Positions 1 to 36,280 of a stretch of DNA of 36,280 nt are shown here, in pieces. The stretch is taken from positions 1 through 36,280 of the forward strand of contig JAGCNM010000046.1 in NCBI GenBank assembly GCA_017645955.1, given 5' to 3'. The notes beneath the pieces are model-generated. The model was not told the DNA's origin. It did not search any database and saw only the letters and a list, made by a program, of their open reading frames with translations. How positions within the stretch are numbered: position 1 is the first letter of the stretch; the number at the start of each line of letters is the position of its first letter. This DNA is from Candidatus Saccharimonadota bacterium (GTDB lineage: Bacteria; Patescibacteriota; Saccharimonadia; Saccharimonadales; Saccharimonadaceae). Position numbers and translations under genes: made by a program.

Positions 1-202
1 CCGCCCCCGCGGTAAGTTGGGAGTAGTTTTAGCAACCGAAGCATCGAATTTAGACAGTTACTTTTATTGCTAAAACAGAGATAAATTAGAAACCGGTAGG
101 GAAAAACCAGACCGGTAATATGGTTATGCAATAAAAACCATAAGCAGTCAAGAAAAAGCACGTGTTCTAACAAGAACGCAATAATTTTGATATAATTTTT
201 AG
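1..202. other. Non-coding, structured upstream region
   Basis: No convincing coding frame is seen here. Several inverted repeats are visible: GTTTTAGCAA at 26-35 with its exact complement at 67-76 (10 bp), TATGGTT at 119-125 with AACCATA at 136-142, and GTTCT at 164-168 with AGAAC at 173-177. The motif ACCGGT occurs at 92-97 and 111-116. The first 12 bases are almost pure G+C, unlike what follows, so a GC-rich element or the end of an RNA gene may be cut by the window edge. I could not match it to RNase P RNA, tmRNA or SRP RNA. The segment ends in the -10 box of the next gene. Confidence 0.4.
191..196 (+). promoter_or_regulatory. -10 box of leaderless FemX-like gene
   Basis: TATAAT at 191-196 is followed by exactly 6 nt and then the ATG at 203. 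Transcription would start at or next to the ATG, leaving no room for a ribosome binding site. The same arrangement recurs at many starts in this window. Confidence 0.7.
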
Positions 203-1135
203 ATGAACATCCCAATAACACAGTCAAAAGCCTGGCAAAAACTCCAAGATGACCTTGGTGAAGCTAGCTTTTTTGAAAAAGAAGCCAGTTTCCAATATCT
301 AGCCATTTTAAAATCTACCCCTGTTGGGAATTACTTATATCTTCCATATGGCCCAGTCGCTGAAAATAAAGAATCCTTTAATAAAGCCATCAAATCCATT
401 AGACAAAGAGCCGATGAAAATAATGCAATCTTCATACGCGTTGAGCCTGTAAATTCCGATTTAATAAAGTCATCTGCTAAAGAGATTAAAAAATCTACCG
501 ATTTAAACCCTAAGGAGACCTGGATATTGGACCTAACGGGAAGCGACGAGGAATTAAGAGAAAAGCTTCCATCGCGCCTTCTAAGATACTACAAGAACGC
601 TCAAAAGAATAATCTAACCATCGAAACATCGAACAACCCAGACGACATTAAATATCTCTTAGATTTGCAGAAAGCCCTTGCGTCAAAGAAGGGAATAAAT
701 ACTTTTTCTGAAGCATATCTAAAAACCGAACTAAGTCAACCGTTTGCCACCCTCTACCTCTTAAAATATGACAATCCTGAGACAAATAACAGAGAAGTAA
801 TTGCTGCTGGACTTGTCTTCGACGATGAGACAACCCGCTATAATCTCCAAGGCGCTCAAACCGAACAGGGAAGAAAGCTTCATGCAACTGGCATTTTGAC
901 AATTAAGCTTATCCTAGATGCTAAAAAGAAAGGCCTAAAAACCTTCGATTTCTGGGGAATCGCCCCTGAGAATGCACCGAAAGACCATCCATGGGCCGGC
1001 TTTACAGCCTTTAAAAAGACATTTGCTGGCACCGAAGTAGCCTATGCCGGAACCTATGATATCGTCCAAAAACCATTCAAATACAAACTTTATAATATTG
1101 TTCGTAAACTAAATCGCTTGCGCCGCCGAATCTAA
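203..1135 (+). CDS. FemA/FemB/FemX-like peptidoglycan bridge aminoacyltransferase
   Basis: The 310-residue product resembles the FemABX family, which transfers amino acids from aminoacyl-tRNA to the stem peptide of lipid II to build the interpeptide bridge at the cytoplasmic face of the membrane. Visible family traits are the N-terminal 'ITQSKAWQKLQ' opening, the 'YLPYGPVA' stretch near residue 50, 'LPSRLLRYYKNAQKNNL' in the middle, and the C-terminal GNAT-like block with 'FDFWGIAP' and 'HPWAGFTAFKKTFAG'. The length is close to that of short FemX-type members (usually about 330-420). The start is fixed by the -10 box at 191-196, 6 nt upstream. It is followed by a P-type ATPase with its own leaderless promoter, so the two need not form an operon. 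The amino acid transferred cannot be read from sequence. Confidence 0.85.
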   Translation: MNIPITQSKAWQKLQDDLGEASFFEKEASFQYLAILKSTPVGNYLYLPYGPVAENKESFNKAIKSIRQRADENNAIFIRVEPVNSDLIKSSAKEIKKSTDLNPKETWILDLTGSDEELREKLPSRLLRYYKNAQKNNLTIETSNNPDDIKYLLDLQKALASKKGINTFSEAYLKTELSQPFATLYLLKYDNPETNNREVIAAGLVFDDETTRYNLQGAQTEQGRKLHATGILTIKLILDAKKKGLKTFDFWGIAPENAPKDHPWAGFTAFKKTFAGTEVAYAGTYDIVQKPFKYKLYNIVRKLNRLRRRI

Positions 1136-1158
1136 GCGGATATGGTATAATTTTCATT

Positions 1159-3447
1159 ATGAAACAGATGGGCCTATCTAGCGCCGAAGTGGAGGCGAAG
1201 AAAAAACAAGGAAAAGCTAACGACTACAAATCAAAAGATTCAAACTCAGTCGCTAAAATAGTTGCCCGCAATCTGTTTACTATCTTTAACCTAGTTAATT
1301 TAATATTAGCCCTCATGGTGTTTTCAGTCGGCTCTTATAAGAATCTTCTCTTTATCTTTATAGCAACCGCAAATACCATGATTGCAATCATTAACGAAAT
1401 ACGCGCCAAAAAGACCATAGAAAAAATGAAAATTCTCGCCGAACAAAACCCGACGGTCGTTAGAAACGGCAAACCAACTCAAATTAGCCCAACAGAAATC
1501 GTCGAAGACGATCTTATGATTCTCGGAATAGGTGACCAGATAATCGTTGATTCGGTAGTTGAAGAGGGAATTATAGAGGTAAACGAATCGTTCATCACCG
1601 GCGAATCAGATAACATTAAAAAACAACCTGGAGATAGGCTTACCTCTGGGAGTTTCATTGTTTCAGGCTCTTGTAAAGCAAAGGTTACCTCAGTTGGCGC
1701 CGAAAATTATATCACGAAGCTAGAATCATCCGCCCATACAATTAAAACAGCCGATTCAAAGCTGTTCAAAATCATGAATAACATCGTAAAATACATTTCT
1801 TTCGCTCTCATTCCTGTCGGCGCCCTACTCTTATGGTCGCGTTTTCGTGTCGAAAATAGCTCTCCCGAAATAGCTATAACGAGTACGGTTGCCGCTCTTA
1901 TCAATATGATCCCGGAAGGCCTCATCCTCTTAACCTCATCTATTCTTGCTCTCTCGACCATTCGTTTGAGCCGCAAAAAGGTTCTCGTCCAGGATCTCTA
2001 CAGTATAGAAACCCTCGCCAGAGTAGATTGTATAGCCCTAGATAAAACCGGTACCCTAACTACAGGAAAAATGAAGGTAAAAGACATCATTCCGGCAAAA
2101 GGAGTATCAAAAAAAGACCTATATAACACTCTAGCCCTTATTTTGAGCCACGCTACCGCTGACACCTCTACGTCTCTCGCTTTAAAAGAGATTGTATTTA
2201 AGGATGACAAATATAATACGTCAGAAGAAGTTGAAGAAGTCATCCCATTTTCATCTGAACGCAAATGCTCCGGCGTCAAAACCAAAAAAGCCACTTTCCT
2301 TATGGGCGCTCCAGAATTCATCACGAAAGAAAAAATAGAAGTAGATGGTGACCATCGCATCATAGCCATAGTAAAGGACAAAAAACTCCTAGGATATGCA
2401 TTGCTTGAAGATGATCTCAGAAAAGATGCCAAAAGAATCATCGATTACTTCTATAAAAACAATGTTGATATAAAAATTATCTCTGGCGATAGTCAAAAAA
2501 CTGTCGAAAAAATCGCTACCGCAACTGGCGTGAAAGACATTGCATCAGTTGACTTATCTAAATTAACCGCCCCAATAAACTATGAAAAAATAGTTGAAAA
2601 GTATAACATCTTTACAAGGGTCAAACCAAACGAAAAGAAAGCCCTAATTAAAGCACTAAAAAAACAGGGAAAGACCGTTGCTATGACAGGAGACGGGGTA
2701 AACGATATCCTAGCCATGAAAGAAGCGGATTGCTCTATCGCGATTGGCGAAGGGTCTGACGCTGCCCGCCGTTCCGCAAAACTAGTTCTCTTAAACAACG
2801 ATTTTGCATCAGTGCCTTCAATCATTGACGAAGGCCGCCAGACAATCAACAATCTTGAACGCTCGACCGCACTCTTTCTCGCGAAAACTGTTTACGCCTC
2901 AATTCTAGCCATTCTCTTCGTATTCCTCCCTTTTAGATATCCCTTCACGCCAATCGAAATGACACTTCTAAACTTCGCCTGCATCGGCTTCCCGGCCTTC
3001 ATCCTTGCTCTTGAGAAAAACACCGAACGCATAAAAAATCGCTTCGCAAAAAACATCATGCAGTATTCTGTTCCAATCGGCCTAACAGTCACAACATGTA
3101 CCCTTATCCTTGCTATCGTAGCTCATTACACAAACTTCTCTCAAACCGAGCTCACCACCGCGTCCCTCATTATTGCCTTCACAATTGATCTCATCCTCAT
3201 TTATTGGATATCAAAGCCACTGAATACGCTTCGGATAACCTTACTATTTACAATCGTCGGCATCATCATTGCAACATTCCTCATTCCACTCATTCGTGAT
3301 TTCTTCGAACTCGCCCTGCTAGATAAAAACAACCTGACTGTTACGATCCTCATCGCCGCCCTTGGGCTTATCGTTTTTGCAGTTGTACGCCGTTTAATGA
3401 ATTACTTCTTCTCGCGATTATTGAAAAAACGCCCCAATATCAGCTAA
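1159..3447 (+). CDS. P-type cation-transporting ATPase (CtpE-like)
   Basis: A 762-residue integral membrane ion pump of the HAD-type P-ATPase family. All hallmark motifs are present: TGES at 147-150 (actuator domain), PEGL at 252-255 in membrane segment M4, the phosphorylated Asp in DKTGT at 295-299, and TGDGVND at 510-516. There is no N-terminal heavy-metal-binding domain and no CPC motif, so a copper/zinc P1B pump is unlikely. The PEGL motif and overall size resemble the CtpE group of actinobacteria, reported to move calcium, but the ion is inference. Four hydrophobic segments follow the catalytic domains in the C-terminal third. The start lies 7 nt after TATAAT at 1146-1151, consistent with leaderless expression. 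Intact, with no frameshift seen. Confidence 0.9.
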   Translation: MKQMGLSSAEVEAKKKQGKANDYKSKDSNSVAKIVARNLFTIFNLVNLILALMVFSVGSYKNLLFIFIATANTMIAIINEIRAKKTIEKMKILAEQNPTVVRNGKPTQISPTEIVEDDLMILGIGDQIIVDSVVEEGIIEVNESFITGESDNIKKQPGDRLTSGSFIVSGSCKAKVTSVGAENYITKLESSAHTIKTADSKLFKIMNNIVKYISFALIPVGALLLWSRFRVENSSPEIAITSTVAALINMIPEGLILLTSSILALSTIRLSRKKVLVQDLYSIETLARVDCIALDKTGTLTTGKMKVKDIIPAKGVSKKDLYNTLALILSHATADTSTSLALKEIVFKDDKYNTSEEVEEVIPFSSERKCSGVKTKKATFLMGAPEFITKEKIEVDGDHRIIAIVKDKKLLGYALLEDDLRKDAKRIIDYFYKNNVDIKIISGDSQKTVEKIATATGVKDIASVDLSKLTAPINYEKIVEKYNIFTRVKPNEKKALIKALKKQGKTVAMTGDGVNDILAMKEADCSIAIGEGSDAARRSAKLVLLNNDFASVPSIIDEGRQTINNLERSTALFLAKTVYASILAILFVFLPFRYPFTPIEMTLLNFACIGFPAFILALEKNTERIKNRFAKNIMQYSVPIGLTVTTCTLILAIVAHYTNFSQTELTTASLIIAFTIDLILIYWISKPLNTLRITLLFTIVGIIIATFLIPLIRDFFELALLDKNNLTVTILIAALGLIVFAVVRRLMNYFFSRLLKKRPNIS

Positions 3448-3482
3448 AAAACACCAAAAACTTATTTTATGCTATAATTTAA

Positions 3483-3502
3483 CCATAAGCAAAAAGGAAA
3501 TC
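3483..3502 (+). promoter_or_regulatory. Conserved 5' leader block with Shine-Dalgarno
   Basis: The 20-nt block CCATAAGCAAAAAGGAAATC precedes the ATG at 3505 and contains the purine-rich RBS AAAAGGA. A near-identical copy (19 of 20 bases) lies at 17127-17146 before a paralogous gene. A TATAAT -10 box lies just upstream at 3473-3478, so this gene has a short leader, unlike its leaderless neighbours. Confidence 0.6.
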
Positions 3503-3504
3503 GC

Positions 3505-4554
3505 ATGGAACAAGAGAATAATGCGGCCGGCGTAGTTAACACTCCGCCAGTTGCTCAACCAACACAGCCGGAAGTTGAAACAAACCAACCAGCTCCGGAA
3601 AACATCGAAACAATCAATATTCCGCAATCTCCAGCACCGACCCCCGAAGAAAAGAATAAAAAGCTCTTTATTATAGCTATTGCGGCTGGCGTACTTGCCG
3701 TCGCTGGTCTAGCCTTCGGTATTTACGGCATGACCCGACCGGCTAAAATCTCGAACTTCACAGTCCAAGCAAAAAACGATGAGGGAACTGTTACCGAACT
3801 TAATAAAGACAAAATCGACATCGATGATAAATCTAACACAATTACCATTCCTGACACCTTATCTCCACTCGGCATTAGTAAGGAACTAGCGGCTTCTGTA
3901 GTGAAACCATACCTCCATGACCTTGGCGCTTTCTCTGATATCCTTAACAATAAATTCAATGAGAACAACAAAATCAGAATCGCTTTTCAAAACATCGATC
4001 CTCAAAACCTCCTCTTGTCTACAGGTGATTCATTTAGGGTTTCATATAGTGACCTAAACAATATGTATAAGTATCTTTTTGGCAGTGATACTAATTTGGA
4101 AAAGAAGAATTATAACAACCAAACATTCCTCTATGTTCCAGGCGACAACGCAACATCTGATTACTTCCTCGTCTACCCAGGTGGCTACGGTGGAACAGGC
4201 CTAACAAAATTCACGGCAATTAAAGACGCCTACTTCGAAGACAACAAATTGATAATCGAGATGTACCGTGAAAACCTTTCTTGGTGTGGCATAGTTATTC
4301 CAGAACCTGACGTTTGCGTAGATCAGCAAACCTGGTTCTCCGATAACGACTTTGAGGCGAAGCAAAAAATTATTGAGAAATTTGGCAACAAGTTATCCGT
4401 CAAAAAAATGTATTTTGGTAAAGACAATGGACACTACATTTTAGAATCAATTGTTGATGTAGAAAAAGAATCAGATACAATACCGGACGAAGAGGAAACT
4501 ACTGAAGAAGAAACAACCGAAGAGGAAACTACTGAAGAAGAAACGAAAGAATAA
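3505..4554 (+). CDS. Membrane-anchored protein of unknown function, acidic tail
   Basis: I do not recognise a named family in this 349-residue protein. It has a Pro/Glu/Gln-rich N-terminal segment of about 50 residues, one hydrophobic helix at about 53-75 ('LFIIAIAAGVLAVAGLAFGIYG'-type), an extracytoplasmic domain of about 250 residues, and an acidic tail of repeated E-E-T-T-E units at the end. The orientation (long polar N-terminus inside, domain outside) is inferred. The product at 17149-18060 shares the same layout, a similar membrane helix (LAVAGxAFG) and a similar middle segment (xLNxxYKYxFG... LYxP), so the two are paralogs. Both share a conserved leader. The stop codon lies 1 nt from the end of the convergent tsaD, with no terminator visible between them. 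Confidence 0.8.
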   Translation: MEQENNAAGVVNTPPVAQPTQPEVETNQPAPENIETINIPQSPAPTPEEKNKKLFIIAIAAGVLAVAGLAFGIYGMTRPAKISNFTVQAKNDEGTVTELNKDKIDIDDKSNTITIPDTLSPLGISKELAASVVKPYLHDLGAFSDILNNKFNENNKIRIAFQNIDPQNLLLSTGDSFRVSYSDLNNMYKYLFGSDTNLEKKNYNNQTFLYVPGDNATSDYFLVYPGGYGGTGLTKFTAIKDAYFEDNKLIIEMYRENLSWCGIVIPEPDVCVDQQTWFSDNDFEAKQKIIEKFGNKLSVKKMYFGKDNGHYILESIVDVEKESDTIPDEEETTEEETTEEETTEEETKE

Positions 4555-4555
4555 A

Positions 4556-5614
4556 CTAAACAATACTAATTCTCGGATAGATATTTAGCGTATACGGATC
4601 AGTCGGGCTAACCCCCGACTGAATTTCGTAATAAGCTGCCGCCCCAACCATTGCTCCATTATCTCCCGAAAGAGTCGGAAGCGGGAAAAATGCCTCAGGT
4701 AAAGCCGTCCTTAAAGCCTTATTCGCCGATACTCCGCCCGCGACTACGACTGAACGCGCATCAGGATATTTTTCCTTACTTTTCTCTATCTTCTCGCATA
4801 ATATTTCAACCGCAGTTTTTTGAAAAGAAGCAGCAAAATCGTAAATTTGTTGCTCGCTTAAGTGGTTTTTTAAATCATGCGAAGGATGAGAAATTGGCAA
4901 GTTCAGCTCTTTTTGCACAGCTCGTAAAACCGCAGTCTTTAGCCCAGAGAAAGAAAAATCTAAATTAGGAACCTTCGGGTGTGGTAAGTGATACTTTAAA
5001 GCATCTCCTTTTAATGCCGCCTCCGCAATCGAAGGTCCACCAGGATAGGGAAGCCCTAAAATCTTCGCCACTTTATCAAAACATTCCCCAACTGCATCAT
5101 CAACCGTCGTCCCTACAATCTCAAACCGATTATGTCCCGACATATACAAAATCTGCGTATGCCCCCCCGAAACCACTAACGCTAAAAGCGGGAATGTTGG
5201 GAGATTACCAGAAAAATCTTCAGACTCGAGAGCCGAAGATTTTTCTGAACTAAGCCAATTTGCGTACACATGTGATTTCAGATGATGCACTGCGTACAAC
5301 GGCTTATTGTGCAAAATCGCTAGAGTTCTCGCCGTTAATGTCCCGATTAGTAGCGAACCAAGTAGCCCCGGCGCATGCGTTACTGCTATTGCGTCAATCA
5401 TGTCCCAGGAACAATCCGCGTCCGATAAAGCCTTATTGATAACTGGCATCATTACCTCTAAGTGGCTTCTTGCCGCTACCTCTGGTATCACACCCCCATA
5501 TTCCTTAAAAATATCAATTTGCGAAACAACTACGTTCGACAAAATCCTGACCCCGTCCTCAACGACAGAAGCCGCTGTTTCGTCGCAACTTGTCTCAATT
5601 CCTAATATTTTCAC
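4556..5614 (-). CDS. tsaD: tRNA N6-adenosine threonylcarbamoyltransferase TsaD
   Basis: A 352-residue TsaD (Kae1/YgjD family), the enzyme that transfers threonylcarbamoyl to A37 of ANN-decoding tRNAs together with TsaB and TsaE. It opens with 'ILGIETSCDETAASVV', has 'THAPGLLGSLLIG', the metal-ligand pair H111 and H115 in HHLKSH, and 'VVSGGHTQ'. The frame is open further upstream, but the family N-terminus fits a GTG start at 5614. That choice is supported by TATAAT (complement of 5621-5626) exactly 6 nt before the GTG. Residues about 122-135 (SSEKSSALESEDFS) are extra relative to typical TsaD, and their DNA is a palindrome (5209-5247). The key residues are unaffected, so activity is expected. 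Divergent from the HTH operon at 5733. Confidence 0.95.
   Translation of the reverse strand: MKILGIETSCDETAASVVEDGVRILSNVVVSQIDIFKEYGGVIPEVAARSHLEVMMPVINKALSDADCSWDMIDAIAVTHAPGLLGSLLIGTLTARTLAILHNKPLYAVHHLKSHVYANWLSSEKSSALESEDFSGNLPTFPLLALVVSGGHTQILYMSGHNRFEIVGTTVDDAVGECFDKVAKILGLPYPGGPSIAEAALKGDALKYHLPHPKVPNLDFSFSGLKTAVLRAVQKELNLPISHPSHDLKNHLSEQQIYDFAASFQKTAVEILCEKIEKSKEKYPDARSVVVAGGVSANKALRTALPEAFFPLPTLSGDNGAMVGAAAYYEIQSGVSPTDPYTLNIYPRISIV
5209..5247. repeat. In-frame palindrome inside tsaD
   Basis: CAGAAAAATCTTC at 5209-5221 is the exact reverse complement of 5235-5247, separated by 13 nt containing the XhoI-like palindrome CTCGAG (5225-5230). The 39-bp unit equals 13 codons and falls just before the TsaD 'FPLLALVVSGGHTQ' block, where other TsaD proteins have a short variable loop. 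It may be an inserted palindromic element. Confidence 0.7.
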
Positions 5615-5620
5615 CCCAAA

Positions 5621-5626
5621 ATTATA
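5621..5626 (-). promoter_or_regulatory. -10 box of leaderless tsaD
   Basis: Read on the minus strand, TATAAT is followed by 6 nt (TTTGGG) and then GTG. It decides the tsaD start in favour of the GTG at 5614 over upstream in-frame ATGs. Confidence 0.7.
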
Positions 5627-5656
5627 CCACATACCCCTATAAAATGCCACTTTCCA

Positions 5657-5685
5657 TTGACAAAACATAACAAGTATGCTATAAT
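5657..5685 (+). promoter_or_regulatory. Consensus sigma-70 promoter
   Basis: TTGACA at 5657-5662 and TATAAT at 5680-5685 are both perfect consensus hexamers with an ideal 17-nt spacer. It reads into the two HTH-containing genes. This is the best promoter by consensus in the window and suggests strong expression. The transcript would carry a leader of about 40 nt with a GAGGGG ribosome binding site. Confidence 0.85.
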
Positions 5686-5732
5686 TAGAAAACGTAGTTT
5701 TGTTGGTAAATAAAAAAGAGGGGTGGTTAAAA

Positions 5733-6095
5733 ATGCAAAAGACCAACGAAAGAACCTTAAGAATGATGGAAGAGTTCATCGCTTTGCGCGAAAAGGGATT
5801 TAGTATCCCTGACATCGCAAAACACTTTGATCTCTCAGAGACGACAATCTACAAAAACTTAGGCAAAATTGCCGAAAAGGCCGGCGTAACAAGGAAATCT
5901 CTTCTTGATAAGCCTTTCGAAGCCGACCATTCCGGTCGCAATTTTACCCCAGTAAAGCCAGTCAATCCGACTGATTTTCGCAAGCACCACACGGCGGCCA
6001 TGGCAGAAATCGACTATCTTACGCAAACCATTGGCCAGACCATCGAGGATTACGAGGTAATCGAAAAAATTCTAGACGAGGTGTTAAACAAATGA
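5733..6095 (+). CDS. Small helix-turn-helix protein, unknown function
   Basis: A 120-residue protein with a clear helix-turn-helix at about residues 15-47 ('GFSIPDIAKHFDLSETTIYKNL'-type), as in LuxR/sigma-4-like DNA-binding domains, followed by a Pro-containing linker and a helical C-terminus (about 75-120). An upstream TTG in the same frame at 5700 is less likely; I chose ATG 5733 because GAGGGG lies just before it. The next gene overlaps its stop codon by 2 nt (ATGA), so the pair is translationally coupled. The very strong promoter suggests an abundant DNA-binding protein. No named family is recognised. Confidence 0.8.
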   Translation: MQKTNERTLRMMEEFIALREKGFSIPDIAKHFDLSETTIYKNLGKIAEKAGVTRKSLLDKPFEADHSGRNFTPVKPVNPTDFRKHHTAAMAEIDYLTQTIGQTIEDYEVIEKILDEVLNK

Positions 6096-6949
6096 TGGAA
6101 TTACACTCATTAACTGCGAAGCATATCAGAGTCCATATCAAAAATGGCTCTACCCCAGAAGATCTCATGGCTCACTATTCCTGCACCGAAGCAGAACTGA
6201 AAGAACACATCCAACGACTCTATAGCCAAGGGAACGGTAAAAGGGCTCAAGATATCCTAAACGCCCTAAAGGCAAACCGTAAGAAGCCGAGTCGGAAATC
6301 CAAAGCTGGAGCCGACGCCGCCGTCGCAACGATCCCTGTAACAATGAGGACCTTAGGCGAGTTGATGGACGATTTAGGCATCGAACCGCCTCCGGAGAAA
6401 ACCTTGGCTGACTTAGAGGAAGAAGAACGCGTCCTTAGTGACGAAGTCATGGCCCTCGAAAGCCAGCACAAAGCGCTCGCCCAAAAGCATCATGCCTGCA
6501 TCGGCAACCTCAGAAATCTTCAAGCTAAACTTGAGGAGATTAAATCGCTGCTTCAGTCCTGTCGTGACGACTACGAGGAAGGTGTGGCCGAGGCTAATAC
6601 CATCGCGGATCAAATGAACGAAATCTGCAATCTTCGACGCGAGAAAGTGGTGGCACTAGAAGCAGTGCGCCAACTGATTGAGGAGAAGAAGACAGTGACG
6701 CTCTATGTCTACGCAGATGGACGCATCGAAGCATCAGATAATCCAGAATTCGACTTCGATGATTACGGATATCAAGATCTGAAACCCTGGCTTAGCGAAA
6801 GGGAAGAATGCCAAAACCTCCGGGTTCGCGACATCGATACCTTAGCTCGCCTCCTAAAGATCGACGAACAGGCTGAAAAGCACCTACTGGTCTTCGTCTT
6901 CGAAGATGAGGACCTCGAATCTGCCTTCCAGACAATCAAAGGCGCCTAA
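6092..6949 (+). CDS. Coiled-coil protein with N-terminal HTH-like segment, unknown
   Basis: A 285-residue protein co-transcribed with the HTH gene at 5733. Residues about 9-40 (GSTPEDLMAHYSCTEAELKEHI) resemble another helix-turn-helix. A basic linker (KANRKKPSRKSK, about 54-65) follows, then a long charged heptad-like stretch at about 95-195, consistent with a coiled coil. The C-terminal 90 residues are acidic and mixed alpha/beta in appearance. I recognise no family. The start could be either of two adjacent ATGs at 6092 and 6095. The base composition of the gene is a little more GC-rich than its neighbours. Terminator at 6961. Confidence 0.75.
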   Translation: MMELHSLTAKHIRVHIKNGSTPEDLMAHYSCTEAELKEHIQRLYSQGNGKRAQDILNALKANRKKPSRKSKAGADAAVATIPVTMRTLGELMDDLGIEPPPEKTLADLEEEERVLSDEVMALESQHKALAQKHHACIGNLRNLQAKLEEIKSLLQSCRDDYEEGVAEANTIADQMNEICNLRREKVVALEAVRQLIEEKKTVTLYVYADGRIEASDNPEFDFDDYGYQDLKPWLSEREECQNLRVRDIDTLARLLKIDEQAEKHLLVFVFEDEDLESAFQTIKGA

Positions 6950-6960
6950 GCTTCCATCGT

Positions 6961-6993
6961 GCCACCCTATGTAATAGACTAGGGTGGCTTTTT
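6961..6993 (+). terminator. Rho-independent terminator of the HTH operon
   Basis: GCCACCCTA (6961-6969) pairs with TAGGGTGGC (6980-6988), a 9-bp stem with a 10-nt loop, followed directly by TTTTT. It lies 12 nt after the stop of the coiled-coil gene. Confidence 0.9.
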
Positions 6994-7010
6994 ATATCAT
7001 GAAATGAATA

Positions 7011-7442
7011 TTACTCATGATGATATGGTCCACCAATCGCAATTTGCGAAGCCCGATAAATCTGTTCACAAACGATTAATCTAGCAATCATGTGCGGAAA
7101 TACCAATTTCGAGAAGCTCCAAACAAAGTTTGCTTTTTCTCTTATCGTATCATTAAATCCATAAGCCCCACCAACTAAAATCACTATCTCCCGCCCATTC
7201 AAGAACGCTATTTCTAACCGCTTAGAAAATTCATCTGATGATATATTTTCTCCGCGTTCGTCACAGCAAATTACAAATTCTCGTCCCGAGAATGGCCACT
7301 CTTCCAACTTCTTTAAAAACTTCTCCTCTTCAACAAATTCCCAAGAAACATCGTATGGCTTTCTCAGTCTCTTCTCGTATTCAGCGCAAGCCTCTCTGCA
7401 CCACTCAACATTTTTCTTTCCCCCGCAAATAATCTTAATCAT
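7011..7442 (-). CDS. rlmH: 23S rRNA (pseudouridine-1915 N3) methyltransferase RlmH
   Basis: A 143-residue SPOUT-class methyltransferase that modifies pseudouridine 1915 in helix 69 of 23S rRNA, using S-adenosylmethionine. Family signs: 'EYEKRLRKPY', 'CDERGENISSDEFSKRL', the knot region 'VILVGGAYGF' and the C-terminus 'CEQIYRASQIAIGGPYHHE' (usual ending YH-x-x). Slightly shorter than E. coli RlmH (155). The frame stays open upstream, but ATG 7442 gives the family N-terminus (MIKIICGGKK). TATAAT on the minus strand (7450-7455) is 7 nt from it, indicating a leaderless mRNA. The promoter region is shared back to back with tRNA-Gln. Confidence 0.95.
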   Translation of the reverse strand: MIKIICGGKKNVEWCREACAEYEKRLRKPYDVSWEFVEEEKFLKKLEEWPFSGREFVICCDERGENISSDEFSKRLEIAFLNGREIVILVGGAYGFNDTIREKANFVWSFSKLVFPHMIARLIVCEQIYRASQIAIGGPYHHE

Positions 7443-7466
7443 ACTAACAATTATAGCATTATATGG

Positions 7467-7472
7467 TATAAT
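7467..7472 (+). promoter_or_regulatory. -10 box of tRNA-Gln
   Basis: TATAAT at 7467-7472 lies 10 nt before the first base of the tRNA. The divergent rlmH -10 box lies 12 bp away on the other strand, so both promoters are packed into about 25 bp. Confidence 0.65.
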
Positions 7473-7482
7473 AAGCCTACAT

Positions 7483-7557
7483 TGGACCGTCGCCAAGCGG
7501 TAAGGCACTGGGTTTTGGTCCCAGCATTCGCAGGTTCGAATCCTGCCGGTCCAGCCA
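7483..7557 (+). tRNA. tRNA-Gln (anticodon TTG), CCA encoded
   Basis: Full cloverleaf can be drawn: acceptor TGGACCG/CGGTCCA, D-arm with GCC/GGC, anticodon stem CTGGG/CCCAG with loop TTTTGGT (anticodon TTG), T-stem GCAGG/CCTGC with loop TTCGAAT, discriminator G and an encoded CCA at 7555-7557. It decodes CAA and, by wobble, CAG. Confidence 0.97.
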
Positions 7558-7598
7558 CGAAATTAAAGAAAGACCTGAAAGGTCTTTATTTAATTTCG
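7558..7598. repeat. 41-nt near-perfect hairpin after tRNA-Gln
   Basis: Starting directly after the tRNA CCA, 7558-7576 pairs with 7580-7598: a 10-bp AT-rich outer stem, one G/A mismatch and an 8-bp AAAGACCT/AGGTCTTT inner stem with a 3-nt loop. There is no T-run behind it, so it may be a 3'-processing or termination structure rather than a classical terminator. Confidence 0.8.
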
Positions 7599-7611
7599 TA
7601 TTTGTGAGCGA

Positions 7612-7736
7612 CAGGATGAGAACCGAAGGTTCGGACGCCGTAGGAGGTGAGCGTAAATCTAAAACTTGTTTTAGATTTACCGAACCGACGCCCGGCGTAG
7701 TGCTTTCACGAAGTGAAAGCACGAATCCTGCCGTCT
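7612..7736. repeat. Nested palindromic element downstream of tRNA-Gln
   Basis: This non-coding segment is made of nested and tandem hairpins. CAGGAT (7612-7617) pairs with ATCCTG (7725-7730); GGTTCG (7628-7633) pairs with CGAACC (7681-7686); a perfect 13-bp stem 7653-7665/7668-7680 has a 2-nt loop; GTGCTTTCAC (7700-7709) pairs with 7713-7722. The right end contains CGAATCCTGCCG (7722-7733), a 12-nt exact copy of the T-arm/acceptor junction of the adjacent tRNA (7537-7548). Confidence 0.7.
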
Positions 7737-7745
7737 AATCATTTT

Positions 7746-9170
7746 TTACATTATTTTACGGTTTTCAGCTTCTGCGGCGAGATAACCTTCTACTAAAGGA
7801 GCGAAGCGTTTATAATAGCTGCTATCGCCCCCTTCCAAAACATCTAGTCTTGGCTCCCCTTTCATATTCTCGCCATCAAATATTGTAGTTTCTACTACGC
7901 GCTGGCTATCTTTAATCCTAAATTTTATTTTAACATAGTCTTGTACGCCACCATCTCCCATAAATACATTAAAATAATCAAATCCAGGAACAGAAAAGTT
8001 TCCATTATCATCTCGTGGTAGCTTAATCCCTCTTGCAGTTGCGCCCTGCATTTCCGACGAACGTTTTTTAAGAGTACTTTCAATGTAGTCAAGGCGCTTT
8101 TCTAGCTCATACTCTTGTAACCCAAAAATCCGTTCGTCGAGTATGCTATTCGCGCGAAGTCTTTTGAAATGGTAATAATCTTCTTTATCTTGACCACGCC
8201 CTATATTGCTAAATTTATAACGAAGATTCCTGAACATTGGTATACTAAACAAATCGGCTATTTTGTCGTTCAACTCGCCATACCCAGTTGTCTCATCGAT
8301 AGAATGAATAATTTCTCCCATACGATTAATCTGTCTTGTTGTGTATGGGCTAGCTCTTTCTTCAATATTAACAATCGGAATATCAAAGTATTTTGCATGT
8401 CTTAAAACCACCTCATCAATGTCGTTATTAAAGGTTATTAAGAAATCTGGACATTTTGGCTTACCGGTTTCAGAATAACGCCTTAATAAGAATTCGTTGT
8501 ATATTCTTGTCCCCTCTATGCCTTCAAGCTCCTCAATTTGACCTAATGCTAATTTTCTCGGATCGTCCTTGCCGTCTAAATTACACGTGTGGCCGTCTCC
8601 ATTTGTGATTTCAATTATTGAATCTCCATCAACATGTTGAAATCCATACATTAGCCTTCCGCGATAAAAACTATTTGAATTATATTCAGAATTCCAATAT
8701 GACGCAGAAATTGTATTACCGCGCGCACCGACATCCCGGCTATTCATACCGAATCCGACCAGCTCTTGCGTCTCGTCTTCGCGTCTAGCCCATACCGACG
8801 GGCTATTTATTATTGAGGCGCTAGTCTCATATCCATTCGAAGAGTAATCATACTTATCACGATAATCAATCGTAGTTGAAAGAAATGCATAAGGTAAACC
8901 GCGCAAATCATAAACCGGTATCTCAGAATCTTCAAATTCAATCGAACGTTTCCCAACCTCTGGGTTTTCTGAAGCTACTTCGTCCTCGAGTTGGTCAATT
9001 GTCGTTAGGCGAGCATTCAAGTCTCGTTCGAGAATTTCTTGAGTGCGTTGCATTCTATATTTCTTAGCCCTGTTTTTATCAAAATAATCTCTAGCTTCAG
9101 ATAGTATCGAAAAATCTATTGGAGTAGTCTCCTGATCATTGGATTTGTTTTCTTTTATTATTTCAGACAT
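7746..9170 (-). CDS. Orphan cytoplasmic protein of unknown function
   Basis: A 474-residue, charged, soluble-looking protein with no signal peptide or membrane helix. I recognise no family. The N-terminal 70 residues are strongly helical and charged. A middle segment (about 240-275) reads like a Rossmann-type strand-helix unit ('CPDFLITFNND...AKYFDIPIVNIEE'). A 'EKRLDYIESTLKKRSSEM' helix and a beta-rich C-terminus with 'YVKIKFRIKDSQRVVE' follow. The ATG at 9170 has a possible TATGAT box 9 nt upstream on the minus strand. It stands alone between the palindromic region and the divergent gene at 9308, with no operon partner to suggest a role. Confidence 0.7.
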   Translation of the reverse strand: MSEIIKENKSNDQETTPIDFSILSEARDYFDKNRAKKYRMQRTQEILERDLNARLTTIDQLEDEVASENPEVGKRSIEFEDSEIPVYDLRGLPYAFLSTTIDYRDKYDYSSNGYETSASIINSPSVWARREDETQELVGFGMNSRDVGARGNTISASYWNSEYNSNSFYRGRLMYGFQHVDGDSIIEITNGDGHTCNLDGKDDPRKLALGQIEELEGIEGTRIYNEFLLRRYSETGKPKCPDFLITFNNDIDEVVLRHAKYFDIPIVNIEERASPYTTRQINRMGEIIHSIDETTGYGELNDKIADLFSIPMFRNLRYKFSNIGRGQDKEDYYHFKRLRANSILDERIFGLQEYELEKRLDYIESTLKKRSSEMQGATARGIKLPRDDNGNFSVPGFDYFNVFMGDGGVQDYVKIKFRIKDSQRVVETTIFDGENMKGEPRLDVLEGGDSSYYKRFAPLVEGYLAAEAENRKIM

Positions 9171-9307
9171 CTCAATTCCATCATATCATATATTTTAGAT
9201 TCGCTTAAACGTATCCCGTCTACTGAGGAGATGCCCAAGCGTAGGAATGCTAAAGTTATAGCATATGAAACAACAAGAAATGCTTATTTATGTAGTACAA
9301 TCGATAC

Positions 9308-10813
9308 ATGGGTAAAACGCTCTCCTTCATCACAAAAAACACCGACTACATTATTCTTTTCGTCTTAAACGCGGTAGAAATGGTCTTAGAACTAGTCGCA
9401 GCGCGTCTATTGTCGCCCTATTTCGGCAATAGCAATTTCGTCTGGACCGCCATCATCGGAATTATTCTCCTTGCAATGAGTCTAGGGAACATCATTGGCG
9501 GCAAATTCGCTTCAAAAAAGCAACCCAGATTTTGGGCGGGGCTTTTTCTTCTTTTCGCGTCAATCTACATCTCTCTTACTCCAATCATTGACGCTCCGAT
9601 TTTGCAATCTATCAAAGAGGGGAACATGGGCACACAATTTGCTTCGGTATTAAGTAGCATATTATTCTTCCTTTTGCCATCTACAATCCTTGGCATCATC
9701 ACGCCGATTATCATGAAAGAGCGAATCGGTGATGGTAAAGATAAAGGTAAAGAATCTGGTCGCATCACAGCGACTATAGCAATCGGCAGCCTAATCGGCA
9801 CTTTCCTAGGCGGTTTCTTCTTGATCCCGGCCTTAGGAACTAAAATGATTTTTGCTTTACTTGGAACGACCATTATACCGATGGTAATCATCTTAAGGCC
9901 ACTACAACAGAATAAATCAAAAAAGCATCGATGGAGTTTTATTACCACTCTAATCATTGCCATTGTAATAAGCATCGTATCGATAGTGATAGTCAACAAT
10001 AAAGGTACCACAGACGGCATCAGCATAGATACCGAATACGGCCGAATCATTATCGAAGAAGGCGAATATGGCGAAGACACGGTACTTTTTTATAAACAAA
10101 GCGGCGCATATTCCTCGGCTACATTTTTAGACGAAGACCGTAAGTTTGACCTAGTTTTTGACTACATAAAAAAGTACGATTTAATGTTTAATTTTCTTAA
10201 CGTTAAACAGACAGCCATGATTGGCGGAGCAGCTTACCAGTATCCAAAATATTTCATTTCACATTTTGAAGACAAAACCATGGACGTAATTGAGATTGAC
10301 CCAGCATCCACAGAAATTGCTAAGAAATATTTCTTCCTCGACGATTTAATTGAGACTTACGGCGAAGATAGATTAGGGCTCTATAACGAAGACGGCAGGA
10401 TTTTCTTATCAAGTAGCGACAAAAAATACGACGCAATCCTAAACGACGCCTTCTCTGGCGAAGTGCCAGTAGGAACCTTGGCCACTGTAGAAGCTGCCAA
10501 AACCATTAAACAGCGTTTAAATACAGACGGCGTTTATATGTCGAATGTTCTTGGTGCCGTGCGTGGTCATAAAGGTAGATTTTTACGCGCAGAAGTAAAA
10601 ACTCTCATGAAAGTTTTTAAACATGTATACGTAGTCCCTGTCCATGAAAACGTAAAAAGCGACCAGTACACTAACTGGATGGTAATTGCGACCGATAATG
10701 ATAAATATCAACCCGAAGAAATAGTGAAAATAGAACTCAGCGACAAAGACGTTGTTTTAACGGATGATTATAATCCAATAGACAGTTTAATCACGACAGA
10801 TTACTACGACTAA
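9308..10813 (+). CDS. Membrane/spermidine synthase-like fusion protein
   Basis: A 501-residue protein with an N-terminal membrane domain of about six to eight helices (about 15-230) and a C-terminal methyltransferase-fold domain similar to spermidine synthase (about 245-480). Visible in the latter are a glycine-rich 'AMIGGAAYQYPKYFI', 'MDVIEIDPASTEIAKKYF' and 'YDAILNDAFSGEVP', which match the nucleotide-binding loop, acidic loop and DAFSG motif of the family. Such fusions are common in bacteria and their substrate is usually unknown; polyamine synthesis is not assured. TACAAT (9296-9301) lies 6 nt before the ATG, indicating a leaderless mRNA. Confidence 0.85.
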   Translation: MGKTLSFITKNTDYIILFVLNAVEMVLELVAARLLSPYFGNSNFVWTAIIGIILLAMSLGNIIGGKFASKKQPRFWAGLFLLFASIYISLTPIIDAPILQSIKEGNMGTQFASVLSSILFFLLPSTILGIITPIIMKERIGDGKDKGKESGRITATIAIGSLIGTFLGGFFLIPALGTKMIFALLGTTIIPMVIILRPLQQNKSKKHRWSFITTLIIAIVISIVSIVIVNNKGTTDGISIDTEYGRIIIEEGEYGEDTVLFYKQSGAYSSATFLDEDRKFDLVFDYIKKYDLMFNFLNVKQTAMIGGAAYQYPKYFISHFEDKTMDVIEIDPASTEIAKKYFFLDDLIETYGEDRLGLYNEDGRIFLSSSDKKYDAILNDAFSGEVPVGTLATVEAAKTIKQRLNTDGVYMSNVLGAVRGHKGRFLRAEVKTLMKVFKHVYVVPVHENVKSDQYTNWMVIATDNDKYQPEEIVKIELSDKDVVLTDDYNPIDSLITTDYYD

Positions 10814-10855
10814 TCGCCAAACGCTATACCCCTTGTGCTTTTCTTAAAAGTGTGC

Positions 10856-10861
10856 TATAAT
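10856..10861 (+). promoter_or_regulatory. -10 box of leaderless ftsK
   Basis: TATAAT at 10856-10861, then AAAGAC, then ATG at 10868. The in-frame upstream start at 10835 would place the promoter inside the gene and adds residues not expected for FtsK. Confidence 0.65.
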
Positions 10862-10867
10862 AAAGAC

Positions 10868-13042
10868 ATGGCTAAACGAAAGCGAAAAACCAACAGACGA
10901 ACAAAAAAAGAGGCTCCAGTCGAGCACGAACTTCCTGGTGGATTCTGGCGTCAAATTACCGCGGTTCTTATGATTGCAGTAGCACTCTTTTTTGTCATCA
11001 CTTGGTTTGGTCAAGGCGGTACCGTCCTCAACGAAATCCATAATTTCTTTTACAAAGGCCTTGGCTTCGCTACCTTCTTTATTCCAGCGCTCCTAGTCTA
11101 TCTAGCGGTTCGCATCTTTCGTTCCGAAGACAACCGCGTAGCTGTCCCAGTTTACATTGCTAGCTTCCTCATGATTATCTGGCTTTCGGGCATCGCCGCG
11201 ATTTGGCGCTTCGGCGGCATCGTCGGCGAATGGCTAAATAACCTTGCGACTAATTTCTTAAGTCAAGGCGTCGTCATTTTTATTTATATTATTCTAATCT
11301 TTATTACGACCGCCTTCATTCTCCAACTTTCTCCTGTCACTTTTTTCAAAGGAACAAAGAATTTAGTCAAACATGGTAAAGCCATAGATCAAGAAGAAAA
11401 GAAAGAAAAGAAACTTGGCGAGCTCGAAATAAAAGTGAATTCCGGCATCGGTCCGCTTGAAACTCCCGCGCCTCAAGAAAAACATTTCCATAAAACTCCT
11501 GCAAAAGCTGAACCAGTCGTCAAACAAGAGGAAAAAGCTCTTGTCGCCGTTTCCGATCCAGATTGGAAAATGCCAAGCACTAATCTCCTCACAAAAAAAC
11601 AATCTCCAGCTGACGCTGGCAACATTCAACAAAACGCCTATATTATTAAAAGTACCTTCGCCGAGTTCGGCATTGATGTTGAAATGGAAGGCGCGAACGT
11701 TGGTCCGCGCGTAACTCAGTATACCCTGCGTGCTCCTGGTGGTATTAATCTCGCGAAAATCGCTGCGCGCGATAAAGAGCTTGCTTATAAACTCTCGGCC
11801 CAAACCATCCGTATCGAAGCCCCAATTCCTGGGACACAATTAATTGGCGTCGAAGTTCCTAATACGCGCGCCGCTTCTGTCTCTCTAAGGGGCATCCTTG
11901 AATCCGATGAATGGCGTAAGAATCATGACCCGCTTACTTTCGCGGTAGGGAAGAACATCTCTGGAAAACCAATCATCGCCGACCTAGCCAGCATGCCACA
12001 TCTCCTAATTGCCGGTACTACTGGTTCCGGTAAGTCTGTTATGACGAATACCCTTATTATGTCGCTCCTTTACCGTAACGCCCCTTCTGATGTGCGTCTT
12101 ATTATTGTTGACCCGAAACAGGTAGAAATGGTCGCCTATAACGACATTCCTCATCTCTTAACCCCAGTCATCACAGACACCTCTAAAGCTCTTTCCGCTA
12201 TGAAATGGGCAGTTGGTGAAATGGACCGCCGTTATAAACAGATGGCCGAGGAGAAGGTTAAAAAGATTTCCGAATATAACAAAAAAATGGAAAAGAAGGC
12301 CGAAGAAGGTGCTAGTGACGAAGAAAAGGGCGGCAAAATGCCATACATCGTTATCGTTATCGATGAAATGTCCGATTTAATGATGCAGGCTAGTAAAGAG
12401 CTCGAGCCATTAATCGTCCGCATCGCTCAGCTTGGCCGTGCTGCTGGTATGCATCTTGTTCTCGCAACCCAGAAGCCGATTGTAAAAGTAATCACCGGTC
12501 TTATTAAAGGAAACATCCCATCCCGCATCGCATTTCGCGTCCTTACATCAATGGAGTCTCGTATTATTCTCGATCTTTCCGGTGCTGAAAAACTCCTAGG
12601 CCAAGGCGATATGCTCCTCTCGACCGAAAAGACCATGAATGGTCCTGAACGTATCCAAGGCGCCTGGACTCCGGATGAAGATATTGAAAAAGTTACTGAC
12701 TTCCTCCGCTCACAACGACCTCCGCAGTATAACGAAGAAGTAATCGCCCAGCAAGTCGCAATTAAGGGAATTGGTGGCGCGAGTGGTGGCGACTTTGGTG
12801 ACCTTGGTCGTCGCTTCGATCCGAATGATCCGCTTGTTAGAAAAGCTGTTGAAATTTCGCTCAGCAAAGGAAAATTCTCTACCGCCATGCTCCAGACATA
12901 CCTCGGCAAAGGCCATGGTTTTGTTTCTGGACTTGCCATTTGGTTTGAGGAAATTGGTGTGATAGGTGTTCAAAACGGCAATAAACCGCGCGAACTTCTC
13001 ATTTCTTCAATGGAAGAATTCGACGAACTAGCTAACAATTGA
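10868..13042 (+). CDS. ftsK: DNA translocase FtsK
   Basis: A 724-residue FtsK/SpoIIIE-type DNA pump that clears chromosome ends from the division septum. Order of parts: basic N-terminus (AKRKRKTNRRTKK), four membrane helices (about 20-165), a short charged linker, the alpha/beta motor with Walker A GTTGSGKS at 383-390, 'IIVDPKQVEM' and Walker B 'IVIVIDEMSDLM', 'ATQKP' and 'RIAFRV', and a C-terminal winged-helix gamma domain ('KFSTAMLQTYLGKGHGFVSGLA'). The gamma domain implies recognition of oriented KOPS-like sequences and possible activation of XerCD-type recombination; a Xer recombinase is encoded at 32139-33077. The motor is followed by a Lys/Glu-rich insertion near residues 460-490. Confidence 0.95.
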   Translation: MAKRKRKTNRRTKKEAPVEHELPGGFWRQITAVLMIAVALFFVITWFGQGGTVLNEIHNFFYKGLGFATFFIPALLVYLAVRIFRSEDNRVAVPVYIASFLMIIWLSGIAAIWRFGGIVGEWLNNLATNFLSQGVVIFIYIILIFITTAFILQLSPVTFFKGTKNLVKHGKAIDQEEKKEKKLGELEIKVNSGIGPLETPAPQEKHFHKTPAKAEPVVKQEEKALVAVSDPDWKMPSTNLLTKKQSPADAGNIQQNAYIIKSTFAEFGIDVEMEGANVGPRVTQYTLRAPGGINLAKIAARDKELAYKLSAQTIRIEAPIPGTQLIGVEVPNTRAASVSLRGILESDEWRKNHDPLTFAVGKNISGKPIIADLASMPHLLIAGTTGSGKSVMTNTLIMSLLYRNAPSDVRLIIVDPKQVEMVAYNDIPHLLTPVITDTSKALSAMKWAVGEMDRRYKQMAEEKVKKISEYNKKMEKKAEEGASDEEKGGKMPYIVIVIDEMSDLMMQASKELEPLIVRIAQLGRAAGMHLVLATQKPIVKVITGLIKGNIPSRIAFRVLTSMESRIILDLSGAEKLLGQGDMLLSTEKTMNGPERIQGAWTPDEDIEKVTDFLRSQRPPQYNEEVIAQQVAIKGIGGASGGDFGDLGRRFDPNDPLVRKAVEISLSKGKFSTAMLQTYLGKGHGFVSGLAIWFEEIGVIGVQNGNKPRELLISSMEEFDELANN

Positions 13043-13073
13043 CGTTTTAATAAATCTTTAATAAAATAAACAT

Positions 13074-13769
13074 ATGGACAATTCGCCATTGAAGAATTTT
13101 TTTGGGAACAAATGGGTCCGTTTAGCTTTAATTCTCGATGTTTTAATCGTGATAACGTTTGTTGTTATCATTATTATGAATCTCTCGAAAACCTCGACCA
13201 TTACTCTAGACGTAACTCCCCTTGATGCTAAAATCCAACTTAACGGGGCAGAGTACCAAAACGGAACAGTCGCTATTGCCCCCGGTACCTATGAAGTGAA
13301 AATCTCTCGCGATAGTCTAGATTCGAAAACATTTTCTATTACTATCGAAACGGGCGACAACCTGACGATCGCCGCCTTCCTGAAATCCGGCACGAATGAT
13401 TTCTCATTCTACAAGCTTAAAGAAAACCTTGATTCCTTCTTTGAACTCGAGAATATTGCCTCTGCAAACAACAATAAAACATACGACAAGGATTCTTCCG
13501 CCGAAGAGTTTGTCGCTTATTATCGCGGTATTTATAAGACGTTATCAACCAAATTCCCGATTGAACATCAGGAATATACCGAAACCGCCAATGGCAGCGA
13601 ACTTGTGAAAGATGTTACAATCAAACCAGTTTACGATGAAGAATGTAAGACGTCTACGTGTATTAAAGCTTTCATGCTTGGCACCGATGATAAAGAGTTT
13701 ATAAAATCTCTCATAGAGAAAAAAGGTCTAAAGGTGGAGGACTATGAAGTCTATTACAAGATTTATTAA
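13074..13769 (+). CDS. Membrane-anchored PEGA-like domain protein
   Basis: A 231-residue protein with one N-terminal membrane helix (about 15-38) and an extracytoplasmic part. Residues about 42-104 resemble a PEGA domain: 'TITLDVTPLDAKIQLNGAEY', 'IAPGTYEVKISRD' and an ending hydrophobic strand. The rest has no recognised fold. The ATG lies 6 nt after TAAAAT (13062-13067), again leaderless. It overlaps the start of the four-domain hydrolase by 26 nt in another frame, so the two are probably translationally coupled and may work together at the cell surface. Confidence 0.75.
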   Translation: MDNSPLKNFFGNKWVRLALILDVLIVITFVVIIIMNLSKTSTITLDVTPLDAKIQLNGAEYQNGTVAIAPGTYEVKISRDSLDSKTFSITIETGDNLTIAAFLKSGTNDFSFYKLKENLDSFFELENIASANNNKTYDKDSSAEEFVAYYRGIYKTLSTKFPIEHQEYTETANGSELVKDVTIKPVYDEECKTSTCIKAFMLGTDDKEFIKSLIEKKGLKVEDYEVYYKIY

Positions 13770-16359
13770 AACTGGCCTATTATTATTTTTCCCAGTGTTA
13801 TTGATGCTCATTACTGAGCCGGCGTTTGCCGAACTTCCGAAGTCTAAACTTAAAATGTTCTCCCAGAACAATATCCTTTTTTACGAACCAGGCGATTGTA
13901 TTGATGGTCCAAGAGGTGGCAGTGGTAGTTTTATGTCTACCATTTGTGGCTCAACGCCGAAGGAAAAATATTGGTCTGCCCTCCGCCAAGTTTTTGACGA
14001 GGAACACGCCGCCGCCGTTCTCGGAAACATTAACCATGAAGGTGGCTTCGGTCCTACTCGATGGGAAATTGGCGTTCTAGTTAGTGGCGATGGCGGCCAT
14101 TTTATTCGTGACTGGAACACATTATATAACTGTACCCCTGGCAACTGTCCTGGTGGCGTCGGTTCATTTGGTATTACCTGGACACTTGGCCCCTACCTTC
14201 AATACATTAATGGTAACGACTCTGGTCTATTACACTACTTCCAAACACCAGAAGAATACAGCTACGCTGGCGACATTGCCATCCAAAAAATCGGTGAAGC
14301 AGATTTCGATCGTCTCGTCGAACTAGAAGTAAGATATGTCTTAAACGAGGCAAATATTGAAGCCTTTAAACGAACCACGTCACTTCAAGAAGCTACCGAT
14401 TGGTGGACGATGAATTACGAAAACTGCGTCGGTTGTTGTGGTAGCGCCGACAGGGATCATTCTTGTGAGTCCGTTCAACCGCGCAGGAACAGTGCTCAAA
14501 AACTCTACGATGAATTTAAAGATTATAACTGTGGTGGTAGTAGCAGTAGCGAAGGCGGAAGCGAAGGTGAAACGGGCGCTGGCGGGTTTGGTAGTGGTGA
14601 TGGATCCAATGTCTCCTTCGATACCTCTTCAAGTTCCTCGGGCCCGTCTCTCACAGGAGCCGAAATCACATTTATCGGCGACAGTATTGCTGTTCAGTCT
14701 GAACAACAACTTGAAGCCAAATTCCCATCTAGCTTTATTAATAAAGTCGGCTCGCGTCATCCGACCTCCGGCGGCGTTTGTCCTGGTGACGAAGGTGGTC
14801 TCGCAATTCTAGAAAAACTCGTTTCTGGTAGTGGCGTCATCATGAACCAACATTCCAATGGTTCTTGTGAGCAGGTTCAAATCAGCTCTAACTCCCTAAA
14901 AAGTAACATTGTTTGGGAACTTGGCACCAACTCTGGCGGTGCAACCGAGGAAACGATTAATAGGGTAATTGGATTAATTGGTAACCGCAGGCTTTATCTT
15001 GTTACTCCGTATAATGGCTACAGTATGGAGTCGGCGGACGGTATCGCTAACATGTACCGCGAAATGGCCGCTAAACATGATAATGTCTTTGTTATTGATT
15101 GGAACCAAGCCGTTCGCGATAATGATTCTGCCTATGTTACGCGTGCTGATTCTATGGCTGTTCACCCAACTGGCGCCGGAAGAGATTTACTTGCTGATTT
15201 AACCGCTCAAGGCGTATCAGGCTCCACGTCCTGCTCTGATAGCGGAGGTTTTGTCTGGTATGGCCAGTACGAAGATGAATGGAAAGACTATCCGTTTGGC
15301 TCTAGTACAGTAGGCCCATCTGGCTGTGGTCCAACCTCCTTTGCTATGATGGCGACTTCGCTTCTTGGCCAATCAATTACACCAGATGAAACAGCAAGAA
15401 TCGCGGGTGATGCTGGTATGTATGTACCAGGTTCTGGTAGTAGCCATGAAATCACCAGGGTATTGTCGGAGCATTATGGCCTAGAATATCAAGCTCTTAC
15501 TGCTTCATCAGCCTCTGAGGCCGTCAGTCTAATTAATCAGTATCTACAAGACGGCTGGATGATTCATACGAGTGGTTCTGGTAGCGCTCCATTCACTTCT
15601 GGCGGGCATTATATTGGTATTCGCGGCATCGCTGAAGATGGCGGCTGGTTGTTAGCTGACTCCGGGCATGAAGAAAGCTACTCAACTCGTTCATGGGATC
15701 CATTGTCGGTCGTTAACGCCGGCATGCTCCTACAAAACATTAAAGCGATTCGTGCCTCATCCTCACTCGCTTCATGTTACAACGCTACTTCTTCGTCCAG
15801 GCTTTGCACAACATCAAATAGTGGTGGTAGCGGTTATAGCGGTGGTGGCGCAACGGGAACTGATGGTTACCAATCAAAAGGCGATGCACAGGGAATTATT
15901 GAAGCCTATAAGAATTTTGACCTCTCGGTCTTTTCGTTAGCAATGCCGGATACCGGAGACTATCATGATAACTGTGTTGCTTTCTCGCTTTGGTTTATTA
16001 ATTATTATACCCAAATCTCTTACGACCCTGGTCGAACCGGAAACGGCAATGAATTTGTTAACGTCTTCTACAGTCACAACAAATCAAAGTATCCTGACAT
16101 GCACATCGACTCAACCCCTTCAGTTTATGCCTTGGCTAGCTGGTCGGTCCCGACACTAGGTACAAGTTCCGGCAATCACACCGGCATCGTTGTTGGTATA
16201 GACGAAGAAAGAGGAAAAATCCTCATCGCAGAAGCGGGATGGAATCACCCGAACTTTACCGGAATACACGAATACAATCTTAGCGACGCAACTGGACCCT
16301 CCGGCTATCAGTATATTAATCTCAACAATTATTTAAAGCCTAACACAGGATTGCAATAA
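13744..16359 (+). CDS. Secreted four-domain cell-wall hydrolase (lysozyme, SGNH, C39-like, CHAP)
   Basis: An 871-residue exported protein. Residues 1-29 are a signal peptide ending AFA. Domain 1 (about 60-245) resembles the phage-tail-tip lysozyme family, with the putative catalytic Glu in 'LGNINHEGGFGP'. After a Gly/Ser linker (about 268-305), domain 2 (about 308-495) is SGNH-like: GDS at 312-314, 'ELGTNSGG', and D469-x4-H474. Domain 3 (about 500-660) resembles C39-like cysteine peptidases, with C528 in 'SGCGPTSFAM' and H622 in 'GGHYIGI'. After a second Gly/Ser linker, domain 4 (about 710-871) resembles CHAP amidases, with C744 in 'NCVAF' and H812 in 'GNHTGIVVG'. Together these could cut glycan and peptide and alter acetylation. 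All four domains seem to keep their key residues. The target wall, self or host, is not known. Confidence 0.85.
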   Translation: MKSITRFIKTGLLLFFPVLLMLITEPAFAELPKSKLKMFSQNNILFYEPGDCIDGPRGGSGSFMSTICGSTPKEKYWSALRQVFDEEHAAAVLGNINHEGGFGPTRWEIGVLVSGDGGHFIRDWNTLYNCTPGNCPGGVGSFGITWTLGPYLQYINGNDSGLLHYFQTPEEYSYAGDIAIQKIGEADFDRLVELEVRYVLNEANIEAFKRTTSLQEATDWWTMNYENCVGCCGSADRDHSCESVQPRRNSAQKLYDEFKDYNCGGSSSSEGGSEGETGAGGFGSGDGSNVSFDTSSSSSGPSLTGAEITFIGDSIAVQSEQQLEAKFPSSFINKVGSRHPTSGGVCPGDEGGLAILEKLVSGSGVIMNQHSNGSCEQVQISSNSLKSNIVWELGTNSGGATEETINRVIGLIGNRRLYLVTPYNGYSMESADGIANMYREMAAKHDNVFVIDWNQAVRDNDSAYVTRADSMAVHPTGAGRDLLADLTAQGVSGSTSCSDSGGFVWYGQYEDEWKDYPFGSSTVGPSGCGPTSFAMMATSLLGQSITPDETARIAGDAGMYVPGSGSSHEITRVLSEHYGLEYQALTASSASEAVSLINQYLQDGWMIHTSGSGSAPFTSGGHYIGIRGIAEDGGWLLADSGHEESYSTRSWDPLSVVNAGMLLQNIKAIRASSSLASCYNATSSSRLCTTSNSGGSGYSGGGATGTDGYQSKGDAQGIIEAYKNFDLSVFSLAMPDTGDYHDNCVAFSLWFINYYTQISYDPGRTGNGNEFVNVFYSHNKSKYPDMHIDSTPSVYALASWSVPTLGTSSGNHTGIVVGIDEERGKILIAEAGWNHPNFTGIHEYNLSDATGPSGYQYINLNNYLKPNTGLQ

Positions 16360-16360
16360 A

Positions 16361-17095
16361 ATGGAAAACAACTCCCCGATTAAAATTAATCCAATAATAG
16401 TAGGTGCGGTTTTTGCTCAAATTATCTTCTTGATTGCTGCTTTCTTCATTTTTAAAAACCTCCTAAGTACAGAACAAAAAATCGCTAAAATTTCAATCGA
16501 TGACTATTCGACTATCGAAAACCTAGAATCCTTTCCGCTCGACCCAACTAAAAAATCGGTCATTGAAGGACAATTAAACAGCATAGTGATACTAAACAAC
16601 CCGGGCATTGCTACTGGCAGCGGTGCAACTATTCGCTCCGGCTCAGTCATTAGCACATATATTAAAGACATCGATGTGCATTATTTAAGCATGATAGTTG
16701 ACTTAAAGAATCTTAATCAGTCTTACCGGCTCGTTTATCGTGAATCGGATACAATCCCGAACCAAGCCGTCCCATCAAACAATCCGGCCATGTTTTTCTG
16801 TGTTCAAGAAAACTTCGGGGAATCAAAGTGTAAAGATGATTATCCAGACAATATCGAAGATCAAATAATTTACGAAATGGTTAGAAATAAAACGTTTAGT
16901 AACTTTACGGTCGGCCTTGCTGGCGACGTTTATAATGGTGAAAAGCTAAGTTTTCGCCTTAACACTCTCTCTGATGACTCATTAGTCATATCTGCCGCCG
17001 AGGATGAACTTTCCGATTATCTCTCTTCGCTTGGCTTTTCGTTTGAGAAGTATGAACATACTGCTGGCAGCTACATTTGTTGCTCTCTAGATTGA
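16361..17095 (+). CDS. Membrane-anchored protein of unknown function
   Basis: A 244-residue protein with a single N-terminal helix at about 10-31 ('IIVGAVFAQIIFLIAAFFIF') and an extracytoplasmic domain of about 200 residues with no recognised family. It contains two cysteines near 'FFCVQENFGESKC' and a 'CC' near the C-terminus. It begins 1 nt after the stop of the four-domain hydrolase, so it is very probably in the same transcript and may be an accessory surface factor. The promoter of the next gene overlaps its stop codon. Confidence 0.75.
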   Translation: MENNSPIKINPIIVGAVFAQIIFLIAAFFIFKNLLSTEQKIAKISIDDYSTIENLESFPLDPTKKSVIEGQLNSIVILNNPGIATGSGATIRSGSVISTYIKDIDVHYLSMIVDLKNLNQSYRLVYRESDTIPNQAVPSNNPAMFFCVQENFGESKCKDDYPDNIEDQIIYEMVRNKTFSNFTVGLAGDVYNGEKLSFRLNTLSDDSLVISAAEDELSDYLSSLGFSFEKYEHTAGSYICCSLD

Positions 17096-17121
17096 CCCCT
17101 TCCTCTAATCCGTGTTATAAT
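17092..17121 (+). promoter_or_regulatory. Sigma-70-like promoter of anchored paralog
   Basis: TTGACC (17092-17097), an 18-nt spacer, and TATAAT (17116-17121). The -35 hexamer overlaps the stop codon of the preceding gene. The transcript carries the conserved leader block 17127-17146. Confidence 0.75.
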
Positions 17122-17126
17122 TATTG

Positions 17127-17146
17127 CCATAAGCTAAAAGGAAATC
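17127..17146 (+). promoter_or_regulatory. Conserved 5' leader block with Shine-Dalgarno (copy 2)
   Basis: CCATAAGCTAAAAGGAAATC, 19 of 20 bases identical to the block at 3483-3502, at nearly the same distance from the ATG of a paralogous gene. Confidence 0.6.
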
Positions 17147-17148
17147 AT

Positions 17149-18060
17149 ATGGAAGAAGAGAAGGTAACTGCTGAAGTTGTTGAAACTTCAACAAGTACCC
17201 CGGAAGTTACACCGGAGAAAACTAAAAATAACAAAGGTCTTATCGCTACTACGATTATTATGACTATTCTTGCCGTTGCCGGGATAGCTTTTGGTGTTTA
17301 CGAGCTGATAAGCCCGAAAGAATGCGCTAGTAAATGTACAAATGATAGCAGCAACGCCTCGAACAGCTTTACAAATGATACAACGGAAAATAATCAGACC
17401 AATATACCTTCGATTCCTGAAGTTCAACAAGTATTGGAAAATAAATATGGCTACAAAGAATTAAGAAACACATTCGGCGGATGCACGATGATGGGCGATC
17501 CGATTTGGGATTGCTTAGGCTCCTTTAATGAAACGACGAAAATGATTTATACCATCATCGCCTCAGATGATCTCATTACTAAAAGTGACCCGTCTGCTCT
17601 ACCAGAAATTATTGGCAATGTTGACTATAATACGCTAAACGAAAAATATAAGTATTATTTTGGTAACGAAAATAACATCTCTAAAGATTTACTAGACACT
17701 GATATAAAGCTTAGCAGTATAATTAAAGTACTCTATCTACCAAATAATGATAATCTCGAAGTACATTTTGTTAGTGGTATAGGCGGCTACACGACATTAT
17801 ATCAATTAAACAAAATCAGCGACGTATCCGGCACAGAAGACAGTTTTACGGTCACAATGTTATCCATGAAGCTAAATTCCATAGCAACTCAAAGTACAAA
17901 AGAGCCCCCCTATACTATGAGTTCAGGAGAAGACGAAAACTATTATATTAATATTCCGGAATCTACTCTTGAAGAATACCGAGAAAGCCTTTCCGAATAC
18001 AACCTTAGTTTCATCAAAGAAGATGGCGAATATAAGCTAATTTCAATCGAAGAAATCTAA
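17149..18060 (+). CDS. Membrane-anchored protein, paralog of the gene at 3505
   Basis: A 303-residue protein of unknown function: acidic N-terminus of about 28 residues, one membrane helix at about 30-52 with the LAVAGIAFG core shared with the product of 3505-4554, a Ser/Asn/Thr-rich spacer containing 'CASKC', and an extracytoplasmic domain. I chose ATG 17149 because the RBS block and promoter lie just upstream; the longer open frame from 17077 would overlap the previous gene and run through the promoter. The acidic E-E-T-T tail of the other copy is missing here. Function not known. Confidence 0.8.
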   Translation: MEEEKVTAEVVETSTSTPEVTPEKTKNNKGLIATTIIMTILAVAGIAFGVYELISPKECASKCTNDSSNASNSFTNDTTENNQTNIPSIPEVQQVLENKYGYKELRNTFGGCTMMGDPIWDCLGSFNETTKMIYTIIASDDLITKSDPSALPEIIGNVDYNTLNEKYKYYFGNENNISKDLLDTDIKLSSIIKVLYLPNNDNLEVHFVSGIGGYTTLYQLNKISDVSGTEDSFTVTMLSMKLNSIATQSTKEPPYTMSSGEDENYYINIPESTLEEYRESLSEYNLSFIKEDGEYKLISIEEI

Positions 18061-18086
18061 CTCTTTCCATTTCTCTTAGACTGTGT

Positions 18087-18156
18087 TATAATTAACCTAT
18101 TATTAGCTCAGCAAACAAGTATTTATCTGTGTTTGCTTTAACCAAAGGAGTTTTCT
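18087..18156 (+). promoter_or_regulatory. rpsF promoter and leader with hairpin
   Basis: TATAAT at 18087-18092 begins a leader of about 57 nt. Within it AGCAAACA (18110-18117) pairs perfectly with TGTTTGCT (18130-18137) across a 12-nt loop, and AAAGGAG follows as RBS. In other bacteria the rpsF leader binds the S6:S18 pair for autoregulation, but the CCG loop of that motif is not seen here, so a regulatory role is only a possibility. Confidence 0.5.
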
Positions 18157-18513
18157 ATGAAAGAATACGAACTCTCGGTTCTATTTCATCCTGATCTCGA
18201 GATGAATTTAGATCCTGCTCTCGATAAGGTTAAAAAACTTATCGAAGCGAACGGTGGGAAAATCACAAAAGAAGAAGCAGATGGTAAAAAGCGTCTTGCC
18301 TACAAAATTGGTGGCCAAGAATTTGCAGTTTACTATTACTTCGACATTTCGCTCCCGGCCGAAGCGCCTGCGAAAATTTCGTCTACTTTGAACATTACTG
18401 ACGAAGTTTTACGCTACTTATTAGTTCGCGCCGATGAGCGTAGAAAAAAAGCTGCCTTAGCAGAGAAGAGCGAAGAAGAGACTAAAGAAACTAACGAAGA
18501 AAAAGGAGAATAA
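18157..18513 (+). CDS. rpsF: 30S ribosomal protein S6
   Basis: A 118-residue S6, which binds the central domain of 16S rRNA as a pair with S18. It opens 'MKEYELSVLFHPDLE' and has 'GKKRLAYKIGGQEFAVYYYFDIS' and 'LNITDEVLRYLLVRADERRKK', matching the family strand-helix pattern. The C-terminus is a Lys/Glu-rich tail. It heads the conserved operon rpsF-ssb-rpsR, here continued by efp. Confidence 0.95.
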   Translation: MKEYELSVLFHPDLEMNLDPALDKVKKLIEANGGKITKEEADGKKRLAYKIGGQEFAVYYYFDISLPAEAPAKISSTLNITDEVLRYLLVRADERRKKAALAEKSEEETKETNEEKGE

Positions 18514-18515
18514 CT

Positions 18516-18950
18516 ATGCGCGGATTTAGCAAAGCAATCATAACTGGTAACTTAACTCGTGATCCAGAACTCAGAACTACTCCAAACGGCGCAAGCGTTT
18601 GTAGTTTCTCGGTTGCTGTTAATCGTGTCTATCGTGACTCAAACGGCGAACAAAAAGAAGACGTTTCTTTTATTGATTGTTCCGCTTGGGGAAAATTAGG
18701 CGAAATGATTAACCAGTATGCTAAAAAAGGCTCAGGCGTTCTCGTTTCTGGTCGTCTCGACCAACGTAGCTGGGAAGATAAAACCAGCGGTCAAAAGCGC
18801 TCTCGCGTTGAAATCGTTGTCGAAGATTTTAACTTTACGGGTTCTGCGCCAGCTGGTGGTGCTTCTAGCGCCAGTGCTAGCTCAGCGCCAAGCGACATGC
18901 CGGACGACATCCCGGATGAAGAAATTGATTTAAGTGATGTCCCATTCTAA
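18516..18950 (+). CDS. ssb: Single-stranded DNA-binding protein
   Basis: A 144-residue SSB with one OB-fold (about 1-108): 'KAIITGNLTRDPELRTTPNG', 'FSVAVNR', 'FIDCSAWGKLGEMINQYAKKG' and 'VSGRLDQRSWED'. A short Ala/Ser linker follows, then an acidic tip ending DLSDVPF, the usual partner-binding tail with V in place of the common I. It lies 2 nt after rpsF with GGAG-type RBS inside the rpsF end, the classic order. Confidence 0.95.
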   Translation: MRGFSKAIITGNLTRDPELRTTPNGASVCSFSVAVNRVYRDSNGEQKEDVSFIDCSAWGKLGEMINQYAKKGSGVLVSGRLDQRSWEDKTSGQKRSRVEIVVEDFNFTGSAPAGGASSASASSAPSDMPDDIPDEEIDLSDVPF

Positions 18951-18975
18951 ATAATCAAGCGAAGGAGAATATCAA

Positions 18976-19173
18976 ATGAAAAGGATTAAAAGTAGTCCAA
19001 ACCTATACTTCGATTATCGCGATACGAAAACTTTACAGCGATATATCGATAGCTATGGTCGGATTGAACCGATTGCTAAAACCGGTTTATCAGCAAAGCA
19101 ACAGCGCCAACTCGCAACTGCGATTAAGCGTGCTCGCCATTTAGCACTCTTACCATTTGTATCAAATAACTAG
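18976..19173 (+). CDS. rpsR: 30S ribosomal protein S18
   Basis: A 65-residue S18, shorter than the usual 70-80 because the N-terminal extension is reduced. Family signs: '[19 protein letters not shown]', '[24 protein letters not shown]'. There are no cysteines, so it is the zinc-free form. GAAGGAG lies upstream as RBS. Confidence 0.95.
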
Positions 19174-19181
19174 GAGGGAAA

Positions 19182-19742
19182 ATGTACGGACCAACAGATT
19201 TAAAGAAAAATACCCTAATTACTTTAGACGGTGAACCTTATAAAGTAGTTGAGTACTCTCAAAAAGTCATGGGTCGTGGTGGCTCAATTGTTAACGTCAA
19301 GGTTAAAAACCTCATTACCGGCGCTCTTTTACCTAAAACCTTTAAAGGTCAAGAAAAAATCGAGCCTGCCGAAGTGACAACGAAAAAAGTTCAGTATCTT
19401 TATAAAGACGATGAAAAGTTTTATTTCATGGATCCTGAATCTTTCGAACAATATGAGTTATCCGTCGAAATGGTTGGTGATTCTAAAGACTTCATGAAAG
19501 ATGGAGATGAAATGGAAATTCAATTTTATAATGGAACTCCAATTAATCTCGTTCTTCCAAAGAATCTTTGGCTAACCGTCACTTACACTGAAAACGCAGT
19601 TAAAGGCGACACTTCAACCTCCGTCATGAAAGACGCGACGCTCGAGACTGGCGTCGTGATTAAGGTCCCCGCCTTTATTAAAGAAGGCGACGTCGTCTCA
19701 GTAGACACGGAAACATATGCCTACCGCGAAAGAAAAAAATAG
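19182..19742 (+). CDS. efp: Elongation factor P
   Basis: A 186-residue EF-P, which rescues ribosomes stalled on proline stretches. Its three beta-barrel domains are complete, ending in the family 'VIKVPAFIKEGDVVSVDTETYAYRER'. The tip of domain I reads QKVMGRGGSIVNVK, so Arg32 occupies the place of the modified Lys34 of E. coli EF-P. RBS AGGAGGG overlaps the rpsR stop. Its inclusion in the rpsF-ssb-rpsR operon points to joint expression with ribosome genes. The 3' end overlaps by 26 nt with the longest version of the next gene. Confidence 0.95.
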   Translation: MYGPTDLKKNTLITLDGEPYKVVEYSQKVMGRGGSIVNVKVKNLITGALLPKTFKGQEKIEPAEVTTKKVQYLYKDDEKFYFMDPESFEQYELSVEMVGDSKDFMKDGDEMEIQFYNGTPINLVLPKNLWLTVTYTENAVKGDTSTSVMKDATLETGVVIKVPAFIKEGDVVSVDTETYAYRERKK

Positions 19743-20466
19743 CGTAACACGGACGGGCGACGGAGCTGGGGGGACCCCCGCCGCGCGCAGGCGTAAGCCG
19801 AGCACGGTGGGGGAAGCTGCGACGGCAGGACCCGTCCGGGGCTATACCAAACTTTCTAATGCCGCAAAAGCATTTCATTATAATTTTGATGGAAAAGTGG
19901 TTCTCGACATCGGTTCCTCAACCGGCGGTTTTACGGAGTATGCTTTAGAAAAAGGCGCAAAAAAAGTCATTGCGGTCGAAAAGGGTACAAACCAAATGTT
20001 GCCGCGCATAAGAAACAATCCTCGCGTCGAACTCCACGAAAAAACCGACATCTTCGATGTTGTTTTGGGAACTGGTGACCGAAATGTGTTTGCTTCGGAC
20101 CATAAGCTTGGCCGAACGGCCTTGAGTGTGTCCGAAAAAAACACATTCGGTCAGGACCCATTCCCAGACATCATCTTAGCTGACGTTTCTTTCATTAGTT
20201 TAACCAAGATTTTAAATCATGCAAAAACTAATTTAGCTAGTAAAAATACTGAGTTTCTCGTCATGTTAAAGCCTCAATTCGAAGCCGACGAAAAACAGCT
20301 ACATAGTGGCATTGTTAAAAACGAAACCATCCGCCGTAATATTATTAAAAACTTTGAGCAATGGTTGAAACAAAATGGCTTTATCATTCTTAAAAAGAAA
20401 GATAATGAACTAAAAGGGAAGAACGGCAATCTTGAAAGATTTTATTATTTAACGCTTGAAAAATAA
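19717..20466 (+). CDS. TlyA/FtsJ-like rRNA methyltransferase, without S4 domain
   Basis: Up to 249 residues. The core matches TlyA-type 2'-O-methyltransferases: 'VVLDIGSSTGGFTEYALEKGAKKVIAVEKG' (from residue 61) for SAM binding, 'ILADVSFISL' with D156, and 'LVMLKPQFEA' with K185. The S4 RNA-binding domain of normal TlyA (about 60 residues, ending YVSRGGLKLE) is missing; instead residues 10-42 come from a GC-rich segment. The true start is unsure: ATG 19717 lies inside efp, and an in-frame GTG at 19807 is possible. Residues about 120-146 are encoded by a 78-bp palindrome absent from typical family members. Activity cannot be judged, but the frame is open throughout. Confidence 0.75.
   Translation: MPTAKEKNSVTRTGDGAGGTPAARRRKPSTVGEAATAGPVRGYTKLSNAAKAFHYNFDGKVVLDIGSSTGGFTEYALEKGAKKVIAVEKGTNQMLPRIRNNPRVELHEKTDIFDVVLGTGDRNVFASDHKLGRTALSVSEKNTFGQDPFPDIILADVSFISLTKILNHAKTNLASKNTEFLVMLKPQFEADEKQLHSGIVKNETIRRNIIKNFEQWLKQNGFIILKKKDNELKGKNGNLERFYYLTLEK
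19747..19844. repeat. GC-rich palindromic segment at the efp/tlyA-like junction
   Basis: This run of about 98 bp is far richer in G+C than anything around it. CGGACGGG (19750-19757) pairs with CCCGTCCG (19831-19838), and GGGGGG-A-CCCCC sits at about 19768-19779. It covers the region where the S4 domain or the start of the methyltransferase gene would be expected. It may be an inserted element or a strong RNA structure. Confidence 0.55.
20076..20153. repeat. In-frame palindrome inside the tlyA-like gene
   Basis: TGACCGAAATGTGTTT (20076-20091) pairs with AAACACATTCGGTCA (20139-20153) with a single bulged A. CGGAC (20096-20100) pairs with GTCCG (20130-20134), and GGCC-GAAC-GGCC (20110-20121) forms the tip. 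The unit of 78 bp is 26 codons, so its presence keeps the frame. It lies between two conserved blocks of the methyltransferase. Confidence 0.75.
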
Positions 20467-20490
20467 AAAGTTTAAGCTTATAATAAAATC

Positions 20491-21537
20491 ATGAACTTAT
20501 TACATGGCGTGGGCGACTTTTTCTCCCTAGACATTGGGACGAATGCAATGAGAATTGTTCAACTTTCTGGCGGTAGCCAGCACGGTTGGACTCTCCAAAA
20601 ATATGCATATGTTCCAATCGATCCGAAACTCACTCAAGATTCTTCCGAAATTGGGAAGAAACGTCTCGGTGAGGCGATTCTTGGTGCTGTAACTCAAGCA
20701 GGTATTAAAACGAAAAATATTGCTGTCGGTTTGCCGGCGAGTAAAACTTTTACTTCTATTGTTGAAACTGATACTCTCCCAGACAAGGAACTAAGAAAAT
20801 CCTTTAAATATGAAATCGATAAATATGTCCCGATGGCGATGAGCGATGCTAAAGCCGACTATATTATTCTTGGGCCTAGCCCGAATGATCCTGCCCGTAC
20901 TGAGGTCCTAGTCAGCTCAGTTGCGAAAGAATACGCTGAATCAACCATGGAAATTATCGAAAAAACAGGTTTGAATATTATTGCTATGGAACCTGAACCT
21001 CTCACTATGGCGCGTTCGCTCGCAATTCCTGGCGCTATCGATGGTACTCTCGTTGTAGATTTTGGTGAAAAATCAACCGATCTCGTAGTCATTTATAAGA
21101 ACCAACCTCGTCTCGTGCGTTCAATCCCGGGCGGTTTTGGTGTTCTTGTAAAAGCAGTCGCTGGCGGTCTTGATGTGCGCGAAGACCAGTCTCGTCAATT
21201 CATCCTTAAATTCGGCCTCGACGAAAATCAAATCGAAGGTCAGGTCTTTAGAACCCTTAACACACATCTTGACAACTTCGCCTCAGAACTTGCTAAATCA
21301 GTTCGCTTCTTCCAGACAAAATACCTTGGCGGTAAAATCGGCGGTATCGTTCTTTCTGGGTATGCTGGTATGGTCCCGCTATTTGCTGAATATATTGAAG
21401 CAAAAACTAACGTTCCAACCATGAAAGGAAATCCGTGGCAGCTTGTCCGTACTACTCCAGAACAACAACAAGCCCTCATGAGTGTCGCTAGCGAATTTGC
21501 CGTCGCAATTGGTTTATCGGAAAGGAGCAATGATTAA
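20491..21537 (+). CDS. pilM: Type IV pilus assembly protein PilM
   Basis: A 348-residue actin-fold ATPase-like protein that recruits PilN on the cytoplasmic side of the membrane. Visible: 'FSLDIGTNAMRIVQL' (phosphate-1 loop), 'IAVGLPASKTFT', 'LVVDFGEKSTDLVVI' (phosphate-2 loop) and 'GIVLSGYAGMVPLFAEYIE'. The TATAAT box at 20479-20484 lies 6 nt before the ATG, so the pilus operon mRNA begins leaderless. The stop overlaps the pilN start by 1 nt (TAATG). Confidence 0.93.
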   Translation: MNLLHGVGDFFSLDIGTNAMRIVQLSGGSQHGWTLQKYAYVPIDPKLTQDSSEIGKKRLGEAILGAVTQAGIKTKNIAVGLPASKTFTSIVETDTLPDKELRKSFKYEIDKYVPMAMSDAKADYIILGPSPNDPARTEVLVSSVAKEYAESTMEIIEKTGLNIIAMEPEPLTMARSLAIPGAIDGTLVVDFGEKSTDLVVIYKNQPRLVRSIPGGFGVLVKAVAGGLDVREDQSRQFILKFGLDENQIEGQVFRTLNTHLDNFASELAKSVRFFQTKYLGGKIGGIVLSGYAGMVPLFAEYIEAKTNVPTMKGNPWQLVRTTPEQQQALMSVASEFAVAIGLSERSND

Positions 21538-22760
21538 TGGCACGCGAAATTAACCTCGTACCCGACATTAAAGAGGAGATGATTAAAACCTTAAAACTTA
21601 GGAATTTCATCTTCTTCCTCTGTATTATTGTTGCTTCAGCTAGTATCGCCGCAGTTGTCATTTTTGGTGGTATCGCCGGTGGTCAACAAATCGCCATCGA
21701 TAATAAAAAGAATGTTCTTGAAACTTTTTCTGATAAACTAAATTCCTACAGTGATTTAAATGAGTTTCTCACCATTAAAGATCAGGTCGGCAACATCGCC
21801 ACTTTAACGAGCGACAAAAAGGTAATCTCTCGAACCTTTAATATTCTTTCCGCTCTAATTCCTCAAAACGGCTTAGATGAAGTCTCGATTTCTGAATTAA
21901 AAATTGACCTTGTAGGCGAAGAAGGACCGAAATTCAAAATCGAAGCTCAAGTTAATGCTGGCCAACCACCATACATTGATTACAACGTCCTAGATTCGAT
22001 TAAAAAGGGTACCAAATATATGCGCTATGATTACGGAAACTACGTCGATAAAGAAGGAGTAACTATTCCAGCCTACTGTATTATCGAAAGAGATTCAGAT
22101 GGGGCTCACTTCGCCGACCCAACCACAAAAGATAAGTACGCCTATTGGACGATTATGGCTGAAGGCTGTAATAATTTAGATGAAAAAGATCTTAAAGAAT
22201 ACTCCGATGACGAGGAAGAAGAAACCGAAAAAACTAACAATGATGAAGAACCACTAGAAATTGGTGGCTATCAATTAGAAGATTATAACGGTACCAAGGT
22301 TGTAAAAATCTGGCGCACTCCACAAAAAAGTTGGTACAAAGAAAACCCTCGTGCCAATCAACCTCAAATGACCGAAAACGGTGAAATCTCTAACGTAGCA
22401 CATTTCGAAAGTCAATGTATTCACTATCAGCTCACTATTAAGAAGGGTGAAGTTACTAAAATCGACGACACTGACAATACTTGTATCCTAATCCCGGGCG
22501 AGACAGACGAAGAACGCTTCCAGATTCTCGAATCCTCAAACGGTCGTGACGCCTCTGATGTATTAGTGCTTCGCTTTGAAGCCGAAATTAAAATTGAGCC
22601 TGAGGTCTTTAACTTCAACAACTCTCACCTTATCGCCCTAGCTCCGCCTGAACGACGCAATGTTACTGATTCTTATGTCCAGATTCAATCATTATTCGGT
22701 CAACGTGCAAAAGATTGCCAAGAAGGCGATACTGCCTGTGGCGCGAATGGAGGGAACTAA
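21537..22760 (+). CDS. pilN: PilN-like type IV pilus protein, enlarged
   Basis: Starts 'MAREINLVPDI', the conserved PilN motif that binds PilM, followed by one membrane helix (about 22-48) and a periplasm-like coiled and mixed domain. At 407 residues it is about twice the usual PilN length; the extra part (about 150-330) includes an acidic linker ('DDEEEETEKTNNDEEPLEIG') and cysteines. Position between pilM and pilO supports the call. The exterior extension may serve envelope anchoring in this cell type; that is inference. Confidence 0.85.
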   Translation: MAREINLVPDIKEEMIKTLKLRNFIFFLCIIVASASIAAVVIFGGIAGGQQIAIDNKKNVLETFSDKLNSYSDLNEFLTIKDQVGNIATLTSDKKVISRTFNILSALIPQNGLDEVSISELKIDLVGEEGPKFKIEAQVNAGQPPYIDYNVLDSIKKGTKYMRYDYGNYVDKEGVTIPAYCIIERDSDGAHFADPTTKDKYAYWTIMAEGCNNLDEKDLKEYSDDEEEETEKTNNDEEPLEIGGYQLEDYNGTKVVKIWRTPQKSWYKENPRANQPQMTENGEISNVAHFESQCIHYQLTIKKGEVTKIDDTDNTCILIPGETDEERFQILESSNGRDASDVLVLRFEAEIKIEPEVFNFNNSHLIALAPPERRNVTDSYVQIQSLFGQRAKDCQEGDTACGANGGN

Positions 22761-22761
22761 A

Positions 22762-23640
22762 ATGCCAAAAGAAATCGCAATTGGAAAAAGAGCCAAGATC
22801 TCGCAAGCCCAACAATACATGATTTTGGCCGTACTCGGCGCCTCACTTGTTCTTGGCGTTGCCGTCTCTCTCGTCGTTCACTTTGTAAAACAAATTTCCT
22901 TTAATACCGAAGTTATTATGGCGGAAGACCAGGCCATTGACGCATACTCCGACGTTATTAAATCAGTCGGTGTTTGTAAAAGCCCGAACGCAAGAGCCTA
23001 CTCAGCCGCTGAACTAGAAGCTTGTGATCCGGATAGTATTACAATTTCAGAAATTCCAGATACGTTGCGCGCAAACGTCCTAGAAACCCTTGCTGCTAAT
23101 GAAGCCTTAAATACTGTTCCGAAGGATTCTGCTTCAAGTTGTATAAATTCTGAAACAAAAAAGAGTTACACTTATGAAGAGTTGAACAAAATTTATAACA
23201 AAGCAAAAACAACAGAAGAGCTAGTTGCTGCTAGCCAACTCATTAAGAGCTGTTCGGCACTTCGCATTATCCCAGACGCCCTTCCTGCCTATAAAAACGA
23301 GGAAGCTCTCCTTGCTAGCCTTGATAAACTCTTCCGTGTATCTGGTGGTGAGCCGGAATCGCTCAGCCCAAGTGGCACCATCGAGGCGTCCGACTTAGCA
23401 GACGGTCTCAACGCTGTTATCGTCAACTTAACTGTTGAAGACGCAACCACAGAAGAAACCATGAAACTCTTAACGAACATCGAACGCTCTATTCGTGAAT
23501 ACAATGTAGTCAATGCAACAATTAGCTGGAGCGGCCCTGAGATTCTTTCACTTCGCGCTCAAGCAACCGCCTTTTATCGCGATGAATCGTCGGTCGTCGA
23601 AGAGGAAAAAACAATAGTATCGGAGGATAAGCAACAATGA
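22762..23640 (+). CDS. pilO: PilO-like type IV pilus protein
   Basis: A 292-residue protein with one membrane helix near residues 20-42 ('MILAVLGASLVLGVAVSLVVHFV'), then a helical external domain and a ferredoxin-like C-terminus ('NAVIVNLTVEDATTEETMKLLTNIERS...NVVNATISW'), the pattern of PilO, partner of PilN. I chose ATG 22762 since GGAGGGA lies 8 nt upstream. Sequence similarity to PilO is weak, so the name rests on fold pattern and position. It ends in an ATGA overlap with the next gene. Confidence 0.75.
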   Translation: MPKEIAIGKRAKISQAQQYMILAVLGASLVLGVAVSLVVHFVKQISFNTEVIMAEDQAIDAYSDVIKSVGVCKSPNARAYSAAELEACDPDSITISEIPDTLRANVLETLAANEALNTVPKDSASSCINSETKKSYTYEELNKIYNKAKTTEELVAASQLIKSCSALRIIPDALPAYKNEEALLASLDKLFRVSGGEPESLSPSGTIEASDLADGLNAVIVNLTVEDATTEETMKLLTNIERSIREYNVVNATISWSGPEILSLRAQATAFYRDESSVVEEEKTIVSEDKQQ

Positions 23641-23945
23641 AAACCGATTTAGCAACAGCCATCATTTCTGCCGTCGTCGGATTTGTGGTTGCCTTTTTCG
23701 TCACAAATTACTTTACTGGCGAAATTCAAGATTTTACCTATACAACAATCACTACAACAGTTGAAGCAAGCCTCGAAGAACCTAACCGCGAAGTGTTTAA
23801 TTATAACGCCCTTAACCCAACCGTCGAAGTCTTCATCGGCTCATGTGCTGAATATAATGAAGTTGGCGAATGTATCGAACGCTATTCCGAAGAGGATGAA
23901 GATAATCTAAACGAAGATTCTGAAACGGACCAGGAGAACTTCTAA
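23637..23945 (+). CDS. Small membrane protein in the pilus operon, unknown
   Basis: A 102-residue protein with one N-terminal membrane helix (about 5-27) and a short external domain with two cysteines (GSCAEYNEVGEC), ending in a very acidic tail. It overlaps pilO by 4 nt (ATGA) and pilB by 1 nt, so it is translated from the middle of the pilus operon. It occupies the place where pilP is found in some bacteria, but shows no lipobox and no PilP similarity that I can see. Possible lineage-specific alignment-complex subunit. Confidence 0.75.
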   Translation: MKTDLATAIISAVVGFVVAFFVTNYFTGEIQDFTYTTITTTVEASLEEPNREVFNYNALNPTVEVFIGSCAEYNEVGECIERYSEEDEDNLNEDSETDQENF

Positions 23946-25708
23946 TGGCTCTTCTAACAAAAGAAGCCGAAGAAAGAATCATCAGCCTTCTTGTTGGTGA
24001 AGGTTTAGCCGACGGAAATTTAGTTAGCTCTATAAAAAGTGAAGCCGACGCAAATGGCGTATCGCCGTTAACTGAACTTTTGAATCGAAAAATAATAAAT
24101 AGCGATATGGTCGCCCATGCCACAGCCGTCATTATTGGTGTTCCATATGTTGAGTTAAAAAACATCACTATCGACCAGGATATTCTCTCAATTATCCCAG
24201 GCGATGCTTCATCGCGCGTCCTTGCTGTCCCGCTCGGCGAAAAAGATGGAATGATTAATATTGCCATGGTCGACGTTACTAACGTCCAGGCAACCGACTA
24301 CATTTCGAACCTAATTAATCAGCCAATCCGAGTTTGGATGTCAAGTGAACGTGGCGTCCGCGAAGTTCTTGAAAAATATCACGGCGATCTTTCCGGTGTT
24401 AAAGAAGCCGTTAAAGAAACCAACAGTGAAGCCTATGAAGAAGCGAAGTCTAACGTCAAAACAATTGTTCAGGATTCGCCAATCAGTAAGGCACTCACTA
24501 CAATCTTAAGCTACGCCGCAAAAACCAAAGCCTCAGATATCCATATTGAGCCACTCGAAAACTCACTCATCATTCGTTGCCGTATCGATGGTGTTTTAAG
24601 AAGAATCATGGATTTGCCTAAAACCGTTGCCCCGGCGCTTGTCTCCCGCATTAAAATTCTAAGTAATCTAAAAATCGATGAGCACCGCATTCCGCAAGAT
24701 GGTCAGTTTAACGTTCTCGTCGACGATAAGGAAATCGATCTTCGTATTGCAATTTCGCCAGTCACTTGGGGCGAGCAAGTCGTTATTCGTCTTCTCGATA
24801 AAAAAGGCGTTTCGATGGAAGTTGATAAAATGGGTATGAGCGGCCGTGCGCTCCGCTCGGTTTTAAATGGTATTAAAAAACCGAACGGCATGATTCTAAC
24901 TTCCGGTCCTACGGGTTCTGGTAAGTCGACCACACTCTATGCTTTAATCCAACAAATTAAATCGGAAGAAATTAATATAGTTACACTTGAGGACCCAGTC
25001 GAGTATAAAATGGACGGCATTAACCAAATTCAAGTTAATGTTGACGCTGGTTTAACATTTGCGTCCGGTCTTCGTTCGATTCTTCGTCAAGACCCTGACG
25101 TAGTAATGGTCGGGGAGATTCGTGACTCTGAAACTGCTGGTCTTGCGGTCCAGGCTGCTCTTACCGGCCACTTAGTGTTCTCAACCCTCCACACCAACTC
25201 AGCTGCAGGTATCTTGCCTCGTCTTCTCGATATGGGTATCGAGCCATTCCTTCTCGCCTCGACCTTGAATGTTGTTATTGGCCAGCGCCTTGTTCGTCGT
25301 ATTACTGAAAAACGTGAAACTTATAAATCATCCGACATTGAAACGAAAGGGATTAATTCAATCGTTGGCGACCTACTCCCTAAAGATAAAGAATCTGTTG
25401 CTAAAGTCAGTGAAGATCTCGGTTACCCAGGCTTACCAGTAAAAACTGACGAACACTATTTATTATCAAAAGGTATGGATTCAAAAGAAACCCCAGGCGG
25501 TTATTCTGGACGTGCCGGTCTTTACGAAACAATTGATGTTGATGAAGATATCCAAAAAATGATCGTCAATCATTCAACCGCTGCCGAAATCATGCGACTT
25601 GCTAGGTCGAAGGGAACTGTAACGATGCGTCAAGATGGCGTTCTTAAAGTTCTATCAGGAATAACAACAATGGAGGAGGTAAACCGCGTTGCGAGTGATT
25701 TATCGTAA
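23945..25708 (+). CDS. pilB: Type IV pilus extension ATPase PilB
   Basis: A 587-residue secretion ATPase of the GspE/PilB family that powers pilus growth. N-terminal domain about 1-150 ('LLVGEGLADGNLV', 'VPYVELKNITIDQDIL'). The motor has 'KASDIHIEPLENSLIIRCRIDG', Walker A GPTGSGKS at 321-328, Asp box 'VTLEDPVEY', Walker B 'DPDVVMVGEIRDSETA' and His box 'LTGHLVFSTLHTNSA'. The C-terminal block has 'GGYSGRAGLYE', but the CxxC...CxxC zinc motif seen in many family members before it is absent. The next gene, pilT, has its own -10 box. Confidence 0.95.
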   Translation: MALLTKEAEERIISLLVGEGLADGNLVSSIKSEADANGVSPLTELLNRKIINSDMVAHATAVIIGVPYVELKNITIDQDILSIIPGDASSRVLAVPLGEKDGMINIAMVDVTNVQATDYISNLINQPIRVWMSSERGVREVLEKYHGDLSGVKEAVKETNSEAYEEAKSNVKTIVQDSPISKALTTILSYAAKTKASDIHIEPLENSLIIRCRIDGVLRRIMDLPKTVAPALVSRIKILSNLKIDEHRIPQDGQFNVLVDDKEIDLRIAISPVTWGEQVVIRLLDKKGVSMEVDKMGMSGRALRSVLNGIKKPNGMILTSGPTGSGKSTTLYALIQQIKSEEINIVTLEDPVEYKMDGINQIQVNVDAGLTFASGLRSILRQDPDVVMVGEIRDSETAGLAVQAALTGHLVFSTLHTNSAAGILPRLLDMGIEPFLLASTLNVVIGQRLVRRITEKRETYKSSDIETKGINSIVGDLLPKDKESVAKVSEDLGYPGLPVKTDEHYLLSKGMDSKETPGGYSGRAGLYETIDVDEDIQKMIVNHSTAAEIMRLARSKGTVTMRQDGVLKVLSGITTMEEVNRVASDLS

Positions 25709-25717
25709 TGTTTGTGG

Positions 25718-25723
25718 TAAAAT
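25718..25723 (+). promoter_or_regulatory. -10 box of leaderless pilT
   Basis: TAAAAT, then ATAGTT, then ATG at 25730. It allows pilT-pilC to be transcribed separately from the upstream operon. Confidence 0.5.
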
Positions 25724-25729
25724 ATAGTT

Positions 25730-26812
25730 ATGGAAAATAGTGGGCAATTAAATACACCAAAAATCGAAACCTTACTTGAAGAATGTATTCGTCGAAATGC
25801 TTCAGATTTACATATTCAATATGGTTTACCGCCAATTCTTCGTATCGATGGCGCCCTAACTCCGATTAGTGGCATTGGTGCTTTAAGTGAAGAAGTCGTG
25901 CGACAATTAGTTTTCGCTACGCTTGATGAAGAACAACAAAAAATTCTAGTTAAAGATAAAGAATTTGATTATTCCTTTGCCTTTGGTGACATTGCGCGTT
26001 TCCGTGTTAATGCCTTCCATGAAAGAGGAAAGTTAGCCGCTGCCTTCCGTCTCATCCCGAATCAAATTCGAAGTATTAACGATCTTGGTATGCCATCAAT
26101 AGTTGAAACCTTTGCCGAGTTTCCGCGTGGCCTCGTTCTCGTGACTGGTCCGACTGGCTCAGGCAAATCAACTACTCTTGCTGCTCTTGTCGATAAAATT
26201 AATCGTGAAAAATCAACTCATATTATTACAATCGAAGACCCGATCGAATTCACCCATAAATCAATTCGTTCTGTCATCGTTCAACGTGAAGTTCATTATG
26301 ATACCTTCTCATTTGCCGCTGCTCTTCGCTCGGTACTTCGTGAAGACCCAGATGTCGTTTTAATTGGTGAGATGCGCGATCTCGAAACTATCCAAGCCGC
26401 AATTACCATTGCTGAAACTGGCCACCTTGTCTTCGCTACGCTTCATACGAACTCCGCCGCTCAATCTATTGATCGTATGATCGACGTCTTCCCATCACAT
26501 CAACAGCCCCAGGTTCGTTCACAACTTTCCAATATGTTGATGGCCGTTTGTGCCCAGCGTCTCGTCCCAGCAATTGCCGGCGGTCGTGTTGTAGCTGCCG
26601 AAATCATGATTGCGAACTCCGCTATCCGTGCGCTTATTCGTGATGGTAAAACTCACCAAATCGATACCGCTATCCAAACTGGCGCCGAGCAGGGAATGCA
26701 GACTATGGACCGCACGTTAGCTAAACTCGTTCAAACTGGTGTAATAACCTACGACTCCGCTCGTGAGTACGCAGTCGATATCAATGAATTAAATCGTTTA
26801 GTAAAGGGCTAA
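25730..26812 (+). CDS. pilT: Type IV pilus retraction ATPase PilT
   Basis: A 360-residue hexameric ATPase that pulls pili back. N-terminal PAS-like part 'NASDLHIQYGLPPILRIDG', Walker A GPTGSGKS at 140-147, Asp box 'ITIEDPIEF', Walker B 'DPDVVLIGEMRDLETI', His box 'ETGHLVFATLHTNSA', and 'QRLVPAIAGGRVVAAEIMIANSAIRALIRDGK', a variant of the AIRNLIRE motif needed for retraction. Presence of both PilB and PilT implies dynamic pili and twitching. pilC starts 1 nt after the stop. Confidence 0.96.
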   Translation: MENSGQLNTPKIETLLEECIRRNASDLHIQYGLPPILRIDGALTPISGIGALSEEVVRQLVFATLDEEQQKILVKDKEFDYSFAFGDIARFRVNAFHERGKLAAAFRLIPNQIRSINDLGMPSIVETFAEFPRGLVLVTGPTGSGKSTTLAALVDKINREKSTHIITIEDPIEFTHKSIRSVIVQREVHYDTFSFAAALRSVLREDPDVVLIGEMRDLETIQAAITIAETGHLVFATLHTNSAAQSIDRMIDVFPSHQQPQVRSQLSNMLMAVCAQRLVPAIAGGRVVAAEIMIANSAIRALIRDGKTHQIDTAIQTGAEQGMQTMDRTLAKLVQTGVITYDSAREYAVDINELNRLVKG

Positions 26813-26813
26813 A

Positions 26814-28019
26814 ATGAAGAGGTTCAATTACAAGGCAAAAGAAAAAGAAACCGGGAAAATTGTTAAAGGTAGCATTCAAGCTGAAACCGAACAAATCGCC
26901 GGCCACCTTCTAATTGACCAGGGTTATATCCCAGACACTCTCGAAGAACAGGGTACTGGTTTGCTTGATAAAAAAGCCCGTATTACCACAAAAGACCGTA
27001 TTACCTTTACGCGCCAAATGGCAACTTTGATTGGTGCTGGCTTGCCACTTGCCTCTAGCCTTCGTACAATTACTGAACAGACCCAGAACAAAAGCATGAA
27101 AGCTATTGTCGAGGAAGTCCTTGCAAGCGTAGAATCTGGTAAAAGTTTGTACGAAGCCTTTTCAAACCATCCTGAAATATTTAATGGCGTCTATCTCGCC
27201 CTCATCCAGGCCGGTGAAACTTCTGGTACACTTGATATCGCCTTGAAACGTCTCGCGGACCAAGAGGAAAAAGATGCTGCTATGATGTCAAAAATTCGTG
27301 GCGCCCTCGTTTACCCAGCAATCATTCTCGTAGTCATCATTGCTGTCCTTGCCTTCATGATGATCGCTGTCGTTCCGCAAGTCGAAGGTCTTTATGAAGA
27401 TATGCATAAAGAGCTCCCAGGCCTGACGCAATTCCTAGTTAATATTACCAACTTCTTTGCTCAATTCTGGTGGCTCGTGTTAATGATTGCCGCAGGTAGC
27501 GTAGTCGGATTAGTTTTCTTCGTCAAACAAACTACCACCGGTCGTAAGCTTATGGATGGCTTTAAGATTAATGTCCCGGTTTTTGGCGGTCTCTTCCGTA
27601 AGCTTTACGTCTCGCGTTTTGCTCGCACGAGCGAAATGATGCTCGCAACCGGCGTTCCAATGCTAGATTCGGTTAGAATCTCTATTGAAGCAGTTAACAA
27701 CACTATCGTAGAAGAAGAATACAGTAAAGCCCTTGAAATCATTAAAGGTGGTAAACCGCTCTCCGAATCGCTAAAAGACAGGGAATATATGCTCCCACTC
27801 GTCCCACAAATGGCGAGTATTGGCGAGGAATCTGGTAAAATCGATGAAATGCTTGGTAAGGCCGCCCAGGTTTACGAAAACGAACTCGATGAACAAATTA
27901 ATAATATTTCGACAATGATTGAGCCGATTCTCATGGTAGTCATGGCTGGTCTCATTGGTGTCGTGGTTGGTGGTACTCTTCTCCCAATCTATTCTCTTGT
28001 TAACTCGGTTAATGTTTAA
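26814..28019 (+). CDS. pilC: Type IV pilus inner-membrane platform protein PilC
   Basis: A 401-residue GspF/PilC family protein. It opens 'FNYKAKEKETGKIVKGSIQAET', has two homologous cytoplasmic helical bundles ('FTRQMATLIGAGLPLASSL' and 'FARTSEMMLATGVPMLDSV') and three membrane helices (about 168-190, 215-238, 370-393), with 'GEESGKIDEML' before the last. It links the ATPases to the growing pilus. Confidence 0.95.
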   Translation: MKRFNYKAKEKETGKIVKGSIQAETEQIAGHLLIDQGYIPDTLEEQGTGLLDKKARITTKDRITFTRQMATLIGAGLPLASSLRTITEQTQNKSMKAIVEEVLASVESGKSLYEAFSNHPEIFNGVYLALIQAGETSGTLDIALKRLADQEEKDAAMMSKIRGALVYPAIILVVIIAVLAFMMIAVVPQVEGLYEDMHKELPGLTQFLVNITNFFAQFWWLVLMIAAGSVVGLVFFVKQTTTGRKLMDGFKINVPVFGGLFRKLYVSRFARTSEMMLATGVPMLDSVRISIEAVNNTIVEEEYSKALEIIKGGKPLSESLKDREYMLPLVPQMASIGEESGKIDEMLGKAAQVYENELDEQINNISTMIEPILMVVMAGLIGVVVGGTLLPIYSLVNSVNV

Positions 28020-28026
28020 ATTGCTC

Positions 28027-28055
28027 TTGATTTTTTCTAAAAATTACGCTATGAT
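28027..28055 (+). promoter_or_regulatory. Strong promoter of the prepilin gene
   Basis: TTGATT (28027-28032), 17-nt spacer, TATGAT (28050-28055). The leader of about 35 nt contains AGCTTAAGCTT and an AGAAAGGA RBS. A separate strong promoter fits a major pilin. Confidence 0.75.
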
Positions 28056-28094
28056 AAGCTTAAGCTTTAAAAATCTACTAGAAAGGATTTATAT

Positions 28095-28658
28095 ATGGCA
28101 AAACAAAATATTAAAACTAAAAAGGGCTTTACGATCATCGAAGTCGTGCTCGTTCTTGCGATTGCGGGTTTGATCTTCCTCATGGTCTTCATCGCATGGC
28201 CAGCATTACAACGTTCACAGCGTGATACACAACGCCGCAACGATTACTCAATGCTTTCGACAGCTATCTCGAACTATGCGACGAACAACAACGGGAAACT
28301 CAAGAACATCATTACGACTAACAACAAGCTCAACCCTGCGACTTATATCAACGCAGAAGGTACTGATCCAAACGGATGGTTCTATGAATTGAAAGTTTGT
28401 GACTTCAGTAACTGGACCTCAAAATGTGGTACCAAACCAGCAAAAGGTGGTGGCACAACAACTGCAACCTGGACTTTGCCAAGTGGCACAAGCTCAACCC
28501 TTACCTTGGGTGCTCAGGTCTACGTCATTATCGGTGCTGACTGTACTGGTAACAAAGATGGCGCTGCTTACCCAGCAAAGAACGTTTCAACCCGTGCGTT
28601 TGCTATCTATGGCTACCTCGAAAGTGGTACTCAAACCTTCTGCTCAGCTAGCCAATAG
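28095..28658 (+). CDS. Type IV prepilin, probable major subunit
   Basis: A 187-residue prepilin. The leader ends KKG and is cut before F in 'GFTIIEVVLVLAIAGLIF', with Glu at mature position 5, followed by the hydrophobic N-terminal helix. The head has two cysteine pairs (VCDFSNWTSKCG and ADCTGN...TFCSASQ), so a C-terminal disulfide loop as in classic pilins is likely. It has its own strong promoter and terminator, suited to an abundant subunit. The first 50 residues are nearly the same as in the convergent prepilin at 28710. Confidence 0.92.
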   Translation: MAKQNIKTKKGFTIIEVVLVLAIAGLIFLMVFIAWPALQRSQRDTQRRNDYSMLSTAISNYATNNNGKLKNIITTNNKLNPATYINAEGTDPNGWFYELKVCDFSNWTSKCGTKPAKGGGTTTATWTLPSGTSSTLTLGAQVYVIIGADCTGNKDGAAYPAKNVSTRAFAIYGYLESGTQTFCSASQ

Positions 28659-28669
28659 TTAAGCTAAAT

Positions 28670-28700
28670 AAAAAATCGCCCCGCCGGGGCGATTTTTTTA
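28670..28700. terminator. Bidirectional terminator between the two prepilins
   Basis: AAAAAATCGCCCCG-CC-GGGGCGATTTTTTT forms a strong GC-stem with A-run and T-run on opposite sides, so it can end transcription in both directions between the convergent prepilin genes. Confidence 0.95.
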
Positions 28701-28709
28701 TATCTTCTT

Positions 28710-29303
28710 TTATAAGTTTGCGCAGTAAGAACCTGGCCCTTCCATTTTATAAGTCACAGCAGCTTTCTTAGGATTACTAGACGAAACCACGATTGAGCCA
28801 TTACAGGTTGCACCCTTTATGATGTACATCTTATATCCATTTGGGAAATTCAAATCTTGAACTGTCCCATTGGTGTTTCCTTTAATACTCGTACAAGCTA
28901 CTCCAACCCCGACAACATTACAATCCTTAATTGTTAGTACATATTTTTTATTATCCGCACCAGCAAGCGGATCCGCGAATGTTTCGCCTAAGAATGACTT
29001 ATACAGTCCCGCCCAAGTAGTTTCGCCGGCTTGAGCAGCTGAAGCATTAGTCCATGTCACGTCTCCAGTCGTACTTGATGAAGATGCGGTAAGCTTTTCA
29101 GGGAATGCTCCACGATTATTGCTCTGATACTTTTGAATTGCTGTTAATAGAGCCCCGACATCATCGCGCCTTTTAGCGTCTCTTTGTGTCCTTTGTACTG
29201 CGGGTAAGGCGATAAATACCATTAAGAATATTAGACCCGCAATCGCAAGCACCAACGCTACCTCGATCATCGTAAACCCCTCATTAGAATCTCTTTTTTC
29301 CAT
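28710..29303 (-). CDS. Second type IV prepilin
   Basis: A 197-residue prepilin on the opposite strand. The leader ends NEG before 'FTMIEVALVLAIAGLIF', with Glu5 conserved. The N-terminal helix and 'QRTQRDAKRRDD' region closely match the prepilin at 28095, but the heads diverge apart from the two cysteine pairs ('DCNVVGVGVACTS', 'GATCNG...SYCANL'). The duplication and divergence suggest an alternative major pilin or a minor pilin. Promoter TTGATA-16 nt-TATAAT on the minus strand and an AAGGAGA RBS. Confidence 0.92.
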   Translation of the reverse strand: MEKRDSNEGFTMIEVALVLAIAGLIFLMVFIALPAVQRTQRDAKRRDDVGALLTAIQKYQSNNRGAFPEKLTASSSSTTGDVTWTNASAAQAGETTWAGLYKSFLGETFADPLAGADNKKYVLTIKDCNVVGVGVACTSIKGNTNGTVQDLNFPNGYKMYIIKGATCNGSIVVSSSNPKKAAVTYKMEGPGSYCANL

Positions 29304-29320
29304 ATTTCTCCTTATGTTTA

Positions 29321-29348
29321 ATTATAGTTTATTTCATCCAAATATCAA
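29321..29348 (-). promoter_or_regulatory. Promoter of second prepilin
   Basis: On the minus strand, TTGATA (29343-29348) and TATAAT (29321-29326) with a 16-nt spacer, followed by a leader with AAGGAG. Confidence 0.7.
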
Positions 29349-29372
29349 CCCTAGCTATGTTAAAATAAAACT

Positions 29373-30155
29373 ATGGAAATTATGGCATTAGTATTATTGT
29401 TTATAGTCGGAGCTTGTTTTGGTTCATTCTTATGTTGTCAGGCCCGCCGCCTTCATCTAAAAGGAAAAAAACTTGGCCGTCGCTCAGTCTGTCTAAATTG
29501 TAAAAAACAATTGAAATGGTATGACAATATTCCGATTATCTCATGGCTCGTTCTAAAAGGGAAATGTCGCAAATGTGGTAAAAAAATTGGTGCAACTGAA
29601 ATCCTTTCCGAATTCGGACTTGGCCTAACCTTCTTTCTTTTTGGCCTCGGCGCAATCACTAATAATCTCACTCTAAACATATTTCTTCCTGAACAACCTA
29701 TTATTTTCGTTTTTCTAGCCATCCTTTTCTTCTTAGTTTTAAGTCTAGCATTTTTGGCAATTTACGATGGCCTTTACGGCGAACTCCCAGTTCCGTTTCT
29801 AATCATTGCTATTATTCTTGCCATCTTTATGAATTTCTATAATTTTTCTTGGCAGGCAATCGGAAACGCGGCCCTTTCGGCTCTCATTCTTGGCGGTCTC
29901 TACCTTCTTCTTTACCTCGTCTCGAAAGGAAAATGGGTTGGCGACGGCGATTGGCTACTAGGCCTTTCGATTGGCCTGGCTCTCGGTAGTCCTTGGCTCG
30001 CACTGCTAACTCTTTTTTTGTCAAACCTCCTCGCCTGCCTCGTAATGCTCCCAAAGACGAAAGGAAAGAATAAAAGAATTCCATTTGGTCCATTCCTTGT
30101 TTCTGCATTTATAATTATTTATTCATTTTCCGAATTATTATTAAGTATGATATAA
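29373..30155 (+). CDS. pilD: Prepilin peptidase PilD
   Basis: A 260-residue aspartic membrane peptidase (A24 family) that removes the prepilin leader and often methylates the new N-terminus. The first helix carries 'GACFGSFLCC'; the zinc-type tetracysteine motif is complete (C40, C43, C65, C68). Catalytic Asp candidates are D132 ('LAIYDGLYGELPVP') and D193 in GDGD. Several membrane helices follow. TAAAAT (29361-29366) lies 6 nt before the ATG. Its stop codon lies within the -10 box of the next gene. Confidence 0.93.
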   Translation: MEIMALVLLFIVGACFGSFLCCQARRLHLKGKKLGRRSVCLNCKKQLKWYDNIPIISWLVLKGKCRKCGKKIGATEILSEFGLGLTFFLFGLGAITNNLTLNIFLPEQPIIFVFLAILFFLVLSLAFLAIYDGLYGELPVPFLIIAIILAIFMNFYNFSWQAIGNAALSALILGGLYLLLYLVSKGKWVGDGDWLLGLSIGLALGSPWLALLTLFLSNLLACLVMLPKTKGKNKRIPFGPFLVSAFIIIYSFSELLLSMI

Positions 30156-30156
30156 T
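30151..30156 (+). promoter_or_regulatory. -10 box of leaderless giant prepilin, overlapping the pilD stop
   Basis: TATAAT at 30151-30156 contains the pilD TAA stop (30153-30155); 6 nt (AAGCTT) separate it from the ATG at 30163. Confidence 0.65.
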
Positions 30157-30162
30157 AAGCTT

Positions 30163-32142
30163 ATGATTAAAAAGGGTGATACACTTATCGAAGTAACACT
30201 TGCGGTTGGTATTTTTTCGATGGTTGCAATTGCCATCGTTGCAGTTATGGTGGGCGGAACCTCAAATGCCCAAGCGACTCTCGAAACAACTCTCGCACGC
30301 GAGGAAATTGATGCTCAGGCCGAAGCTCTGCGTTTCATTCATGCGGCCTATCTTGCCGACGAAGAAAGTGGCGAAGGGAAAGATCCTTACACGAAGCTTT
30401 GGAAAAGCATCGTCAGTAAAGCATATAAACCTAACGGCTCCGCAAAAGATGCCATGTTTCAACAATACACCCCAACATCCTGTAAAGATGTCTACAGTAA
30501 TACTGAAGTATTGAATCATGCTTTCGTGATTAATCCACGTACTCTAAACGGACTAACTCTCACCAACCAAGATAAAACTCTCATTCCGTATTCTAGCTCT
30601 AAATTTGTCCAAACCTCAACTTACCCGCGCATCCTTTATAATTCAGAGGACAGCTCCGCCAGTGTTCTTAAAAAAGCAGAAGGCCTCTATGTCATCCCGA
30701 TTGTCGACCCGAAGAGCACCACCATCATTGGCGCAAGCTCGAATAAAGCATCTGCGTATTTCGACTTTTATATTCGTTCTTGTTGGTACGGAAATGGTTC
30801 CGAAACACCATCGACCATCTCTACCGTCATTCGTCTCTTCGACCCAGAGGGGCTACCAAAGGACCCAGCCGATACTCATGGCTCTACTATTCCTACTAAT
30901 ACCCTTGATCCGACCGCGCCAACCGAACCGGTCACTCCAGTTACCAACGCCTTAACTGTTACTTTTAATGCAAATAATGGAACCGACGACCAGACCTACC
31001 AAACAATGGAAGTCGGCGAGCAAACTACTCTTGATCCAAATCCGTTTTCTAAAAGTGGACAAGTTTTTGTCGGTTGGAATACTAGCTCGACCGCAACCAC
31101 AGCAAAGTATAAAGACGGTGCAGATGTCATATTTGTTAGCGACACCCAACTCTTTGCCGTCTGGGCTCCTGCTATTACGATAAGTTTTAGACCTAATGGC
31201 GGTAATGGCAGCATGGCAAATCAAATTGCCGGCAAAGGAATATCTACCCAACTTAACGCAAACAGTTTTACCCGTTCTGGTTATACTTTTATAGGCTGGA
31301 GCACTTCAAGCTCTGCCTCCTCTGCAACCTACAACGATAGAGCCGTAGTCAGATTCACAAATAGTACTACTCTCTATGCAGTTTGGAAGAGAACCGTTAC
31401 GGTCACATTTATCGACGTAGATGACAACGGTAGAGAACTCGGTAGCTATCTACAAACTGTTCCGTTGTACGAATATGCAAACCTCAAACTAAACGAATTT
31501 TCGCGTCCAGGTTATTCTTTCGAGGGTTGGAGAACCTCAAGGTACACTTCTAATGTAAGGTATGAAAACGGGGAAAGAGTTTATTTCTCAAATAATATGA
31601 CATTGTATTCTACTTGGAAAAGATACATCCAAGATTTCACGCTTGCCCAATGTCAAGCCGAAGCCTCATCAAGATATGTTGAGCTAGCTGACAAACGCGA
31701 CGGGAAAAAGTATGATGTCAGGTATATTAATGGTAGATGCTGGATGACATCAGATCTCCTATATGGCTCTACTATTTACGGTGGTCACTATTATGGCTAT
31801 TATTATCATGGCTATTATAATCCAGACGATCCAGGAACAGATAGCGCTTGCCCGGCCGGTTGGGGTATCCCTAACGAAAATGATGCAAATTCACTAGAAA
31901 ACCATGTTAGTGCGTTCAACCCATCAAACAGAGGCTTCCTCGTGTACTACGGAGGTATTCTCCCGTCCGAAGACGGCACTTTCCCTTACTATATGGTAAC
32001 AATGAATGATGGAATTAGAGATGCTTTCTATGTCACCAACCGATATTATGGTGGCATACACTTCGCCAACTTCTCCGACTTCCCTTACTACTCCCGCTTC
32101 ACAGATTATGCCTTCCCGATTCGTTGCATCCGTAATAATTAA
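30163..32142 (+). CDS. Large prepilin-like adhesin with InlB-type repeats and FISUMP-like domain
   Basis: A 659-residue protein. It begins with a type III signal, cut after KKG before 'DTLIEVTLAVGIFSM', with Glu at mature position 5. The D instead of F at mature +1 is unusual. A pilin-like head (about 30-250) is followed by a Pro/Thr linker, then three repeats of about 72 residues (about 262-335, 336-409, 410-486) of the InlB B-repeat (Listeria-Bacteroides) type, each with 'TFxxNxG...GxxFxGWxTSS...LYAVW'. The C-terminus (about 490-659) resembles FISUMP domains: 'VRYINGRCWMTSDLLYG', 'ACPAGWGIP', and a Tyr/Gly-rich patch. This architecture suggests a minor pilin at the pilus tip acting as an adhesin. 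It overlaps the convergent xer gene by 4 nt. Confidence 0.88.
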   Translation: MIKKGDTLIEVTLAVGIFSMVAIAIVAVMVGGTSNAQATLETTLAREEIDAQAEALRFIHAAYLADEESGEGKDPYTKLWKSIVSKAYKPNGSAKDAMFQQYTPTSCKDVYSNTEVLNHAFVINPRTLNGLTLTNQDKTLIPYSSSKFVQTSTYPRILYNSEDSSASVLKKAEGLYVIPIVDPKSTTIIGASSNKASAYFDFYIRSCWYGNGSETPSTISTVIRLFDPEGLPKDPADTHGSTIPTNTLDPTAPTEPVTPVTNALTVTFNANNGTDDQTYQTMEVGEQTTLDPNPFSKSGQVFVGWNTSSTATTAKYKDGADVIFVSDTQLFAVWAPAITISFRPNGGNGSMANQIAGKGISTQLNANSFTRSGYTFIGWSTSSSASSATYNDRAVVRFTNSTTLYAVWKRTVTVTFIDVDDNGRELGSYLQTVPLYEYANLKLNEFSRPGYSFEGWRTSRYTSNVRYENGERVYFSNNMTLYSTWKRYIQDFTLAQCQAEASSRYVELADKRDGKKYDVRYINGRCWMTSDLLYGSTIYGGHYYGYYYHGYYNPDDPGTDSACPAGWGIPNENDANSLENHVSAFNPSNRGFLVYYGGILPSEDGTFPYYMVTMNDGIRDAFYVTNRYYGGIHFANFSDFPYYSRFTDYAFPIRCIRNN

Positions 32143-33077
32143 TTTGTTTCAGAATGAAACTTTTCGTGAATCTCACGTAAATGCTTATCTGTTACGTGTG
32201 TATAGATTTGGGTTGTTGAAATATCAGCATGCCCGAGCATTGATTGTACCGATCTTAAATCGGCACCATTCATTAATAAATCCGTCGCAAACGAATGTCT
32301 TAGCGTATGTGGCGAAACATGTTTTGTGATTCCTGCGAGCCTTGCATATTTTTCTACTACTCGTTCAACCGAGCGAGCTGTCATTCGCCTATAATCTCCC
32401 GAAGTATCAACCGCCTGCGTATTGCGCGAATTATTTAAAAAGAGTGCCGGCAGGGAATCATTTCTTGCATCTAAATAATCCTGTACTCTATCCGCTGCGG
32501 ATTTTGAAATAAAAATCGGACGGTCTTTCGAACCCTTTCCGCGCACCATAAACTCTCGCCTTTCTAAATTAATTGAATCTCGATTTAATCCAACCAATTC
32601 CGAAACGCGCAGTCCGCCAGAGTATAAAAGTTCAATAATCGCTCTATCCCGCAACCCTGATTCAGTAGATAAATCAATCTGGTTCAGCATATCCTCAACC
32701 TCGTCAAAATGCAAAAATGTCACCTGTTTACGGACGACGTGCGGCAAATCAACTAGCGATGGGTCAAGCGACTTTATCTCACGCCTCGCAAGATATTTTA
32801 AAAAACCTCTTAATGCAATCAAGTGATACGTTTGAGTTATAACCTTTAAATCCTCGTCACCATTTTCCGAACCATACCGATTCAGTTTCAAGCGATATTT
32901 GCGCAATAACTCCTTCGTAATATCGCCTGGCCCCATCTCATTTTTATTCAAAACTTCTAAAGAAATCTCAACAAAACGTTCCAGATATAATCTATAATTC
33001 TCAATCGTCTTCTTGCTCCTCCCCGACTCAACTTCAAGATGCTCTAAAAAATCGTTTATGAGGTCATAGATATCCAT
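32139..33077 (-). CDS. Tyrosine site-specific recombinase of the Xer family
   Basis: A 312-residue integrase with N-terminal SAM-like DNA-binding domain (about 3-100) and C-terminal catalytic domain. The catalytic set is complete: R157 in 'SGGLRVSEL', K in 'VRGKGSKDRP', H257 and R260 in 'SPHTLRHSF', H283 in 'LGHADIS', and Y292 in 'TTQIYTHV'. Length and motifs fit XerC/XerD/XerA; it probably resolves chromosome dimers with the FtsK encoded at 10868. The ATG at 33077 is set by TATAAT 6 nt upstream on the minus strand. The flanking genes do not indicate a mobile element. Confidence 0.92.
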   Translation of the reverse strand: MDIYDLINDFLEHLEVESGRSKKTIENYRLYLERFVEISLEVLNKNEMGPGDITKELLRKYRLKLNRYGSENGDEDLKVITQTYHLIALRGFLKYLARREIKSLDPSLVDLPHVVRKQVTFLHFDEVEDMLNQIDLSTESGLRDRAIIELLYSGGLRVSELVGLNRDSINLERREFMVRGKGSKDRPIFISKSAADRVQDYLDARNDSLPALFLNNSRNTQAVDTSGDYRRMTARSVERVVEKYARLAGITKHVSPHTLRHSFATDLLMNGADLRSVQSMLGHADISTTQIYTHVTDKHLREIHEKFHSETN

Positions 33078-33083
33078 ACACCT

Positions 33084-33089
33084 ATTATA
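33084..33089 (-). promoter_or_regulatory. -10 box of leaderless xer gene
   Basis: Minus-strand TATAAT, then AGGTGT, then ATG at 33077. Only 38 bp separate the xer and ndk starts, so their promoters are back to back. Confidence 0.65.
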
Positions 33090-33115
33090 TGATATAATTA
33101 CCAAAAGGAGAAAAT

Positions 33116-33631
33116 ATGGCAAAATCACAAGATTATATTCAGCGTACTTTAGTAGTTCTAAAACCAGATACCGTTCAACGCGGTATTATTGGCGAAGTTG
33201 TCCAAAGATTTGAGCGCGTTGGTCTTAAAATCGTCGGTATGAAGATGGTTATGCCGGACGAACATCTCTATAGGCAGCACTACGAAGACATTGGCCAAAT
33301 GATTACGCGTCGTGGCGAGACAGCCTTCCGCTACAATGTCGAATACATGATGAGCGGTCCAGTTATCGCTATGGTTCTTGAAGGCGTCGAAGCCCAACCC
33401 CTAGTCCGTAAAATCGTTGGCCCAACCGAACCAAAATCTGCAGAAATGGGCACCATTCGTGGAGACTACTCCCATATGAGCTTTGGTTATTCCGACGCGA
33501 AGGGAACTGGCGTTCCGAATCTCGTTCACGCTTCCGGCTCTATTGAAGAAGCAAAGAAGGAAATTGACCTCTGGTTTAACGGCAACGAACTCTACGACTA
33601 CTCTGATCTTAACGAGAAGTACACAAGGTAA
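33116..33631 (+). CDS. ndk: Nucleoside diphosphate kinase
   Basis: A 171-residue NDK, which balances nucleoside triphosphates by phosphate transfer through a histidine. 'RTLVVLKPDTVQRGIIGEVV', 'GPVIAMVLEGVEA' and 'GTIRGDY' are canonical; the active His is H138 in 'NLVHASGS'. It is longer than the common 140-150 because of an insert before the active His (about 118-134). AAAGGAG lies before the ATG, so this gene has a short leader. The stop codon is part of the large palindrome that follows. Confidence 0.95.
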   Translation: MAKSQDYIQRTLVVLKPDTVQRGIIGEVVQRFERVGLKIVGMKMVMPDEHLYRQHYEDIGQMITRRGETAFRYNVEYMMSGPVIAMVLEGVEAQPLVRKIVGPTEPKSAEMGTIRGDYSHMSFGYSDAKGTGVPNLVHASGSIEEAKKEIDLWFNGNELYDYSDLNEKYTR

Positions 33632-33786
33632 CTTTCAATTAGATTTTGGAGCATCTTGAAGGTGCCCGATAAAAAACACAACAGTCGCGGATGAGCGAGG
33701 GAACTGAAATTTCCGAACGAATCCGCCCGAGCTGTTGTATTTTTTATACGGCGCAACTTCAACACTCCAAAATCTAATTGCAAGTT
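33630..33786. repeat. 157-bp palindrome between ndk and the ABC operon
   Basis: The outer arms of 22 bp (33630-33651 and 33765-33786) match with one mismatch. Next come TTGAAG (33656-33661)/CTTCAA (33757-33762), then a 16-bp arm ATAAAAAA...CAG (33669-33684)/33732-33747 with one mismatch, CGGAT (33688-33692)/ATCCG (33721-33725), and a tip GGAA (33700-33703)/TTCC (33711-33714). It fills the whole space between two convergent genes and may terminate both transcripts. Confidence 0.85.
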
Positions 33787-33790
33787 ATCT

Positions 33791-34522
33791 TTATAACACT
33801 TTTTTCAAAAACTCCTTCACCCGCGGAGTTTTTGGATGTGAGAAAAACTCCTTTGGAGTACCTTCCTCAATAATCTTACCTTTATCAATAAACACAATCC
33901 TCGTCGCAATTTCTTTTGCAAAGCTCATTTCATGCGTCACAATCATAATTGTCATTCCACGGTCGGCTAATTCTCGGATTAAGCTTAAAACATCCCCAAT
34001 TGATTCCGGGTCAAGTGCCGAAGTTGGTTCATCGAACAACAACACTTCCGGCGAGAGCATCATTGCGCGCACAATCGCCACTCTTTGTTTTTGGCCACCC
34101 GATAACGAAGCGGGGAACGAATCAGCCTTGTCTAACAATCCGATGTGTTTTAAGAGTTGTTTCGCGCGTTTTTCGGCTGCCGCTCGCTTCATGAGTTTTA
34201 GTTTCATCGGCGCGAGGATTAAATTGTCCATCACAGTTAAATTATTAATTAAATTGAAATGCTGGAATACCATTCCGATATTACGACGAATCCTCCGGAC
34301 GTTTTTCTCGGTCACTAACTCGCCGTCTAAATATATCTCGCCCGACGTCGGCTCTTCCATCCAGTTAATACATCTAAGGAATGTCGATTTCCCCGAACCG
34401 GACGGACCAAGCACTACCACTCTCTCGCCTTCCTTTAGCTCAAAATCAATCCCGTTTAAAACTTTATTCTTCCCGAACGACTTATGTAAATTCTTAATCT
34501 TTAAATCCGTGTTCTGTTCCAT
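33791..34522 (-). CDS. Polar amino acid ABC transporter, ATP-binding protein
   Basis: A 243-residue ATPase of the GlnQ/HisP type. Walker A 'GPSGSGKST', Q-loop 'GMVFQHFNLI', signature 'LSGGQKQRVAI', Walker B 'VLLFDEPTSALD' and switch His 'IVTHEMSF' are all present. Its start overlaps the stop of the permease gene by 1 nt. Third gene of a substrate-binding, permease, ATPase operon. Confidence 0.95.
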   Translation of the reverse strand: MEQNTDLKIKNLHKSFGKNKVLNGIDFELKEGERVVVLGPSGSGKSTFLRCINWMEEPTSGEIYLDGELVTEKNVRRIRRNIGMVFQHFNLINNLTVMDNLILAPMKLKLMKRAAAEKRAKQLLKHIGLLDKADSFPASLSGGQKQRVAIVRAMMLSPEVLLFDEPTSALDPESIGDVLSLIRELADRGMTIMIVTHEMSFAKEIATRIVFIDKGKIIEEGTPKEFFSHPKTPRVKEFLKKVL

Positions 34523-35226
34523 TATTTCTCCGCCCTAAGATCACTCTTTCTTAAACTCTTCTCAACTCGTTGCACGATGAAGGTAATTAGATAGATTGTT
34601 GCGAGATAGAACAAAGCCGCCACAACCATCGGTACGAGGTAACTCGCCATATTTTGGCCCGAACCAATATCCTTCGCCGCCATGTTTAAATCATACATCC
34701 CAACCATACTTACGATTGCGGTCTCCTTAATCACTGTAATGATCTCATTTCCTAGTGCCGGGATGATATTTTTTATCGCTTGCGGTGCCACAATTTTCAT
34801 AAAAATTGTGTAGCGCGATAGTCCGAGCGCTAAACCTGCCTCGGTCTGGCCTTTATCTACCGACAAAATCCCGCCTCGAATGACCTCCGCCGTATAAGCC
34901 GCCGAGTTTAATCCGAACGCTAGAATCGCCGTAATAATACTCGGGAAACCTTTAATTGCAAATATTACGAAAAACATAATAAATAGTTGCAATGCCATCG
35001 GTGTTCCGCGGATGATTGTCGTATAAACTTTACAAATAAACTTCGGAATTGCCAGCCATTTTGACGGCTTCGCCGTATCAATTAACGCTATAATTGTCCC
35101 AAGGAACACGCCAATTAAAATTGCAAAATATGCGATCTGCATCGTCAACAAAAAACCGTGCAAAAGGGAATCAATATATGATGATGTACTAAACAGCTCT
35201 CCTATTTTGCTAAAGAAATCATTCAT
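34522..35226 (-). CDS. Polar amino acid ABC transporter, permease
   Basis: A 234-residue HisM/GlnP-type permease with five or so membrane helices. It carries the family signature around 'GFGLNSAAYTAEVIRGGILSV' and the EAA loop 'QTEAGLALGLSRYTIFMKIVAPQA'. It overlaps the upstream substrate-binding gene by 8 nt, so translation is coupled. As the only permease it would act as a homodimer. Confidence 0.95.
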   Translation of the reverse strand: MNDFFSKIGELFSTSSYIDSLLHGFLLTMQIAYFAILIGVFLGTIIALIDTAKPSKWLAIPKFICKVYTTIIRGTPMALQLFIMFFVIFAIKGFPSIITAILAFGLNSAAYTAEVIRGGILSVDKGQTEAGLALGLSRYTIFMKIVAPQAIKNIIPALGNEIITVIKETAIVSMVGMYDLNMAAKDIGSGQNMASYLVPMVVAALFYLATIYLITFIVQRVEKSLRKSDLRAEK

Positions 35227-36076
35227 CTTCTAACCCCATATACTTTAATACCAATCTATCAATTTCAGATTGGCCATTTTCATCTTTACTTATCATCCCC
35301 GCGAGAACTTCGTTGAAAGCCTCGAGTAGTTCAGATCTATTTTTATTTACCGCAATTGCATAGGCTTCCTCAACTGGATAATCTTCTTCGCGTGTTGCGC
35401 CAGAATAATATAACGGTAATGCTTCGAGGCTTGGATTCTTTTCAACGATAAACTTCGCCGCCAGTTCATCCGCAATCGCAAAATCAATAATATGTGCATT
35501 GATCGCGTCCGCCGCTAATTGATGCGAATCAATCCCTTTTACAGTCGTCCCAGTATTTGCTAAAACTCCGCCCTCATCAATCTCGTCCTGTACAAACAAA
35601 TAACCAGTGCTCCCAGTCTGTGACCCAAGCGTATACCCAGCTAGCGCTTCCCATACAACATGATTATCGCGGAGTGAAGGTGGATAGTCTTTACTATATA
35701 TCACATATTGTACCGACGTATAATAGGGGATCGTGAAATTAACTTTTTCTTCGCGCGCCGGCGTGATTGTTAATCCTGCCGCCCCCGCATCGGCGATTTT
35801 ACCTGCCTCGACATTATCAATAATCACATCAAATTCGACATTCTTAATCTGGATATTTTTATTCATTTTTTCCGCGACCCGGTTTACGATTTCTACGTCA
35901 ACTCCAGCAATTTGCCTTTGGCTATCATAAAACTCAAACGGCGCGAACGGTACGTTAGTTTCAACTACATAATCTACCTCAGAATCTCCTTCAATCGAAA
36001 AATAAACACTTACACCCATTCCGACCGTCACCAATAAGAAAATGATAAAGAAAATTACGGATTTAACCTTATGCAT
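35219..36076 (-). CDS. Polar amino acid ABC transporter, substrate-binding protein (membrane-tethered)
   Basis: About 285 residues of family 3 extracellular solute-binding protein: 'PFAPFEFYDSQRQIAGVDVEIVNRVAEKM', 'AGLTITPAREEKVNFTIPYYTS', 'AYAIAVNKNRSELLEAFNEVL'. The N-terminal helix (about 5-27) has no lipobox cysteine, so the protein is probably held by this helix. Two in-frame ATGs lie upstream, but TATAAT on the minus strand (36083-36088) is exactly 6 nt before ATG 36076, which I take as the start. The exact amino acid cannot be told. Confidence 0.92.
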   Translation of the reverse strand: MHKVKSVIFFIIFLLVTVGMGVSVYFSIEGDSEVDYVVETNVPFAPFEFYDSQRQIAGVDVEIVNRVAEKMNKNIQIKNVEFDVIIDNVEAGKIADAGAAGLTITPAREEKVNFTIPYYTSVQYVIYSKDYPPSLRDNHVVWEALAGYTLGSQTGSTGYLFVQDEIDEGGVLANTGTTVKGIDSHQLAADAINAHIIDFAIADELAAKFIVEKNPSLEALPLYYSGATREEDYPVEEAYAIAVNKNRSELLEAFNEVLAGMISKDENGQSEIDRLVLKYMGLEDE

Positions 36077-36082
36077 AATACT

Positions 36083-36088
36083 ATTATA
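36083..36088 (-). promoter_or_regulatory. -10 box of leaderless ABC operon
   Basis: Minus-strand TATAAT, then AGTATT, then ATG at 36076. It lies inside the longer open frame and thus argues for the shorter protein. Confidence 0.65.
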
Positions 36089-36125
36089 ATTCATTTTTTT
36101 AAAAATCATAAAAAATTAAAAAAAC

Positions 36126-36155
36126 TTGGCAAAATTCTTAGGCTTATGTTATGAT
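36126..36155 (+). promoter_or_regulatory. Promoter of the secreted protein at the window end
   Basis: TTGGCA (36126-36131), 18-nt spacer, TATGAT (36150-36155), then a short leader with AAAGGG before the ATG at 36177. Confidence 0.65.
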
Positions 36156-36176
36156 AAAAAAGACAAAGGGTCATAC

Positions 36177-36280
36177 ATGTTTAAAAACAAATATTTTGTG
36201 ATGGGAATAATTATCTTTTTTGCAACTTCTTGCGTGCAAGATGTTTTTGCTGATGGTTATTCGATGACGGTCACTACAGG
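36177..36280 (+). CDS. Secreted protein, 5' end only
   Basis: Only 34 codons lie in the window. They read as a signal peptide: basic start (MFKNKY), hydrophobic core (VMGIIIFFATSC) and a likely cut after VFA, before DGYSMTV. The 'ATSC' could be mistaken for a lipobox, but the residues after it (VQDVFA) fit a signal-peptidase I site better. A promoter and an AAAGGG RBS precede it. The mature function is outside the window. Confidence 0.7.
   Translation, partial: MFKNKYFVMGIIIFFATSCVQDVFADGYSMTVTT

Follow-up and report, generated by a model that had tools for sequence, protein, structure and literature searches.

The protein encoded at positions 13744-16359 of the window (the whole 36,280-nucleotide stretch of Candidatus Saccharimonadota DNA that was analysed) belongs to a mix-and-match, fast-changing family of exported wall hydrolases, which share a short tag behind the signal peptide and whose genes often lie beside a type IV secretion system (T4SS). 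It is probably a VirB1/PrgK-type wall hydrolase that docks by its tag and opens the wall at the site of contact. The main additions to the first-pass annotation are the tag, the family with its shuffled modules, the conservation of the partners and the T4SS linkage; the OatA type of the SGNH domain is likewise new to it. The features of the cassette are as follows.

13039..13067, + strand: promoter-like site TTGACG-17-TAAAAT, a consensus match only
13074..13769, + strand: PEGA-domain anchored partner (231 aa), from Pfam PEGA in the family, AF2 and the family alignment
13744..16359, + strand: tagged multi-domain wall hydrolase (871 aa), with a 26 nt overlap with the PEGA gene
13744..13830, + strand: Sec signal peptide, residues 1-29, from the sequence, with the cleavage site placed by eye
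13834..13899, + strand: post-signal tag LPKSKLKMFSQNNILFYEPGDC, residues 31-52, common to members with differing catalytic modules
13939..14529, + strand: phage-tail lysozyme (gp13/PrgK-MUR type), residues about 66-262, E99, from Pfam, profile and conservation
14650..15222, + strand: OatA-type SGNH domain, residues about 303-493, S314/N396/H474 (D469 likely), from phmmer, fold and conservation
15238..15723, + strand: C39-like cysteine peptidase domain, residues about 499-660, C528/H622/D639, from Pfam and conservation
15865..16341, + strand: CHAP domain, residues about 708-866, C744/H812/E830, from conservation, family Pfam matches and fold
16361..17095, + strand: second anchored partner (DN244 family, 244 aa), with a TM helix and an ectodomain

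The open reading frame is present in the window DNA, and behind its signal peptide (MKSITRFIKTGLLLFFPVLLMLITEPAFA) the gp13-type phage-tail lysozyme, OatA-type SGNH, C39-like and CHAP domains follow in that order, separated by Gly/Ser linkers that are visible in the sequence. The earlier reading of four wall-active domains after one signal peptide is borne out by Pfam, fold matches and conserved catalytic residues. In Pfam the lysozyme domain scores 31.4 bits against Phage_lysozyme2, above the cut-off of 28.2. When 11 lysozyme domains of the family were combined into a profile, this matched phi29 gp13 (3csr) at E 2.9e-7; E99 aligns with E45 of gp13, and the Glu of the GNxxxE motif is kept in 31 of 32 family domains. 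Unlike gp13, the window protein is not in a virion. The C39-like domain matches Peptidase_C39_2 (43.4 bits; cut-off 24), with C528 in 14 of 14 and H622 in 15 of 15 aligned members. Pfam CHAP gives no match for the window protein itself and is found in 12 of 54 family members (E <= 0.001); in a model of modest confidence, the C-terminal domain resembles the S. aureus CHAP amidase 5t1q (VIA-align Z 10.3), and its site is conserved in the family alignment (C744 24/24, H812 24/24, E830 21/24). The fold evidence comes from the CHAP and SGNH parts, which are the better modelled; over its full length the AF2 model, made from a 4-row alignment, is of low quality, with a mean pLDDT of 44. Two further candidates were rejected, namely a phage origin of the whole protein, because no relative occurs in viral contigs and phage or plasmid records match the C39 part only, and a multi-domain wall enzyme from a goat-gut metagenome (PMC5146660), because its domain set differs.

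The SGNH domain is matched weakly by Pfam, below threshold (0.0026), and is tied by phmmer to the C-terminal domains of OatA proteins, which it also resembles in fold (VIA-align Z 10.1 for S. aureus and 9.8 for the pneumococcal domain; values 10.1, 10.1 and 9.8). The GDS motif holds the nucleophile S314 and the GTN motif holds N396; in the family alignment S314 is conserved in 27 of the 28 members without a gap there, N396 in 26 of 32 and H474 in 31 of 32, so that the Ser-Asn-His set of OatA is retained. The first-pass annotation had named D469 and H474 as the catalytic pair; the histidine holds up well, and the acid is less clear, because the window protein has D469-x4-H474 where relatives have D-x2-H, in a loop longer by two residues. 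The domain is homologous to the SGNH domains of OatA type that are fused to AT3; the Acyl_transf_3 membrane domain is absent from the window protein in Pfam, whereas it is present in proteins of other loci (L065, L071-L075). We know of no extracellular acetyl donor for the OatA-type SGNH domain of the window protein, and its use as a de-O-acetylase is more likely than its use as an O-acetyltransferase. As a separate observation, a full OatA-like protein with Acyl_transf_3 plus SGNH is encoded in the same genus (L065 4170-6008, - strand), so cells of the genus may O-acetylate their own wall.

To judge by homology, the window protein would be an exported enzyme with glycan- plus peptide-cutting domains. 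A close known counterpart is PrgK of pCF10, a multi-domain wall hydrolase of a T4SS, which combines a phage-tail-lysozyme-type muramidase with LytM and CHAP domains and binds the membrane-anchored, VirB8-like PrgL, by which it is probably targeted to the T4SS (PMC11323569). In vitro, only the muramidase of PrgK is active, and its CHAP and LytM domains regulate it (PMC11323569); by analogy, intact residues in the window protein may not mean four activities. The window protein differs from PrgK in having a signal peptide and the family tag, with SGNH and C39-like domains instead of LytM, and its cassette has a membrane-anchored PEGA partner in place of VirB8-like PrgL and is unlinked to a T4SS.

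The tag, of about 20 residues directly behind the signal peptide (FSQNNILFYxP; consensus F-x-Q-N-N-I-x-F-Y-x-P), defines the family. Searches of 60 related genomes, with reading of the loci, gave tagged exported proteins of about 260-1140 aa; the tag-motif profile matches 31 of these 60 genomes, every one in the window's genus, and 62 of 199 genomes of the taxonomic family. Among 54 tagged proteins, Phage_lysozyme2 (25), Glucosaminidase (17), CHAP (12) and C39_2 (8) are the commonest modules, and NlpC (4), Amidase_2 (4), GDSL (4), M23 (2) and VanY (2) are rarer. Module order varies, and modules differ even between close relatives; among the proteins examined, all four modules of the window protein occur together only there and in its three nearest homologues (L032, L033 and L069). 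When the 54 members are aligned, only four columns are conserved at 90% or more, and two of them lie in the tag (N42 and I44).

The two anchored partners accompany this family. The PEGA partner consists of a TM helix (13-37), a beta sandwich (about 41-106) and an alpha/beta C-terminal domain (about 160-231), with an AF2 mean pLDDT of 74; Pfam PEGA is found in 10 of 15 members of its family, at best with 3.4e-6. A fold search relates the sandwich to transthyretin-like/CNA-B domains (best Z 6.6) and gave no clear match for the C-terminal domain, which may or may not have a VirB8-like fold. The DN244 ectodomain has no Pfam match, and a profile search for solved-structure relatives of the partners yielded none useful. 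The C-terminal parts of the DN244 and PEGA families are weakly related (hhalign 83%, E 9.3e-6), and some partner proteins are matched by both profiles. Of 49 tagged genes, 34 have a PEGA partner no farther than 6.5 kb away, and DN244-family genes adjoin many tagged genes. The suggestion that the flanking anchored proteins hold the hydrolase therefore gains a conserved gene association and may be correct; the suggestion that they inhibit it is not favoured, because one alignable partner family goes with quite different catalytic modules. Two more anchored proteins, alike at their N-termini, are encoded at 3505-4554 and at 17149-18060 of the window, the latter following the cassette.

The cassette probably begins with a leaderless transcript from the promoter-like site, whose -10 box lies 6 nt ahead of the ATG of the PEGA gene. 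TATAAT-like boxes lie 3-8 nt ahead of the start codons at 203, 1159, 13074, 25730, 29373 and 30163 of the window, and also ahead of the first genes of many cassettes in relatives; their closeness to the starts suggests leaderless transcripts.

Linkage to the T4SS is a property of the family. The 36 genomes of the genus that were compared hold 49 tagged genes, of which 21 have virB4 no more than 5 kb upstream, always on the same strand, where a simple random-placement model expects about 0.2; these counts, like those for the order given below, take all genomes regardless of relatedness and do not represent independent events. A hydrolase with a divergent tag is found at several further virB4 loci, and four genomes (L104-L107) have no hydrolase at virB4 and carry tagged genes elsewhere. 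Across the order, 56 of 82 Phage_lysozyme2 places share a contig with virB4, and 52 of these 56 genes lie 0.25-5.6 kb downstream on the same strand. Proteins with SGNH and lysozyme domains (in part also C39) occur a few kb past virB4 in two other families (L060 and L061), and the order is virB4-PEGA-hydrolase-DN244 in the relative (G010, L078) that reaches the highest partial-length identity, 39%. In a further family, a 1194-aa protein encoded between virB4 and the hydrolase (L063 6228-9812, - strand) has an SGNH domain at 877-1053, as if an esterase module had been fused to a T4SS-locus protein.

In the genome of the window, a single strand carries in succession PrgI (L067 1799), a further open reading frame, virB4 (3708), a tagged glucosaminidase (5554) and a PEGA partner (6768). 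This T4SS-linked copy is a 404-aa protein with a Glucosaminidase domain, encoded directly after the virB4-type ATPase gene, and the PEGA partner gene is succeeded by dnaJ and RNase Y genes. The window gene itself sits between ftsK and rpsF, away from this locus. Tagged proteins linked to virB4 have a median length of 489 aa, against 868 aa for unlinked ones (Mann-Whitney p 7e-4), and the window protein is a duplicated, expanded and quickly evolving paralogue of the T4SS-linked copy that stands off the T4SS locus. The window also contains a type IV pilus/secretion-type locus (20491-29303), at the end of which two related pilin-like genes face each other (28095-28658, + strand, and 28710-29303, - strand); at 30163-32142, a protein of 659 aa with a pilin-like N-terminus followed by surface-like repeats is, by eye, a candidate pilus-linked adhesin.

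The source is a rumen-type metagenome-assembled genome of 912 kb, and the nearest named full-length homologues are from Candidatus Saccharibacteria MAGs, one labelled sheep jejunum. Saccharibacteria are known as epibionts, and by analogy with cultured relatives the host would be an actinobacterium. Between genomes, the median identity is 87% for VirB4 and 44% for the best tagged protein; in the genome of the window, the best match of the T4SS-linked copy has 69% identity and that of the window protein 31%, the latter being its nearest full-length relative, for which VirB4 has 93%. The host wall is a likelier target than the cell's own wall, given that divergence and shuffling of the modules far outpace change in the remainder of the machine, although rapid divergence could instead reflect relaxed constraint. 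With this divergence and the T4SS linkage, host-wall breaching, as the first-pass annotation had proposed, is better motivated than before and plausible.

The wall that is opened could nevertheless be the cell's own. An autolysin for remodelling or daughter-cell separation, held near the septum by the flanking anchored proteins, would suit such anchoring and would account for the position after ftsK, which recurs in another genome where a tagged pair lies in the same ftsK-rpsF interval (G001); we regard this as unlikely, since the cassette has its own promoter-like site and other positions in most genomes, the modules differ between close relatives, unlike those of a housekeeping autolysin, and the family is linked to virB4. 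That linkage, together with the precedent of PrgK/TraG, would equally fit an enzyme of VirB1 type that only opens the own wall for the channel or pilus and has no action on a host; a compact T4SS-linked copy is already present in the genome, and divergence is much slower in it than in the window copy, which makes a role confined to assembly improbable.

Immunity proteins usually track one toxin, and here PEGA and DN244 partners of the same families are encoded beside hydrolases that differ in their catalytic modules. A secreted killing factor for which one flanking protein confers immunity is accordingly a most improbable reading, even though the modular variation resembles that of polymorphic toxins and anchored neighbours could protect the producer; a Sec signal is present, and the constant part is a short tag directly behind it. 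The favoured explanation, a tag-docked VirB1/PrgK-type hydrolase acting at the contact site, has points against it as well: the window copy lies off the T4SS locus, although its paralogue follows virB4, the SGNH acid has an unusual spacing, and autolysins and division hydrolases are also multi-domain, while the window gene comes after ftsK.

According to the tag-docked model, the protein would be one of the peptidoglycan hydrolases by which T4SSs of Gram-positive-like cells are served. The signal peptide would be cleaved and the N-terminal tag would dock on the PEGA ectodomain, on the second anchored protein or on both, so that the enzyme would stay with the membrane or the T4SS/contact site and not be lost to the medium. 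O-acetylated sugars often block muramidases (PMC11323569). The SGNH domain would strip the O-acetyl groups of MurNAc, the gp13-type lysozyme would cut the glycan, and the cutting of stem peptides or cross-bridges would fall to the C39-like and CHAP domains, with all modules acting in synergy. The resulting local gap, more likely made in the wall of the contacted host cell than in the own wall, would give passage to a secretion channel, a pilus or nutrients. It is possible, and we suggest it tentatively, that the tag with its PEGA and DN244 anchors represents a docking system not yet described, in which a mount that stays constant takes exchangeable wall-cutting modules; these would act as the drill bit at the T4SS/contact site and help to set which host walls can be breached.

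Ca. Southlakia epibionticum, strain ML1, cannot grow as an epibiont without its T4SS genes (PMC10633639), and according to a 2025 survey that cites the ML1 work, the genes shortly after virB4 in this strain include homologues of peptidases and lysozymes that are reportedly essential for such growth (PMC12102498). These share the position downstream of virB4 with the present hydrolases; they are described as peptidase and lysozyme homologues and not as members of a tagged, shuffled family. In the same survey, VirB1 homologues show little association with VirB4 in most classes, and its authors suggest that pilus biogenesis may not need VirB1 (PMC12102498). The wall hydrolase that recurs in many Saccharibacteria a few kb past virB4 is offered as the VirB1 analogue that was mostly not found there. 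In the window's genus its N-terminal tag is diagnostic and membrane partners go with it, so that defined, testable genes are at hand. The family bears on the way in which epibiotic Patescibacteria pass the walls of their hosts, and the OatA-type SGNH module that has been added might help to overcome walls whose O-acetylation blocks lysozyme.
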